Shown here one piece after another: positions 1 to 58,370 of a DNA stretch of 58,370 nt. The position numbers were made by a program, and so were the translations under genes. The notes beneath the pieces are model-generated. The model saw only the letters and a list, made by a program, of their open reading frames with translations. It did no database searches and was not told where the DNA came from. This DNA is from an uncultured Rikenellaceae bacterium (GTDB lineage Bacteria > Bacteroidota > Bacteroidia > Bacteroidales > Rikenellaceae), in NCBI GenBank assembly GCA_944326945.1, contig CALVFY010000016.1:1-58370 (forward strand). The letters run 5' to 3'. Each line of letters begins with the position of its first letter. Position 1 is the stretch's first letter.

Positions 1-82
1 CATCATGGAACTATATTGCTTTTTCTGTTATGCTATTGAGAAAATGGGTAAGGAAAAGAAAAGTTTAAATCACTTCAACTAC

Positions 83-94
83 TAAACCGTTACA
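83..94. promoter_or_regulatory. Weak LacI-type operator-like site upstream of susC
   Basis: TAAACCGTTACA differs at two positions from the operator at 17711-17722. It lies 84 bp before the SusC start codon. If real, it would bring the SusC/SusD pair under the same LacI regulator. With two mismatches in an AT-rich leader it could be chance. Confidence 0.25.
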
Positions 95-177
95 GACAAC
101 GAAAAGACGAACATTTTCGGTCCATTCAAATTAATTTCTATTTTAATATATAAATCTAATTCTAAACCAATGGATCT

Positions 178-3100
178 ATGAAGAATCTAAGTACCTTACT
201 GCTTCTGATATGCCTGCTTGCAGGTGTATCGCTTTCGGCGAAACCGCAGCGAGTGACAGGTGTGGTTTTCGATGCCGGCGTTCCCTTGGCCGGAGCCAGC
301 GTAGTCGTGAAGGGCACGAACCAAGGAACGATCACCGACGCCAGGGGGCGTTACTCGATCGAGGCCACACCGGACCAGACGCTGGTATTCTCTTTCCTAG
401 GCTATGACATCCAGGAAATCACCGTAGGTTCCCGAACGGTCATCAACGTAACCCTGCAAACCAGCTCCACACAGGTCGAGGAACTTGTGGTCGTAGGATA
501 TGGTACCCAGCGCCGTAGCGACGTCACGGGAGCGGTGGCCTCCGTCAAACGGGACGAACTGCTCGCCACTCCTTCCAGCAGCGTAGGCGACATGTTACGC
601 GGCCGGGTAACCGGTGTACAGGTGTCAACCACGTCGGGACGTCCCGGAGCGAAACCCAGTATCCTGATCCGTGGTCGTCGCTCGATTGCTGACAAAGATT
701 CCAAACCACTGTATGTCATTGACGGAAGCATTTCGACCGACACGGAATTCAACACGATCAACGCGCAGGACATCGCCTCGATCGAAGTACTGAAAGATGC
801 GGCTGCACAAGCTATCTACGGAGCACGGGCTGCCAACGGAGTCATCCTGGTAACCACGCAACGCGGCGTAACCGGCAAACCGGTAGTAACGCTGGATGCA
901 TCGGTGGGAATAGGCAAACTGTGGCGTAATTTCGACTACTACACTCCCCAGGAATGGATGGACCTGCGTGCGGAAGCGAAATCATCCATCACCCAAGGCG
1001 ACGACTACCGCGAAGCAAGCAGTTACACCTATCAGGAGATTCTCAGCGACGACAAGATGATCCAAGCCTACGAGCGAGGAGAAACACTCGACTGGGAAGA
1101 CCTAATGTTCGAAAGCGCCATCACCCAAAAATACGATCTGAGCATCCGGGGTGGATCGGAAAAGTTGAAAATCGCCGCCGGCATGGGTTATCTGAACCAG
1201 GACGGAATTCTGAAGTACAATTCCGGATACCAGCGTGCCAACGTGCGGGTAAACGTGGACTACGACATCTATAAATGGCTCTCCTTAGGATTCAACACTT
1301 CGTTCATGAAATCGGACGAAAAACGGGAAAACGGCAACTTCAATCTATTCATCACCCGTCCACCTTACGGACAGCTCTATGACGAAGACGGAGGCTATTC
1401 CCAGTTCTTGCTTACTTCCGGAGAGGAAAACCCGCTGTTCAGCCTTTCCAACTATAACCGCAAAATCATCACTACCCAATCGCGACTGAACGGATTCATC
1501 GACATTCGCCCGTTCAAAAACTTCAGCTACCGGTTCAACGCCTCCTACTACAACCGGGCAGCCGAAGACAATGCCTACCAGGGAGCCGAAACAGGTCAGA
1601 GCAAAGGTGCAGGATCGCTCGCGAACAGCGGCACCCAGATGTACCAGATAGAAAACATCTTCAACTACACTGTTCCCATCCGGAACAAAAACCACAGTCT
1701 GTCACTGACAGCCGTGCAGGGATACGACAAGACCGTCACCAAAGGCATCGGATATACGGCCAGCGACGTACCCGTCGACCGGGAAGAGGGCTGGAACATG
1801 CTGCCCGACGGAGTTATCTCCGATCCCTCCCGCACGCTGGACGAATTGCTGCTGCTCTCGTTCCTCGGCCGTGTACAATACAGTTTCAAAGATCGCTATT
1901 TGCTAACCGCGGCAATTCGCCGTGACGGTTCCAGCAAATTCGGAGTCAACAACAAATGGGGTACGTTCCCCTCGGTAGCCGCTGCATGGCGCATCTCGGA
2001 AGAACCCTTCGCCAAAAAGGTGAAAGCCATCTCCAACCTGAAACTCCGGGCCAGCTACGGCATAGTCGGCAACCAGAACGGCATCTCTTCCTATACAACC
2101 CTCGGACTGGCCGAAAGCTACGAAATGGAGTTCGGCGACATCCGTTACATCGGATACCTGCCCTCCCGGGTATTGCCCGATCCAAATCTGAAATGGGAAA
2201 ATACCGCCCAGTTCAACCTGGGTCTGGACTGGGGGTTCTTCGACAACCGGTTGACCGGAACGGCGGAATTCTACAAGACCCGCACCACAGACCTGCTGCT
2301 CAACCGGCAAATCAACGCCGCATTGGGCTACGACCGGATTTTAACCAACATCGGTGAAACCAAAACCAAAGGGTTCGAATTCTCTCTGGCAGGTGACGTG
2401 ATCCGCAAGAAAAATCTCACCTGGAACATCAGTACGAACATCTCTACCACACGTAACGAGATCGTATCACTCACGGGTCTGAAAGACGAAAACGGCAACC
2501 CGGTCAACGACATCGTCAATAGATGGTTCATCGGCAGTCCGATCCGCACCTACTATGATTATGCGTTCGACGGCATCTTCCAATACGACGAATTCACTGA
2601 AACCGATGTGAAGAATGTCTACAAGCTCAAGCCTACGATCGACACCGACGGGGACGGAGTACCCGATGCCACCATCGAATACCCTTCGTACGGAGCGGAA
2701 GGTCCCCAGCCAGGCGACGTAAGAATGAAAGATATCAACGGCGACGGCAAAATCACCCCGGAAGACGACCGTGTGGTCATGTCCCGCGACCCCAAATTCA
2801 TCTACGCCATCTCCTCGACACTCTACTACAAGGGATTCGACCTGTTCGTGGACTTCTACGGTGTGGAAGGCGTCACGATCCTCAACCCCTACCTGTACAG
2901 TTACGACGAGGGAGGAGCCCTGCGGGGGCGCTACAATGGCGTGAAACTAAACTATTGGACCCCCAACAATCCCTCCAACGAGTTTCCTCGTCCCCGAGAA
3001 GACGTGAATCCGCCTCACCAAAAGCTCTGTGCCTACGAAGACGCTTCTTATTTCCGGTTGCGGACCCTTTCGTTGGGGTATACGCTGCCGAGCAAACTCA

Positions 3101-3252
3101 CTCAAAAACTCTCCATCTCCAAACTGAGAGTCTACGCCACGGCCACCAACCTATTCACGATCACCGACTTCAGATCGTACAGCCCCGAAATGGTGCAGGG
3201 TTCGTATCCTGAACTGCGCCAATGGCTGTTCGGCATCAATCTCACCTTCTAA
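178..3252 (+). CDS. SusC-like TonB-dependent outer-membrane transporter
   Basis: This 1024-residue protein begins with a signal peptide (MKNLSTLLLLICLLAGVSLS). A CarboxypepD_reg-like domain follows (about 25-100, with GTNQGTITDARGRY), then a plug domain (about 110-230, with EELVVVGYGTQRRSDVTGAV and VLKDAAAQAIYGARAANGVI) and a long outer-membrane beta-barrel ending in phenylalanine (GINLTF). These are standard features of SusC proteins, which import oligosaccharides with a SusD lid using TonB energy. SusD starts 13 bp downstream, so the two form an operon. The substrate cannot be read from the sequence. The pair converges on the sulfo-transketolase-like operon and may serve it. The start is the ATG at 178; an ATG at 171 runs straight into a stop. 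Confidence 0.95.
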   Translation: MKNLSTLLLLICLLAGVSLSAKPQRVTGVVFDAGVPLAGASVVVKGTNQGTITDARGRYSIEATPDQTLVFSFLGYDIQEITVGSRTVINVTLQTSSTQVEELVVVGYGTQRRSDVTGAVASVKRDELLATPSSSVGDMLRGRVTGVQVSTTSGRPGAKPSILIRGRRSIADKDSKPLYVIDGSISTDTEFNTINAQDIASIEVLKDAAAQAIYGARAANGVILVTTQRGVTGKPVVTLDASVGIGKLWRNFDYYTPQEWMDLRAEAKSSITQGDDYREASSYTYQEILSDDKMIQAYERGETLDWEDLMFESAITQKYDLSIRGGSEKLKIAAGMGYLNQDGILKYNSGYQRANVRVNVDYDIYKWLSLGFNTSFMKSDEKRENGNFNLFITRPPYGQLYDEDGGYSQFLLTSGEENPLFSLSNYNRKIITTQSRLNGFIDIRPFKNFSYRFNASYYNRAAEDNAYQGAETGQSKGAGSLANSGTQMYQIENIFNYTVPIRNKNHSLSLTAVQGYDKTVTKGIGYTASDVPVDREEGWNMLPDGVISDPSRTLDELLLLSFLGRVQYSFKDRYLLTAAIRRDGSSKFGVNNKWGTFPSVAAAWRISEEPFAKKVKAISNLKLRASYGIVGNQNGISSYTTLGLAESYEMEFGDIRYIGYLPSRVLPDPNLKWENTAQFNLGLDWGFFDNRLTGTAEFYKTRTTDLLLNRQINAALGYDRILTNIGETKTKGFEFSLAGDVIRKKNLTWNISTNISTTRNEIVSLTGLKDENGNPVNDIVNRWFIGSPIRTYYDYAFDGIFQYDEFTETDVKNVYKLKPTIDTDGDGVPDATIEYPSYGAEGPQPGDVRMKDINGDGKITPEDDRVVMSRDPKFIYAISSTLYYKGFDLFVDFYGVEGVTILNPYLYSYDEGGALRGRYNGVKLNYWTPNNPSNEFPRPREDVNPPHQKLCAYEDASYFRLRTLSLGYTLPSKLTQKLSISKLRVYATATNLFTITDFRSYSPEMVQGSYPELRQWLFGINLTF

Positions 3253-3265
3253 TACCGCACACATC

Positions 3266-4861
3266 ATGAAAAAACTATTATATTCCGCCGCCCTGGCGCT
3301 CCTAATCCTTCCGTCCTGCACCGACATGCTGATGGAAGACAACAAGGTAAAGGTAAGTTCGGACTATGTCTTCAACACCCCTGACGGACTAAGCCGTGCA
3401 TCCATTGCCCTCTACAATCTGGAACGGACCATCCTCCAGACTTCCAGTGCAGGACTGTTCGCAGTCCTGATGTTCGACGCCCCTTCCGATATCATGGTAT
3501 GCCGTACAGGAGGCGGCGTGGAGTTCAGCCGTTCAAACTTCCAAACGTCCAACACACTGATCCTCGCATTCTGGACCAACCGGTACAATATTATCGGCAA
3601 AGCCAACGAAATCATCGCCGGAGCGGAACGGCTCGGATTGGAAGACCCCGTCGTCAAACAGGCCTGGGGCGAAGCCAAACTATTCCGGGCCCGAATGTAT
3701 TTCGACCTGTACCGCCGTTTCGACCGGTTGTATCTCAACCTGGAACCCACGACAGTAGACAACCTGGAACGGGTATTCACCCCTACCCCCACGGAAAAAA
3801 TTTTCGAAACGATCAATAAAGACCTGGACGACGCCATGGAAGCACTCGACTGGCAACCTACCGGAAACGCCGCACAGGGATACGAATACGGACGCATGAC
3901 CCGAACGATCGCCAAACATGTCAAAGCCCAGGTAGCCATGTGGCAGGAAAATTGGGACGAAGCGATCAAACAGTGTGAAGACATCTTCCAGTATAGCGGT
4001 TACAGCATGGAAGAGAGCGCCATTGTCAACTTCCAAGGCGAAAATCTCAACACGAAGGAGAACCTGTATGTCTTCCAGTTCTCCGAATCGGTCGCCGGAG
4101 GAGGCACAGTGGCTGAAGCGGGCGTAATCACCGGACATCACATGTCATTACACACCACCCCCCGATACGACATGGCCGGTCTGCTCTACTCCGCCGAATA
4201 CGGTGGCTACGGCTGGGGACGCCACTATCCCAACTACTACCTCTTCACGCTTTACGACCAAGCAAAGGACAAACGTTACAACGAACTGTTCCGCCACCAG
4301 TACATCAACAACAATCCGTCCAGTCCCGATTACGGGAAAGTTGCTACCTGCGAACCGTCGAAGTTCGTGGAACGGCTTCACCCGATGAGCATGAAATACT
4401 TCGACCAATGGACGAATGCCGACGTACCCTCCCGCCGATACAGTTTCAAGGATATCGTCATCTACCGGCTGGCGGAGACTTATCTGATCGCTGCCGAGGC
4501 TTATATGCGCAAATACGGAGGCAGTCATGCCAAAGCGATAGAATATTACAACAAGACCTGGGAACGTGCCGGGAACGACCATGAAAACGGCCCTATCACA
4601 CTGGACATGATCATCGACGAAGACGCCAGGGAATGTTGCTTCGAAGGGACTCGCTGGTACCTTCTCAAACGGGTAGGCCAGCTCAAGGAACGGGTCAGGG
4701 CCCATTACGGGGAGACTAGTGAAGAAAATCCGCTGATGTCGGGCACCTTCGACCACTCCCGCCGCAATTTCGAAGACAAACACCTCTGCTGGCCCATTCC
4801 GCTCTCCCAAGTGGACATGATGGGACGGGAGAACTTCCCCCAGACTGAAGGCTGGGAATAG
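3266..4861 (+). CDS. SusD-like surface glycan-binding lipoprotein
   Basis: The protein has 531 residues and a lipoprotein signal (MKKLLYSAALALLILPSC). It has the RagB/SusD layout: TPR-like helices in the N-terminal half (for example KQAWGEAKLFRARMYFDLYR) and a C-terminal region with DIVIYRLAETYLIAAEAYMR and a characteristic ending (CWPIPLSQVDMMGRENFPQT). SusD proteins bind glycan at the cell surface and cap the partner SusC. It is read in one transcript with the SusC upstream and is followed by a strong intrinsic terminator. Confidence 0.95.
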   Translation: MKKLLYSAALALLILPSCTDMLMEDNKVKVSSDYVFNTPDGLSRASIALYNLERTILQTSSAGLFAVLMFDAPSDIMVCRTGGGVEFSRSNFQTSNTLILAFWTNRYNIIGKANEIIAGAERLGLEDPVVKQAWGEAKLFRARMYFDLYRRFDRLYLNLEPTTVDNLERVFTPTPTEKIFETINKDLDDAMEALDWQPTGNAAQGYEYGRMTRTIAKHVKAQVAMWQENWDEAIKQCEDIFQYSGYSMEESAIVNFQGENLNTKENLYVFQFSESVAGGGTVAEAGVITGHHMSLHTTPRYDMAGLLYSAEYGGYGWGRHYPNYYLFTLYDQAKDKRYNELFRHQYINNNPSSPDYGKVATCEPSKFVERLHPMSMKYFDQWTNADVPSRRYSFKDIVIYRLAETYLIAAEAYMRKYGGSHAKAIEYYNKTWERAGNDHENGPITLDMIIDEDARECCFEGTRWYLLKRVGQLKERVRAHYGETSEENPLMSGTFDHSRRNFEDKHLCWPIPLSQVDMMGRENFPQTEGWE

Positions 4862-4874
4862 ACCGACCGCAGAC

Positions 4875-4915
4875 AAAAAGTGAAAGGGGACCCGATGCGT
4901 CCCTTTTCACTTTTT
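4875..4915 (+). terminator. Intrinsic terminator of the susC-susD operon
   Basis: Arms at 4875-4891 and 4899-4915 pair over 17 positions with a single G-U pair, around a seven-base loop. The 3' arm ends in five T. It lies 14 bp after the SusD stop and separates that operon from the regulator gene. Confidence 0.9.
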
Positions 4916-5003
4916 CCCCCTTTCCGAAAGAGATCACGGATTTTCTCTATTTTTTATCTTTGTTCCGGCAAACCTCCGCCCGTTTTTACGATACCCGCTC
5001 ACG

Positions 5004-5813
5004 ATGAAACCTTCTGCCAACCTGTCCAACATCCGGAATTCAGTTCCACAGCCCCTCTGTCTGTTCGTCACGGAGAGAAAGACGGCAGAGATCCAGCGAC
5101 TTTGCAGGGCGCTAACCGTTCCATTCAGCCTCATAATGGCCTGCGGAGGGAAGGAAGGGTACCGCAAAGCGACCGAACTACAACCTCAAATCATCCTCTG
5201 CGACAATCTGTTATCGGAGCGACAGGGCCTGCAGTTCTGCCAATCGGTCAAACAGAATCCCATCACAGGCGACATTCCCGTCATACTGCTGTCGCCGGCC
5301 GACAACCGCCAGGAACTCATCGCGGCCCTGCAAGCCGGAGCTGACGCCTGTGCATCGCCCCGCGACACCGACCTGCTGATCTGCCTATGCGACAACCTTC
5401 TGCTGAACAGACAGCGCATCCGCACGAAATACCTATCGGACTACATACTGGAACACGGCATCATTCCCGGCAATTCGTCCGGTCACAAACTCTTCTCAAA
5501 AGCGATACGAATAATCGGCAAACATATCGACGACGCCGACTTCGATTCCCGCCAGTTCGCACAGGAGATGGGATTGAGCCGCACCAACCTGTTCGCCCGG
5601 ATCAAATCGCTCACCGGCCTGACCCCCCACGAACTCGTTCTGAAAATACGCCTGAGACAGGCCCGGATCAAACTCATCAGCCATCCGGAAATGAACATGT
5701 CAGAAATCGCATACGAAACCGGATTCAGTTCACCCGGCTATCTGATCAAATGTTTCAAAAAAGCTTACGGCAAACCACCCAAGGCCTACCGGAAAGAGGC
5801 TCTTTCCCGCTAA
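5004..5813 (+). CDS. AraC-family regulator with degenerate receiver domain (HTCS output half without sensor)
   Basis: This 269-residue protein has a CheY-like receiver (about 17-135) and a C-terminal AraC double helix-turn-helix (about 160-265, with FAQEMGLSRTNLFARIKSLTG and MSEIAYETGFSSPGYLIKCF). This is the layout of the last third of the hybrid two-component regulators that control Bacteroidota PULs, but the sensor, kinase and membrane parts are absent. The receiver keeps the phospho-acceptor Asp position (D67 in IILCDNLL). One of the usual paired acidic residues is replaced (T23-E24), and the conserved Lys of the usual TKP motif is Ser118 (ASPR). Classical phospho-activation is therefore doubtful. 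It stands alone between the SusD terminator and the convergent GH3 gene and probably controls the neighbouring SusC/SusD or operon genes. That role is inferred from position only. Confidence 0.8.
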   Translation: MKPSANLSNIRNSVPQPLCLFVTERKTAEIQRLCRALTVPFSLIMACGGKEGYRKATELQPQIILCDNLLSERQGLQFCQSVKQNPITGDIPVILLSPADNRQELIAALQAGADACASPRDTDLLICLCDNLLLNRQRIRTKYLSDYILEHGIIPGNSSGHKLFSKAIRIIGKHIDDADFDSRQFAQEMGLSRTNLFARIKSLTGLTPHELVLKIRLRQARIKLISHPEMNMSEIAYETGFSSPGYLIKCFKKAYGKPPKAYRKEALSR

Positions 5814-5837
5814 ATCCCGTACCATACTCCGATACGT

Positions 5838-8447
5838 TCAGGGATTCCTGACTTCAATCTCGCATTGAACGACCTGTTTCGACGCCAATGAACGCGGAGA
5901 GGGTTGAGCGCCGCCGACCGACACAAGCAACGTGCCCGGCCTCACCAGCGAAACGTTATTTTCGTCACGGTAAGCTATCTGCTGCGGAGTCAGCGTGAAT
6001 TCCACGCGTCGGCTCTCACCCGGTCTCAGGCGGATGCGCCGGAATCCCTGTAGCGAACGCAGAGGACGGTCTTTCCCCTTGAGTGAAAGATAAAGCTGAA
6101 CAACTTCGTCTCCGGCCCGCCGGCCGCTATTGCGGACCGTAACGGAGAGCCGGACGCTGTCACCTGCGGCAATCGACGAGGGCACCCGGTTGAATTCATA
6201 CTCGAAAGTCGTATAGCTCAATCCGTAGCCAAATTCATAGAGGGTTTCACCACGGAAATAGCGGTAGGTACGGCCGTCCATGTCGTAATTATCGAAAGCG
6301 GGAAGCTGGGCGACATCCCGATAGAAAGTAACAGGCAGACGTCCCGAAGGATTGTAATCACCGAACAGGACATCGGCAATAGCCGTACCGCCCTGCTGCC
6401 CGGGATACCACGCCTCGACTACGGCCGAAACGAGCCTCGCCTCCTCGCCCACGGCCAGCGCACTGCCGTTGAGCAGCACCAGGACCGTCGGCTTGCCCAA
6501 CCGATGAATTTCACGGATCAGTTCGCGCTGAGAAGCAGGCAACCGGATATCCAACCGATCCCCTCCCTTGAAACCTTCAACACGCACCGGCATCTCCTCT
6601 CCTTCAAGTCTGGCGCTCAGGCCCATGCACAATACCACCAAGTCGGACGAGGCGGCCAGACGCAGTGCCTCCTCCTTCAGATCGGGCTTGGGAGGTTCCC
6701 ACAGCAAACGCATGGTTGCATACTCCGTATTCCGCTGCCGGTACTCGATTCGGATATCGTAAGAACGTCCTCCCTCAAGCCGCAGGCTCTTATATACCTT
6801 ACTCGGATGATGGACCGACTTCCAGCCCGTCAGACGCTCTCCGTCCAAATAAAGATCGAATCCATAGTATCCTTCACCCCCCAATTCATACTCTCCGTCC
6901 GCAGGGGGGACGAAAATTCCCTTCCAGACCACGGAAAAATCATCGTACTTCATATCGGGGAAGGGTGCCGAAACGCCCCAGACGAAATCGACTTCTGTAT
7001 CCGTGCACCGATGAAGCGGAGTACCCTTCAGCTCCCCATTTCCATAATATTCGGCTCTCAACCCCTGTTCCATCCTGGACTCGTCGGTAAACAGACACGA
7101 TGCGGGAACAGGTTCCAGATAGGGCAGTTCGTCCGCCAGCGGACACCCCTGCGCAAACGCCACTTCAGCCCGGGGCAGTTTCTCCCGTATTCCCTCCAGC
7201 GGAGTGACATACCGGCTCGGATAACCGTTATAATTTCCCAATAACACTTCCGGATCGTCGGCATTCGGACCGATAACGGCCACTTTGCCGACCTTTTTCG
7301 ACAGGGGCAGCGTCCCGTCGTTCTCCAGCAACACAATCGACTTGCGGGCCGCGTCGAGGGCAAGCTGCCGGTGACGACGGCTGTCAACCACCGAAATCGG
7401 TATTTTGGCATACTTCACCTTGCGGGGCGGATCGAACATTCCCAGTTTCATCTGAGCCGTCAGGATCCGGCCGACCGACACGTCCAACTCCTTCTCCGTA
7501 AGCAAACCTTTCCGCACCGCATCGGCCAGATGATAGGCGTACACCTCACCGCAGTTCAGATCGGTTCCTGCCCGGACCGCCATCGCAGCCGCCTCTGCTT
7601 GGGTCTCCACCACATGATGTGAACTTTTCTGATAAAAATCGGCTATAGCTCCGCAGTCGGAGACGATGTATCCCCTGAACCCCCAGTTCCGGCGCAGCAG
7701 GGTCTCCAGAAAATGACTGCCGCAACAAGGTGCCCCTCTAAAACGCTGATAGGCGCACATCACCGAGTAGACATCAGCCTCCTGCACCACCTTGCGGAAA
7801 TGGGGCAGATAGGTCTCTTCCAGGTCATACTCGTTCGGCCAAACGTCGAACGAATGACGCGTAGATTCGGGTCCGCTGTGCACAGCGAAATGCTTGGCCG
7901 TAGCCACGAGTTTCAGATACTTCGGATCGTCCCCCTGGAGTCCCCGGATAAAGGGAACGGCCAATTCCCCGGTCAGGTAGGGATCCTCCCCATAGGTCTC
8001 CATTCCCCGGCCCCAGCGGGGATCACGGAAAATATTGATATTCGGAGTCCAATAGGTAAGTCCCTGATAAATCCCCCGTTTCCCCCGGGAAGCGAACTCA
8101 TGATGTTTGGCCCGTGCCTCGTCCGAAATAGCATCGGCAATGCGGAACATCTCCTCCCGGTCCCACATGGCGGCCATCCCAATTGCCTGCGGAAACACGG
8201 TAGCCCTACCGGCCCGGGCCACACCATGCAGACATTCATTCCAGTAGTTATGGGCGGGAATTCCCAGCCGGGGAACACCCGGAGAGTCGTAGCGGAGCAA
8301 GGCGACCTTCTCCTCCAGAGTCAGCCGGGACACCAGATCGGCAACTCTTTCCTCAAAACTCAATTCGGTATCCCGATAGGGTACCTGTCCTCCGACGCCC
8401 TTCACAACCAGGAAAGCCGCCAAAAACACAAAACAGTATCTTTTCAT
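5838..8447 (-). CDS. Secreted GH3 family beta-glycosidase with PA14 insert
   Basis: The protein has 869 residues and an N-terminal signal peptide. The GH3 (beta/alpha)8 domain occupies about 25-330. It contains KHFAVHSGPESTRHSFD near 185-201 and the nucleophile motif IVSDCGAI with Asp264, a form common in beta-xylosidase and beta-glucosidase-like GH3 members. The alpha/beta sandwich follows and is interrupted by a PA14 domain (about 461-587, GLRAEYYGNGELKG onward). A candidate acid/base lies in LEGEEM (614-619). A fibronectin III-like domain ends the protein (about 750-865). It is the last gene of a ten-gene operon and starts 3 bp after nagA. It should trim a beta-linked sugar from a glycan in the periplasm or at the surface; the sugar cannot be deduced. 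Confidence 0.92.
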   Translation of the reverse strand: MKRYCFVFLAAFLVVKGVGGQVPYRDTELSFEERVADLVSRLTLEEKVALLRYDSPGVPRLGIPAHNYWNECLHGVARAGRATVFPQAIGMAAMWDREEMFRIADAISDEARAKHHEFASRGKRGIYQGLTYWTPNINIFRDPRWGRGMETYGEDPYLTGELAVPFIRGLQGDDPKYLKLVATAKHFAVHSGPESTRHSFDVWPNEYDLEETYLPHFRKVVQEADVYSVMCAYQRFRGAPCCGSHFLETLLRRNWGFRGYIVSDCGAIADFYQKSSHHVVETQAEAAAMAVRAGTDLNCGEVYAYHLADAVRKGLLTEKELDVSVGRILTAQMKLGMFDPPRKVKYAKIPISVVDSRRHRQLALDAARKSIVLLENDGTLPLSKKVGKVAVIGPNADDPEVLLGNYNGYPSRYVTPLEGIREKLPRAEVAFAQGCPLADELPYLEPVPASCLFTDESRMEQGLRAEYYGNGELKGTPLHRCTDTEVDFVWGVSAPFPDMKYDDFSVVWKGIFVPPADGEYELGGEGYYGFDLYLDGERLTGWKSVHHPSKVYKSLRLEGGRSYDIRIEYRQRNTEYATMRLLWEPPKPDLKEEALRLAASSDLVVLCMGLSARLEGEEMPVRVEGFKGGDRLDIRLPASQRELIREIHRLGKPTVLVLLNGSALAVGEEARLVSAVVEAWYPGQQGGTAIADVLFGDYNPSGRLPVTFYRDVAQLPAFDNYDMDGRTYRYFRGETLYEFGYGLSYTTFEYEFNRVPSSIAAGDSVRLSVTVRNSGRRAGDEVVQLYLSLKGKDRPLRSLQGFRRIRLRPGESRRVEFTLTPQQIAYRDENNVSLVRPGTLLVSVGGAQPSPRSLASKQVVQCEIEVRNP

Positions 8448-8450
8448 CGT

Positions 8451-9611
8451 CTATCGTTTAACGGGAACACCCGCTTTTACAATCTCCAGGATATTCAACT
8501 CGCCGTCCAGCAGCAACAGGTCGGCCCGGCTTCCCGGTCCTATTTCGCCCAACCCCTTCAGCCCGAACAGTCGGGCCTGATTCCAAGAAGTCATCCCGAC
8601 CGCATCGGACAGAGTGGTTCCCCAGCGGATCAACTGTCTGAAATTGCCATACATCGTGGCGACACTTCCCGCGAAAGCCGTCTTATCGGGCAACCAGGCC
8701 ACCCCTTCGTCCACGATCACGTCCATGTCACCGAGCTTATAGATCTTTTCCGGATCCTCCGGAAGACCCGCACACCGCATGGAATCGGAAATAATAAATA
8801 TATCCTCTTTTCGCTTGTTATGCAGAATGAAGTCCCAGAAATATTTCGTAATATGTTTCCCGTCGGCAATCACCTCCACACCCACCCCGTCGGTCATAAG
8901 CGCCATTTCCAACGTCCCGAGGTGCTTTCTGCCCCCGACTCTCCGGAAAGAGGAAGTCACGCAGTAAATGTGGGTCACCATGCGGATGCCTCGGGAAAAG
9001 CCCTCGGTGATCCTTTCGTCTATCGTCTCGTCATGCCCGCAGGCAGGAACGATACCCGATTCCACCAACCGTTCCAGCAGGCGTTCCGACTGGGGTGTGT
9101 GATACGAAAAGGTGACCATACGGATAATGTCGGCATATCGGTCGATCATCTCCAGGCTCGACCGCTCTGGCGGAATACAATACACGGGATTCTGTGCACC
9201 CAAATTCGAACGCGAAAGCCACGGTCCCTCCAAATGGATGCCGAAACACTCGGCCATCTCTCCCTGCCTCGCCCTCCGGCGGTTTTCGGGCAAAAACCGG
9301 GCGGCCGTAGCAAGTACCTCCTCCGTTTTCGGAAGAGAGTCCGTGACAGTGGATGCCAAAAACGACGTGGTTCCATTCCGCAGATAGAACCGGCCCATAG
9401 TCTCCAGAGCCGTCACCGAACCATCCATCAACTCACAACCATCCCCGCCATGCGTATGGATGTCGATGAAACCGGGTACAGCATACTCGGCCGCACCGTT
9501 CGGAAGCGGAACGCTCTCCTCCACCCCAACGATCCGACCATGGTCGACGGTCAACATGCAATCGCGTTGTACACGATCCCGATTGACCAGATATTTTACG
9601 AAAAACTGCAT
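8451..9611 (-). CDS. Divergent NagA-like sugar N-deacetylase (proposed N-acetyl-6-sulfo-sugar deacetylase)
   Basis: This 386-residue amidohydrolase is homologous to N-acetylglucosamine-6-phosphate deacetylase. The residues matching the metal site and catalytic Asp of NagA are present: H52/H54 (DIHTH), E128 (HLEGP), H193 (CGHDET), H214 (VTHIY) and D276 (ISDSM). Deacetylase chemistry should therefore be retained. The loop that in E. coli NagA carries the phosphate-contacting Asn-Ala and Arg (HLYNAM...GREPG) reads HIYCVTSSFRRVGGRKHLG here. It differs from E. coli and from the second NagA in this window. There is no signal peptide, so it is cytoplasmic. It shares the operon with NagB-like, transketolase and RpiB-like genes and no kinase. 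I infer that it acts on a GlcNAc analogue bearing sulfonate or sulfate at C6. The conservative alternative is ordinary NagA. Confidence 0.85.
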   Translation of the reverse strand: MQFFVKYLVNRDRVQRDCMLTVDHGRIVGVEESVPLPNGAAEYAVPGFIDIHTHGGDGCELMDGSVTALETMGRFYLRNGTTSFLASTVTDSLPKTEEVLATAARFLPENRRRARQGEMAECFGIHLEGPWLSRSNLGAQNPVYCIPPERSSLEMIDRYADIIRMVTFSYHTPQSERLLERLVESGIVPACGHDETIDERITEGFSRGIRMVTHIYCVTSSFRRVGGRKHLGTLEMALMTDGVGVEVIADGKHITKYFWDFILHNKRKEDIFIISDSMRCAGLPEDPEKIYKLGDMDVIVDEGVAWLPDKTAFAGSVATMYGNFRQLIRWGTTLSDAVGMTSWNQARLFGLKGLGEIGPGSRADLLLLDGELNILEIVKAGVPVKR

Positions 9612-9632
9612 ACCCTTATCTTTTCTTGTCCA

Positions 9633-11462
9633 TCAGATGACGAAAACACCCTTTCCCCGGTGTTCCCGGAAAAACCGTTTCAGTTCGTCCGTCAACCGGT
9701 AATCTCCACGGCGACCCTCCTCCACGCACTGTCGCTGCTGAAGGATGCTACGTCGCACATACTCCAGCATCAGTTCAACGCGACCGAGATGACCGGCCGT
9801 CACGGAATCTGCACACCGGGCACGGGCCTCCGACACCTGTCGGAGCACTTTGCCGACCCGGGCCGAATAGCCATCGTAAGTCTCCAGCGATTTAGGCGAT
9901 GAGTCTGCAAAATAACACCCCTGACGCACCACCTCCTCCAGCATCGCATACACGGAATCCATCAACGGAGCCTCCTCACGATAAAGTTGGCACGTGTAGG
10001 TATGCATCAGACTGTCCACATCCGTCTCCGGGCGACAGGCCAAGTGACCGAGCACGTAATAGTTGGGACCGTAGGCGAACCAGTCTCCCGGCTCGGAATA
10101 GACGGAAATGCCCTGCATTCCCGCATCCCTAAAATATTTCAGTTCGTTTTGCAGATAGTGGGGAAACACGTTGGGCAGACTGCGCCATTTGTATTTACGG
10201 TAATAGGAATAAATGCTGATATCGCCTTCGAATTCAGCCCGCCATCGGGCGAGATCGCGCGCAAATGATTCGTTCGCCGGGACTCCCGTTTCGTAAAACT
10301 GCTTCTCGTAATTCTGGGTCACCGGACAAAAGTCGAGCAAGACGTCCGGATCGAGGCGGATACCCTCGGGCGGGGTTACATAACGGCTGTATGCCAGACA
10401 TTCCAGGGTCACGCCGGGACATTCCTTTCGCAGCACCTTGGCCATCTGGTTCACCAATTCGAAATGACGCCGTTCGGGGGAGTTTTTCCGGCACTCGGGA
10501 CACATGCACCAACGTTCCATGTCGGGAGGCCAAAAATCGAATATCTCGATCTCCGGATGCGATTTCAGGTAAGCGACTACGTTATTCTGCAAGTAACGTA
10601 CCGCATCGGGATTCGTCGAACAGAACACCATGTGCTTGTCGGGCGTCCTCCGGCCCTTTTCATCCATGCCGAACCACTCGGGATGCATCCGAAACAGACG
10701 TCCGCCCTCCATCTTCGCATTCAGGAAATTCTCGTACCCGTGACCGCCCACTTCGATGACGATCCCCCGCGCTTCCAATTCGGGAATCAGCTCCTCCCGC
10801 CAATTGTCCCAGCGTACACGGCCAGAACCCTGGTAGTCGATCGGAATAACCAGCGTATTGAACCCGAGTTTGGGCATCCAGTCGATCAGCCGTTTCAGAC
10901 TCTCCGTATCGTGAGACTTGCCCTCCTCCACATAGAGTTTGCGGTATTTCAATCCCGGTTCACCGACGGCATCCCCTCCGTACCGGTAAACAATATCCGT
11001 CCGGGTAGGTACGTACCGAGAACGACCTTCATAAAATCCAAAATCGGGAGCAATCCATCGGCATCCCAACTCTTTCAAGAATCCATATACGGCATAACAG
11101 ACGGCCCGGGGAGAACCTCCCGACAGAACGACATCGTCCCCGCGCACAAAAATACCAAACTGTTCCCCGTTCAGCAAAGGCATCCCGTCCACGAAATCAG
11201 CCTCCGGGTCGCCACCTACGAAAATCGCCGGCCGGTCAGTCGGTTGCCGCCTCACTGAGAACTCCGCCCCACCGATCTCCTCCAGATAATCGGCCAGTTC
11301 CCGGGCGGCAAAGCATTCCGCAGGAGAAGCCTCCGGAGTGATCACAATATCGTACAGCGCCTTTCCCTCCGAAGTCAACCGCAACCGCGTCTCGCCACAG
11401 GCCATGCACGAAAACACAACCAACAAGAGGAGCACGCATCTGAAAAAAGTCTCTCTTTTCAT
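9633..11462 (-). CDS. DUF4838 lipoprotein, probable glycoside hydrolase
   Basis: The protein has 609 residues with a lipoprotein-type signal (cysteines at 19 and 22). An N-terminal domain (about 28-140, with SPAECFAARELADYLEEIGG) resembles the alpha-glucuronidase N-terminal domain, which often precedes catalytic barrels. The rest (about 165-500) matches DUF4838, with CSTNPDAVRYLQNN, FDFWPPDMERWCMCPECRKN and a YSYYRKYKWRSLPN region. DUF4838 proteins have a barrel-like fold related to glycoside hydrolases; their substrates are mostly unknown to me. It sits between nagA-like and nagB-like genes (21 bp and 4 bp gaps), so it is a good candidate for the enzyme that releases the operon's sugar. Confidence 0.8.
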   Translation of the reverse strand: MKRETFFRCVLLLLVVFSCMACGETRLRLTSEGKALYDIVITPEASPAECFAARELADYLEEIGGAEFSVRRQPTDRPAIFVGGDPEADFVDGMPLLNGEQFGIFVRGDDVVLSGGSPRAVCYAVYGFLKELGCRWIAPDFGFYEGRSRYVPTRTDIVYRYGGDAVGEPGLKYRKLYVEEGKSHDTESLKRLIDWMPKLGFNTLVIPIDYQGSGRVRWDNWREELIPELEARGIVIEVGGHGYENFLNAKMEGGRLFRMHPEWFGMDEKGRRTPDKHMVFCSTNPDAVRYLQNNVVAYLKSHPEIEIFDFWPPDMERWCMCPECRKNSPERRHFELVNQMAKVLRKECPGVTLECLAYSRYVTPPEGIRLDPDVLLDFCPVTQNYEKQFYETGVPANESFARDLARWRAEFEGDISIYSYYRKYKWRSLPNVFPHYLQNELKYFRDAGMQGISVYSEPGDWFAYGPNYYVLGHLACRPETDVDSLMHTYTCQLYREEAPLMDSVYAMLEEVVRQGCYFADSSPKSLETYDGYSARVGKVLRQVSEARARCADSVTAGHLGRVELMLEYVRRSILQQRQCVEEGRRGDYRLTDELKRFFREHRGKGVFVI

Positions 11463-11466
11463 CAGT

Positions 11467-12315
11467 TTAGATCAATATAGGTGTTTTCAAGGTCTCCCTG
11501 TCCGTCACCACGAGCCAGTCGGGATGCTGTTTCAGATAGGTGACCGGATAGTCGTCCCCGGGAGTACCGAACAAGGCCAGCCGCAGCACAGTATTGGCCC
11601 AGTCGATCGAGGAGACGCCGTTCCGGCAAAAGATAATCATTTTCTCGGCAGCAAAAAGCTGATTCATTCCGAGTGTAAGCGCTTTTCTGGGAAAATTTTC
11701 AAGATTCCCCCCGATTCCTTCCCGAATCGCATTGATAGTCACCGTATAGTCGTTCAACCTCACCACGCGGGGATTGCTGTTCCGAACACCCGGTTCCGGT
11801 TCGTTGAAAGCCAGATGGCCGTGAATCCCCACGCCTCCGTAAGTCACGCAAAGATGTTCGGCCGCCAGCCTCTCTTTCAACTCCCCGATATTCCCGCTAT
11901 CAGGGAAAAGCACATTCGACAGATCGGGCAACAGAGCCCGATCAATCCGGGAAAACATCGCATACAGCTTTCTGCGGAAACTCAAAGGATGGTCCTGCGG
12001 CACCTCCCGGCCGTTTTCGTCACAATATTCATCCATAAAATAAAACCTCACATTCCCGAGAGGAATGCGTTCGCGGTTCACCCGCTCGATGAAATAGGGG
12101 TACTGACCGACCGGACCGAAGGGAAGTATCCAGGCCGTATCGCGGCCTGCAGCCCGATTGCTCAGGATCTGTTCGCACATTCCATCGGCGAAAAAACGAT
12201 GCAGTTCGTCCAGATCGTTCATCACGATCAGGTGTTCACCCGCCCGGTCAATGACCTCCTCCTCGCTCAATCCGTTGAGCAGGGCGATTTCTTTGGCTCT
12301 GGTAACAGTAGTCAT
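11467..12315 (-). CDS. Divergent NagB-like aminosugar deaminase/isomerase (proposed product 6-deoxy-6-sulfofructose)
   Basis: The ATG at 12315 is preferred because a longer frame would run into the transporter gene; the product has 282 residues. It keeps the NagB core: D95 in FMDEY (E. coli D72, the general base), H167 (H143) and E172 (E148). E. coli D141 is His165 in GVGIHGHLAFNEP, a position that is also Asn in other NagB proteins. The phosphate-binding parts are changed: the PTGGTP loop is PFGPVG (65-70), and the segment that carries E. coli K208 reads RNGVSSIDW (231-239) with no Lys. The alignments are by eye. I infer aldose-ketose isomerisation with loss of ammonia on a 6-sulfo-glucosamine, giving sulfofructose for the transketolase. 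Alternatively it is a diverged GlcN6P deaminase. Confidence 0.8.
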   Translation of the reverse strand: MTTVTRAKEIALLNGLSEEEVIDRAGEHLIVMNDLDELHRFFADGMCEQILSNRAAGRDTAWILPFGPVGQYPYFIERVNRERIPLGNVRFYFMDEYCDENGREVPQDHPLSFRRKLYAMFSRIDRALLPDLSNVLFPDSGNIGELKERLAAEHLCVTYGGVGIHGHLAFNEPEPGVRNSNPRVVRLNDYTVTINAIREGIGGNLENFPRKALTLGMNQLFAAEKMIIFCRNGVSSIDWANTVLRLALFGTPGDDYPVTYLKQHPDWLVVTDRETLKTPILI

Positions 12316-12322
12316 AGTCGTT

Positions 12323-13528
12323 TCAATATTTTTTAGGTTTATATCCTCGGAATGCAAAATACAAAATGACGAGATAGGCGGGCAGACAGACCAAATAGGC
12401 CAACTGGGAGGAATGCAGAGCATCGGTCGCAAGACCGTACAGCAAAGGGATGATCCCTCCGCCGAGACCTCCGGTCACGAGCAGTCCCGATCCCAGTTTG
12501 GTGAACGGTCCCAGACCTGCCAGTGCCAGAGGCCATATAGCCGGCAGGATGAGAGCATTGGCCAGTCCGAGCAGGGCGAGGAACCAAATCGACAACCGTG
12601 CAGGCACCACCACGAGCAGCATGCAGAACAACAGGCCTGCCAGCACGGACAGTCGCAGAGCCGTGAGCTGACTGATCGTTTTCGGAATCAGAACAACCCC
12701 CAGCAGGTATCCAACCACCATCGCCGCCGAAGTGAGCCATACGTAATTCTGCGGATCGGCCAATCCCAATTCGCTCGCATAGTGATTGATCGATCCAAGC
12801 GCCGTCACCTCGACCCCTGTATAGAAAAAATAGGCCAATACGCCCCAAACCAGATGCGGGTAACGGAAAATACCCGTCACCTTACAGTCCCCAGACACAG
12901 GGGCTTGCGGAGAGTCCTCACCTTCCGCCTCCAGTTCGGGCAAAGGCGCGAACCGGGAGGCGATTCCGAACAGGAAGACGATACAGGCGATCAGATAAAA
13001 CGGCAGAACGGTATCCTCCATTCGCACGTCGGACAGATCGAGAAACACGGCCAGAATGAGCGAAGCGGCCGCATAGGATATTTTGTTGCTGATCCCCATG
13101 ATGCTGATCCGGCGGGCGGCACTCTCCTGAGGACCAAGAATCGTGACATAGGGATTCACGGCCGTATTAAGCATGACCCTGCCGATTCCGTTAACAAACA
13201 AGGCTCCCAGAAACACGGCATAACTGAAGAAACTCGATGCCAGTCCAATCAGCGCGAAACTGATCGCCAGCAGGATGAAAGCCGTCACCATTCCCCCTTT
13301 GTATCCGATCCTTTTGAGCAACATGCCGGCCGGAACGCTGAACAGGACGAACGAAGCATAGGTAGCCATGAACACCATATAGGACATCGTGTTGGATATG
13401 CCGAACGCCTGCTTCACGAAAGGGATGAAAAAGGCGTCTATTCCCACGGCAAAACCCAGCACGGAAAACATTCCGACCATCACGAGCATCGGAAGAACAA
13501 GTGTTTTATCGGGTTGAGTAGTTTTCAT
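12323..13528 (-). CDS. MFS sugar transporter of the FHS (FucP/NagP-like) family
   Basis: This 401-residue protein has about 12 hydrophobic helices and the FHS signature region NGIGRVMLNTAVNPYVTILGPQESAARRISIMG. FHS proteins are proton symporters for unphosphorylated sugars at the inner membrane (fucose, glucose/galactose, GlcNAc). Its genes on both sides act on sugar in the cytoplasm, so it probably imports the N-acetylated sugar whole. The NagB ATG follows 7 bp after the stop, and the TSUP stop lies 12 bp upstream of the start. Confidence 0.9.
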   Translation of the reverse strand: MKTTQPDKTLVLPMLVMVGMFSVLGFAVGIDAFFIPFVKQAFGISNTMSYMVFMATYASFVLFSVPAGMLLKRIGYKGGMVTAFILLAISFALIGLASSFFSYAVFLGALFVNGIGRVMLNTAVNPYVTILGPQESAARRISIMGISNKISYAAASLILAVFLDLSDVRMEDTVLPFYLIACIVFLFGIASRFAPLPELEAEGEDSPQAPVSGDCKVTGIFRYPHLVWGVLAYFFYTGVEVTALGSINHYASELGLADPQNYVWLTSAAMVVGYLLGVVLIPKTISQLTALRLSVLAGLLFCMLLVVVPARLSIWFLALLGLANALILPAIWPLALAGLGPFTKLGSGLLVTGGLGGGIIPLLYGLATDALHSSQLAYLVCLPAYLVILYFAFRGYKPKKY

Positions 13529-13540
13529 ATTTTCAATGGT

Positions 13541-14272
13541 TTACAGAAAAAGCATAATAAGTCCGACGGCTCCCAGCGTCCAGAAAACGATCTTTTTGAA
13601 CAACAGTTCGTCTACCCGGCTGTGGACGAACTCGCCCACGAGGATACCGGCAGCAAGAAACGGAAGCAGAAACAACAGATCGCGTCCCAGTTCCGGAGTA
13701 AACTGTCCATCAGACCAGTAGCGGATCATCAACAGGGTATTGAGCGTAGCCCAAAGCATGCACATCGTGGCCCGGAATTCGGATTTCCCTGTCAGCTTCC
13801 GGGCGGAATAGAGAACGATCAACGGTCCGCCCGTGGCAAAAACTCCGTGTACGACACCTCCCACGAACAGATACAGATAACCGAGTGGTCCGGCCCCTCC
13901 GTATCTCCCCGCATAGAGACGCCATAGTTGCAAACCGGCCGAGAAAACGATAAAACCTCCCAATAGCCGCGTGAGCACAAGGGAATCGAGCGACCGAAAG
14001 AGCAGAAATCCGAAAGGCATTCCCGCGGAAGCGATCAGGCAAATGACAGCGAACTGCCGCCAATTTATCCGGCGGAACTGGGTGGAAACGATGTAAAGGG
14101 CCAGCAGCCAGGCCAGGATGCTGAGCACGATTTTCGAGAATCCGATATCGCCCGTAACGGCCAACACCAGCGGGAACGCCAGCACCGTACAGCCGAAACC
14201 CGTGACGGCTTCCAGCATGTGCGTGCAGAAAACGACCGCGCCCACCAGCAGCAGTATCGTCAGGGCCGACAT
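13541..14272 (-). CDS. TSUP (TauE/SafE) family membrane anion exporter
   Basis: The protein has 243 residues and about eight membrane segments. The TSUP repeats show as EAVTGFGCTVLAFPLVLAV near the N terminus and VGGVVHGVFATGGPLIVLY in the second half. Members export small sulfur-containing anions such as sulfite, sulfoacetate and other organosulfonates, and they occur in sulfonate-degradation clusters. The gene overlaps the upstream dehydrogenase gene by 13 bp, which suggests translational coupling of the last reduction with export. My inference is export of isethionate; another C2 or C3 sulfonate is possible. Confidence 0.87.
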   Translation of the reverse strand: MSALTILLLVGAVVFCTHMLEAVTGFGCTVLAFPLVLAVTGDIGFSKIVLSILAWLLALYIVSTQFRRINWRQFAVICLIASAGMPFGFLLFRSLDSLVLTRLLGGFIVFSAGLQLWRLYAGRYGGAGPLGYLYLFVGGVVHGVFATGGPLIVLYSARKLTGKSEFRATMCMLWATLNTLLMIRYWSDGQFTPELGRDLLFLLPFLAAGILVGEFVHSRVDELLFKKIVFWTLGAVGLIMLFL

Positions 14273-15429
14273 TTGGAGGCAATTATCCGGTTTACGACAC
14301 CCATGTCGAACGGGACGACGTTGTTTCCCATTTTTGGATCGTCCAAAGCCTTTTCGAAAAGCGGCTGAAGTTCTCCGGAACCGGCATGCACGCCAAGATC
14401 GGCGAAAGTGAACGGCAGACCGAACTTTCTTTTCAGTTCCACGATCCGGTCACGAAGCCTGTACAGCAGCAAATCGTGCGGCGCGTCGCCGAACAACGTC
14501 CGGGCAACCCCGGCCAGTTTCGCCGCCGTCGCAGAGTCATGCAGGTTTTCGAGCATCACATCTTCCAGCGAAAAGGCACAAGCCACCCCGTGGGGCACAT
14601 GCCACTCTTCTGACAGAATGAACGAAAGCGCATGGACCGCCGCCGTTCCCGTCCGATTGAAGGCGATGCCCGCCATACAAGCCCCTTCCAACATCTCGCG
14701 CCGCCCGTCAGCGGAACAGTCGAAGGCGGGTTCCATCCACCGAAGTATACGTACAGCGGCCTCCGCAGCCGCCCGATCGGACACCGGAGTCGCATTCCGG
14801 TTCCAAAGGGTTTCCAACGCATGGGAAAGCGCATCGAACGACGTGGAGGCAGTCAAAGGGGCCGGAAGGTCACTGGTATACTCGGTCACCAATACCGCTG
14901 CATCGGCCTGAAGCCACGGAGAAGCCAACGTGTACTTACGGCCCGTGCGGGCCGTATAGACTCCGAAACGGGTCATCTCCGAACCGGTCCCAGCCGTCGT
15001 GGGAATCAGAATCAGCTTCACGTCCCGTTTTTCGATCTTCCGGACCGGGGCGGGTCCCAGATAGTCGTCCAGATCGCCCCCGTTGCTCAGAACGGCTGCG
15101 ACTCCTTTGGCGGAATCGAGCGTGGAACCGCCTCCGATCCCGACTATCACATCCGTTCCCCGACCGGCCAAAGCACGAGCCATCGCCATGATATCGTCCA
15201 CCTTGGGATCGGGAAACACCCGGTTTTGACGCACCAAAGGACGCAGGGAGGCGAAAGCCTCCAGCATCCGGTCGCGAGGCCCGAACGGACGGTTGTCCTC
15301 GATCACGGCAACCGAAGCATCCGGTCCGGCACAATAGAGAATCAACCGGTCCAGGTCATCTGCGGTCAACCGGTCGGTACGTACGATACGGGTCGTAGTA
15401 AGCAACTGTTCGAACATGGCACCAGGCAT
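14260..15429 (-). CDS. Iron-type alcohol dehydrogenase, proposed sulfoacetaldehyde reductase
   Basis: This 389-residue group III metal-dependent alcohol dehydrogenase has the nucleotide motif GIGGGSTLDSAKG (97-109). The metal ligands are at D199 and H203 (SFDALSHALE), H266 (AAVHALS) and H280 (HVPHG). The family reduces small aldehydes with NAD(P)H, and members reduce sulfoacetaldehyde to isethionate in known sulfonate pathways. The ATG overlaps the RpiB-like stop (TAATG); an ATG four codons later is an alternative. Its place between the isomerase and the TSUP exporter fits reduction of the sulfonated C2 product with recycling of NAD+. The substrate is inferred from context. Confidence 0.87.
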   Translation of the reverse strand: MPGAMFEQLLTTTRIVRTDRLTADDLDRLILYCAGPDASVAVIEDNRPFGPRDRMLEAFASLRPLVRQNRVFPDPKVDDIMAMARALAGRGTDVIVGIGGGSTLDSAKGVAAVLSNGGDLDDYLGPAPVRKIEKRDVKLILIPTTAGTGSEMTRFGVYTARTGRKYTLASPWLQADAAVLVTEYTSDLPAPLTASTSFDALSHALETLWNRNATPVSDRAAAEAAVRILRWMEPAFDCSADGRREMLEGACMAGIAFNRTGTAAVHALSFILSEEWHVPHGVACAFSLEDVMLENLHDSATAAKLAGVARTLFGDAPHDLLLYRLRDRIVELKRKFGLPFTFADLGVHAGSGELQPLFEKALDDPKMGNNVVPFDMGVVNRIIASKCRP

Positions 15430-15908
15430 TAACGGGTAAACTGTTTCGATTCGAACGTCCGGATTTCATCAAGGAAACCGGCCAATGTCTTTTTCCATTC
15501 CGGGTCCACCCCGTCTCCGAAACGGGTGTTGAGCCACGCATCGACCATCTCGAAAGCATGTTCAGGCGGCGTGAGCCACTCCCCAAAGACCAGCACATTG
15601 CAGTCGTTGACGGCCCGGGCCTGCCGAGCCATATAGGTGTTGGTCACATGGACGGGATAAACTCCCTTGAATTTCGCCGCCGTAATGACGCTACCCGCCC
15701 CCGTGCCGCAGATAATGATTCCCCGCTCAAAAGCTCCAGAAGAGACCGCCTCACCGACCGCCATGGCTGCTCTGTGATAGGGGACAAATTCACCGTCCCG
15801 CCGCATACCCACGTCTTCGACATGAAATCCCTTCCGTTCCAGAAATGCGATGATCCTCTCCTTCAGGGTCAACCCGGCCCGGGTCGACCCGATAACGATT
15901 CTTTCCAT
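15429..15908 (-). CDS. RpiB/LacAB-family isomerase, proposed 4-deoxy-4-sulfoerythrose isomerase (SqwI-like)
   Basis: The protein has 159 residues and the RpiB fold signature. The catalytic Cys is present (C67 in ICGTGAG). Several ribose-5-phosphate isomerase B residues are not: the N-terminal SDHAG is STRAG (T9, R10); the CHDTYSA segment carrying the ring-opening His is VTNTYMA (T89, N90); and the C-terminal His/Arg phosphate cluster is replaced by DPEWKK (135-140). A C4-sulfonated erythrose has no free C4 hydroxyl and cannot form a ring, so loss of the ring-opening His fits an open-chain tetrose. In the sulfo-transketolase pathway a member of this family interconverts sulfoerythrose and sulfoerythrulose. 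The gene lies 5 bp after the transketolase C subunit. Confidence 0.88.
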   Translation of the reverse strand: MERIVIGSTRAGLTLKERIIAFLERKGFHVEDVGMRRDGEFVPYHRAAMAVGEAVSSGAFERGIIICGTGAGSVITAAKFKGVYPVHVTNTYMARQARAVNDCNVLVFGEWLTPPEHAFEMVDAWLNTRFGDGVDPEWKKTLAGFLDEIRTFESKQFTR

Positions 15909-15913
15909 ACTCT

Positions 15914-16855
15914 CTATTTTTTATTCGATACGATCTCCTTTGCCATACAAACGATATGTTCCGCCGTCAGTCCGAACCGCTCTTTCAGTTCATCCTGCAT
16001 TCCGACTTCCCCGAATTCATCGCAGATACCGACACGACGCAACCGGGCCGGATACTCCTCTGCCAACACCTCCGCCACGGCCGATCCCAGACCGTTCACA
16101 ATCTGGTGATTTTCGCAGGTAACGATCGCACCGGTCCTCTCAGCATACCTCAACACCAGTTCACGGTCGATCGGTTTGATCGTGTGCATATCGATCACCG
16201 CTGCCGAAACGCCTTCTTCGGCCAACAGCCGGGCAGCTTTCAGCGCTTCAGGTACCAGAATTGCACCGCAGGCGATCAGGGTCACATCCGTTCCATCGAC
16301 CAGTACCTTGCCCTTTCCCAGTTCGAACTCCTCATCGGGAAGGTAGACTGCCTCTACCGGTTTGCGGTGCAGGCGCATATAGGTACATCCGGAATGTACC
16401 GCACTCAATATCAACAACTTCTTTAGTGACACAGGATCGCACGGTTCGAACACCACCAGTCCCGGAATGTTGCGCATGATACCGGCATCCTCGAAAGGCA
16501 TGTGGGTTCCACCGTTGAAAGCGGCCGAAATGCCAGGATCGGTACCCACCAGTTTCACATTCTGACGGGCATAGTTCCCCGAAAGAAAAAACTGGTCGTA
16601 GACCCTGCGGGTGGCAAAACACCCGAAAGAGGTAGCAAAAGGAATCTTTCCCCCGGCCGAAAGTCCACAGGCGATACCCACCATATTGGCTTCCGCCACC
16701 CCCACATCGAACAACCGGTCTGGAAACCTTTCTCTGAATATTCCCGTACCGGAAGCCTTCATCAGATCGGCCTCCACAAGCACAATACGCTCATCGCGCT
16801 CGGCCATCTCCACTAATGTCCGGGCATATACCGCCCGCATCTCCTGTTTTTCCAT
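15914..16855 (-). CDS. Transketolase C-terminal subunit (SqwH-like by context)
   Basis: This 313-residue protein has the transketolase pyrimidine-binding domain (about 1-170) with the catalytic Glu region FDVGVAEANMVGIACGLS, and the C-terminal domain (about 190-305, with DVTLIACGAILVPEALKAA). It retains GGTHMPFEDAGIMRNIPG and TYMRLHRKP, which line the sugar site in relatives. With the 276-residue N subunit encoded 11 bp upstream it forms a split, full-length transketolase. A split transketolase directly followed by an RpiB-like isomerase, an Fe-dependent dehydrogenase and a TSUP exporter matches the described sulfo-transketolase module. Confidence 0.92.
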   Translation of the reverse strand: MEKQEMRAVYARTLVEMAERDERIVLVEADLMKASGTGIFRERFPDRLFDVGVAEANMVGIACGLSAGGKIPFATSFGCFATRRVYDQFFLSGNYARQNVKLVGTDPGISAAFNGGTHMPFEDAGIMRNIPGLVVFEPCDPVSLKKLLILSAVHSGCTYMRLHRKPVEAVYLPDEEFELGKGKVLVDGTDVTLIACGAILVPEALKAARLLAEEGVSAAVIDMHTIKPIDRELVLRYAERTGAIVTCENHQIVNGLGSAVAEVLAEEYPARLRRVGICDEFGEVGMQDELKERFGLTAEHIVCMAKEIVSNKK

Positions 16856-16866
16856 ATTCCTCTATC

Positions 16867-17697
16867 TTATTTGGTTCCGGCCAAGCGCTCACAGGCTTCA
16901 CAGGCCAACGTGTAATCGAAATGCATATTATGGTTGTCCAGCCGTCCCTCGGCAAAAAAAGCCCCTTTTCCCTTGACCGTATCCAACACGATCATCGAGG
17001 GCCGTCCCTTTTCACGTTGCGCCCGTTCGATGGCAGCCGTAAGCGCCGCAAAATCATGCCCATCCACCCGCTGGGTAAACCAGCCAAAAGAGTCCCATTT
17101 CCCGCAGATGTCACCCAAGTCCATGACGTCTCGGGTATATCCGTCAATCTGCATCTTATTGTAATCCGTAAAGGCGATCAGATTGTCCAGTTTGTAATGC
17201 GCCGCAGCCATCGCTCCCTCCCAGACCTGTCCCTCCTGACTCTCTCCATCCCCGACAATCAGATAAACTTTCCGGTCGATCCCGTCCAGACGGTTCGCCA
17301 ACGCGATTCCTACTGCAGCAGAAATACCCTGTCCCAACGATCCCGTCGTCATGTCGATACCGGGAGTACGATTCATGTCGCAATGGCTGGGCAGCCAGGT
17401 GCCGCATTTATTCAGCGTATGGAGCCATTCCACAGGAAAGAACCCCTTGTCGGCCAGAACGGCATAGAGCGCCGGACCCGCATGTCCTTTCGACAGCACG
17501 AGCTTGTCGCGGACCTTTTTCCCGGGTTCCGACGGTGACACATCCATATATTTGTAATACAACGCTGTCAACACCTCCACCACGGAAAGTGCTCCGCCGA
17601 TATGTCCCACACCCAGATACCCGATCGCCTCGATGGTCATTCGCCGAATCTGGTTTGCCTTTCGCTCAAGGGCTTCAAATTCATCTCTCTTTTCCAT
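16867..17697 (-). CDS. Transketolase N-terminal subunit (SqwG-like by context)
   Basis: The ThDP-binding transketolase domain shows VGHIGGALS (usually GHPGG), LVLSKGHAGPALYAVLADKG, TTGSLGQGISAAVGIALA and the ThDP/Mg motif beginning GDGESQEGQVWEGAM and ending with Asn in FTDYNKMQIDGY. I take the ATG at 17697 (276 residues). A TTG at 17709 in the same frame is possible but would abut the operator. It is the first gene of the ten-gene operon. With the next subunit it would move two-carbon units to glyceraldehyde 3-phosphate, giving xylulose 5-phosphate. An isolated split transketolase in a catabolic operon is otherwise found in pentose pathways, which usually carry a kinase; none is present. Confidence 0.92.
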   Translation of the reverse strand: MEKRDEFEALERKANQIRRMTIEAIGYLGVGHIGGALSVVEVLTALYYKYMDVSPSEPGKKVRDKLVLSKGHAGPALYAVLADKGFFPVEWLHTLNKCGTWLPSHCDMNRTPGIDMTTGSLGQGISAAVGIALANRLDGIDRKVYLIVGDGESQEGQVWEGAMAAAHYKLDNLIAFTDYNKMQIDGYTRDVMDLGDICGKWDSFGWFTQRVDGHDFAALTAAIERAQREKGRPSMIVLDTVKGKGAFFAEGRLDNHNMHFDYTLACEACERLAGTK

Positions 17698-17710
17698 ACA
17701 CAAAGACAAT

Positions 17711-17722
17711 TAAACCGTTTTA
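17711..17722. promoter_or_regulatory. LacI-type operator before the ten-gene operon
   Basis: TAAACCGTTTTA is a near-palindrome with the central CG typical of LacI-family sites. It lies 13 bp upstream of the transketolase ATG and just after the lacI stop. The flanks also match the site at 19001 (TTAAACCG and TTTAGTAAA on both). Confidence 0.75.
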
Positions 17723-17742
17723 GTAAAATCGGTAAAAAAATA

Positions 17743-18744
17743 TTAGTCGTTAAATATTATTTTAGGAGAAATTATATTCCCCGACTTCGGAGCGTTTCCA
17801 TTCTCCCTGATATCGTTCAACAAGATGTCCACGGCGTTTTTCCCGATGATGTCCAACGGGATTCTGGCAATGTTCATCCGGGGAGCCAACACCCCCACGA
17901 TCGAATTCTCATGAATCGAGGCCATCCCGTATTTTCCGATATCCATACCGCTCTTGTACATATACATGACGGCTTCCGAAGCCAAATAATGAGCCGTGAA
18001 ACAGAAACCGTCCACATCGGGATTCCGATCGAACAACTCCTGTACGACCCGCCCTACATGGGCGGAATAGTCATTTCGGGGCACCTCGCAGTAGAGTGAA
18101 GGATCGAACGGGATACCGGCTGCATCCAGAGCTCGTCGATATCCCTCCAGACGGTCGGTAATAGCCGACACCTTCGTATCGGTCGTAATCAGGGCCACGC
18201 GCCGGCACCCTTTTCCGATCAGATGGCTCACCAATGTATAGGTGGTATGAATATCGTTGATGATCACATAATTGGTCTCCAGTTCGGGATAGATACGGTC
18301 GACCAGCACGAACGGAAATTTATCCCCCAGCAACCGGGCTATGGCTTTTTGCGAGTGTTCTGTCGCGGCAATGACCATTCCGTCTACCTGCCGTGCCCGC
18401 ATAGCCCGGATCAGTTTGACCTCCCGTTCGGGAATCCGCTCGGAACTCGCTATAATAATGGTATAGTTGCTCTTCTCTGCCTCCCGTTCGATCTCCTTGA
18501 CCAACTTCGCATAAAAAACGTCACCAATAGAGGGAATCAGCACGCCGATCATTTTCGTCACGCCGCTGATTAGGCTTTGGGCCAACTGATTGGGCTGGTA
18601 ATTAATCTTGTTGACATACTCAAGTATCCGCTCTTGCGTCTGCTTGCTGACCCCTTTCTGAATTCCGATCCCGGACAACACGAAAGAGACCGTCGTTTTA
18701 GACAGATTCAATTCTTTCGCTATATCCTTTATCGTGACAGACAT
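17743..18744 (-). CDS. LacI-family transcriptional regulator of the sulfo-sugar locus
   Basis: The start is set at the ATG at 18744, where the usual LacI helix-turn-helix begins (MSVTIKDIAKELNLSKTTVS), giving 333 residues; the frame could extend 18 codons upstream without homology. After the DNA-binding hinge (YQPNQLAQSLISG) comes a periplasmic-binding-protein-like effector domain (about 60-333). The gene precedes the transketolase operon on the same strand and is divergent from the ADP-ribosylglycohydrolase-fold/sulfatase pair. Near-identical operator-like palindromes precede all three units, so it is probably an autoregulated local repressor. The inducer may be sulfofructose or another pathway intermediate (inference). 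Confidence 0.9.
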   Translation of the reverse strand: MSVTIKDIAKELNLSKTTVSFVLSGIGIQKGVSKQTQERILEYVNKINYQPNQLAQSLISGVTKMIGVLIPSIGDVFYAKLVKEIEREAEKSNYTIIIASSERIPEREVKLIRAMRARQVDGMVIAATEHSQKAIARLLGDKFPFVLVDRIYPELETNYVIINDIHTTYTLVSHLIGKGCRRVALITTDTKVSAITDRLEGYRRALDAAGIPFDPSLYCEVPRNDYSAHVGRVVQELFDRNPDVDGFCFTAHYLASEAVMYMYKSGMDIGKYGMASIHENSIVGVLAPRMNIARIPLDIIGKNAVDILLNDIRENGNAPKSGNIISPKIIFND

Positions 18745-18768
18745 GATTGCAGGGAAATTTCTACGACA

Positions 18769-18798
18769 CAAAGCTACTATTATTTTTTTATATTCCAA
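18769..18798 (-). promoter_or_regulatory. Promoter of the lacI gene (Bacteroidota type)
   Basis: On the - strand the -7 box TAGCTTTG (18776-18769) matches TAnnTTTG exactly. A TTG at 18798-18796 sits 19 nt upstream as a -33 element. The expected start is about 18 nt before the ATG at 18744. Confidence 0.6.
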
Positions 18799-18809
18799 GC
18801 ATTTTTCAC

Positions 18810-18821
18810 TAAATCGGTTTA
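18810..18821. promoter_or_regulatory. LacI-type operator upstream of lacI
   Basis: TAAATCGGTTTA is the exact reverse complement of the site at 19001-19012. It lies just upstream of the lacI -33 element and 26 bp before the -33 of the divergent promoter, so one bound repressor could influence both. Confidence 0.75.
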
Positions 18822-18847
18822 ATTATTTGTTTTTTCGTCATTTCAAC

Positions 18848-18878
18848 TTGCATTTACCGTCAGAAAAAACTACATTTG
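18848..18878 (+). promoter_or_regulatory. Candidate promoter for the ADP-ribosylglycohydrolase-fold/sulfatase operon
   Basis: TACATTTG at 18871-18878 matches the Bacteroidota -7 box exactly, with TTG at 18848-18850 spaced 20 nt upstream. It would give a leader of about 165 nt that contains the operator at 19001, where a bound repressor could block elongation. Apart from these sites, the 300-base intergenic region shows nothing else I can support. Confidence 0.5.
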
Positions 18879-19000
18879 CCCCAACGAAAGAATAAACGAA
18901 TCCGGAAAAAGACGACAAGTCGACAGAAACGTCCGACCTTTACTACTTGCCCGAACAGAATAACAACCTATTTTTCAGAGAAATAAGATAGCTATATTAT

Positions 19001-19012
19001 TAAACCGATTTA
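19001..19012. promoter_or_regulatory. LacI-type operator before the divergent hydrolase-sulfatase operon
   Basis: TAAACCGATTTA differs from the operator at 17711 by one base and is the reverse complement of the one at 18810. It lies 38 bp before the ATG at 19051. Confidence 0.75.
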
Positions 19013-19050
19013 GTAAACTAACCGAAACATAATCTTCAAAAAACATGCAT

Positions 19051-20568
19051 ATGAAACCAACCTGTAAACACTTCGTATCAGTCTGTCTGCTCATTCCGCT
19101 CCTTTTCGGTTGCGGAGGGAAGCAGAAATCCGTCACTCTGCCCAAAGAGGTTCTAATGGATAAAATCAAGGGAGGATGGGCCGGACAGACATTTGGATGT
19201 ACATTCGGCGGTCCTACGGAATTCCGATATAACGGTCGGATCATCGAAGACAGCGTCGAAATCCAATGGCCGGAACACTATCATCTGTGGTGGTTTCAGA
19301 ATTCGAGCAGCCTGTACGACGACATCTATATGGACCTGACCTTCGTCGACATGTTCGACAAATACGGTCTGGACGTTCCGGTAGATACCATCGCCCAGGC
19401 TTTCGCCCATGCCTCATACAAATTATGGCATGCCAATCAAGCCGCCCGCAGCAACATTCTCAAAGGGATGTCGGTACCCGCATGCGGTCATTGGAAAAAC
19501 AATCCCCATGCAGACGACATCGACTTCCAGATCGAAGCCGATTTTGCAGGTCTCATGGCCCCAGGCATGCCTAACTCGGCCGCGGAGGTCTGTGATCGGA
19601 TCGGACATATCATGTGTTACGGCGACGGCTGGTACGGCGGAGTCTACGTCGCAGCCATGTATTCGCTCGCGTTCGTTTCGGACGACATCGAACAGGTGGT
19701 CACCGAGGCTCTCAAGGTCATTCCCCCGCAAAGCGACTATTATAAATGTATCAACGAAGTGATCGGCTGGTGCAAAAGCAATCCCGACTGGAAAACAACC
19801 TGGCAGTTGGTTCAGGAGAAGTGGACGGACGAAATCAGTTGTCCCAAAGGAACGAAAAATCCCTATACGATCGATGCCAAAGTCAATTCGGCTTATGTCG
19901 TAATGGGATTGATGTACGGAGCAAAAGACATGGAAAAGACGCTTCAGATATCAACCCGCTGCGGTGCCGACTCGGACTGCAACCCGGCCACGGCCGCAGG
20001 TATCCTGGGCACGATGCTGGGCTACAGCAACATCGGCAAAAAGTGGATCGACGATCTCCGGGAAGTGGAGAACATGAACTTTGACCACACCGAAATCTCG
20101 CTGAACAAAGCTTATGAACTGAGCATGGATCAGGCGCTTGAAATGGTCGTCCGCGGAGGAGGCAAGGTTTCCGATACCGACGTAACCATCGCACTTCAGA
20201 CTCCCGAGGCCGTTCACTACGAAAAGAGCTTCGACGGAATGGAACTCATCGCCAAGGATACCTATCCCAACCACAGCCTTCGCAAGCCCGTCTCCTATGA
20301 ATTCGAGGGCACGGGATTCGTCTGCTCGGGACGCGTCCGTCCGGGGAAAGAGTGCCCCAAAAATTATGTCGCACAGATCGAAATCGACATAGACGGACAG
20401 AAGGAGATCGTAAACATGCCGGCGGATTTCATCACCCGACAGGTGGACATCTACTGGAACTACGATCTGCCCCTCGCCGAACACACAGTGAACATACGAT
20501 GGATCAATCCGATCGAAACGGCGGACGTGACCATGGACGCCATTTTGACCTATACGACCCAACTATAA
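19051..20568 (+). CDS. ADP-ribosylglycohydrolase-fold lipoprotein, probable glycan hydrolase
   Basis: The ATG at 19051 (two codons after another ATG) gives 505 residues and a clear lipobox (LLFGC, Cys21). The core (about 35-345) has the ADP-ribosylglycohydrolase layout. An acidic metal motif is present near SSLYDDIYMDLTF (usually DDT), and the C-terminal metal motif is RCGADSDCNPATAAGILG (usually GGDTDTNA). A beta-rich tail follows (about 380-505). An exported lipoprotein is unlikely to remove ADP-ribose from cytoplasmic proteins. Such proteins in PULs are better seen as surface or periplasmic glycosidases, although this substrate is unknown. It is followed after 10 bp by a sulfatase and preceded by the LacI-type operator. 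Confidence 0.85.
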   Translation: MKPTCKHFVSVCLLIPLLFGCGGKQKSVTLPKEVLMDKIKGGWAGQTFGCTFGGPTEFRYNGRIIEDSVEIQWPEHYHLWWFQNSSSLYDDIYMDLTFVDMFDKYGLDVPVDTIAQAFAHASYKLWHANQAARSNILKGMSVPACGHWKNNPHADDIDFQIEADFAGLMAPGMPNSAAEVCDRIGHIMCYGDGWYGGVYVAAMYSLAFVSDDIEQVVTEALKVIPPQSDYYKCINEVIGWCKSNPDWKTTWQLVQEKWTDEISCPKGTKNPYTIDAKVNSAYVVMGLMYGAKDMEKTLQISTRCGADSDCNPATAAGILGTMLGYSNIGKKWIDDLREVENMNFDHTEISLNKAYELSMDQALEMVVRGGGKVSDTDVTIALQTPEAVHYEKSFDGMELIAKDTYPNHSLRKPVSYEFEGTGFVCSGRVRPGKECPKNYVAQIEIDIDGQKEIVNMPADFITRQVDIYWNYDLPLAEHTVNIRWINPIETADVTMDAILTYTTQL

Positions 20569-20578
20569 ATCCGAGACA

Positions 20579-22192
20579 ATGAAACCCGATTGCAAAAACC
20601 TGGCCCTGCTGTGTGCGGGGACTCTCTCCGGAGCATTGACGGTAACCGCTGCCCAGGCAGACGGAGAGAACGGGGAAGCTTCCCGGAAACCGAACGTAAT
20701 TTTCTTCCTGGTCGACGACATGTCCTGGAGCGACGCAGGCTGCTACGGCAGTACGTTCCATGAAACGCCCAACATAGACCGTCTTGCCCGCGAAGGCGTG
20801 AGATTCACCAATGCCTACGCCGCCTGCCACGTCTCCTCCCCGACCCGGGCAAGCATCATGACGGGACGTTATCCGGCCAGCATCGGGCTGACGGATTTTC
20901 TGAAAGGACGCAAAAACTTTCCGTTCCAGCCGCTGCTGAACGTAAAAACCCGTCAGGAACTTCCCCCCGAAGAACCTACGATCGCCCAGACCTTACGAGA
21001 CAACGGCTACAAAACAGCCATCGTGGGCAAATGGCATCTGGGAACAGGAGAGTACAATCCGACAGCCTATGGTTTTGACAAACACATTCCCTATGGCTAC
21101 AACGTAGGCTGGCCGCAGGTCTACTATGCGCCGTTCAAGCTGAACGGCTACGACGGCGAACCGGGCGAATACCTGACCGACCGCATGACCCGAGAGGCAG
21201 TCGACTACATCGAAGAGAACAAGGACCATCCGTTTTTCCTCTATCTGTCACATTTCGCCGTCCACGATCCGATCCAGGGGCGCAAAGACCTCGTGGAAAA
21301 ATACAGAAAAAAACTGGCCAAAATGCCGAAATACCAGGGAGAACCCTACATTCTGGAAGGAAATCCCGACGACCCGGCACCCCTCTCCCGTCGCCAGCTC
21401 GACAGTCTGCTACATACGCCCGATTTCGAGAACCATTACGAAGTGCTGCCCCGAAGGACCGTCAAGATCAAGCAGTGGCAGGACAATGTACAATTCGCCG
21501 CCATGGTAGAGGCAATGGACGAAAGCCTCGGAGTCATCCGAGCCAAACTCGACGAACTGGGTCTTGCGGAGAACACGATCATCATTTTCTACTCCGACAA
21601 CGGAGGCATGGGTGGAGCCAATCTGGGCCGACCCAACCGGATCATCCCGCCCGACCGGCTGGACGAATACTTCTCGACGTCCAACCTGCCGCTGCGCGGA
21701 GCCAAAGGATGGCTGTACGAGGGCGGCATCCGGGTACCGATGATCGTCTATTACCCGGGAGTCACGAAAAAAGGGGCCGTATGCGATGAACCGGTCATCA
21801 GCAACGACTTTTACTACACCATCGCCGACATGGTGTCGGCCCGTATCCCCGAAAGCAAGGTACACGAGGGCGTAAGTCTCATGCCACTACTGAAAGGAAA
21901 GAAAAAGATCGCCGACCGCGCGCTATACTGGCATTTTCCCCATTACAGCAACCACGGCATGCAAAGTCCGGGTGGGGCAATACGTTACGGCGATTACAAA
22001 CTGATCGAATACTTCGAAAACGGCACCGTGCAACTTTTCAATCTGAAAAAGGACCTCGCCGAACAGCACGACCTCTCTCGGTCGGAACCCGAAAAGGCAG
22101 AACGGCTGCGGCAGATGCTACACGAATGGAGGAAGAGCGTCGGTGCCGCTTCCATGACCCCGAACCCGAATTATACGGGTCCCATGAAATGA
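20579..22192 (+). CDS. Secreted S1-family sulfatase, Ser-type
   Basis: The protein has 537 residues and an N-terminal export signal. The sulfatase core has the metal pair in FFLVDDMSWSDAG (D46, D47) and the maturation motif S86-S-P-T-R90 (C/S-x-P-x-R). The residue converted to formylglycine is therefore Ser86, and an anaerobic sulfatase-maturating enzyme is needed; none is encoded here. KWHLG (about 148) and YSDNGG (about 338) are also typical. It would remove O-sulfate esters from a glycan outside the cytoplasm. It shares a transcript with the ADP-ribosylglycohydrolase-fold lipoprotein, so the target glycan is probably sulfated as well. It cannot cleave a C-S sulfonate. Confidence 0.93.
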   Translation: MKPDCKNLALLCAGTLSGALTVTAAQADGENGEASRKPNVIFFLVDDMSWSDAGCYGSTFHETPNIDRLAREGVRFTNAYAACHVSSPTRASIMTGRYPASIGLTDFLKGRKNFPFQPLLNVKTRQELPPEEPTIAQTLRDNGYKTAIVGKWHLGTGEYNPTAYGFDKHIPYGYNVGWPQVYYAPFKLNGYDGEPGEYLTDRMTREAVDYIEENKDHPFFLYLSHFAVHDPIQGRKDLVEKYRKKLAKMPKYQGEPYILEGNPDDPAPLSRRQLDSLLHTPDFENHYEVLPRRTVKIKQWQDNVQFAAMVEAMDESLGVIRAKLDELGLAENTIIIFYSDNGGMGGANLGRPNRIIPPDRLDEYFSTSNLPLRGAKGWLYEGGIRVPMIVYYPGVTKKGAVCDEPVISNDFYYTIADMVSARIPESKVHEGVSLMPLLKGKKKIADRALYWHFPHYSNHGMQSPGGAIRYGDYKLIEYFENGTVQLFNLKKDLAEQHDLSRSEPEKAERLRQMLHEWRKSVGAASMTPNPNYTGPMK

Positions 22193-22208
22193 CCCACTGG
22201 CGGTTTCA

Positions 22209-22287
22209 GGACTACCCGGTCCAACTCGCCAACAGGAACGGCTGGAGACATGAAAATGTCCCGGCCGTTTCCCGTTTCGGGTAGTTC
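22209..22287 (+). other. Nested inverted repeats after the sulfatase gene
   Basis: Outer arms at 22209-22218 and 22278-22287 match at nine of ten positions. Between them is a second hairpin with arms 22240-22251 and 22256-22266 (one bulge, one G-U pair). No T-run follows. It could be a structured 3' end of the sulfatase transcript. Confidence 0.35.
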
Positions 22288-22426
22288 GGAACCCACTGTC
22301 CCTCTCCCTGGCAGAAAATCGGACCCGTTATCGACAGGAAAAAATTTTTTATGTAAATTTACCCGGATTTCCCGTTCCGCCCCGGCGATCCCACCGAAAA
22401 ACGAAATCGATAAAAACGCACCGGCT

Positions 22427-23620
22427 ATGGATGAATTAAATTACACGATATCGCAGATGCTTCAAAAGACCGGCCTTTCCGGAATCTATACCGAATGGGG
22501 GACAAAGGCCGTCATTCTTCTGGGAATCCTGCTCGTGACGTACGCAGCAACCAAAATATTCCGCCATCTGGTCATTCCCGCCCTGCAGACCATCAGCAGC
22601 CAGACAAAAGCCACCTGGGACGACCATCTTTTCAACGATCGGGTACTGCACGGCGTGTGCCGTCTGCTGCCACCCGTCGTGTGGTACATGCTGCTGCCGC
22701 TGGCCTTTCCGGACATGCCGGAACTGCTGGACATTCTGAGAAAAATATCCATGATCTATCTGGTCGTCGTCTCGCTCCTGTTCATCAGCCTGCTGCTGAA
22801 CACGCTGTACGAAATATCGAGCCACCACGAAACCTGGAGAGACCGGCCGATCAAGGGTATCTATCAGATGATCAAACTGGTGGCCGTCTGCATCGGGGCC
22901 ATCCTCATCCTCAGCACGCTCATCGGGAAAGATGCTACAACCATTCTGGCAGGCCTGGGCGCCTCGGCAGCTATCCTGATGCTGATCTTCAAAGACAGCA
23001 TTCTGGGACTGGTGGCCGGCATTCAACTCTCGGCCAACGACATGCTGCGCCCCGGCGACTGGATCACCATGAGCAAGTACGGCGCGGACGGCTACGTGAC
23101 CGAAGTGACGTTAACCACCGTCAAAGTTCAGAATTTCGACAAAACCATCACCACAATCCCCCCCTATGCCTTGGTCAGCGATTCGTTTCAGAACTGGCGA
23201 GGCATGTGGGAGAGCGGAGGACGACGTATCCGGCGATCCTTTCTGATCGATGCCAACACGGTACACTTCTGTTCCGGGGAAGAACTGAACCGATTCCGAC
23301 AGAAAGGGTTGATGCCCGAAAAGGAGGGAGAGATGCCGGAACGGGAGACGGTCAACCTGGAGGTCTTCCGGAATCATGTCCTGCGGTATATCCAGCACCA
23401 CCCCGGCATCCATCCCGACCTGTTGCAAATGGTCAGAATGCTCCAACCCACTTCAGAAGGTATTCCTATCGAAATCTACTGCTTCACACAAACTACGGAA
23501 TGGATCCCCTACGAGGTTTTACAGGCCGAAATCTCGGACCATATTATCGCCGTCATTCCGGCTTTCGGACTGAAACTCTTCCAACGCCCTTCAGGAGAGG
23601 ATCTTCAACGAATCGGATAG
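22427..23620 (+). CDS. MscS-family mechanosensitive channel, YbdG-like
   Basis: The start is set at the ATG at 22427 (MDELNYTISQML), giving 397 residues; the frame runs further upstream, but that part looks non-coding. About five membrane helices lead to the MscS core, with LAGLGASAAILMLIFKDSIL and LVAGIQLSANDMLRPGDWI, then KYGADGYVTEVTLTTVKVQN and IPPYALVSDSFQNWRGM. This closely resembles E. coli YbdG, a small-conductance channel involved in osmotic protection. It is monocistronic and converges on bioD. Confidence 0.9.
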   Translation: MDELNYTISQMLQKTGLSGIYTEWGTKAVILLGILLVTYAATKIFRHLVIPALQTISSQTKATWDDHLFNDRVLHGVCRLLPPVVWYMLLPLAFPDMPELLDILRKISMIYLVVVSLLFISLLLNTLYEISSHHETWRDRPIKGIYQMIKLVAVCIGAILILSTLIGKDATTILAGLGASAAILMLIFKDSILGLVAGIQLSANDMLRPGDWITMSKYGADGYVTEVTLTTVKVQNFDKTITTIPPYALVSDSFQNWRGMWESGGRRIRRSFLIDANTVHFCSGEELNRFRQKGLMPEKEGEMPERETVNLEVFRNHVLRYIQHHPGIHPDLLQMVRMLQPTSEGIPIEIYCFTQTTEWIPYEVLQAEISDHIIAVIPAFGLKLFQRPSGEDLQRIG

Positions 23621-23636
23621 GCGGCCCCATACCGAA

Positions 23637-24287
23637 TCACAAGCGGCAGAAGGGAAATTCCAGAAAAGTGCACCCGGGCATGGTCTCTGACAGATAGGCT
23701 TGAATCACATGGCGGGAGTCGGCCGTAATTTCGGGCGACGTCTCCGGACAGAGATTATAGGCGACGAAATCGACCTCCACGCCCCGCATACGGCACATCT
23801 CCAGACTCAATAACGTGTGATTGATACTGCCCAACTTGGGATTGGTCACCAAAATAACGGGCAAACGATGCTCCTGGATATAGTCCAGCGTGGTGTAAAG
23901 CCCCTCGAGCGGCACCATCAGTCCTCCGGCCCCCTCGATCAGTACGGTTTCATACTGTTTCAGCAGACGGTCCGTACTCTTTTCCACCAACGAAAGGTCG
24001 AGTTTCCGTCCGTCGATCCGCACGGCCAGATCCGGCGACGAAGGGTAAGTGAAACGCAACGGAGCAGTCGTAAAATCCAAATCCTCGGGCAAAAGGCCCG
24101 TCCCCATGATCCGCCGATGAAGTTCGATATCCTCGGAGGCCCCGGTACAGCCGGTCTGGATGAATTTCTGAGTAATCACCCGGTGACCGGCGGCTCTCCA
24201 GTCGCGGGCCAACATTCCGGTCACGTAACTCTTTCCGGCATCCGTGTCGATCCCGGTTACAAAATAGACGCGTTTAAGCGATGTCAT
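23637..24287 (-). CDS. bioD: ATP-dependent dethiobiotin synthetase
   Basis: This 216-residue protein has the BioD P-loop GIDTDAGKSYVTG near the N terminus, the substrate loop around QTGCTG, and VLIEGAGGLMVPLEG. BioD closes the ureido ring of 7,8-diaminopelargonate using CO2 and ATP, the step before biotin synthase. It is divergent from bioB with a 79 bp gap. The other biotin genes are not in the window. Confidence 0.93.
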   Translation of the reverse strand: MTSLKRVYFVTGIDTDAGKSYVTGMLARDWRAAGHRVITQKFIQTGCTGASEDIELHRRIMGTGLLPEDLDFTTAPLRFTYPSSPDLAVRIDGRKLDLSLVEKSTDRLLKQYETVLIEGAGGLMVPLEGLYTTLDYIQEHRLPVILVTNPKLGSINHTLLSLEMCRMRGVEVDFVAYNLCPETSPEITADSRHVIQAYLSETMPGCTFLEFPFCRL

Positions 24288-24315
24288 ATTCCGAATAATT
24301 TTTCAGTAAAAATAC

Positions 24316-24323
24316 TAACTTTG
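24316..24323 (+). promoter_or_regulatory. -7 box of the bioB promoter
   Basis: TAACTTTG matches TAnnTTTG exactly, 43 bp before the bioB ATG. I do not see a convincing -33 element. Confidence 0.5.
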
Positions 24324-24366
24324 TACGGATTTCATCTCCGTTCGCGGATATAAAATATCTTTACTC

Positions 24367-25323
24367 ATGATCCATACGCTGGAACAAAAAATAAAAGAGG
24401 GCCACCGTCTAAACTACGACGAGGCGGTGGCACTGGAACATAATACGCCACACGAAACTCTGTGGGAATTGGCCGGCAGGCTACGCACCCACTTCATGAA
24501 GAATTATTTCGACACCTGCTCCATCATCAACGCACGTTCGGGCCGATGCGGCGAAAACTGCAAATGGTGCGCTCAGTCCCGGTTCCACCACACACAAGTG
24601 GAGGTCTATCCGCTTATCAGCGCCCGGGAAGCTCTCGATCTGGCCGCACACAATGCCGCCAAAGGTGTTCGACGATTCTCTCTGGTAACCAGCGGACGAA
24701 CCCTCTCGGAAACCGACCTGCACAAAGCCTGCGACATCTATCGCGAATTGGGCGGAAAAGTCCGGATCGGTCTGTGTGCTTCGATGGGTTTGCTCTCGCC
24801 CGGGCAGTTGCAAGAATTGAAAACAGCCGGCGTGGAACGATACCATTGCAATCTGGAGAGCGCCCCCTCCTATTTTCCACAACTCTGTACGACCCACACC
24901 TCCCAGGAGAAGATCCAAACCCTGCGCTGGGCTCGGGAAGCCGGACTGGAACTCTGCTCAGGAGGTATTATCGGAATGGGAGAAAGCATGGAGCAACGTA
25001 TCGAACTGGCCGTGACGCTCCAACAACTGGATGTACGTTCCATTCCGGTCAATATTCTCAGTCCGATCCCGGGGACTCCGTTGGAAGGGACACCTCCCCT
25101 GACCGACGACGAAGTACTCACCTCGGTGGCTCTTTTCCGCATCATCAACCCCGAAGCCCATATCCGATTGGCCGGCGGCCGTCCCCGGATCGCCCACCTC
25201 TTCCCGAAATTACTCCATAGCGGTGTGAGCGCCTCTATCGTGGGAGACATGCTCACCACACTCGGATCGGATATCGACACCGACAAAAACGTCTTGAAAA
25301 ATGAGGGATTTCGCATCGAATAA
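24367..25323 (+). CDS. bioB: Biotin synthase (radical SAM)
   Basis: The protein has 318 residues. The radical SAM cluster motif is C61-x3-C65-x2-C68 (GRCGENCKWCAQS). NLESAPSYFPQLCTTHT and the C-terminal LAGGRPRI match biotin synthases. It inserts sulfur into dethiobiotin using two iron-sulfur clusters. It is divergent from bioD. Confidence 0.95.
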   Translation: MIHTLEQKIKEGHRLNYDEAVALEHNTPHETLWELAGRLRTHFMKNYFDTCSIINARSGRCGENCKWCAQSRFHHTQVEVYPLISAREALDLAAHNAAKGVRRFSLVTSGRTLSETDLHKACDIYRELGGKVRIGLCASMGLLSPGQLQELKTAGVERYHCNLESAPSYFPQLCTTHTSQEKIQTLRWAREAGLELCSGGIIGMGESMEQRIELAVTLQQLDVRSIPVNILSPIPGTPLEGTPPLTDDEVLTSVALFRIINPEAHIRLAGGRPRIAHLFPKLLHSGVSASIVGDMLTTLGSDIDTDKNVLKNEGFRIE

Positions 25324-25387
25324 GTAAGTCTATATTAAATTTAGGTAATCGGTTCGTTTTTCAAACACCATCTGCTATTTTTGCATC

Positions 25388-26488
25388 ATGATTCGAATCT
25401 GTCCAAAATATATTTTACCCATGCTCTGTCTGCTGTTTGCAACCGGATGTACAGCAGGGCAGAACAAAGTCCGATCCGTACTCAAATTCACGGAAGAGGT
25501 CTGGAATTTCGGCAGGATCGAAGAACTCGACGGTCCGGTGAGCCATACATTCACCTTTACCAACACGAGCAAAAAACCGGTCGTGATCGAAGATGTATCG
25601 GTCTCCTGCGGGTGCACCACCCCCGAGTATTCACAAGCCCCCATTCTGCCAGGACGTACGGGGACGATCCGCATCACCTACGACCCGGCCAACCGACCGG
25701 GTCCATTCAATAAAGAGATTTATATCATCTGCGCCAACCGTACCAGCAGAAACATGATCAGTGTCCGGGGCGAGGTGATTCCACGTCCCAGAACATTCGA
25801 AGACGACTATCCCGTGTCGCTTCTCGCCGGACTTCGAATCGACGGCATGTCGATCAACTTCAATTACGTGGGACAAGGTACGGCCCGATCGATGGTGATC
25901 CGTTACGTCAACACCTCCGACCGGAACGTCACCCTCTCGGCAGCAGCCAGTCCGGTGTGCCAGTGGCTGAAAATTTCGGGTCCGGTCACCGTCCGTCCGG
26001 GAGCCAGGGGAGAACTGACCCTCACCTGCGACCTCACTTCGGAAAAACTGTGGGGAATGGTCGCCACAAAAGTCTATCTGACAATCAACGGCAGACGATT
26101 CACCACCCCGGTATCGGTCACCGCTATCGGCACCGACGACTTCTCCTCCCTCTCGGCTCAAGAGAGGGAAAAAGGTCCACGTGCCCAATTAGATTCGCAA
26201 TACTACAACTTCGCAGATGTCAGACAAGGGACCCGTGTCAGCCGTCGGTTCACCCTCTCCAACACCGGAGAAACTCCCCTGATCGTCCGTGCCGTAACAC
26301 TCAAACCGGGAATGAGTTGTACACTGCAACCCGGAACAGAAATAGCCCCCCATACGCAAGTGAGTTTCGACATCCGACTCGACCTGTCGGAATACGAAAA
26401 AGGCAGACTGTTCCGAAGCGTTTCTCTTGTGCTGAACGACCCCAATCGTCCCCTGAGAGAGATCCGACTCACCGCCAATCTGAAATAA
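25388..26488 (+). CDS. DUF1573 repeat lipoprotein
   Basis: This 366-residue protein has a lipoprotein signal (LLFATGC). A DUF1573 unit lies near the N terminus (VWNFGRIEELDGPVSHTFTF followed by the CGCTTPE turn), and a second similar unit lies near 270-366 (YNFADVRQGTRVSRRFTLSN). These are Ig-like, ASH/MSP-type beta-sandwich domains widespread in Bacteroidota envelopes; the function is unknown. A TAnnTTTG-like box (25376-25383) lies only 5 bp before the ATG. Either that box is not used, or translation starts at the ATG at 25421, which would still leave a short lipoprotein signal. Confidence 0.85.
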   Translation: MIRICPKYILPMLCLLFATGCTAGQNKVRSVLKFTEEVWNFGRIEELDGPVSHTFTFTNTSKKPVVIEDVSVSCGCTTPEYSQAPILPGRTGTIRITYDPANRPGPFNKEIYIICANRTSRNMISVRGEVIPRPRTFEDDYPVSLLAGLRIDGMSINFNYVGQGTARSMVIRYVNTSDRNVTLSAAASPVCQWLKISGPVTVRPGARGELTLTCDLTSEKLWGMVATKVYLTINGRRFTTPVSVTAIGTDDFSSLSAQEREKGPRAQLDSQYYNFADVRQGTRVSRRFTLSNTGETPLIVRAVTLKPGMSCTLQPGTEIAPHTQVSFDIRLDLSEYEKGRLFRSVSLVLNDPNRPLREIRLTANLK

Positions 26489-26528
26489 CAATTCGACCAG
26501 CGACAAAAACAAAAAACCATACCGAAAT

Positions 26529-27413
26529 ATGTTCAAGATTTTAGAAAAAACCGAACTTGCCAACAATATCTGGCAGATGCGAATCGAAGCACCGCGTGTG
26601 GCCCATTCGGCTCAGCCAGGCCAGTTCGTAATCGTCCGCGTGGACGAACAGGGGGAACGTGTCCCGCTCACTATTTCCGACTATGACTCCCAGGCAGGCT
26701 GGGTTTCCATCGTTATCCAGACCATCGGTGTATCCACCAAGAAACTCTGTGCCCTCAACGCAGGCGATTCGATTGCCGATTTCGCCGGCCCGCTGGGACG
26801 TCCCTCCGAATTCGTGTCGGAAGCACCCGAAAGTCTCCGCACGAAAAAGATACTCTTCGTGGCCGGAGGTGTGGGTACGGCTCCCGTCTATCCTCAGGTG
26901 AAATGGCTGCACGAACACGGTATTCAGGCCGACGTGATTATCGGTGCCAAAACTAAAGAGATGCTCATCATGATCGACCAGATGCGTGCCTTGGCCGGAA
27001 ACCTTTACATCGCCACGGATGACGGAAGCGAAGGATTCAAGGGTATGGTGACCGGCATGATCGAGGAACTGGTCGAAAAACAAGGCAAAAAATATGATCT
27101 GGTGATAGCTATCGGGCCGATGATCATGATGAAATTCGTGGCGGCAACCACTAAAAAATACGGCATCAAGACGATCGTAAGTCTCAATACGCTCATGGTA
27201 GACGGAACGGGTATGTGCGGTGCCTGCCGGGTGAGCGTAGGCGGACGCACGGTGTTTACCTGCGTGGATGGTCCGGAATTCGACGGTCATCAGGTCGATT
27301 TCGACGAGGCCATGCGGCGTCAGGGCATGTACCGTACGCTCGAACAGCGGGCTGCGAAAATCGCCCAGGAGCGTGCCGAAGGCCATGTCTGCAAAATCGG
27401 GCTGGACAAATAG
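26529..27413 (+). CDS. Ferredoxin:NADP+ oxidoreductase subunit A-like flavoprotein (NfnA/SudB type)
   Basis: This 294-residue protein has an FAD domain (RVPLTISDYD), an NAD-binding region (VAGGVGTAPVYPQVKWL) and a C-terminal [2Fe-2S] cysteine motif (GTGMCGACRVSVGGRTVFTC). This is the small subunit of NfnAB-type complexes, which couple NADH, ferredoxin and NADP+. The large subunit follows after 39 bp. Confidence 0.9.
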   Translation: MFKILEKTELANNIWQMRIEAPRVAHSAQPGQFVIVRVDEQGERVPLTISDYDSQAGWVSIVIQTIGVSTKKLCALNAGDSIADFAGPLGRPSEFVSEAPESLRTKKILFVAGGVGTAPVYPQVKWLHEHGIQADVIIGAKTKEMLIMIDQMRALAGNLYIATDDGSEGFKGMVTGMIEELVEKQGKKYDLVIAIGPMIMMKFVAATTKKYGIKTIVSLNTLMVDGTGMCGACRVSVGGRTVFTCVDGPEFDGHQVDFDEAMRRQGMYRTLEQRAAKIAQERAEGHVCKIGLDK

Positions 27414-27452
27414 TTCTCCATATATTTATCTACGATTCAATACTGAAAGAAT

Positions 27453-28844
27453 ATGGCAAACAAAATACCGAGAGTTCCTGTCCGCGAACAGGATCCGAAA
27501 GTCCGGGCCACCAATTTCGAGGAGGTGTGCTACGGTTACAATGTCGACGAGGCCCGTCTGGAAGCCTCCCGTTGTTTGAACTGCAAGAAACCGCGTTGCG
27601 TGGAGAGTTGTCCCGTCTCGATCCAGATACCGCAATTCATCGCGAGAGTGGCCGAAGGTGATTTCGAAAGTGCCGCCCGCATCATCGCCGAAGACAGTTC
27701 GCTACCCTCGGTCTGCGGGCGTGTCTGCCCCCAGGAGACCCAATGCGAGGGATCCTGCATTCTGGGGATCAAAGGCGAAGCCGTGGCCATAGGCAAACTG
27801 GAGCGTTTCGTGGGCGATTGGAGCATCGAACACGGAAAGACCTTTGCCACGGTTGCCCCGACAAATGGCTATAAAGTAGCCGTGGTGGGCAGCGGCCCCA
27901 GTGGACTGGCCTGTGCGGCCGATCTGGCCAAACTGGGCTACGAGGTGACTATCTTCGAGGCTCTTCACAAAGTGGGCGGCGTACTGGAATACGGGATCCC
28001 CGAATTCCGTCTGCCCAAACAGAAGGTGGTGGCCAAAGAGGTAGAAAATGTCAAACGTCTGGGTGTCAAGATCGAAACCGACACGATCGTCGGGCGTACG
28101 GCTACCGTGGACCAACTGATGGACGAAGAGGGTTTCAGTGCGGTATTCATCGGATCAGGGGCCGGTCTGCCCCGCTTCATGGGAATCCCCGGAGAAAATC
28201 TGAACGGCGTGGTATCGGCCAACGAATTCCTCACCCGCACCAATCTGATGAAAGCCTACGACGATCAGTACGACACCCCGATCTATGTAGGACAGCGCGT
28301 AGTAGTGGTCGGAGGCGGTAACGTAGCCATGGATGCCGTCCGTACGGCCAAACGGCTCGGAGCCGAAGCTTTTATCGTCTATCGGCGGTCGGAAGCAGAA
28401 CTGCCGGCCCGGGTCGAAGAGGTTCACCACGCCAAAGAGGAGGGAATCGACTTCCGTATGCTGACCAATCCGGTAGAAGTACTCGGCGACGACAAAGGTT
28501 GGGTCCGAGGAATTCGATGTATCCGTATGGAGTTGGGCGAACCCGACGAATCGGGACGTCGTTCACCGGTGGAGATCCCCGGCTCGGAATTCGAAATCGA
28601 ATGTGACGTGGTGATCATGGCCCTCGGGACCTCCCCCAATCCGTTGATCGCCTCCACGACCGCTGGACTCGAGACCAATCGCCGAGGATGTATCGTGGCC
28701 GACGAAAACGGGCAGACCTCTCGTGAGGGGATCTTTGCCGGAGGAGATACCGTGACCGGAGCTGCAACCGTGATCCTGGCCATGGGAGCCGGACGGAAGG
28801 CGGCCAAAGCGATCGATAATTACATCCGGAACAAAAAACAATAA
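27453..28844 (+). CDS. NADPH-dependent glutamate synthase small-chain-like subunit (NfnB/SudA type, gltA annotation family)
   Basis: The protein has 463 residues. The N-terminal [4Fe-4S] cysteines are in CLNCKKPRCVESCP and CGRVCPQETQCEGSC. FAD binds at VAVVGSGPSGLACAADLAKL and NADPH at VVVVGGGNVAMDAVRTAKRLG. Next to an NfnA-like gene this is best read as the large subunit of an electron-bifurcating ferredoxin-NADP+ reductase rather than glutamate synthase. It would let a fermentative cell balance NADH, NADPH and ferredoxin. Confidence 0.9.
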   Translation: MANKIPRVPVREQDPKVRATNFEEVCYGYNVDEARLEASRCLNCKKPRCVESCPVSIQIPQFIARVAEGDFESAARIIAEDSSLPSVCGRVCPQETQCEGSCILGIKGEAVAIGKLERFVGDWSIEHGKTFATVAPTNGYKVAVVGSGPSGLACAADLAKLGYEVTIFEALHKVGGVLEYGIPEFRLPKQKVVAKEVENVKRLGVKIETDTIVGRTATVDQLMDEEGFSAVFIGSGAGLPRFMGIPGENLNGVVSANEFLTRTNLMKAYDDQYDTPIYVGQRVVVVGGGNVAMDAVRTAKRLGAEAFIVYRRSEAELPARVEEVHHAKEEGIDFRMLTNPVEVLGDDKGWVRGIRCIRMELGEPDESGRRSPVEIPGSEFEIECDVVIMALGTSPNPLIASTTAGLETNRRGCIVADENGQTSREGIFAGGDTVTGAATVILAMGAGRKAAKAIDNYIRNKKQ

Positions 28845-28882
28845 TCAAATGCGGTCATGAGCTGCTCTAAAACACCGATACC

Positions 28883-29440
28883 ATGACAGTCAACGAACAA
28901 CAGAGCCGAAAAGATCTCGTATTGGATGTGGCCCGCGGCATGATGGCTGCGGCGCGTACGGCTCCCAAAGCCAAAGGAGTGGACAATCTGGAGATCGTAA
29001 CCCTCAACGGCGACGACCTGCACCGATTGGCACAGAAAATGCGCGCCCTGAGCGAAGAGAATGGATTCAAATTCTTCCTGCGCGACGCAAACAATGTCGA
29101 ACAATCGGATGCGGTGGTTGTGATCGGCACCCGATTGGGCGTATTCAACCTCAACTGCGGCATGTGCGGATTCCCGACTTGTGCCGACAAGCTGCAATTC
29201 AAGGATATTCCATGTGCTTTCAATACCAACGACTTGGGTATCGCCCTCGGATCGGCTGCCGCCTATGCGGCCGATCATCGAATCGACAGTCGAATCATGT
29301 ACTCAGCAGGAGCCGCAGCACATGCTCTGGGAATAGTTTCGTCGGAATGCAAAGCCGTTTTGGCCATTCTGCTCAGTTGCAGCGGCAAAAGTCCCTATTT
29401 CGACCGAGTAGCCGACAAAACGCCCCAAGCCACGAAATAA
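28883..29440 (+). CDS. DUF2148 ferredoxin-like protein
   Basis: This 185-residue protein has the DUF2148 cysteine pattern NLNCGMCGFPTCADK, with further cysteines at CAFNT and SSEC. The family is thought to bind an iron-sulfur cluster; the role is not known to me. It lies 38 bp after the NfnB-like gene on the same strand and ends at a bidirectional terminator, so it may work with that redox complex. Confidence 0.85.
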   Translation: MTVNEQQSRKDLVLDVARGMMAAARTAPKAKGVDNLEIVTLNGDDLHRLAQKMRALSEENGFKFFLRDANNVEQSDAVVVIGTRLGVFNLNCGMCGFPTCADKLQFKDIPCAFNTNDLGIALGSAAAYAADHRIDSRIMYSAGAAAHALGIVSSECKAVLAILLSCSGKSPYFDRVADKTPQATK

Positions 29441-29455
29441 CAAAAAACAATGTAC

Positions 29456-29494
29456 AAAAACGGAGGTCGAAGATGTTTCAGGCCTCCGTTTCTT
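29456..29494. terminator. Bidirectional terminator between DUF2148 gene and small membrane protein gene
   Basis: Arms around 29458-29467 and 29483-29492 form a GC-rich stem (ACGGAGG/CCTCCGT) flanked by A on the left and T on the right, between convergent genes. Confidence 0.8.
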
Positions 29495-29514
29495 TATTCC
29501 CGACAGGAAAGATA

Positions 29515-29802
29515 TCACCGGTCCTCTTCCGAACAATGAGAGGTACAGGTTCGGCAATCCCCACCCTCACACTCTCCGGGCAAAACATCCGATTTCCGCG
29601 AACCGGCTCTCAAATCACGCTCCTCAGCCCGCATCTGCTGTGCGGCACACTTTATGCCCCGTTCCTTCATGTGAGGATTTTCTCCGATCTCAGACTGGAT
29701 ATGATGACCCTTGAAAATCAATGTCAGCGACAATGCCAGCACCAAAAAAGCTACCGCAACCACTGTAATCAACAGAACAAGTCCGACTTGAGAGAGTTCC
29801 AT
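29515..29802 (-). CDS. Small single-pass membrane protein, Cys-rich tail
   Basis: The protein has 95 residues. One N-terminal membrane helix (VGLVLLITVVAVAFLVLALSL) is followed by a polar tail with GHHIQSEIGENPHMKERGIK and cysteines near the C terminus (GECEGGDCRTCTSHC). Similar short proteins with an xGIxC motif occur widely in Bacteroidota; the function is unknown. It has its own promoter region, divergent from trkA. Confidence 0.7.
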   Translation of the reverse strand: MELSQVGLVLLITVVAVAFLVLALSLTLIFKGHHIQSEIGENPHMKERGIKCAAQQMRAEERDLRAGSRKSDVLPGECEGGDCRTCTSHCSEEDR

Positions 29803-29851
29803 AACGTTATCTTAACAAAGTTTAAATTCATCGAATGATGCAATATTCGTA

Positions 29852-29867
29852 CAAAATTATAATTTTG
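29852..29867. promoter_or_regulatory. Perfect palindrome made of two back-to-back -7 boxes
   Basis: CAAAATTATAATTTTG is a perfect 16-bp palindrome. Each half is an exact TAnnTTTG box, one for trkA (29860-29867, +) and one for the small membrane protein (29859-29852, -). No clear -33 elements are seen. The two promoters could not be used at once, or it may be a repressor site. Confidence 0.5.
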
Positions 29868-29896
29868 CATAAACATATCCTAACAGAGTCACGCCA

Positions 29897-31237
29897 ATGA
29901 AGATCGTAATTGCCGGAGCAGGCGAAGTGGGTAGTCACCTGGCTACCATGCTCAGCGGAAACGGACATGATATCGTCGTGATCGACGACGAACAAAAACT
30001 ACTCGACGAAATATCGGGTATGGCCGATGTAGTCACCATCGAAGGCGACTGCACTACTTTCGCCACACTCAAAAAAGCTTCGGTACGCAAAGCCGACCTG
30101 TTTATTGCCGTCAACCACGAAGAGAATATCAATATCATCTCGGCCATGCTGGCCAAACAACTCGGCGCCCGGAAATCCATCGCACGGATCGATAACAATG
30201 AATATCTCGAACCCAATAACAAGGAGATATTCATCAACATGGGTATCGATTACCTGTTCTATCCGGAAAAGGTGGCCGCCCGAGAGGTGATCAATCTGTT
30301 GGGGAATACCGCCACCACGGAATATGTAGACTTCTCCGGTGGGAAACTGGTTCTGGTGGTATTCAAACTTGACGCCACCTCCCCGCTGGTCCACAAATCC
30401 CTCTCTCAAGTGACCAACGACCAGAAAAACCTGCCCTATCGTACGGTAGCCATCTCCCGGGCAGGAGAGACGATTATCCCCCGCGGCGACGATGTCTTCC
30501 AGGATAACGACACGATTTATGTCATCACCAACCAGGAATCCATTCAGACCGTGATGGAATTCTCCGGCAAATCGAACGTGGAGATCAACAATCTGATGAT
30601 TCTGGGAGGTAGCCGGATCGGCGTGAGAATCGCCACCGAACTTCAGGACCAGGTCAATGTCAAACTGGTAGACTACAACGCCGAAAAAGCCTACAAATTG
30701 GCCGAAACACTCGAAAAAACACTGATAATCAACGAAGACGGCCGCAATACAGACTCCATGCTCGAGGAGGGTCTTACCAATATGGATGCTTTCGTAGCCG
30801 TCACCGGACGCTCGGAAACCAATATTCTGGCGGCCCTGCTGGCCAAACGGATGGGTGTAAAAAAGGTGATCGCCGAAGTGGAAAACCTCAACTACATCAG
30901 TCTGGCCGAAAGTATGGGTATCGACACGATCATCAACAAAAAACTGATTACAGCCAGCAATATCTTCCGCTTTACGATGAGTACGGACGTGCAAGCCATC
31001 AAATGTCTGACGGGCAGCGATGCCGAAGTGCTGGAATTCATTGTCAAACCGAACTCTCCCGCCACCAAAGCCAAAATCAAAGACCTCGACTTCCCGCGTA
31101 ATGCCATGATCGGAGGAATCGTGAGAGGGGATAAGATTTTCATCGCCGAAGGTGGCTTGGAGATCAATGCCTATGACCGAGTAGTGGTATTCGCCTTGCC
31201 GGATGCCATCGCCCGAATCGGTAAATATTTCAACTAA
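29897..31237 (+). CDS. trkA: Trk potassium uptake protein TrkA
   Basis: The 446-residue protein contains two tandem RCK units. Each has an NAD-binding Rossmann domain (MKIVIAGAGEVGSHLATMLS at the N terminus, NNLMILGGSRIGVRIATEL in the middle) followed by a TrkA_C domain. TrkA is the cytoplasmic regulatory subunit of the Trk K+ transporter. The membrane subunit TrkH is not in the window; the next gene, 2 bp away, is unrelated. Confidence 0.93.
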   Translation: MKIVIAGAGEVGSHLATMLSGNGHDIVVIDDEQKLLDEISGMADVVTIEGDCTTFATLKKASVRKADLFIAVNHEENINIISAMLAKQLGARKSIARIDNNEYLEPNNKEIFINMGIDYLFYPEKVAAREVINLLGNTATTEYVDFSGGKLVLVVFKLDATSPLVHKSLSQVTNDQKNLPYRTVAISRAGETIIPRGDDVFQDNDTIYVITNQESIQTVMEFSGKSNVEINNLMILGGSRIGVRIATELQDQVNVKLVDYNAEKAYKLAETLEKTLIINEDGRNTDSMLEEGLTNMDAFVAVTGRSETNILAALLAKRMGVKKVIAEVENLNYISLAESMGIDTIINKKLITASNIFRFTMSTDVQAIKCLTGSDAEVLEFIVKPNSPATKAKIKDLDFPRNAMIGGIVRGDKIFIAEGGLEINAYDRVVVFALPDAIARIGKYFN

Positions 31238-31239
31238 CC

Positions 31240-32757
31240 ATGTCTCTGACAACACATATCGTCAACTTCTTTTTCAGCCATCGCCGAAGAGAGATCGATT
31301 TTTTCCGCGAACACCCCGCCGAAGTACAAGAACTTCAACTGAAATATCTGCTCGAAAAAGGAACTCAGACATCGTTCGGGAAAGAACGCTCGATGCAGAA
31401 TATCCACTCGATCGAACAGTTTCAACAACAGGTGGAGGTGTGCGACTACGAAAGTTTCTGTCATTACATAAACCGCACTCGGCTGGGAGAACAAGGGGTG
31501 ATCTGGCCCACTCCGATCCGCTGGTTTGCCAAATCATCCGGTACCACAGACTACAAAAGCAAATACATTCCCGTAAGCGCCCAAGGGCTTCATGAAGCCC
31601 ATCTGCAGGGTCCTCGCGACGTTATCGCATTCTTCACCGGTCTCTATCCCCATAGCAACGTATTCAGCGGCAAGACTCTGACTCTGGGAGGCAGCCATCG
31701 CATAGAACGCGAAGGAGAGACGGCTCAAACAGGTGATTTATCAGCTATTCTGATCGAGAACACACCCCGTTGGGCCAATTGGCGACGTGTCCCCTCGACT
31801 CAAACGGCATTGATCGCCGATTTCGAACAGAAAGTCCGTAAGATATGCGAAGAAACCGTAGGCGAAAACATCTCCTCGTTTGCAGGAGTCCCCTCCTGGA
31901 ACCTGGTGATGTTAAACAAAGTGCTCGAATACACCGGGAAACAAAATCTGCTGGAAGTATGGCCCCATCTGGAGCTGTTCGTCCACGGAGGCATGAACTT
32001 CAAGCCTTACAGAGAGCAGTATCGCCAATTGATTCCTTCGCCCGACATGAAATACATGGAGACCTACAATGCCTCGGAAGGTTTCTTCGCCATAGGCGAC
32101 GACCCTTCGCGGGATGACATGCTCCTGATGTTGGACTACCGCATTTTCTACGAATTTCTACCTGTCTCCTCATTGGGCAAACCCTCCGCAGCGGTGCCTC
32201 TTTCGGGCGTCAAACCGGGTGTCAACTATGCCATGATCATTACCACCAGCAACGGTCTGTGGCGTTATCAGATCGGAGACACCGTGGAATTTACCTCCAC
32301 ATCGCCCTACCGGATTCGCATCACGGGACGGACGAAGCATTTCATCAACGTTTTCGGCGAAGAGATCGTCGTGGATAATGCCGAAAGTGCCATGAGAGCT
32401 GCCTGCGACGCCACAGGAGCCGAAATCGCAGAATTCACGGTTGCACCTATTTTCATGGAGGGCCGCCAAAAAGGCTCCCATGAGTGGGTGGTCGAATTCC
32501 GTAAACGGCCCAATGACCCGACCGAGTTCGCTCGACTGCTGGATCTGGCTCTGCAACGGGTCAACTCCGATTACGAAGCCAAACGATTCAAGAATACGAC
32601 CTTGATGCCGCTCACGCTGACCGAAGTGGTTCCCGGGACTTTCCTCAAATGGATGCAAGACCGAGGGAAAATGGGCGGTCAGAATAAAGTACCCAGACTG
32701 TTCAACGACCGTACTTACGTGGAGCAGCTCAAAGCACTCGGCACCGAACAACACTAA
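31240..32757 (+). CDS. GH3 auxin-responsive-family acyl-adenylating enzyme
   Basis: This 505-residue protein has the GH3-auxin family hallmarks: the nucleotide loop FAKSSGTTDYKSKYIPVS (about 92-109), METYNASEGFFAI (about 271-283) and WRYQIGDTVEFTS followed by ITGRTKHFINVFGE. Plant members adenylate hormones and join them to amino acids. Bacterial members are common in Bacteroidota and mostly uncharacterised. Do not confuse it with glycoside hydrolase family 3. It starts 2 bp after the trkA stop. Confidence 0.9.
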   Translation: MSLTTHIVNFFFSHRRREIDFFREHPAEVQELQLKYLLEKGTQTSFGKERSMQNIHSIEQFQQQVEVCDYESFCHYINRTRLGEQGVIWPTPIRWFAKSSGTTDYKSKYIPVSAQGLHEAHLQGPRDVIAFFTGLYPHSNVFSGKTLTLGGSHRIEREGETAQTGDLSAILIENTPRWANWRRVPSTQTALIADFEQKVRKICEETVGENISSFAGVPSWNLVMLNKVLEYTGKQNLLEVWPHLELFVHGGMNFKPYREQYRQLIPSPDMKYMETYNASEGFFAIGDDPSRDDMLLMLDYRIFYEFLPVSSLGKPSAAVPLSGVKPGVNYAMIITTSNGLWRYQIGDTVEFTSTSPYRIRITGRTKHFINVFGEEIVVDNAESAMRAACDATGAEIAEFTVAPIFMEGRQKGSHEWVVEFRKRPNDPTEFARLLDLALQRVNSDYEAKRFKNTTLMPLTLTEVVPGTFLKWMQDRGKMGGQNKVPRLFNDRTYVEQLKALGTEQH

Positions 32758-32817
32758 ACCGAAACCCGATTTCGTTATACCATAGATCAGATCCTACGCA
32801 CCAAACCCCGAAACTGA

Positions 32818-33471
32818 ATGGACACCGCGAAAAAACTCAAGCATATGTATATAGCAATTGCAGGAAATATCGGAAGCGGCAAGACCTCCCTGACAGAGAT
32901 CCTGGCTCGCCGGTGCCATATGGCCACCTATTTCGAAGAGAGTGACAATCCCTACATCGGTGATTTCTATGAAAACATGAACCGTTGGGCATTCAATCTT
33001 CAGATATACTTTCTGGGGAGCCGAATCAAACAGGCTCGGGAGATTCTCGCCGGCAACAGCGATCTGATCCAGGATCGGACGATCTATGAAGATGCCAATA
33101 TCTTCGCGGACAATCTTCACCAGATGGGTTTGATCTCTTCACGAGATTTCGACACCTATATGAAGATTTATGATCTGGCCGCCAATCTGCTTCCCCATCC
33201 AGATTTGTTGATCTACCTGAAAGCAAGCGTACCCACATTGATCAGTCAGATCCAAAAGCGAGGCCGAGCCTACGAAATGTCGATCGACGAACACTATCTG
33301 GAACGCCTCAACAAAAAATACGACCATTGGATCAGCAATATCTACAAGGGAGAGGTGATGACCGTAAATATTGACCATGAGGATTTCGTGATGAATCCTT
33401 CCGTACTCGACCGCGTAGTAGCCCGTATCGAAGCGCTACGTGCTAAGCAGACCCCGTCCCAAAACCGATAA
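32818..33471 (+). CDS. Deoxynucleoside kinase
   Basis: This 217-residue protein has the P-loop IAGNIGSGKTSLT (about 13-25), the ERS-like motif QDRTIYEDANIF and a C-terminal lid with QKRGRAYEMSIDEHYLERL. Such kinases phosphorylate deoxyadenosine, deoxyguanosine or deoxycytidine for dNTP salvage. An ATG nine codons later (MYIAIAG) is an alternative start. Confidence 0.9.
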   Translation: MDTAKKLKHMYIAIAGNIGSGKTSLTEILARRCHMATYFEESDNPYIGDFYENMNRWAFNLQIYFLGSRIKQAREILAGNSDLIQDRTIYEDANIFADNLHQMGLISSRDFDTYMKIYDLAANLLPHPDLLIYLKASVPTLISQIQKRGRAYEMSIDEHYLERLNKKYDHWISNIYKGEVMTVNIDHEDFVMNPSVLDRVVARIEALRAKQTPSQNR

Positions 33472-33475
33472 CCGT

Positions 33476-34849
33476 ATGCTGCCTGCCTCCTTCGTCGAAT
33501 CGCTTTCCGATACAGGCTTGGACTCAGCCAGCCAACAGACTCTCTGTCAGACCCTGGGACAAGGCGAAACACCGGTATCCATCCGATTCAATCCCTACAA
33601 GTTGCAAGATCGTCCCGAAGGAGAGCCCGTTCCCTGGAGCCGATACGGTTTCTACCTGAACGAACGTCCGTCGTTTACGCTCGATCCGTGGTTCCACGCC
33701 GGAGTCTATTACGTGCAGGAAGCCAGTTCCATGTTTTTGGAACACATCTGCCGTTCGTTGTTCGATGGAGGACGTTCACTCCGCATTCTCGACCTGTGTG
33801 CGGCTCCGGGCGGAAAGAGTACGCTGCTGGCCACAGTGGCCGGACTCGAAAGTATAGTAGTAGCCAACGAGGTGATCCGTTCTCGAGCCCTTACACTGGC
33901 CGACAACATCCGGAAATGGGGACTGGGCAATGTGGCGGTTACCAACAACGATCCGTCGCATTTCGGAGCATTGGAACATTGGTTTGACCTGATTACGGTC
34001 GACGCCCCCTGTTCCGGAGAGGGCATGTTCCGCAAAAACCCGGAGGCAACCGCACAATGGAGTCCCCAGGCGGTGGAACTGTGTGCGGCCCGCCAACGTC
34101 GTATTTTAAGTGATGTTTGGGAGGCTTTACGACCGGGCGGTATCCTCGTCTACAGCACTTGCACCTTCAATCGCAAAGAAAACGAGGAAAACGTTGCATG
34201 GCTCGCGGAGAATTACGACTGTGAGGGAGTCAAGATAGAGACCGATCCGACATGGGGAATCGTCCGCGGAGAGGTTCCCACAGAAGATGCCGATCCGATA
34301 CCGGTTTTTCGTTTCTATCCTCATGCCGTGCGGGGCGAAGGATTCTTCTGCGCCGTGATCCGCAAGGCCGGAGGGCGTATTCGCAATCGGCTCTCCAAAC
34401 CTCGCCGTACGATCTTCGCCGAAACAACCCGGCAGGAACAGGCCTCTGTCAAACCCTGGTTCGGACAACCCGAATGGATGCACTTTGCCCACATCGGCGA
34501 CCAATTGTACGGCTACTACGAACAGGCCTATTCGTCCATGCGAGAAATTGCCGAACGGCTTTCCGTACTCTACTCGGGGATATTGATCGGACAACTCTAT
34601 CATGGAAAACTGAAACCGGAACATCCCCTGGCTCTTTTTCACGACCTGGACCGGACTGCCATCCCGATGGCCGAACTGGACAAAGAGACCGCATTGAACT
34701 ACCTGCGGAAACAGGATATCCCGGTAGAACTGCTGACAGAGGGGATGAACCTCGTTTGCTGCGAAGGGGCTCCGTTGGGCTGGATCAAACGGATCGGAAA
34801 CCGTTCGAACAATCTTTATCCGAAGGAACTTCGCATTCAAAATCTTTGA
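33476..34849 (+). CDS. RsmF-like rRNA (cytosine-C5) methyltransferase
   Basis: The ATG at 33476, 4 bp after the kinase stop, gives 457 residues. SAM binding is at ILDLCAAPGGKSTLLATVAG. The two catalytic cysteines are in VDAPCSGEGMFRKNP and VYSTCTFNRKENEENVAW, which is the RsmF/NOL1/NOP2 pattern. The C-terminal part (about 320-457) is the PUA-like extension of RsmF proteins. It should methylate a cytosine in 16S rRNA. It ends 5 bp before the convergent TamL-like gene. Confidence 0.9.
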   Translation: MLPASFVESLSDTGLDSASQQTLCQTLGQGETPVSIRFNPYKLQDRPEGEPVPWSRYGFYLNERPSFTLDPWFHAGVYYVQEASSMFLEHICRSLFDGGRSLRILDLCAAPGGKSTLLATVAGLESIVVANEVIRSRALTLADNIRKWGLGNVAVTNNDPSHFGALEHWFDLITVDAPCSGEGMFRKNPEATAQWSPQAVELCAARQRRILSDVWEALRPGGILVYSTCTFNRKENEENVAWLAENYDCEGVKIETDPTWGIVRGEVPTEDADPIPVFRFYPHAVRGEGFFCAVIRKAGGRIRNRLSKPRRTIFAETTRQEQASVKPWFGQPEWMHFAHIGDQLYGYYEQAYSSMREIAERLSVLYSGILIGQLYHGKLKPEHPLALFHDLDRTAIPMAELDKETALNYLRKQDIPVELLTEGMNLVCCEGAPLGWIKRIGNRSNNLYPKELRIQNL

Positions 34850-34854
34850 CATCA

Positions 34855-37224
34855 TTAAAACGGATATCCCACGCCGAAATTGAGTGCCGTATTTCGGAAT
34901 CGGAAATCGTGTATCCAACGCTGCCCGGAAGGTTGATTGGGATCATGTAGTTTGATGCCCCAGTCCACCCGGACCACAAAGAAATTGAAATCGAAACGGG
35001 CTCCCAAACCGGTATTGAATCCCAGTTGCGACCAGAAACGATTCGCATGAAACACTCCGTCGGGATTGGAATCGCCTCCCTTGAGGAACCAGATATTACC
35101 CGTATCGAAAAAAAGAGCTCCGTTGAGCACTCCCCATACCGGAAACCGATATTCCAAATTAGCTTCCAATTTCAAGTTTCCCAACTGACTGGGGTAACTC
35201 CGATCGTCGGGCAGAGGGGCATTCCCCGGACCGAGCGTACGTGCCAACCATCCCCGCATACTGTTGCTCCCGCCACAATAGAACAGTCGATCGAAGGGAA
35301 GCGACGAAGAGTTCCCATAAGAGTGCCCCACGCCTCCATACAGTCTGTAAACCAGACTGTTTCGCGGCCCCAGCACGATCTTGTTACTCAAGTTGGCGTC
35401 CACACGGAAATATTGGGAATAACGAATCCCGAATAATTTATAATAGTCCTCCCCCGCAGCCGGCGATGAGAAAAGATGGGTCAGAGCACCGATCAGATTG
35501 CCAGTCGTCTCCCAGTTCACACGCAATGCCAGCGAATTACGATCGACATCCACCAAATTCATCTGGCTGTTATAGACATACGAACCCGATATACCGGCAA
35601 TCAACTGCGACGTATAACTGTTCCGCAAATAGGGATTCCGCTGCTGACTGAGGAAATCCTCATCAATATAGCTCATCTTCACCAAATTTACGTCGATCGG
35701 GCGCAATGTATAACTGCTGTGGCGTCCGTTGCCCCAACTGTACCCCCAAGTGACTCCCGAAAGAGTACGATGATAGTAGGGTCGACGTTGTGAATTGACC
35801 GAAAGTTCGAACTTGGTACGCGGATTGCTCAGCCGGTTGAATCGGTCCACCCGGAACGGTGCAATAAAACGCGGAAACGAGATTGACGTAGCCCCTCCCA
35901 CCTCAAAAGAACTTTTTCGTCCTTTCATACGAATAAATTCATACCCGCCCGTCAGACTCACATCGAACAGTTCCACGCCTCGAAACAGGTTTCGATTCTG
36001 ATAACCGACCGTAGCCGTCAATCCATAAAAGTTGGAGGTGGAACTGGCTTCCAGCTCGATCTTATAGCTCTGACGCAAAGCCGGTGTGCAGAGAATCGTA
36101 CAATCGAGATATCCCTCCTCGGTAGTCAATGCCGTTTCATCGCCCGTGCCGGCATCACCGATGAATGTGACCAAATTACGCATCGTCGTATCCCGAACCT
36201 CCGTAAAAAGGATATTCGCACTACGGTAATAACCCAATCGCATGATATTATCGTAGGCTCGTTTCACCTCGTCCGCATTGTACAGGTAGTTCGGATAGAG
36301 GTTGATCGTACGACGAAGAATCTCCTTACGTACCCGGGGTCTCTGATGATAGACAATCTTGAGCCCACGGTATTCCAACGTATCCAGATCATGACGATAC
36401 ACACTATCCGTAGCCGCAATCGTAGGATCGTAATCGGCATTGACGTAGATATTCCTCAGACGATAGATTCTGTTATTCTCCATCTGGGGGTTTCCCTGTT
36501 CGTCATATCCCGACAGATACTGTCGCACGACCATCGTCACATTGATCCGATGATCGCCCACCGTGGAATCGGCCACATAAGAGATATTGTTGATCGAAAA
36601 ATTGTAATATCCCCGTCGTTTAAGATAGTCCGTAATCCGCAGACGCTCCTTGTCCAGCACATTGATATCGAACACGTCTCCCGTATGTAGCAGCGTGGAG
36701 GCACTGTCTTCCAATATCACCGAACGAAGAAACTTATCCCGGAACCGATACTGAATGTCTCCTATATAATACGGGCGACCCTGATGTGCCCGATAGATAA
36801 TTCGGGCTTTCCGACGTAATGTATCGATCTGATATTCGGCCCGGGCATCGAAAAACCCCCGACTGTTCATATAGGTTTGGATATTCTCGGCCGAACGACG
36901 GGTCAATACCGTATCAAGCAATACAGGAGCCTCTCCGATCCGACGCCACATCCGTGCCAAAACAGTATTTCGTCCCGGTTTGGCTATATTGTAGATCCAC
37001 AGATAGAGATTCGTACCCAGAAAACGTTTGTTCGGAGTCTGCCGAATGTACTGTTCCATCTCTTCGGCCTTGATTCGCTCCTCTTTCGGAGCTTGCTTAT
37101 CGACTTCGATAGTGTTCTCCCGAAGCAGATATCCACCCGCCGGCACATAACGCGTCACGCTGCATGAACAGATCAACAGCATGACCCCAGCCGCTAACAA
37201 TCCCGACAGGAGGCCTCTTTTCAT
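34855..37224 (-). CDS. BamA/TamA-family outer-membrane lipoprotein (TamL-like)
   Basis: This 789-residue protein has a lipoprotein signal (LLICSCSVTRYVPAGGYLL), POTRA-like repeats (about 35-380) and a 16-strand Omp85 barrel (about 390-789) with the typical GGSNSMRGWLARTLGPG loop near 660 and a final Phe (GVGYPF). Bacteroidota carry such lipoprotein BamA paralogues (TamL) that work with TamB in moving proteins or lipids to the outer membrane. It follows a nitroreductase gene after 10 bp. Confidence 0.9.
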   Translation of the reverse strand: MKRGLLSGLLAAGVMLLICSCSVTRYVPAGGYLLRENTIEVDKQAPKEERIKAEEMEQYIRQTPNKRFLGTNLYLWIYNIAKPGRNTVLARMWRRIGEAPVLLDTVLTRRSAENIQTYMNSRGFFDARAEYQIDTLRRKARIIYRAHQGRPYYIGDIQYRFRDKFLRSVILEDSASTLLHTGDVFDINVLDKERLRITDYLKRRGYYNFSINNISYVADSTVGDHRINVTMVVRQYLSGYDEQGNPQMENNRIYRLRNIYVNADYDPTIAATDSVYRHDLDTLEYRGLKIVYHQRPRVRKEILRRTINLYPNYLYNADEVKRAYDNIMRLGYYRSANILFTEVRDTTMRNLVTFIGDAGTGDETALTTEEGYLDCTILCTPALRQSYKIELEASSTSNFYGLTATVGYQNRNLFRGVELFDVSLTGGYEFIRMKGRKSSFEVGGATSISFPRFIAPFRVDRFNRLSNPRTKFELSVNSQRRPYYHRTLSGVTWGYSWGNGRHSSYTLRPIDVNLVKMSYIDEDFLSQQRNPYLRNSYTSQLIAGISGSYVYNSQMNLVDVDRNSLALRVNWETTGNLIGALTHLFSSPAAGEDYYKLFGIRYSQYFRVDANLSNKIVLGPRNSLVYRLYGGVGHSYGNSSSLPFDRLFYCGGSNSMRGWLARTLGPGNAPLPDDRSYPSQLGNLKLEANLEYRFPVWGVLNGALFFDTGNIWFLKGGDSNPDGVFHANRFWSQLGFNTGLGARFDFNFFVVRVDWGIKLHDPNQPSGQRWIHDFRFRNTALNFGVGYPF

Positions 37225-37234
37225 CTTGTCTCCC

Positions 37235-37981
37235 TTACTGGTTGAAAAATCCCTGTTTTTTTACCATTTCGAAATACCGGCGCGAAAATTCAAGATTGTC
37301 GGCCGCCGTGTAACGCCGCTCCGTAAAAATCCGCGCCAGATTCGGCAATTCATTCACTTTCAACAGATCGGCCGTCTCTTTCGAAGCTTCTTTTTCCCGC
37401 CAAAGTTCGTCGATCCGTTCCGGAGTATAATCTTCATATGTTTCGCGATGGACCACCGCCTCCACGGGCAGTCGATCGGTCAATGGGGGCAGTCCATCGG
37501 GATAACCCATAACGAGTGTCGTGACAGGAATCACGCCCCGGGGCAGTTTAAGTATCTCTGCAATTCGATCTGCCGTATAAGTCGTCGTACCCAGATAGCA
37601 GATTCCCAAGCCATGAGCCTCCGCCTCGAGTGCCACGTTTTCCGAAGCGAGAATCGTATCGATCACGGCATTGGTAAACCAGACAAAATTATCATACCGG
37701 GGTTCGGCATCGCGCAGCCGGCACCATTGACTAAAACGATGGATGTCGGCACAGAAGGTGATGATCACCGGCGCCTGCATCACACACGGCTGGTTGAAAT
37801 GGCAGGGAGAAAGCTCCTTTTTCAATGCCTCCGACGTGGTGACCACCATGCTGTAAAGCTGCATATTACCGGTATTAGAGGCCCGTGTGCCGGCTTCGAG
37901 CACCTCCTGCAACACCCCTTCGGGTATGGGGCGAGAACTATATTTACGGATCGAACGATGATCCCGTATCTGAGCAATCAT
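37235..37981 (-). CDS. Nitroreductase-family flavoprotein
   Basis: The start is set at the ATG at 37981 (MIAQIRDHRSIRKYSSRPI), giving 248 residues; a longer frame overlaps the promoter boxes. The FMN-binding signature RSIRKYS, ASNTGNMQLYSMVVT and the ALEAEAHGLGICYLGTTTY region match FRP/NfsA-like NAD(P)H oxidoreductases. It is the first gene of an operon with the TamL-like gene; a functional link is not evident. Confidence 0.88.
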   Translation of the reverse strand: MIAQIRDHRSIRKYSSRPIPEGVLQEVLEAGTRASNTGNMQLYSMVVTTSEALKKELSPCHFNQPCVMQAPVIITFCADIHRFSQWCRLRDAEPRYDNFVWFTNAVIDTILASENVALEAEAHGLGICYLGTTTYTADRIAEILKLPRGVIPVTTLVMGYPDGLPPLTDRLPVEAVVHRETYEDYTPERIDELWREKEASKETADLLKVNELPNLARIFTERRYTAADNLEFSRRYFEMVKKQGFFNQ

Positions 37982-38007
37982 AAGACTGTTTTTTTTAAGG
38001 ATTGGAA

Positions 38008-38040
38008 CAAATGTAGTAATTTTTTCGGGCACGAATCAAA
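38008..38040 (-). promoter_or_regulatory. Promoter of the nitroreductase-tamL operon
   Basis: On the - strand, TTTG at 38040-38037 and TACATTTG at 38015-38008 are exact -33 and -7 boxes with a 21-nt spacer. The start would lie about 20 nt before the ATG at 37981. Confidence 0.75.
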
Positions 38041-38056
38041 CTTTCCGGAAGTTTCC

Positions 38057-38064
38057 TATATTTG
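38057..38064 (+). promoter_or_regulatory. -7 box of the dapF promoter
   Basis: TATATTTG matches TAnnTTTG exactly, 23 bp before the dapF ATG. It is divergent from the promoter at 38008-38040. Confidence 0.6.
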
Positions 38065-38087
38065 TACGACTAAAAAATATTCCGCCC

Positions 38088-38906
38088 ATGGCGTTATCTT
38101 TCTGGAAATACGAAGGTGCCGGCAATGATTTCATCATCTTAGACGGTCGGAACCACACCCCCGATCTATCGCATACAACGATACGTGCTCTCTGTGACCG
38201 ACATTTCGGGATCGGGGCCGACGGTTTGATGATCCTCGAAAATGATCCGCAAGAGGAGTTCCGGATGCGCTATTTCAATGCCGACGGAGGCGAATCGACC
38301 ATGTGTGGCAACGGGGGGCGTTGCATAGCCCTGTTTGCCGAACATCTGGGGATTGGAGACAAACTCAAACAATTCAATGGCGCCGACGGTGTACACCAGG
38401 CCGAAGTCGTCTCACTCGACGGACAAGACAGCGGAATCATCACCCTGCAAATGACGGATGTGGAGGCCGTCGTACACGAAGACCAATATTTCTTTCTCAA
38501 CACGGGTTCGCCTCACTACGTCGAATTTGTCAAGGATGTAGAGAAAGTAAACGTGATCGGCCTTGGCGCGGAAATCCGCAACAGTGAAGCCTTTTCCGAA
38601 ATCGGCGGAACGAATGTCAATTTTGTTCAGATCACGGGAGACGGACTCCTGAAGGTTCGCACGTACGAACGAGGTGTAGAAAATGAGACTCTCGCCTGTG
38701 GAACCGGAGTAACGGCATCGGCCATTGCAGCCTATATCTACCGTCAATCCCATCGGGAGCGATTCACGATCCAAACCCGTGGAGGAGAGCTTCAAGTGTC
38801 ATTCTCGACCCCCGACGGACTCCGCTTCGAAGAGATCCGACTGACCGGACCGGCAAAAAAAGTCTTTTCCGGCATTATTGAGCCCGAAATTTTAACCGGA
38901 AAATAA
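38088..38906 (+). CDS. dapF: Diaminopimelate epimerase
   Basis: This 272-residue protein has the two catalytic cysteines, C73 (STMCGNGGRC) and C204 (LACGTGVTA), and the paired AGNDF and GIGADG motifs. It converts LL- to meso-diaminopimelate for peptidoglycan and lysine synthesis. Confidence 0.96.
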   Translation: MALSFWKYEGAGNDFIILDGRNHTPDLSHTTIRALCDRHFGIGADGLMILENDPQEEFRMRYFNADGGESTMCGNGGRCIALFAEHLGIGDKLKQFNGADGVHQAEVVSLDGQDSGIITLQMTDVEAVVHEDQYFFLNTGSPHYVEFVKDVEKVNVIGLGAEIRNSEAFSEIGGTNVNFVQITGDGLLKVRTYERGVENETLACGTGVTASAIAAYIYRQSHRERFTIQTRGGELQVSFSTPDGLRFEEIRLTGPAKKVFSGIIEPEILTGK

Positions 38907-38992
38907 CGGGAGTTGAGAAATTTTTCCTAATATTGCAACGATATATAACCTATTATTCAATTCATTAAAAGACCAACTGATTTTCACCAACC

Positions 38993-39286
38993 ATGAAATC
39001 AACCAAAGATTTCCGGGGTAACAGAGAAGTTCTCGACTCAGGAGACACGATACGCAAAGCGGTCAAACTGGCACCCCTCAAAAAAAGTGGCAAAGAACGT
39101 CACACGCTCTACGGAGATTTAGACGAAGAGGAAGATCTCAACATGATGAGTTATAAGAAGCGGGAATCGGCTCTCGACTACTTCGACGACGGAGAAGAGG
39201 TCGACGACACAGGGAGAGACGACGAAGAGGACGAAGAGTGGGAGGACGACGAAGAGGATGAGGAGGAAGAGGAAGATCCACATTAA
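38993..39286 (+). CDS. Small highly acidic protein of unknown function
   Basis: The protein has 97 residues. A basic N-terminal part (IRKAVKLAPLKKSGKERHTLY) is followed by SYKKRESALDYFDD and then an almost pure Asp/Glu tail (about 66-95). Proteins with the same KKSGKERHxLY and KRESxLDYFDD segments are, from memory, common in Bacteroidota, so it is probably a real conserved gene. No function is known. A strong terminator follows. Confidence 0.75.
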   Translation: MKSTKDFRGNREVLDSGDTIRKAVKLAPLKKSGKERHTLYGDLDEEEDLNMMSYKKRESALDYFDDGEEVDDTGRDDEEDEEWEDDEEDEEEEEDPH

Positions 39287-39338
39287 TTTTTCACTATCAT
39301 TCCAAATGAATAGATTTTGATTCAACATATAGCCCCAT

Positions 39339-39379
39339 AAAAGAGAAAGCTCGGAATTGTATTCCGAGCTTTCTCTTTT
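39339..39379. terminator. Strong bidirectional intrinsic terminator
   Basis: Arms at 39339-39357 and 39361-39379 are perfectly complementary over 19 bp with a three-base loop, A-rich on the left and T-rich on the right. It ends the acidic-protein gene (+) and the frameshifted gene (-). Confidence 0.9.
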
Positions 39380-39393
39380 CAAATATCCGGAAC

Positions 39394-40079
39394 TTAAAGT
39401 GTCTCCTCGAGCTTCAAATACTCCTCAAAACGTTGCGGGTCCAATCTTCCCTGGCAAGATAATCAGTTACAGCAACATGCGCTTTACGAGGTATATTCCG
39501 ACGCACTTTCAGGGCGTGAGGTTCTCCCCATGTCGCAGGATCTCCTTTTATAATCCGATACCGCTCCGGCGCATCGCCCAAAACAGGTTCCGGATTTAAA
39601 TTAAGCGCAATATCTGCATAATACTTTTCTTTCAATGGCGTATCCAAAATATCGTCTTCATAAATCCATCCGGAAATTCCTCTTTTACCAATCACCACAT
39701 TAAACGCAAAAGAACACATCTTACCATTAATGATCTTACGAGAACCAACATTAATTTGAACAGCCCTATGTTTAATTTTGCCGCGACTCTGTCCTGTAAA
39801 ACCATCTATTAATTCAGCCCCTTCTCGAATCGGGAAGTAAACATTTTTTCTTAACGAATCCATAATTCGATTTCCCTGCTGGCCTCGTGTATTAACGGCC
39901 TTTTTATTCCGAGAACATATTACATCATAAAAAGGACTGTCTTTGGGAGGCAATCCTGTTTCCGGAGAAATATACACCACATGCAAATATGCCGATGGAT
40001 TCGGAGATGTAATATTCTCTTGTGCAATTAAAAAAGAGGACAACAATAGCCCGGCAAAGAAAAACAATATTTTCATCAT
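39394..40079 (-). pseudogene. Secreted protein of unknown family, apparently frameshifted near its C terminus
   Basis: The readable frame (40079 to 39414, 221 residues) begins with a signal peptide (MMKILFFFAGLLLSSFLIAQ). It contains an SH3-like stretch with INVGSRKIINGKMCSFAFNV and GWIYEDDIL. It then ends in YLAREDWTRNVLRSI. The next frame reads RLDPQRFEEYLKLEETL and stops at 39396-39394, and looks like the natural C terminus. One added A after GAA near 39452 would give LARERLDPQRFEEYLK. So a one-base deletion, or a sequencing error, is likely. I do not recognise the family. Confidence 0.6.
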
Positions 40080-40138
40080 GTCCGTAGATTTTTATTTCGA
40101 AAACAATATTACTCAGTATGATATAACAAACAACTTCA

Positions 40139-40590
40139 TTAATCCGACTTACGAGTCACATAAACATAATAAGCGCCAAATAAAGGTTCCTTGTCGGCAT
40201 CTTCAAACCAAGTATGCAACACTACGGGTCCCTTTTCCAACCGACATTCGAAACGGACCGATTTATCGTTTTTAGTTACGACTTTTTTCATATTAACATT
40301 TCCATATTGGGTCGTAATAAACATCCTCCCACCTGTTATATCATAGGCTTTCCCCGAGGGCATTGCTTCACACAACGGCAAATCCGCTTCCTGAGGCCAT
40401 CGCTGAAGTTCAAACACATACCTCCCCGTACGAGCTACTTCCAACAGCCAATATCCATTACGTCGCGTTCCTTTTTTCACTTGTGTCTGTTGATCAACAA
40501 ACACATCTTTCCATTCGCAACAAGTTAATAACACAGGATTCTCGTGATCATCTCCAACATGATGAATCTGAAGCTGCCCACGGGGTCGGT
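40139..40590 (-). pseudogene. C-terminal remnant of an arylsulfatase
   Basis: The frame encodes VGDDHENPVLLTCCEWKDVFV, RRNGYWLLEVARTGRYVFEL, RWPQEADLPLCEA and ITTQYGNVNMKKVV. This matches the C-terminal domain of Bacteroidota arylsulfatases. No catalytic domain is present. Upstream of about 40590 the frame loses similarity and runs into a remnant on the other strand. The fragment cannot be active as a sulfatase. Confidence 0.6.
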
Positions 40591-40630
40591 TCCTCGCTCT
40601 CGGGAGACAGCACCTGTTATCATATGGCAA

Positions 40631-40994
40631 AATCGCACGACGACCGAACCATTTCCGTCCCGACGGAAGTTCGTTCCATATTGTCAGTTACGACACCATT
40701 TCGGGTAATGTGGCAAAAAAAGTAACCTACCAGAGTCTCAGCAACGAATCGGCCTGGTCGAACGGCCTGGCCTAGGGCATCCGAAACGGCTATCTGACCG
40801 ACCCCTACCGGAAAGCTCTGGAAAAGGAATGGGCATCACTGGTCTCCGGCGTACACGACAACGGTAAACTGGGTTACATTCAACCGGTCGGTGCCGCACC
40901 CAAAAAGGCGGTAGGCGCCGAGGCTACCGACGTCTATGGCATTGGCGCATTCCTGTTAGCCGGCAGCGAACTATACAAAATGTCTGTTCAATAA
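40631..40994 (+). pseudogene. Uronyl hydrolase (GH88/GH105-like) C-terminal remnant with in-frame stop
   Basis: In one + frame the sequence reads HFRPDGSSFHIVSYDT, then YQSLSNESAWSNGLA, a TAG stop at 40773-40775, and then GIRNGYLTDPYRKALEKEWA, GKLGYIQPVGAAPKKAVG and ATDVYGIGAFLLAGSELYKM, ending at TAA. The TAG stands where Trp (AWG) is expected. The first part resembles GH88 unsaturated glucuronyl hydrolases and the second GH105. The N-terminal two thirds are missing. It is a decayed gene, perhaps a fused remnant of two. Confidence 0.65.
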
Positions 40995-41019
40995 CCCCCT
41001 TCTTGTCCTTACAAACGCA

Positions 41020-41047
41020 GGGAGGTTCCGGCACGCCGGAACCTCCC
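41020..41047 (+). terminator. Intrinsic terminator after the uronyl-hydrolase remnant
   Basis: Perfect 13-bp arms at 41020-41032 and 41035-41047 with a two-base loop are followed by a T-rich tract. It is retained although the gene before it is broken. Confidence 0.9.
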
Positions 41048-41071
41048 CTATTTTTTATATTATCTCACACG

Positions 41072-41722
41072 CTACAAATCATCATATTGCAAAGGTATCA
41101 GCACCACATTTCGGAATTCGATTCCCCCGCCTTCGCTCTGTAGCCCAATCGCCCCTCGGGTCGAAGAGAGTCCCGTAAGCTTATTCTGCAACTCTCCATT
41201 GATATAGACCAACATATTGTTCCCTTCACAAAGAATTTCCGCACGATTCCACTCGCCAGCCGGTTTCTCATTGGAAGGCCCCGTCCGCGGAACCACATGA
41301 TCCTTTTTGACCTTGTTGGTTATATTGATCTTCCGTTCATTGCTGGTCGTTCCTCCGGAATTGACCAAATCTCCTGCACGCCCGGCCATTAACTGGCATT
41401 CATAGCATGCCGGCCATATCTTATCCTCCGTCAAATGGACGAAAATACCGCTATTGGTGGGTTCACCCACCCAACGCCATTCGACAAAAAGCCGATAATC
41501 AGAAAAAGATTCCTGTGTCCGGATATACCCGAATTTACCGGATAATCGAATAATTTTTTTCTCTTGCGTGAATTCTGCTGCCGATTCCCCCTCTTTCATG
41601 ACGGTTTTCCAGACAGGAAGCGGCCGGTCCGACAACCGAACCTCCTTCTCACGATCCCGGGCAGAGATCTCCGTCGTCAATAAACCAGTCAACAAAAAAA
41701 TCAAAAGTCGTTTTATTTTCAT
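41072..41722 (-). CDS. Secreted DUF1080 (3-keto-disaccharide hydrolase-like) protein
   Basis: This 216-residue protein has a signal peptide and one DUF1080 beta-sandwich: FGYIRTQESFSDYRLFVEWR, EPTNSGIFVHLTED, YECQLMAGRAGDLVNSGG, EWNRAEILCEGNNMLVYING and RGAIGLQSEGGGIEFRNV. The family is related to LamG/GH16-like folds, and some members hydrolyse 3-keto-glycosides. A - strand -7 box (TATATTTG, 41759-41752) lies 30 bp upstream. Confidence 0.88.
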   Translation of the reverse strand: MKIKRLLIFLLTGLLTTEISARDREKEVRLSDRPLPVWKTVMKEGESAAEFTQEKKIIRLSGKFGYIRTQESFSDYRLFVEWRWVGEPTNSGIFVHLTEDKIWPACYECQLMAGRAGDLVNSGGTTSNERKINITNKVKKDHVVPRTGPSNEKPAGEWNRAEILCEGNNMLVYINGELQNKLTGLSSTRGAIGLQSEGGGIEFRNVVLIPLQYDDL

Positions 41723-41793
41723 AATCAGGGCAGTTTACAGGTTTGCGGGAACAAATATAGCCAAAAAATGTACCAACTCCTAAAAAATTACGT

Positions 41794-41801
41794 TATCTTT
41801 G
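41794..41801 (+). promoter_or_regulatory. -7 box of the metK promoter
   Basis: TATCTTTG matches TAnnTTTG exactly. It would start a transcript about 12 nt before the riboswitch-like element. Confidence 0.55.
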
Positions 41802-41819
41802 CGACCGTATCAATTAAAA

Positions 41820-41870
41820 ATGTGGAAAGATTTGGCCGATTGCAACCACGAAAAAAAATGCTAAAGCAGC
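41820..41870 (+). ncRNA. SAM-II-like riboswitch in the metK leader
   Basis: The stretch has the SAM-II order of conserved blocks: GTGG (41822-41825), GATTTGGCC, GATTGCAA and CCAC (41846-41849), which pairs with GTGG as P1. An A-rich linker and AATGCTAAAGC (41857-41867) follow as the 3' pseudoknot strand. SAM-II senses S-adenosylmethionine and occurs upstream of methionine-cycle genes. Its position before SAM synthetase supports the call. The ATG is 73 nt further on, longer than usual for SAM-II. Matching was by eye. Confidence 0.65.
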
Positions 41871-41942
41871 GTTTTATTCCTATTTGCGCCAACAAATCCT
41901 TCCCATTTTTAAATCATTAGTGTATAACTAAAAGTTTAAAAA

Positions 41943-43247
41943 ATGGGATTTTTATTTACGTCCGAATCGGTGTCGGAAGGACATCCGGACAAAGTTTCAG
42001 ATCAAATTTCAGATGCCATTCTGGATGAATTCCTGCGGAAGGATGAAAATTCGAAAGTGGCCTGCGAAACCCTCTGTACCACAGGACTGGTGGTCGTAGC
42101 CGGCGAAGTCCGCTCGGAAGCCTATGTCGATGTTCAACAAGTTGCCCGCCGGGTAATCGATCGCATCGGCTACACCAAAAGCGACTACATGTTCGACGCC
42201 AACTCCTGCGGAATTCTCTCTGCCATTCACGAACAATCGCCCGACATCAATCAAGGTGTGGTACGCGAAAGCGAGGATGAACAAGGGGCCGGAGATCAGG
42301 GTATCATGTTCGGCTACGCCTGCAACGAAACCCGGGAATACATGCCCGCTACGCTGATCCTCTCCCATGTAATTCTCAAGGAATTGGCCGTGATCCGACG
42401 CGAAGGCCAGGTTATGACCTACCTGCGTCCCGACTCGAAGAGCCAGGTCACGATTCAGTATGACGACAACGGCCGGCCGCAACGGGTACACACGATCGTG
42501 GTTTCCACTCAGCACGACGAATTTATTCAGGCCGACGGATCGATCTCCGAAAAGGAGGCCGAACGCATGATGGGCGAGAAAATCCGTGAAGACGTCCGCA
42601 CGATCCTCATTCCCCGGGTCAGAAAACGGCTGGAACGTGCCCACGACAAACTGGCCGATCTGATCGGTGACGACTACATTCTCCATGTAAATCCGACCGG
42701 AAAATTCGTAATCGGAGGACCTCACGGCGACACGGGTCTCACAGGCCGTAAAATCATCGTGGATACATACGGAGGCCGCGGAGCCCACGGCGGAGGTGCT
42801 TTCTCGGGAAAAGATTCCTCGAAAGTGGACCGCTCGGCAGCCTATGCAGCCCGGCATATCGCCAAGAACATGGTGGCTGCAGGAATCGCCGACCAGGTTC
42901 TCGTACAACTCTCCTACGCCATCGGAATCGCCCAACCCCTGAGTGTCTATGTAGACACTTACGGATCTGCCCGTCCCGAGGCCCTGAAAGGAATGAGCGA
43001 CGGACAGATCGCAGAAAAAATCGCAGGACTCTTCGATCTGAGACCGGCAGCAATCGTCCGGGAATTCGGACTGAAGAACCCGATCTTCGAAGCGACCGCC
43101 TCATACGGTCATTTCGGGAATCGCCCCTACACCGAAAAAGTCGTGCTCCATCGTAACGGAAAGGATGTCGAACGCGAAATCGAATTCTTCGGATGGGAAA
43201 AACTGGATGCCGTAGATAAATTAAAAGAGGCTTTCGGCTTGAAATAG
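41943..43247 (+). CDS. metK: S-adenosylmethionine synthetase
   Basis: This 434-residue protein has the MetK signatures [36 protein letters not shown] and [15 protein letters not shown]. It makes SAM from methionine and ATP. Probable feedback control comes from the SAM-II-like element in its leader. Confidence 0.97.
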
Positions 43248-43288
43248 ACGACGGATCGGCAAGAAACGATCCCTCATATACGAAATGT

Positions 43289-43321
43289 ACCGGACTTCCC
43301 GTTTAAGACGAGAAGTCCGGT
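43289..43321 (+). terminator. Terminator hairpin after metK
   Basis: Arms ACCGGACTTC (43289-43298) and GAAGTCCGGT (43312-43321) pair perfectly, but only a short T-run follows. A smaller hairpin (GGATCG/CGATCC, 43253-43272) precedes it. The rest of the gap to htrA (to 43589) shows no gene and no convincing promoter box. Confidence 0.65.
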
Positions 43322-43589
43322 TTGCCTCAAGGGATCCCCAGCCCAGATAGCACGAAAAACGAGAACCGTCATTGTGGCAGTCAAACGAGCTCGAATCTGA
43401 CAAAAAGGCAAGGAATCCACCCAAAACGACACCACACAATATTCTGTAACAGATTCCGTTTATCTATCTGAACCCGATCCGGGAACGGTATCGGACCATG
43501 TTTTGAAACTTTTAAAATTATTTATGCCGTAATTTTACCTTTTTGTATATTTTTTGAAAGAACAGAAAGTAAATTAATTGATTGAATTT

Positions 43590-45062
43590 ATGAAAAGGAT
43601 TCCATTATTTTTAAGCATCGTGGGTGCGTCGATCCTCGCAGGAGGAGTGACCGCTTACACGGTAACGAAACTTACGGCTCAAGATAATTCGCCCAAAATC
43701 ATCGAATTCGCATCCCAAAAAACCGGTTCTCACTTCACGGCCTACGAAAAGGACAACTACCCCGATCTGACCTACGCGGCAGAAAACGCAGTAAAAGCCG
43801 TGGTCAATATCGAAAAGATCGAGGAGATCGAAGCTTCCCGTTTCGGAGGCAGCCGAATGGATCCGTTCTTCGAATTCTTCGGCATTCCTCAGGGCTATCA
43901 GCAACAGGCTCCCCAGGAACGCCGTTCGGGAGGTTCGGGCGTTATCATCTCGCCCGACGGCTACATCGTGACCAACAACCACGTGATCGAAAATGCCTCG
44001 AAACTGAAAGTAAAACTCAATGACAACCGTACTTTCGAAGCCAAATTGATCGGAACCGACCCCACTACAGATGTTGCCCTTATCAAGATCGACGCCAAAG
44101 AGCTTCCTACGTTAGCTTTCGGGAACTCGGACGATCTGCGACTGGGTGAATGGGTATTGGCTATCGGAAGCCCGTTCGACCTGCAGTCGACCGTAACGGC
44201 CGGTATTGTAAGTGCCAAAGCCCGTAATCTGGATGTAATTCCGAATCAATTCCGAATCGAATCGTTTATCCAGACCGATGCTGCCGTCAATCCCGGAAAC
44301 AGTGGTGGTGCCCTCGTAAACAAGAAAGGGGAATTAGTGGGAATCAACACCGTTATCAAATCTCCGACCGGAAGCTACACGGGTTATTCATTCGCCGTCC
44401 CTTCGTCGATCGTCAAAAAAGTCGTGGTCGACCTGAAAGAATACGGTGTCGTACAGCGTGCCCTGTTGGGTGTACAGTTCCAGGAAATTAACGAAACATT
44501 CATCGAACAATTCGGCGAAAAATACGGCATCAAAGAAGTTGGCGGGGTATATGTTGCCGAAGTCGATCCGGCCGGAGCTGCCGCAGCCGCAGGTATCAAG
44601 AAGGGCGATATCATTACCGAAATAGACGGACTCAAAATTACGGGATCTGCCCCGCTGCTGGAGGCCGTTGCCAAACATCGTCCGAACGATAAAGTAAAAA
44701 TTACGGTAAAAAGAGACGGCGATGTGAAACAATTCGATGTGGTTTTGCGTAATAAGGCTGGTAAGGCAGAATTGCTCGCCAAAGACTACGTCGATTCGTT
44801 CGAGGCATTGGGCGGCAAATTTGCAGAGATAGACAGCAAGACCAAGAAACAGTTGAGAATCAGTGGCGGAGTGAGAGTCGTGTCTATCGACGAGAACGGG
44901 ATACTGAGCAAAGCGAGAATTCGTAAAGGATATGTGATTACCCACATCAATGACCGTCCGATCAACTCGATCAGCGACTTGTCCCGTATCTCGGAAAAGA
45001 TTACCTCCATCGACGGGGTTTACCCCGACGGACGTTCGGCCAGCTACTCTCTCATCCAATAG
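43590..45062 (+). CDS. HtrA/DegQ-family periplasmic serine protease
   Basis: The ATG at 43590 (MKRIPLFLSIVGAS) gives 490 residues; a TTG four codons earlier is less likely. A signal anchor precedes the trypsin-like domain with catalytic H131 (NNHVIEN), D161 (TTDVALI) and S238 (NPGNSGGA). Two PDZ domains follow (about 290-385 and 400-490). It is a periplasmic protease/chaperone for misfolded proteins. It lies 102 bp upstream of rpoD, with a hairpin between them. Confidence 0.95.
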   Translation: MKRIPLFLSIVGASILAGGVTAYTVTKLTAQDNSPKIIEFASQKTGSHFTAYEKDNYPDLTYAAENAVKAVVNIEKIEEIEASRFGGSRMDPFFEFFGIPQGYQQQAPQERRSGGSGVIISPDGYIVTNNHVIENASKLKVKLNDNRTFEAKLIGTDPTTDVALIKIDAKELPTLAFGNSDDLRLGEWVLAIGSPFDLQSTVTAGIVSAKARNLDVIPNQFRIESFIQTDAAVNPGNSGGALVNKKGELVGINTVIKSPTGSYTGYSFAVPSSIVKKVVVDLKEYGVVQRALLGVQFQEINETFIEQFGEKYGIKEVGGVYVAEVDPAGAAAAAGIKKGDIITEIDGLKITGSAPLLEAVAKHRPNDKVKITVKRDGDVKQFDVVLRNKAGKAELLAKDYVDSFEALGGKFAEIDSKTKKQLRISGGVRVVSIDENGILSKARIRKGYVITHINDRPINSISDLSRISEKITSIDGVYPDGRSASYSLIQ

Positions 45063-45108
45063 GGAAGAGCGATACAAGCCAGTCACGGACAATAAAAAAG
45101 TATATACA

Positions 45109-45133
45109 AAGCCCCGGTTTTACACCGGGGCTT
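45109..45133 (+). terminator. GC-rich hairpin between htrA and rpoD
   Basis: Ten-bp arms AAGCCCCGGT and ACCGGGGCTT (45109-45118, 45124-45133) close a five-base loop. There is no T-run after it, so it may be a partial terminator or transcript-stabilising structure between two genes in the same direction. Confidence 0.5.
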
Positions 45134-45164
45134 ACAATACAAAAAAGAGGAACAAAGAGAAAAA

Positions 45165-46025
45165 ATGAGACAACTAAAGATTACCAAATCCATCACCAAT
45201 CGTGAGAGTGCATCTTTGGACAAGTATCTGCAAGAGATTGGTAAAGAGGATTTGATTACCGTGGAAGAAGAGGTTGAACTGGCGCAACGCATAAAAAAAG
45301 GCGATCAGGAAGCGCTCGAGAAGCTGACCAAGGCCAATCTGCGGTTTGTGGTCTCCGTGGCCAAACAGTACCAAAACCAAGGACTCAGCCTGCCCGACTT
45401 GATTAACGAAGGAAATCTGGGTCTGATCAAGGCAGCCGAAAAATTCGACGAAACACGAGGCTTCAAGTTCATCTCCTACGCCGTATGGTGGATCCGGCAG
45501 TCGATTCTCCAGGCATTGGCAGAACAGTCGCGTATCGTACGTCTGCCATTGAACCAGGTGGGGTCGCTCAACAAGATCAACAAGGCATTCGCCCGTTTCG
45601 AACAGGAAAACGAACGTACGCCCTCGCCCGAAGAGTTGGCTTCGGCGCTCGACCTGCCCAAAGAAAAGGTAACCGATACGTTGAGAGTATCAGGTCGTCA
45701 TGTTTCGGTAGACGCGCCCTTTGCCGACGGCGAAGACAACAGTCTGCTGGATGTGTTGGTGAACACCGATTCGCCCAATGCCGACCGGGGATTGATCAAC
45801 GAATCGCTGGGAACCGAAGTTGAACGGGCACTGGCTACACTCACCGAACGGGAAAAGGATATCATTAAATACTTTTTCGGCATCGGTTGCTCGGAAATGA
45901 CGCTGGAAGAGATCGGCGAAAAATTCGGCCTTACGCGCGAACGGGTTCGCCAGATCAAAGAGAAAGCGATCCGACGCCTGCGTCACAGTTCTCGGAGCAA
46001 ACTGCTGAAATCCTATTTGGGATAA
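45165..46025 (+). CDS. rpoD: Primary sigma factor RpoD of Bacteroidota type
   Basis: This 286-residue sigma-70 factor has regions 1.2 ([15 protein letters not shown]), 2.1-2.4 ([40 protein letters not shown]), 3 and 4 ([20 protein letters not shown]). It lacks the long region 1.1 of proteobacterial RpoD, as is normal for this phylum. It recognises the -33 TTTG and -7 TAnnTTTG promoters seen in the window. Confidence 0.95.
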
Positions 46026-46042
46026 TTCCAAAAAAATCTCAT

Positions 46043-46077
46043 AAAAAAACCTCCATGAAATTCATGGAGGTTTTTTT
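46043..46077. terminator. Bidirectional terminator between rpoD and the esterase-like gene
   Basis: Arms at 46043-46059 and 46061-46077 pair perfectly (CCTCCATGAA/TTCATGGAGG with seven A and seven T at the ends). It lies between convergent genes. Confidence 0.9.
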
Positions 46078-46089
46078 ATTCCAACATTA

Positions 46090-46992
46090 TCACCTCAGTT
46101 TCGTAAGAAACGCATCGATATCGTCCATATGTTCTTCTTTGGCGATATAGCCATATTGAGCATGTCCTTTCCCTTTCATAATGTGAAGTTCGACCTGCGC
46201 ACCGATCTCATTCATCCGTTTCTCGAAGGCATAGGCATAGGCCACATTGATCAAGGCATCCTCGTTTCCATGGAAGATCAACATCGGTGCCGCCGGAGCT
46301 TCGATCTTCGATGGATTCTCCATTCCTCCCCACAAGTCGACCACAGCCCTGATCGGCAGAACCTTCTGTCCCGAAACATATGTCAGATGAAGCACCGTCA
46401 TTGCACCGGCCGACCCGCCGCATACTGCCACGAAATCTGTATCGAGATGATACTTTTCCGCATTCTCCTTGATCCACTCCAATACGAGAGTCGCATCGTC
46501 CGAAGCATTCCGAACGGATTTCTGAATCAACGGATGAAATTCGCCGGAAGCAGGCAGCCCATCTTTCATCTCGGATGCACAAGATACACCGTCGACCTTT
46601 TCATATTTTCTGGTCAGATAATAATTCATCGACACCACCGCATATCCTCGCTCAGCCATATTTTTACAAATGGCATTATAGCCGGTTTTATCACTCTTGT
46701 CGCCTCCGGAGAAACCTCCCCCGTGAACAAACAGGAAAACAGGATATCCCCCGGCAGGGGCAGGTGCAGTCGGAACATAGAGATCGAGCAACCGATCCGA
46801 TGAACGATCCGATGGATTAATTCCCTCCGGAACATCGCCATAACGAATATCCTTATAGAGAGTCAACTTATCGGATCCGGTATCGAAAGTTTTGGGTTCT
46901 TTCCCGACCTCCATCGCTTCGTCCTGCGTACACGCGCCCCCTGTCAGGACTGCAAAAAACGATAAGGCCAATAAAAAAATTCTTCTCTTCAT
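46090..46992 (-). CDS. Exported alpha/beta-hydrolase (esterase-like lipoprotein)
   Basis: The ATG at 46992 (MKRRIFLLALSFFAVLTGGAC) gives 300 residues and a lipoprotein-like signal. The oxyanion motif is HGGGFSGGD (90-98), the nucleophile Ser194 is in CGGSAGAMT, and the C-terminal parts GNEDALINVAY and KGKGHAQYG supply the probable Asp and His. It resembles BD-FAE/acetylxylan-esterase-like hydrolases. A role in removing acyl groups from glycans is possible but unproven. Confidence 0.87.
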   Translation of the reverse strand: MKRRIFLLALSFFAVLTGGACTQDEAMEVGKEPKTFDTGSDKLTLYKDIRYGDVPEGINPSDRSSDRLLDLYVPTAPAPAGGYPVFLFVHGGGFSGGDKSDKTGYNAICKNMAERGYAVVSMNYYLTRKYEKVDGVSCASEMKDGLPASGEFHPLIQKSVRNASDDATLVLEWIKENAEKYHLDTDFVAVCGGSAGAMTVLHLTYVSGQKVLPIRAVVDLWGGMENPSKIEAPAAPMLIFHGNEDALINVAYAYAFEKRMNEIGAQVELHIMKGKGHAQYGYIAKEEHMDDIDAFLTKLR

Positions 46993-47097
46993 GTTCTTTC
47001 GGATTAAACTGTAAAGATCTTCCGACCTTTCCCTCATTTTTTCTCAAAATTAAGCATAAAATTCAAACCGGGCATCTTTCTTCTCGAGAATATTCCG

Positions 47098-47868
47098 CTA
47101 AATTGCCAATAAAGACGCACTGTCGGGATCGGCATAAATCGTGGCATTCCGATGTCTGCGCAGAATCGAAGCCGGACATTTCTCGGAAACCTCTCCCTCC
47201 ACCGTCTCTTTCAATGCCTGGGCCTTTGTCTTGGCCGGCACAATACAAAAGACTCTCTCCGCACTGACTAATGCTGGAATCGTAAGGGTCAAAGCATGGG
47301 TCGGCACCTCCTCCAACTTGCTAAAACAACCGTCATGAACCTGTTGCAGGCGGCAGGTCTGATCAAGATCCACCGTCTTCACCAATCTGTTGTCATGAAA
47401 ATCGGCCACATGCGGATCATTAAAGGCAATGTGACCATTCTCGCCGATTCCCATAAAGACAATATCCACCGGATTCTCCTTCAACAACTTTTCATACTCA
47501 TCACACACCTCTGAGGCACTACCAGAACAATTCTTCAGGTAATGTACCGAACGAAACGGTGCTTTCGAAAAGATATGTCGATCGAGAAAATTGCCGAATC
47601 CTTGAGGAGCATCAGCCGGAAGACCCAGGTATTCATCCATGTGAAAGGCATTAATGCGTGTCCAATCCACATCCTCCTCTAGCAGAGACTTCAGAAATTC
47701 ATTCTGAGAAGGCGCCGCAGCAAACACAATATTCAGCGTCGGCTTATGCTTCAAGGCCTCTCGAATATAAGCTGCTGCCTCGGCCGCTGCTCCCCGTCCC
47801 ATTTCATCACGTGAACCATAGACATTCACGTGCAGATTGTCTTTTGTCAACTGTTTTACTTGTATCAT
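47098..47868 (-). CDS. nagB: Glucosamine-6-phosphate deaminase (Bacteroidota NagB type)
   Basis: The protein has 256 residues. The NagB core is intact: D78 (FHMDEY), N144 and H146 (GIGENGHIAFND) and D151. K215 in PAKTKAQALK matches the phosphate-contacting Lys of E. coli NagB. The N-terminal loop is AAAPSQNEF, a variant found in a NagB subgroup. It converts GlcN6P to fructose 6-phosphate and ammonia. It is the last gene of the second PUL operon, 2 bp after nagA. Confidence 0.88.
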   Translation of the reverse strand: MIQVKQLTKDNLHVNVYGSRDEMGRGAAAEAAAYIREALKHKPTLNIVFAAAPSQNEFLKSLLEEDVDWTRINAFHMDEYLGLPADAPQGFGNFLDRHIFSKAPFRSVHYLKNCSGSASEVCDEYEKLLKENPVDIVFMGIGENGHIAFNDPHVADFHDNRLVKTVDLDQTCRLQQVHDGCFSKLEEVPTHALTLTIPALVSAERVFCIVPAKTKAQALKETVEGEVSEKCPASILRRHRNATIYADPDSASLLAI

Positions 47869-47870
47869 GA

Positions 47871-49052
47871 CTATTTTTTGTAAATTATGTTTCCTCCTAC
47901 CATGGTTAATTTCACATCCACATCGTCGTCAAAAATTACGATATCGGCATCTTTCCCTGCCACCAGACTTCCCTTACGATCCTCTATTCCCAGAATCGAA
48001 GCCGGCGTAGCCGTCATCATCCGAACAGTCTCGTGCATGGATATACCACAGGCACGGCGCATCACCCGGATCAAGCGGTCTGCCGTAGCGACACTTCCGG
48101 CAAAAGCCGTACGATCCAACAGTTTGGCAACCCCATCCTCTACAATCACCTCCTGGCCTTCTGTCAGACTTCCCAAGATACTCGGTCCGTCGCCCATTCC
48201 TGCCGCACGCATCGAATCGGTTACCAACGCCACCCGAGAAGCCCCCTTCACATCATACACCAACTTCAGCAGACTGGGCGGCACATGACACCCGTCTGCA
48301 ATCAATTCAAGTGTCATCTCCTCGATCATAAAGCCACTCTCGATCACTCCCGGATACCGGAATCCATTCCGGCGGGTAATCGTCGACATGCAGGAATAGA
48401 AATGGGTCAAGTGGTGGAACCCATTGTCGAAAGCCTCAGCCACCTCCTCATAAGTGGCACTGGTGTGCGCAATAGCAGGTTTAATGCCTCTGCGCACCAA
48501 TTCGACTCCGAAACTCATCGCGCCAGGCAATTCCGGAGCCAGGCTCCACCGCACGATATGATCGGTCGCATCCAGAATGGCCATATACTCCTTCGGCTCC
48601 GGATTGCGCAAATATTTCGGATCCTGTGCCCCTCGATGTTCATAAGAGAAATAAGGTCCCTCCAAATGCAGGCCCCCGAAAGCGGCGCCGGAGGTATTGG
48701 CCTTCAAAGCCTCGTCATAGACGGCAAAGGTTTTGAACAATCCCTCCACGGTACTGGCCACTGTCGTAGGACAGATCAGCGTCGTACCATGTATTGCATG
48801 CATACGGGCCGCTCCGACGAAAGCATCCACCGTAGCATCCATAAAATCATGTCCACCCGCACCGTGACTGTGCATCTCGATAAATCCGGGGGCCACATAA
48901 CACCCGCCGGCATCTATCACCGCTGCATCCTGGACCTCGACATCCCCTGTGCGTACCTCAACGATTACTCCATCTTCTACCACGACGCAACCCGTTCCCA
49001 AATCGCGCCACGGAGTCAGAATACGTCCATTGGTTATCTTTACTCTCGTCAT
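47871..49052 (-). CDS. nagA: N-acetylglucosamine-6-phosphate deacetylase
   Basis: The protein has 393 residues. Metal and catalytic residues are at H61/H63 (EMHSHG), E131 (HLEGP), H196 (AHTSAT), H217 (THFYSCM) and D279 (VTDSM). The phosphate loop reads CMSTITRRNGFRYPG, which I recall as the usual Bacteroidota form. It removes acetate from GlcNAc6P for the NagB encoded next. The free sugar would need a kinase encoded elsewhere. Confidence 0.9.
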   Translation of the reverse strand: MTRVKITNGRILTPWRDLGTGCVVVEDGVIVEVRTGDVEVQDAAVIDAGGCYVAPGFIEMHSHGAGGHDFMDATVDAFVGAARMHAIHGTTLICPTTVASTVEGLFKTFAVYDEALKANTSGAAFGGLHLEGPYFSYEHRGAQDPKYLRNPEPKEYMAILDATDHIVRWSLAPELPGAMSFGVELVRRGIKPAIAHTSATYEEVAEAFDNGFHHLTHFYSCMSTITRRNGFRYPGVIESGFMIEEMTLELIADGCHVPPSLLKLVYDVKGASRVALVTDSMRAAGMGDGPSILGSLTEGQEVIVEDGVAKLLDRTAFAGSVATADRLIRVMRRACGISMHETVRMMTATPASILGIEDRKGSLVAGKDADIVIFDDDVDVKLTMVGGNIIYKK

Positions 49053-49063
49053 ATCCGGAAATA

Positions 49064-50404
49064 TTAAGCTTTCGATCTACGCCAGTCGGTAATTTTATGT
49101 CCGACAAAGGCATAGAATATCAAATACAGGAAACAAGGAATCAGCACCACATAAGCCATCTTCACACCAATACTATCGGCCAAAGCTCCATAAATCATGG
49201 GTGTAAAGGCATTTCCACAAAGTCCCATCACCAACAGCGAGGAGCCGAGATTCGTAAAACGTCCCAATCCACGAATCGCCAAGGGCCAAATACCGGCATA
49301 AATCAACGCATTGGCCATTCCCATCGGCACGATAAACCAGATAGAAAGATCCGTACGGTGTCCCAAAATATCGACCTGACCCGAAGCAATCAGCACTGCA
49401 ATGGAGAGCACGAGACCCAAGACGGTACAGATCTGGAAAGCCCGTTTCTGAGAGATAATTTTCGGGATCAGAATGATTCCCAGAAAATAGCCGATCAACG
49501 TACAGGTCATCACATAGGACGGAAACACTTTGGCTTCGAGCAGATCGAGCCCCATACTCTGAGCATACCCGATAATCGTGTCGATCGAAATAACCTGAGC
49601 GCCCACATGGAAGAAAATAGCCAAAGCCCCCAGAATCAAATAGGGGAATTGGAAAATGGAGGTTTTTCCGTGACTGTCATCCACCTCGGCCGAAGCATTG
49701 TCTCTATTGGTATCAATTTCCGGCAATACCGAAAAACGTACCAACAGTCCGAACACGAAAAGAATAACCGCCAAACATGAATATGGCAAAATGACCCGTC
49801 GGATCAACTCATCCAAAACGGCACCCCGTTCAGCATCGCTGAAAAATCCCTCGTTCAGCAGACGAAATGTCTCGCTGTCGGAACTCTGCAACACGAGTGC
49901 GGCAAAAATCAACGGGGCCATAATTCCGGCACATTTATTACACAGGCCCATAATACTGATCCGTTTTGCGGCGCTGTTGATAGGTCCGATAATCGTCACG
50001 TAGGGATTGGCTGCTGTCTGCAGAATGGCCAATCCGGTTCCGATAGCAAACAACCCTGTCAGGAATATTCCGTACGTACGTGTCAAGGCCGCCGGTATGA
50101 AAATCAATGCGCCCAGGGCCATGATCCACAGTCCGATCATAATCCCCCGCTTATATCCCACTTTATTCAGCAGAAAAGAGGAGGGTACCGACATGACCAG
50201 ATAGGCAATATAAAAAGCAAATGTGACCAAATAAGCCTGAAAATGGCTCAACTCGCAAGCGATTTTAAAATAAGGGATCAAAATCGCATTGACCCACGAC
50301 ACCAGTCCGAAAATGAAAAACAAACTGCCGAGAATAATCATCGACACGATATACCGTTTCTTATTCGAACTGCCCGCAGCCTCTGTATTCGAATTCGACA
50401 TCAT
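49064..50404 (-). CDS. MFS sugar transporter of the FHS family (NagP-like)
   Basis: The start is set at the ATG at 50404 (MMSNSNTEAAG), giving 446 residues; the longer frame has no homology. It has twelve membrane helices and the FHS signature TGLAILQTAANPYVTIIGPINSAAKRISIMG. It probably brings free GlcNAc or a related sugar across the inner membrane for the NagA/NagB pair 11 bp downstream. It is a diverged homologue of the transporter at 12323-13528. Confidence 0.9.
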   Translation of the reverse strand: MMSNSNTEAAGSSNKKRYIVSMIILGSLFFIFGLVSWVNAILIPYFKIACELSHFQAYLVTFAFYIAYLVMSVPSSFLLNKVGYKRGIMIGLWIMALGALIFIPAALTRTYGIFLTGLFAIGTGLAILQTAANPYVTIIGPINSAAKRISIMGLCNKCAGIMAPLIFAALVLQSSDSETFRLLNEGFFSDAERGAVLDELIRRVILPYSCLAVILFVFGLLVRFSVLPEIDTNRDNASAEVDDSHGKTSIFQFPYLILGALAIFFHVGAQVISIDTIIGYAQSMGLDLLEAKVFPSYVMTCTLIGYFLGIILIPKIISQKRAFQICTVLGLVLSIAVLIASGQVDILGHRTDLSIWFIVPMGMANALIYAGIWPLAIRGLGRFTNLGSSLLVMGLCGNAFTPMIYGALADSIGVKMAYVVLIPCFLYLIFYAFVGHKITDWRRSKA

Positions 50405-50490
50405 CTGTTTTTTTGAGTTATATGCACTCCCGGAGGAGAGAGGCTCTCTCTCCTCGGAAGGCACGAATAAAAAAGTTATATTTTATTAAT

Positions 50491-51825
50491 TTATAGGGTC
50501 ATTTCCCAGCCTTTCTCATATTCGGCTGTCCAAAGTTTGTTGGCCTGTTTGTCCCCGAGAATGTGTCCGTTGAGAGGGTCGATCCTCAATGTACGCTGAA
50601 CTCGTTGGGCGATATTACCGAGCTGCACCATCAGTGTACTCTTATGACCCGACACGATGTCCGAATTCAACGGAGTTCCTTTCCGGATGGCATCGAACAG
50701 ATTCTGAATGTGGAAGGCATCGAGCGACTCGGAAGGATTGAGCAGATTCCGAGGATCGATCTCCACATTACTCTTCACATCCTTGACCACATTGTTCTTC
50801 AGATCGTAAACCTTATAAGCATTGGCACCGGTAATCAACAGACTCCCTTTCTCGCCATAGAACATGGCTCCCACGGGCGCTCCCTCCACCGTACGGCCAT
50901 TACAACTGCGGCCTTCCCAGGTAATGGCTTTACCATCCTCAAATTCAAGATTGATCACCTGTGTATCGGGACATTCCCAGTCGTCTTTGTAGTAATAACG
51001 TCCGCCTGCAGAATTCACCAGCGAAGGATACTCCTCCTCCATTCCCCAACGCAGAATATCTACCATATGCGTACCGTTGTTGAGTGCCTCACCCGTGCCC
51101 CAACGCCAGAACCAGTGCCAGTTGTAGTGTACGTAATTATCCTTGAAAGCCGTACGCTTGGCCGGCCCCTGCCACAACTCCCAATCCAACCATTCGGGAA
51201 CAGGAACCTCCTTACCGATTCCGATCGGTTTCCGATTATTGGTATACCACGCCTTTCCGAAACAAACCCGACCGATGGTTCCCTGACGGATCTCCTCGAT
51301 ACCGGCAATCACATTCGGCCACGAACGGCGTTGATTACCCATCTGAATCAACCGACGATACTTGGCTGCCGCCTGAATCAGAATCTCCCCCTGATGAGGA
51401 GCATAACTACACGGTTTTTCGAGATAGACATGTTTGCCGGCTTTCATCGCCATCAACGCGGCCGGAGCATGCCAGTGGTCGGGAGTGGCAATGATCACCA
51501 CATCCATATCCTTATCCTCGAGCATTTTCCGCACATCTTTTTCCCGCTTCACCTTGTTGTTCTGAATCTTCTCGACCGCAGCGGCACATTTGGCCAGCGA
51601 ACGGGAATCCACATCACAGATATTGGTCACTTCACAGCCGGAAATTTTGGCAAAATTCTTCGCCAAGGCCGAACCGCGCGAATGGACACCAACGGCCCCT
51701 ACTCGGATACGCTCGTTGGCCCCCACCACTTTTGCATAGCTTTTAGCACTCAAACCGAGTCCTCCCAACGAAAGCATCGCAGTACCGGTTAATGCCTGTT
51801 TCAAAAAATCTCGTCTTGTTGTCAT
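50491..51825 (-). CDS. Tat-exported Gfo/Idh/MocA-family oxidoreductase
   Basis: This 444-residue protein has a twin-arginine signal (TTRRDFLKQALTGTAMLSLGG). A Rossmann domain (about 40-160) has RVGAVGVHSRGSALA and the EKPCSYAPHQG motif. The C-terminal domain has HYNWHWFWRWGTGEALNNGTHMVDIL. Exported members of the family, including GH109-type enzymes, carry a tightly bound NAD cofactor and often act on sugars. It lies 21 bp after the beta-helix gene in the second PUL; the substrate is unknown. Confidence 0.88.
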   Translation of the reverse strand: MTTRRDFLKQALTGTAMLSLGGLGLSAKSYAKVVGANERIRVGAVGVHSRGSALAKNFAKISGCEVTNICDVDSRSLAKCAAAVEKIQNNKVKREKDVRKMLEDKDMDVVIIATPDHWHAPAALMAMKAGKHVYLEKPCSYAPHQGEILIQAAAKYRRLIQMGNQRRSWPNVIAGIEEIRQGTIGRVCFGKAWYTNNRKPIGIGKEVPVPEWLDWELWQGPAKRTAFKDNYVHYNWHWFWRWGTGEALNNGTHMVDILRWGMEEEYPSLVNSAGGRYYYKDDWECPDTQVINLEFEDGKAITWEGRSCNGRTVEGAPVGAMFYGEKGSLLITGANAYKVYDLKNNVVKDVKSNVEIDPRNLLNPSESLDAFHIQNLFDAIRKGTPLNSDIVSGHKSTLMVQLGNIAQRVQRTLRIDPLNGHILGDKQANKLWTAEYEKGWEMTL

Positions 51826-51846
51826 TAGTTTTCGTTTTTTTGGTTA

Positions 51847-53859
51847 TTATTCAGTATACATTTTCTCTACGGATTGCTCTATTTCGACCGTCGCCCGAGC
51901 CGCCTTTTCTGCGAAATATTCACTATATTTCTTGTCGAGCAACGAAGTCCGGATCGCCTTGAGCGCATAGTCGAACCCTCGTTTGGGCCAGGCAGGTTCT
52001 CCTCCCTTCTCGAAATGGATTTTCAACTCCTCCGTGGTCATGGAGAGTGTGTTCTCCACCATTCGTTTTCGAAGCTCCTCCTGAGCCCCGGCCCAAAAGA
52101 AACTCCAAAAAGTGCCGGCATCATACTGCTGAGGACCAAACCACATCACATCCCGGACCGAAGTCGATTTGCGGAACTCATTTTCCATCTGTCGCAGACG
52201 CTCGATATCCATTGCTGCAGCAGCCTCAGGCATCTTCCTGCGAGACATCTCCTCCACCTGCACCTTCATCAGTACGACCCGATCTATAGCCTGCCGATAT
52301 AGAGCCCTGCGCGCATTTTTGCCTTTTTTGCCCGCAAATTCCCATCGGCAATAAGCCAACTCCCGCTCCAGTTCATGTCGATACACCGGCACCCCATTTA
52401 CTTTTCCGATCACCTCTCCCATCGGAGTCTGCCCGGGTTCAAACAACTGGATCCGATTACCTACAAGCGTATCGAGCATATTCGCGCGCAGGAATCCTCG
52501 ATGAAAACGGCGGAAACGAGTCCAATCTACCGGTTCATTCCGAAATTCTCCCTGTACCGGATTCCCCAGAAAAAGATTATTCTTCACCTCTCGCTTCGAT
52601 TTTGTGTTGACATTACCCTTGTAAGGATACTCGAACGTCAAAGCCGGACTGTCGTTCCAAACCATATTTCCCGAACAGGAGTAGAATTCGTGACAATTCT
52701 TCTTATTCACTCTCAGAAAATAAGGACGCACCGAAGGACCCGCATAGAATAGATTACTGAATACTTTGGCCTCCTTAAAAGAGTAGTTGAAGTAGACCAG
52801 AAATCCATGATCGTCCTCACTCACATTGTTATAGACCAAAATCCCGTCATCTCTTCGATCCGTACAGAACCACACCATCCCCTGAGAATTGTCATGGCTG
52901 TAACTGTATCTCCACACGGTTTTCGGACTGTTGATATCGGGATCATACAACGATCCGTCGTGATCGGGAGAACGATTCAAAAAACCTTCGTTATACTGGA
53001 ACACTGTTCCGCGCACATTTCGCGAAAAGATCGTATTCCCGCCATGCTCCATGAAAGCTGTCCGGAAACAAACGTTATGCTCCACAACACCGTTCTCCGT
53101 CATCCGAATAATCATGGCATTTTTGGAAATATCGTGAATCACGTTGTTTCGGATCACCACCCCGGTAAACATTCTATCCTTCCAGGTCTCATCGCCCGGA
53201 TAGTGAACTTTCTCGAACACCTCATTATTGAGGACAATACCCTGGTTCTCGATGGCATACAAATGACATCCCTCAACCAGCAGATCATCAAAACGAGTCG
53301 CTCTTTTCTGGTCATGCGTCACCACAAAAGCCACTCCGGATGTCCGTTTTGCCTTGGTATCCTGACCGACGATTCCCTTAATGTGATGAATCACCAGGTT
53401 TTTCAGATGAATACCCTGCAATAGTCCTCCATTGGCACCTTTCACCTCCACTCCCCGACGATCTCCGGGAGTCTCGGCCCAATTGGTCAACTCCAGATTC
53501 GAAATCACCCAGTGGGACTGATTGTAGAGAGAGACCACTCCACTTCCCACGAATCCATCTCCGGCGATCAACGGTAATGCCCCCTCGCCATATGCCGAAA
53601 TGACAATCGGATTTCCCTTGACTCCCGATCCTTGAGGCCTCAGCGCCTCGCCAGTGACCCACATTGCACCTCGACCGAACAAAATGGAATCTCCGGCCTG
53701 AAAATTCATCTCGTTTACTTTCGCAATCGTACGCCAAGGCTTTGCAGAGGATGTCCCTGCATTCCGGTCACTGCCATTACGCGAATCGACATAATAATTC
53801 GTTGCGTGGGAAATCCCTACCACCAGGCATAAAACCATCACACACAAAAATCGTTTCAT
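51847..53859 (-). CDS. Secreted beta-helix protein with SurA-like C-terminal domain
   Basis: The ATG at 53859 gives 670 residues with a signal peptide. Residues about 20-440 form a right-handed parallel beta-helix: TNYYVDSRNGSDRNAGTSSA at the N-terminal cap, then repeats such as GVVIRNNVIHDI and GILVYNNVSEDDHG. This is the fold of pectate-lyase-like and PL6-like enzymes. From about 484 a helical domain follows (IGKVNGVPVYRHELERELAY, then Lys/Arg/Glu-rich helices to the end) that resembles the N-terminal domain of SurA/PrsA-type chaperones. I do not recognise this fusion as a described architecture. Polysaccharide lyase or glycan-binding activity is an inference. Confidence 0.82.
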   Translation of the reverse strand: MKRFLCVMVLCLVVGISHATNYYVDSRNGSDRNAGTSSAKPWRTIAKVNEMNFQAGDSILFGRGAMWVTGEALRPQGSGVKGNPIVISAYGEGALPLIAGDGFVGSGVVSLYNQSHWVISNLELTNWAETPGDRRGVEVKGANGGLLQGIHLKNLVIHHIKGIVGQDTKAKRTSGVAFVVTHDQKRATRFDDLLVEGCHLYAIENQGIVLNNEVFEKVHYPGDETWKDRMFTGVVIRNNVIHDISKNAMIIRMTENGVVEHNVCFRTAFMEHGGNTIFSRNVRGTVFQYNEGFLNRSPDHDGSLYDPDINSPKTVWRYSYSHDNSQGMVWFCTDRRDDGILVYNNVSEDDHGFLVYFNYSFKEAKVFSNLFYAGPSVRPYFLRVNKKNCHEFYSCSGNMVWNDSPALTFEYPYKGNVNTKSKREVKNNLFLGNPVQGEFRNEPVDWTRFRRFHRGFLRANMLDTLVGNRIQLFEPGQTPMGEVIGKVNGVPVYRHELERELAYCRWEFAGKKGKNARRALYRQAIDRVVLMKVQVEEMSRRKMPEAAAAMDIERLRQMENEFRKSTSVRDVMWFGPQQYDAGTFWSFFWAGAQEELRKRMVENTLSMTTEELKIHFEKGGEPAWPKRGFDYALKAIRTSLLDKKYSEYFAEKAARATVEIEQSVEKMYTE

Positions 53860-53879
53860 ATCAGGCAGGATATTCAAAA

Positions 53880-55424
53880 TTATTGCACCGTAATCGTCAC
53901 CTTCTCCGGAATCATTCCGTTTAAATAATCGAATACTTTCAATTTGAATTCGTCGGCACCCGTCTCCGATCTGACATATTTCACGAATCCTTTAGACATC
54001 TCAAGATAGGTGAATTTCTGGTTTTTCTGCAATGGTACGCCATACAGAGTAATCACTCCTTTAGACGGCAGATCGGAAAGTTGCAGAATAATATTCTGAG
54101 GAGAGAAATCAAATTCTCCGGGATCAGCCGGGGCCTCAATACCCAATGTATTCTGGTCGAACACAGTCGAATAGCCAGGTGCCACCACCAACGGGTTGTT
54201 GTAACCGATCGTCAACGGAGATTCCGAAGGACCCGTCAATAAAATATAACTGGTGAATTTATAGTAATCCTTATCCTTCATACGCATTTCAGTGCCACTG
54301 CCACCGGCTTTAGCACTTCCATCCGAGAGAATATAATCCACATAAGTACTGTCCCTATCATAATATTTCAGCAGGGAAGCTGTGATATCGACAGAAATTA
54401 TCTGATCGGTTGCCGGGCCGGCTGAAAGGAAACTGCACTCGCCTGCTGCTGCATCACGTAATGTGGTATGCTTATTCCCCAACAAATCAACCACAATACT
54501 GTTCCACGTCGCCGTAGTTTCGGTCCATTGATTCCATACGGCACTATTAGCCTCGTGAACAAGCAATTTACAAGTCGTTCCCTCCGTATAAGTTTTCCCA
54601 AGTTGAAATACATTCATCACCAACTGTGCAGACACGAGATTCTCCACCAAATCTGTTTCAGGCAACGGGAAACGCATCATTCCATAGGAATAATAACCAC
54701 TTCTATAAATCGTACGAATTCCATAATTATGATTATTAAAATTCTTAGCTTTCTGCGAACCATACACACAAATCGACGTATCGTCAGAAACATCGATTGT
54801 ATCGGTCCGAGCACCCTCTGGTTCATAACCATCCGGCACAGAATCGGTCGCAGGAAGTTCGACCTTATACAATGGCATCTTATCGACCACCTGTCCGATC
54901 ATATTGTTCTTGAAAAGATAATCCTGTTGAGTAACCGTAACACTCTCCATGTGGTAAACGGAATTAACCACCACCCGATACGACTGGGCATTGGCACTAC
55001 GGCCGATAAAAATAGAGTCTCCCCGCAACGATGTCTGTCTGTAATTGACTCCGGGTTCCATGGTCGTCGAACGGAAATCACCCGGGAATATCAGATATGA
55101 CAACAGATCTCGCAATAGCGCTCCCGGTACAAGATCGACACTTGCATATCCCGCTTGCGAAAGATACGCCGCAAACGCATCATTGTTCGGAATAATACAC
55201 GTGCGGTTTCCAGCCTCGATTTCACTCTCGAGTTTAGCCAGACGAATCGCCTGGCAGAAGTCGGTACAATTCGGATCGACTCCGCTTTCGAAATATTCGA
55301 GAATCGTCTGATTCTGGAACGCGTTAGCCTCCGTATCTATATCATAATAGGTTATCAATTTGTCGCAACTGTTCAGGCTCAAAGCACAAGTTGCCAACAA
55401 TGATAGAATGATGAATCTTCTCAT
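53880..55424 (-). CDS. FAS1/DNRLRE/cadherin-like surface lipoprotein of the PUL
   Basis: The ATG at 55424 gives 514 residues with a lipobox (LSLNSC). A fasciclin-like domain (about 38-180, with TCIIPNNDAFAAYL) is followed by a DNRLRE/CBM96-like beta-sandwich (about 205-400, with YGMMRFPLPETDLVENLVSAQL and SAVWNQWTETTATWNSIVVD). A cadherin- or CSPG-like tail ends the protein (about 435-514, with GVITLYGVPLQKNQKFTYLEM). It sits right after susD, where surface glycan-binding proteins are usually encoded, so it is probably a binding protein. Confidence 0.75.
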   Translation of the reverse strand: MRRFIILSLLATCALSLNSCDKLITYYDIDTEANAFQNQTILEYFESGVDPNCTDFCQAIRLAKLESEIEAGNRTCIIPNNDAFAAYLSQAGYASVDLVPGALLRDLLSYLIFPGDFRSTTMEPGVNYRQTSLRGDSIFIGRSANAQSYRVVVNSVYHMESVTVTQQDYLFKNNMIGQVVDKMPLYKVELPATDSVPDGYEPEGARTDTIDVSDDTSICVYGSQKAKNFNNHNYGIRTIYRSGYYSYGMMRFPLPETDLVENLVSAQLVMNVFQLGKTYTEGTTCKLLVHEANSAVWNQWTETTATWNSIVVDLLGNKHTTLRDAAAGECSFLSAGPATDQIISVDITASLLKYYDRDSTYVDYILSDGSAKAGGSGTEMRMKDKDYYKFTSYILLTGPSESPLTIGYNNPLVVAPGYSTVFDQNTLGIEAPADPGEFDFSPQNIILQLSDLPSKGVITLYGVPLQKNQKFTYLEMSKGFVKYVRSETGADEFKLKVFDYLNGMIPEKVTITVQ

Positions 55425-55455
55425 TTTTTCCGAATTTATTCGTTGTAAACACCCA

Positions 55456-56967
55456 TTATCTATAATATTCATTCTGTTCGATATACTTGCTGCGACGGAT
55501 TTCATTAATATGAATCGGCCATACAATAGCACGTTCGTCAATCGTGAATCCACCCGTATCGAACACATAGGTTGCCTCTTCGGCAGGAACCATCGCCGAG
55601 AGGGCTTTGTTCACCTCACCCCAACGTACCAAATCGAACCAACGTTGTCCCTCGAAAGCGAGTTCTTTTCTACGCTCCGACTTCAACAACTCGACAAAAT
55701 CCTTTTTCTCCCAGTCCTTGTATCCTTCGTCATCCTTATCATAGAAAATTTCGGCATCGGGTCCTGCTGCACGCACCATGATTGCGTTGATATCCATCAT
55801 CACACTGTCGGCCTCTACCGGTGTCAACACATCGTCCTCCACCAAGCCCAGACGAGCTTCGGCACGGAGCAACAACATGTCTCCCAAACGCATCAAAATA
55901 ATATTACGGGCATCTCCCTTCTTATAATTCATCACCAACTTGTTGCAGCGGGATTTCCCGTACCTCTTTCTGGCGACCGAAGCATAATAGCGAAGATCGG
56001 ACACATTTTCCTTGAGGAAGTTTACAAAATCTTCCCGTACGACAAACATCGCCATGCTAGCCGTCCAGAATGAATCGAACGTATTGTTGGTATCCCCGTC
56101 CGAAGTACTGAACGAAAGCTCGAAGATCGACTCCGTAGAACCGGAATTCTGCTGGGAATTAAACATCTTGCTGAAACCGGTCTTTGCAATTTCCGAACGA
56201 AATGCATCTGTATCAGCTGCCGTGAGCGAGGCATTATATAATGGTTCCAACGAATATCCACCTTTGTCGATCACCTCGTTCAATTCAACCAGCGCCTTGG
56301 CATATTCCTTTTGCCACATATACACCTGAGCTCTCAAAGCCTGAGCTGCCGGCCGTGTAAATCTGGTGATATTCTTTTCCGAACTGGTCAAATAGACATA
56401 TGCCGAATCCAAATCACGATGGATTTGCGCAAACACATCTGCTTCCGGACTCCGAGGCATATCAAAATCATCATTGGCCGAAAACACCGGAGTTGTAATC
56501 AGCGGGGCGGCACCCCAAATACGTACGACCCAGAAATAAGCCATCGCCCGCAAACAATAAGACTGTCCCAACATATCGTTTACCTCTTCGGCATCGAGCG
56601 TACCGTCGGCTACCATACGTGGAATATGATATATATTCAGATTGGCTTGCTTGATCGCCTGATAAAAGTTGGACCAACTGGCTTGGGACATATCGTTTTC
56701 CAAGTTGCTGTGTACAATTTTATCGGCAGTCACCGCCGTAGAGCTGGTCGTGTAATAGACATCGGCCCGGGCATCGCCATAGTAGACAAAACCCGACAAT
56801 AACGAAGCCCCCAAACGTACATAAGCTCCATTGAGAATAGCTTCGATATGACTCTGTTCCGTAGGCATGCTGGCTCCGCCCCATTCGGAGGTTGGTTCTA
56901 TGTCCAAAATACTGCAAGAACAGAGTAATACAGAAAAACTGGCAAGTATATATGTTATTTTTTTCAT
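55456..56967 (-). CDS. SusD-like surface glycan-binding lipoprotein, second PUL
   Basis: This 503-residue protein has a lipoprotein signal (MKKITYILASFSVLLCSC). It has RagB/SusD features: MLGQSYCLRAMAYFWVVRIWG, AQALRAQVYMWQKEYAKAL, and the C-terminal ELAFEGQRWFDLVRWGEV with the ending WPIHINEIRRSKYIEQNEYY. It forms a pair with the SusC encoded 21 bp upstream. Confidence 0.95.
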   Translation of the reverse strand: MKKITYILASFSVLLCSCSILDIEPTSEWGGASMPTEQSHIEAILNGAYVRLGASLLSGFVYYGDARADVYYTTSSTAVTADKIVHSNLENDMSQASWSNFYQAIKQANLNIYHIPRMVADGTLDAEEVNDMLGQSYCLRAMAYFWVVRIWGAAPLITTPVFSANDDFDMPRSPEADVFAQIHRDLDSAYVYLTSSEKNITRFTRPAAQALRAQVYMWQKEYAKALVELNEVIDKGGYSLEPLYNASLTAADTDAFRSEIAKTGFSKMFNSQQNSGSTESIFELSFSTSDGDTNNTFDSFWTASMAMFVVREDFVNFLKENVSDLRYYASVARKRYGKSRCNKLVMNYKKGDARNIILMRLGDMLLLRAEARLGLVEDDVLTPVEADSVMMDINAIMVRAAGPDAEIFYDKDDEGYKDWEKKDFVELLKSERRKELAFEGQRWFDLVRWGEVNKALSAMVPAEEATYVFDTGGFTIDERAIVWPIHINEIRRSKYIEQNEYYR

Positions 56968-56988
56968 CTTTTTCTTGTGTTTATAGAT

Positions 56989-58370
56989 TTAGAAAGTAGC
57001 CTCTATACCGAAATTGAACGAACGAGCCTTGGGATAAGCACCCTTGTCGACTCCCATAACGAAAGGAGACGACGAAGTATTCACCTCCGGATCATATCCC
57101 GAGTAATTACTCCATGTCAGCCAGTTCGTAGCCGTAAAGCTGAGTTTGAGCCTCTTCACATATTTCTTGGGCCTAAGGATATAGGAAAGAGTCAGGTCTT
57201 TCAACCGCAGATAGGAACCATCCTCCACCCACATGGAAGATACACGGTAGTTTTCCATCGCATCGGCATAGCGAACCATCGGCACATCGGTCACATCACC
57301 CTCTTTTTTCCAGGCATTCAAGACTCTACGACTGGTATTCCGTGTATATTTCATTGCATCGCGATCTCGATGGAATTCATTCAACACATCGTTACCATAG
57401 CTCCACTGGAACAAAATATTAAGCGACCATCCTCGCCAGGAGAAGGTGTTTCCGAATCCTCCGATAAATTTAGGATTGGGATCGCCGATCACGACCCGGT
57501 CATCATCGTCAATGATTCCATTTCCATCCGCATCGTACCAACGGACATCTCCGCCTTTAAAAGCCACTCCGTCGGCCGAACCCCTCCGATAAGGAATCAC
57601 CTCACCGGTCTGTTCGTCATATTTGTAGACGTTGTCAGCCGTATAAGCATATACACCCAATGCTTTATGTCCGTAGAACAATCCTACGGGAGCCCCCTGC
57701 AAAGCAATAGCCGTTTCGAGTTCGAGAGGTTCGTTGCCCGGCAAACGGCCTACCTTGCTGCGGTTGAAAGAGATATTGAAGGTCGAATTCCAACGGAGTT
57801 TATTTTTCCCGCCTTTCAGATTGACTGTCTCCAATAAAAATTCCAATCCCTTATTTTCCAAATCACCGTAGTTCATCGCAATGGTCGTGAAACCCGTATA
57901 GTAGGAAACAGGGAAGTTAAACAGCAGATCCTTCGATTTTTTGATATATGCATCTGCCGTGACGTTCATCCGACCGGCAAAGAACGACAGATCAAGACCC
58001 ACATTATATTGAGTGGTCTTTTCCCACTTCAGATTGGGATTGGGTACGGCCGAATAGAGCACAGCAGGACTTCCGTCGTATTGGCTTGTTGCGGCCTTGA
58101 ACGATCCCAGCGCGGCATAGTTACCGATAGAGCTGTTTCCGGTCATACCCCAAGTCATACGTAACTTGGCATCGTAAAGCACATCGTTTTTCTTGGCCCA
58201 CCGCATAAATTTCTCATCCGAAAAACGCCATCCGAGTTGGGCTGCGGGGAAATTACCGAAACGATTGGACCGGCCAAAACGAGAAGAACCGTCGCGACGC
58301 AATGTGAAAGAGGCAATATAACGATCCTTCAACGTGTAGTTAATACGACCGTAGAACGAAAGTTCGGCAT
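56989..58370 (-). CDS. SusC-like TonB-dependent transporter, cut by the window edge
   Basis: Only the C-terminal barrel (about 460 residues) is in the window. The frame stays open to the right edge (AELSFYGRINYTLKDRYIAS), so the N-terminal plug and signal are outside. SusC barrel motifs include TLRRDGSSRFGRSNRFGNFP, LRMTWGMTGNSSIGNYAALG and NPNLKWEKTTQYNVGLDLSF, and it ends in GIEATF. It is the first visible gene of the second PUL operon. Confidence 0.93.
   Translation of the reverse strand, partial: AELSFYGRINYTLKDRYIASFTLRRDGSSRFGRSNRFGNFPAAQLGWRFSDEKFMRWAKKNDVLYDAKLRMTWGMTGNSSIGNYAALGSFKAATSQYDGSPAVLYSAVPNPNLKWEKTTQYNVGLDLSFFAGRMNVTADAYIKKSKDLLFNFPVSYYTGFTTIAMNYGDLENKGLEFLLETVNLKGGKNKLRWNSTFNISFNRSKVGRLPGNEPLELETAIALQGAPVGLFYGHKALGVYAYTADNVYKYDEQTGEVIPYRRGSADGVAFKGGDVRWYDADGNGIIDDDDRVVIGDPNPKFIGGFGNTFSWRGWSLNILFQWSYGNDVLNEFHRDRDAMKYTRNTSRRVLNAWKKEGDVTDVPMVRYADAMENYRVSSMWVEDGSYLRLKDLTLSYILRPKKYVKRLKLSFTATNWLTWSNYSGYDPEVNTSSSPFVMGVDKGAYPKARSFNFGIEATF

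Follow-up and report, generated by a model that had tools for sequence, protein, structure and literature searches.

A ten-gene operon of a Rikenellaceae bacterium as a candidate pathway for a sulfonated amino sugar

Introduction

The window analyzed here, a stretch of 58,370 nucleotides from an uncultured Rikenellaceae bacterium, carries an operon in which enzymes resembling NagA and NagB stand beside a split transketolase, and we asked which sugar such a combination could degrade. Two known systems offer themselves for comparison. With the NagA/NagB route of N-acetylglucosamine the operon shares both enzyme families, the deacetylase and the deaminase being adjacent; it differs in having no kinase, in a NagB with His in place of D141 and a shortened phosphate loop, and in the linked transketolase. 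With the sulfo-transketolase sulfoglycolysis of Clostridium sp. MSTE9, described as SqvD, SqwGH, SqwI, SqwF and SqwE (PMC12890257), it shares, in a comparison by description only, the split transketolase, an isomerase, a metal-dependent alcohol dehydrogenase (ADH), an exporter and the lack of a kinase, whereas NagA-like and NagB-like enzymes are found in the operon and searches of its two carrier genomes returned, at the thresholds applied, neither a sulfoquinovose (SQ) isomerase nor an SQase of the YihQ type. Section 3.4 of that paper does not include Bacteroidota among the taxa it names for this pathway (PMC12890257). From the sequence comparisons below we lean, at slightly better than even confidence, towards the catabolism of N-acetyl-6-deoxy-6-sulfo-glucosamine (N-acetyl-sulfoquinovosamine) via sulfofructose to isethionate.

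Organization of the operon

The ten genes lie head to tail on the minus strand, from 17709 to 5838, and neighbors overlap by at most 13 bp or are separated by at most 21 bp. All ten genes of the preliminary description were found on that strand and their families matched, and to its ten-gene unit we add a LacI-type gene that precedes the transketolase N half on the same strand.

17743..18798, minus: LacI-type regulator, upstream of the operon (open reading frame list; 59% relative, same place in locus L023)
16867..17709, minus: split transketolase N half (TktN), SqwG/H-like (Transketolase_N 1.4e-51; 69% to the L149 copy)
15914..16855, minus: split transketolase C half (TktC) (Transket_pyr and Transketolase_C; tree)
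15429..15908, minus: RpiB-family isomerase, SqwI-like (LacAB_rpiB; tree 98/96; RHxxR absent)
14260..15429, minus: Fe-type ADH, candidate sulfoacetaldehyde reductase (Fe-ADH; 45% to the L160 copy)
13541..14272, minus: TauE/TSUP transporter, candidate isethionate exporter (TauE 7.6e-18; 46% to the L160 copy)
12323..13528, minus: FHS-type MFS transporter, candidate sugar importer (MFS_1; NagP model 254 bits)
11467..12315, minus: NagB-like deaminase/isomerase of a separate subfamily (nagB 67 bits; PDB profile; residue counts)
9633..11462, minus: candidate glycosidase of the DUF4838 family, its N terminus bearing a signal-like stretch (DUF4838; model likeness to GH enzymes)
8451..9611, minus: NagA-like deacetylase (nagA 180 bits; metal-ligand positions kept)
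5838..8447, minus: GH3 glycosidase with PA14 (Glyco_hydro_3, Glyco_hydro_3_C, PA14; absent from L023)

The genes were thus as described earlier, but two of their starts were revised: the transketolase N half begins at TTG 17709 or ATG 17697, and the NagB-like gene likely begins at ATG 12315, which leaves 7 bp between it and the MFS gene. Several NCBIfam models scored under their cut-offs, namely NagP, the best for the MFS transporter (254 bits vs 625), Xyl3A for the GH3 protein (977 vs 1250) and all of those for the Fe-ADH, which fell far below. Neither Pfam nor NCBIfam reported a sugar kinase or aldolase family for the ten proteins, in agreement with the earlier claim that both are missing.

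The operon is not a chance assembly, since a Bacteroidales MAG (L023, JAAYJQ010000011.1) repeats its order: the LacI gene and nine of the ten operon genes follow one another as LacI-TktN-TktC-RpiB-ADH-TSUP-MFS-NagB-DUF4838-NagA at 51-76% identity, and GH3 is missing. It is rare. Searches with the isomerase passed the cut-off in the own genome only, both among 395 genomes of the phylum (1e-30) and among 393 of the order (1e-25), and only in the genome of L023 itself among 299 of that genome's family (1e-30); for the NagB-like protein, the best match outside the own genome among 200 genomes of the family to which the window belongs was at 6.5e-18 and 31%. The expected co-occurrence of the two modules in other genomes holds for L023 but not for the genome of L024, where the NagA/NagB/MFS set is present (63-64% identity) without the transketolase module. 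There the best transketolase C match reached only 36%, in a 655-aa frame, no sulfo-type isomerase was found (best RpiB match 9.7e-14), and a transaldolase match was absent at 1e-10. This lack of a sulfo-type transketolase and isomerase speaks against a fixed link between NagA/NagB and the transketolase module.

The putative sulfo-transketolase half

In the isomerase tree the RpiB-like protein clusters with isomerases of SQ clusters (support 98/96). Among the relatives listed, RHxxR or DHxG was present in 0 of 120 and CGTG was kept in all 120, while both of the former motifs are present in ordinary copies including E. coli RpiB (n=4); the isomerases of L044 and L046 fall on the ordinary side. 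By its grouping and its missing phosphate motif, then, the protein is of the SqwI type of the sulfo-transketolase pathway. An ADH and a TSUP transporter accompany it by family (Fe-ADH, TauE), with specificities that are predicted, and in Spirochaetota locus L160 the order TktN-TktC-isomerase-ADH-TSUP is identical to that of the operon.

Of 20 stretches retrieved for comparison, 16 were read. The transketolase clade unites SQ-cluster copies with loci devoid of isomerase or SQ genes (L152, L154, L155 and L158), and for this reason the identity of the transketolase was dropped as proof of a sulfo-function. The sulfo-transketolase module proposed earlier is supported by its neighborhood and by the isomerase tree, the transketolase clade being mixed.

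An SQ isomerase of the SqvD/SftI type was unmatched at 1e-15 in both carrier genomes, G000 and G594 (six-row alignment). A YihQ-type SQase was unmatched in G000 at 1e-30, in a search confined to that type, and G594 gave weak GH31 matches only (138 bits); such SQases are frequent, though not universal, in the sulfo-transketolase pathway of SQ. With neither gene found in the two genomes at these cut-offs, sulfofructose should come from elsewhere, which agrees with the suggestion that it is not made here from SQ by an isomerase.

NagB-like and NagA-like enzymes

The subfamily to which the NagB-like protein belongs is broad, and its phosphate loop is altered. It scores 67 bits with the nagB model (cut-off 237), has no Pfam family at 1e-3, and finds GlcN6P deaminases as its PDB profile match; its structural model has a pLDDT of 91.7. 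The equivalents of the catalytic residues D72, H143 and E148 are kept in 33/33 sequences and His replaces D141 in just as many, whereas relative to the E. coli enzyme the phosphate loop is two residues shorter and the R172/K208 region is rebuilt. In E. coli NagB this loop and R172/K208 belong to the phosphate site. Phosphate-site positions are changed in the sequences of both NagB and the isomerase. The NagA-like protein (nagA model 180 bits vs cut-off 226) retains the metal-ligand and catalytic positions E128, H193, H214, D276 and H253, which are invariant in six sequences including E. coli NagA.

The NagB subfamily adjoins SQ genes at some loci in Spirochaetota and Lokiarchaeota, and outside the window's own phylum its neighbors again include transketolase and SQase, along with deacylase-type genes of three kinds. 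We sampled the best 80 of 125 confirmed loci, many of them short contigs. A deacylase-type gene was present at 45/80, no more than 400 nt away at 40, and at 0/20 control loci; transketolase was present at 5/80, and transketolase, transaldolase and SQase were all missing at 63/80. An SQase match at L025 (23%) and a TktC match at L097 (30%) were removed before counting. The Fisher p of 0.02 for the comparison with the controls is indicative only: the controls were drawn from the window's family instead of the taxa of the sampled loci, four are truncated at 14-15 kb, and the queries were picked after some of the 80 had been viewed. Amidohydro_2 is Pfam-confirmed in L057 only and PIG-L in L037 only, other members being assigned by tblastn.

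Two loci are particularly rich. L030 holds TktN, an isomerase-type protein, SQase, NagB and NagA within 13 kb, and a search of its genome yielded no close TktC and no SqwI-like isomerase. L057, of Lokiarchaeota, holds SQase, an SftI-like isomerase, transaldolase, Amidohydro_2 and NagB, a set resembling that of sulfo-transaldolase sulfoglycolysis; the window differs in carrying a transketolase and no transaldolase. As proof of that route, a transaldolase adjoining NagB is weakened by L033, which has an enzyme that satisfies the TalC/FSA model and lies closer to ordinary transaldolases than to BmSF-TAL. NagB itself is unlikely to be the SQ isomerase, because separate isomerase-type proteins occur together with it, SftI-like at L057 and L078 and of the AraA/fucose-isomerase type at L030.

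Discussion

In the pathway that we favor, the DUF4838 and GH3 proteins would release the sugar outside the cytoplasm and the FHS transporter would take it in. The NagA-like enzyme would then strip the acetyl group from N-acetyl-sulfoquinovosamine and the NagB-like enzyme take off the amino group to give 6-deoxy-6-sulfofructose, from which the split transketolase would pass a C2 unit to glyceraldehyde-3-phosphate. The RpiB-like enzyme would convert the resulting sulfoerythrose to sulfoerythrulose, a second transketolation would yield sulfoacetaldehyde, and after its reduction by the Fe-ADH isethionate would leave through TSUP; the predicted yield is two xylulose-5-phosphate plus isethionate. 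As the sulfonate would replace the 6-phosphate, a kinase would be unneeded. The lower half, the lack of matches to SQ entry genes at the cut-offs used, the altered phosphate sites and the recurrence of the NagB subfamily agree with this route as first proposed, but L024 speaks against a fixed link between its parts.

The same enzymes could act on O-sulfates, with GlcNAc-6-O-sulfate from mucin or glycosaminoglycans as substrate and 2-hydroxyethyl sulfate leaving via TSUP. This sugar is known and abundant, and its blocked 6-OH would exclude a kinase as well. A sulfatase gene lies in the window on the other strand (20579-22192), sulfatase genes lie near L024 and L047 and, by sequence clustering, at L033, L039, L052 and L057, and the DUF4838 model (pLDDT 91.6), which resembles GH115, GH84, GH20 and GH67 enzymes, has among its structural matches 7dva, a GH20 enzyme binding 6S-GlcNAc. 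Sulfatases are, however, common in these taxa, the NagB subfamily adjoins SQases and an SftI-like isomerase, and the operon's isomerase groups with those of SQ clusters and has lost the phosphate motif even though an O-sulfate is shaped like phosphate; we regard an O-sulfated substrate as clearly less likely than the sulfonate, yet as a serious rival.

A sugar that lacks an acidic substituent at position 6, free GlcNAc or N-acetylquinovosamine for instance, would likewise fit an operon without a kinase and the altered NagB phosphate-site positions, and the transketolase/isomerase/ADH end would then produce ethylene glycol or ethanol. At L025, L062, L076 and L100 NagB relatives stand, by eye, beside sugar-kinase-like and aldolase-like proteins, an indication that the subfamily at large acts on other substrates too. 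We nevertheless find a neutral substrate improbable, as TauE/TSUP would have no role for a neutral product and the isomerase clade is common to SQ clusters. Least credible of all is the reading that the operon, its enzymes merely diverged, serves the usual metabolism of GlcNAc-6-phosphate and pentose phosphates: the families are indeed those of phosphosugar metabolism, but the phosphate motifs are gone from NagB and the isomerase, and the own genome already holds another transketolase (C18, a 636-aa frame at 32%) and other NagA/NagB matches.

Should N-acetyl-sulfoquinovosamine be the substrate, sulfoglycolysis would also serve a sulfonated amino sugar as carbon and nitrogen source, and isethionate, which other bacteria can convert to hydrogen sulfide, would gain a second origin and the sulfur cycle a new entry. 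Such a pathway would hint at a glycan in nature that has so far gone unsought. The literature searched gave no report of natural N-acetyl-6-sulfo-glucosamine, and the GlcNAc 6-sulfonates in glycans treated in PMC12308420 are made by 6-thiol oxidation. With two enzymes and a single synthetic sugar, the question whether GlcNAc-6-sulfonate occurs naturally can be put to the test. More tentatively, and at somewhat less than even confidence, we propose an undescribed amino-sugar branch of sulfoglycolysis, spread over Bacteroidota, Spirochaetota, Lentisphaerota and Lokiarchaeota. In this branch a dedicated NagB subfamily would team up with a deacylase from any of three families without kinship (NagA-like, Amidohydro_2 or PIG-L) and convert N-acyl-sulfoquinovosamine to sulfofructose for the transketolase or transaldolase route, and sulfonated N-acetylglucosamine would be a widespread, unseen natural building block of glycans. 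The sulfofucose pathway of Paracoccus wurundjeri, as outlined in PMC12421959, is alike in catabolizing a sulfosugar other than SQ and differs in reaching sulfolactaldehyde and pyruvate by steps of the Entner-Doudoroff type and in involving no amino sugar. Finally, Gfo/Idh proteins are neighbors at 25/80 NagB loci and, as an idea only, drawn by analogy, could be NAD-dependent glycosidases like those presented as GH188 (PMC10755693).

Organization of the operon and its surroundings

The ten genes occupy 17709 to 5838 of the minus strand, with a LacI-type gene ahead of the first of them, and their coordinates (intergenic gaps of at most 21 bp, overlaps of at most 13 bp) bear out the single operon of the preliminary description. 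The absence of a sugar kinase and an aldolase, also claimed there, holds for the Pfam and NCBIfam families of the ten proteins.

Products of the operon, in gene order (Pfam/NCBIfam)
Minus strand, transketolase N half (TktN): Transketolase_N
Minus strand, transketolase C half (TktC): Transket_pyr/Transketolase_C
Minus strand, isomerase (RpiB-like): LacAB_rpiB
Minus strand, alcohol dehydrogenase (ADH): Fe-ADH
Minus strand, TSUP transporter: TauE
Minus strand, MFS transporter: MFS_1; top NCBIfam model NagP
Minus strand, NagB relative: nagB model at 67 bits against 237 required; no Pfam family at 1e-3
Minus strand, DUF4838 protein: DUF4838
Minus strand, NagA relative: NCBIfam nagA model at 180 bits against 226 required
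Minus strand, GH3 protein: GH3 with PA14

Beyond the far end of the operon are genes for a TonB-dependent receptor and SusD (178-4861). Other features of the window are:

5004-5813, plus strand: regulator that lies between SusD and the operon end and combines a response-regulator receiver domain with an AraC-type helix-turn-helix
19045-22192, plus strand: ADP-ribosylglycohydrolase-type protein, then a sulfatase with SGSH_C, adjoining the LacI gene on the opposite strand
46090-56967, minus strand: second amino-sugar-type operon (esterase, NagB, NagA-like, MFS, Gfo/Idh, a 676-aa protein without Pfam match, fasciclin, SusD)

The NagA-like protein of the second operon is 32% identical to NagA of the ten-gene operon, and its NagB matches the Pfam family Glucosamine_iso, which the NagB of the ten-gene operon misses.

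Conservation of the operon

The preliminary description expected the two modules to occur together in other genomes, and this stood in part. Locus L023, from a Bacteroidales MAG, reproduces the gene order of the window, LacI-TktN-TktC-RpiB-ADH-TSUP-MFS-NagB-DUF4838-NagA (51-76% identity); it has nine operon genes and lacks only GH3. However, locus L024 keeps only MFS-NagB-NagA (63-64%), and a search of its genome found no close sulfo-type isomerase or transketolase; this weighs most heavily against a fixed link. After these three genes in L024 (8635-17657) come GH92, a sulfatase and a protein of 425 aa that matches no Pfam family.

The operon is rare in the sampled genomes: the isomerase exceeded the cut-off only in the window's own genome among 395 genomes of the phylum (1e-30) and 393 of the order (1e-25), and only in that of L023 among 299 of its family (1e-30). 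In a set of 5.8 billion proteins, 232 isomerase relatives passed 1e-15, the best 120 of them being 59-100% identical, with the names Tannerella, Cryptobacteroides, Azobacteroides and Barb6XT attached to some.

The entry step

No SQ (sulfoquinovose) isomerase matched at 1e-15 in the genomes of the window (99.94% complete) or L023 with a six-row alignment as the query. With the sulfoquinovosidase (SQase) of the Lokiarchaeota locus L057, no YihQ-type SQase was found at 1e-30 in the window's genome, and the L023 genome gave only weak GH31 matches (138 bits, versus 572 in genome G598). Judged from these gene searches, which covered SQ isomerase and, among SQases, the YihQ type rather than GH188, entry into the operon appears to be other than from SQ by known genes. 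The window's genome has a further transketolase, in a 636-aa frame (32%).

On the simplest account, sulfofructose would come from NagA and NagB instead of SQ isomerase, which would make N-acetyl-6-sulfo-glucosamine the imported sugar. Every one of the 33 NagB-subfamily proteins aligned keeps equivalents of D72, H143 and E148 and has His in place of D141; comparison with E. coli NagB shows the loop PTGGTP shortened by two residues and the R172/K208 region rebuilt. The operon NagA keeps E128, H193, H214, D276 and H253 in the alignment; the functional roles of these NagB and NagA positions are taken from general knowledge. The nearest solved structures are ordinary NagB and ordinary NagA. GlcNAc-6-O-sulfate is a serious rival as the substrate, since it is an abundant sugar and sulfatases lie close to some NagB-subfamily loci.

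For N-acetyl-6-sulfo-glucosamine, a biosynthetic route is conceivable, given that UDP-GlcNAc 5,6-dehydratases are described and UDP-sulfoquinovose synthase has 5,6-dehydratase activity without sulfite (PMC8987622). In the literature searched, from which most subscription papers are absent, leaving novelty unproven, "sulfoquinovose" was not found together with "glucosamine-6-phosphate deaminase", and "Sulfoquinovosamin" did not occur; "sulfofructose" and "glucosamine" do co-occur, in comparative genomics papers as judged by title.

The exported DUF4838 protein is likely a glycosidase: its predicted model (pLDDT 91.6) resembles enzymes of GH115, GH84, GH20 and GH67 (8-16% identity), and precomputed annotation gives some of its relatives PF03648 and PF02838, the N-terminal domains of GH67 and GH20.

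Company of the NagB subfamily

Scanning one genome from each species with the NagB subfamily confirmed 125 places; the analysis used the best 80 of them. Among these 80, a deacylase-type gene is present at 45 (NagA 7, Amidohydro_2 32, PIG-L 6), within 400 nt of NagB in 40. Transketolase occurs at 5, transaldolase at 11 (partial in L036 and L038) and YihQ-type SQase at 4, together 17 loci, 15 also with a deacylase-type gene; the other 63 have none of the three. All four kinds of gene were absent from 20 ordinary NagB control loci of the window's family, four of them only 14-15 kb long; the Fisher p of 0.02 is only indicative, as the controls do not come from the taxa of the 80 and the query genes were chosen after some of the 80 had been seen.

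The Spirochaetales locus L030 (13 kb) carries, besides TktN at the edge of its contig (61%), an AraA/fucose-isomerase-type protein, ABC-transporter-like genes, Gfo/Idh, SQase, NagB (53%) and NagA (55%). Neither a close TktC nor a SqwI-like isomerase was found in the L030 genome, which lowers the probability of a broad amino-sugar branch of sulfoglycolysis to slightly less than even. L057 encodes SQase, isomerase, dehydrogenase, transaldolase, Amidohydro_2 and NagB; the isomerase matches the sulfoquinovose-isomerase model NF048012 at 3e-68, below its cut-off, and the dehydrogenase matches several models, including sulfolactaldehyde reductase. The SQases of L030 and L057 gave E-values of 2e-186 and 2e-188 with E. 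coli YihQ; the next GH31 protein followed at 3e-42 and 7e-42. The stretch L057:3678-10846 resembles a transaldolase-type SQ gene set (YihQ-type SQase, SftI-like isomerase, dehydrogenase, transaldolase) in an Asgard archaeon.

The Lentisphaerae locus L046 has an Amidohydro_2-type protein, NagB, Na_sulph_symp, both transketolase halves and an isomerase; an aldehyde ferredoxin oxidoreductase (12850-14661) separates NagB from the transketolase halves, at the position taken in other loci by ADH or aldehyde dehydrogenase. NagB loci L025, L062, L076 and L100 show proteins resembling, by eye, FGGY kinase, PfkB kinase, FAD-linked oxidase, cupin-type isomerase and, in three of them, class II aldolase, perhaps another amino-sugar pathway.

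Transketolase and isomerase

In the transketolase C tree (40 rows), the window pairs with L023 (100/97) in a clade of 14 rows (99/92) that holds L149, L150, L153 and L160 and also L151, L152 and L154 to L159. No isomerase or SQ gene was seen in the stretches read beside L152, L154, L155, L157, L158 and L159, and NagB-linked L044 and L046 join SQ-linked L161-L164 in a second clade (100/100), so transketolase alone is not decisive. In the isomerase tree (16 rows), the window's copy forms a group with those of L161/L162 (98/96); this group, with L149, L150, L153 and L160, is split (94/94) from E. coli RpiB and three other ordinary copies; the isomerases of L044 and L046 (copy L106) lie on the ordinary side. 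Among the best 120 of the 232 relatives, [SC]TRAG is present in 117 and CGTG in all, and DHxG and RHxxR, the phosphate-binding motifs of ordinary RpiB, in none; four ordinary RpiB copies have both.

The transketolase C half matches at 1e-50 in 111 of 198 Spirochaetota genomes (twelve best, 54-67% identical), and 16 of the 20 longer stretches taken around matches were read for gene content. In L160 the genes run TktN-TktC-RpiB-ADH-TSUP as in the window (62, 54, 32, 45 and 46% identity), with no SQ gene seen in the stretch read. L149 (by eye) and L153 (by Pfam) have both transketolase halves, RpiB-like isomerase, aldehyde dehydrogenase, two CoA-ligase-like proteins and a Na_sulph_symp-type transporter, L153 adding TauE, GH31 and an AraA/fucose-isomerase-type protein; they look like the sulfoacetate-forming variant of the transketolase pathway set out in section 3.4 of PMC12890257. 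L161 (by Pfam), L162 and L164 (by eye) combine an isomerase-type protein, GH31, a Na_sulph_symp-type transporter and both transketolase halves with an RpiB-like isomerase 55-57% identical to that of the window.
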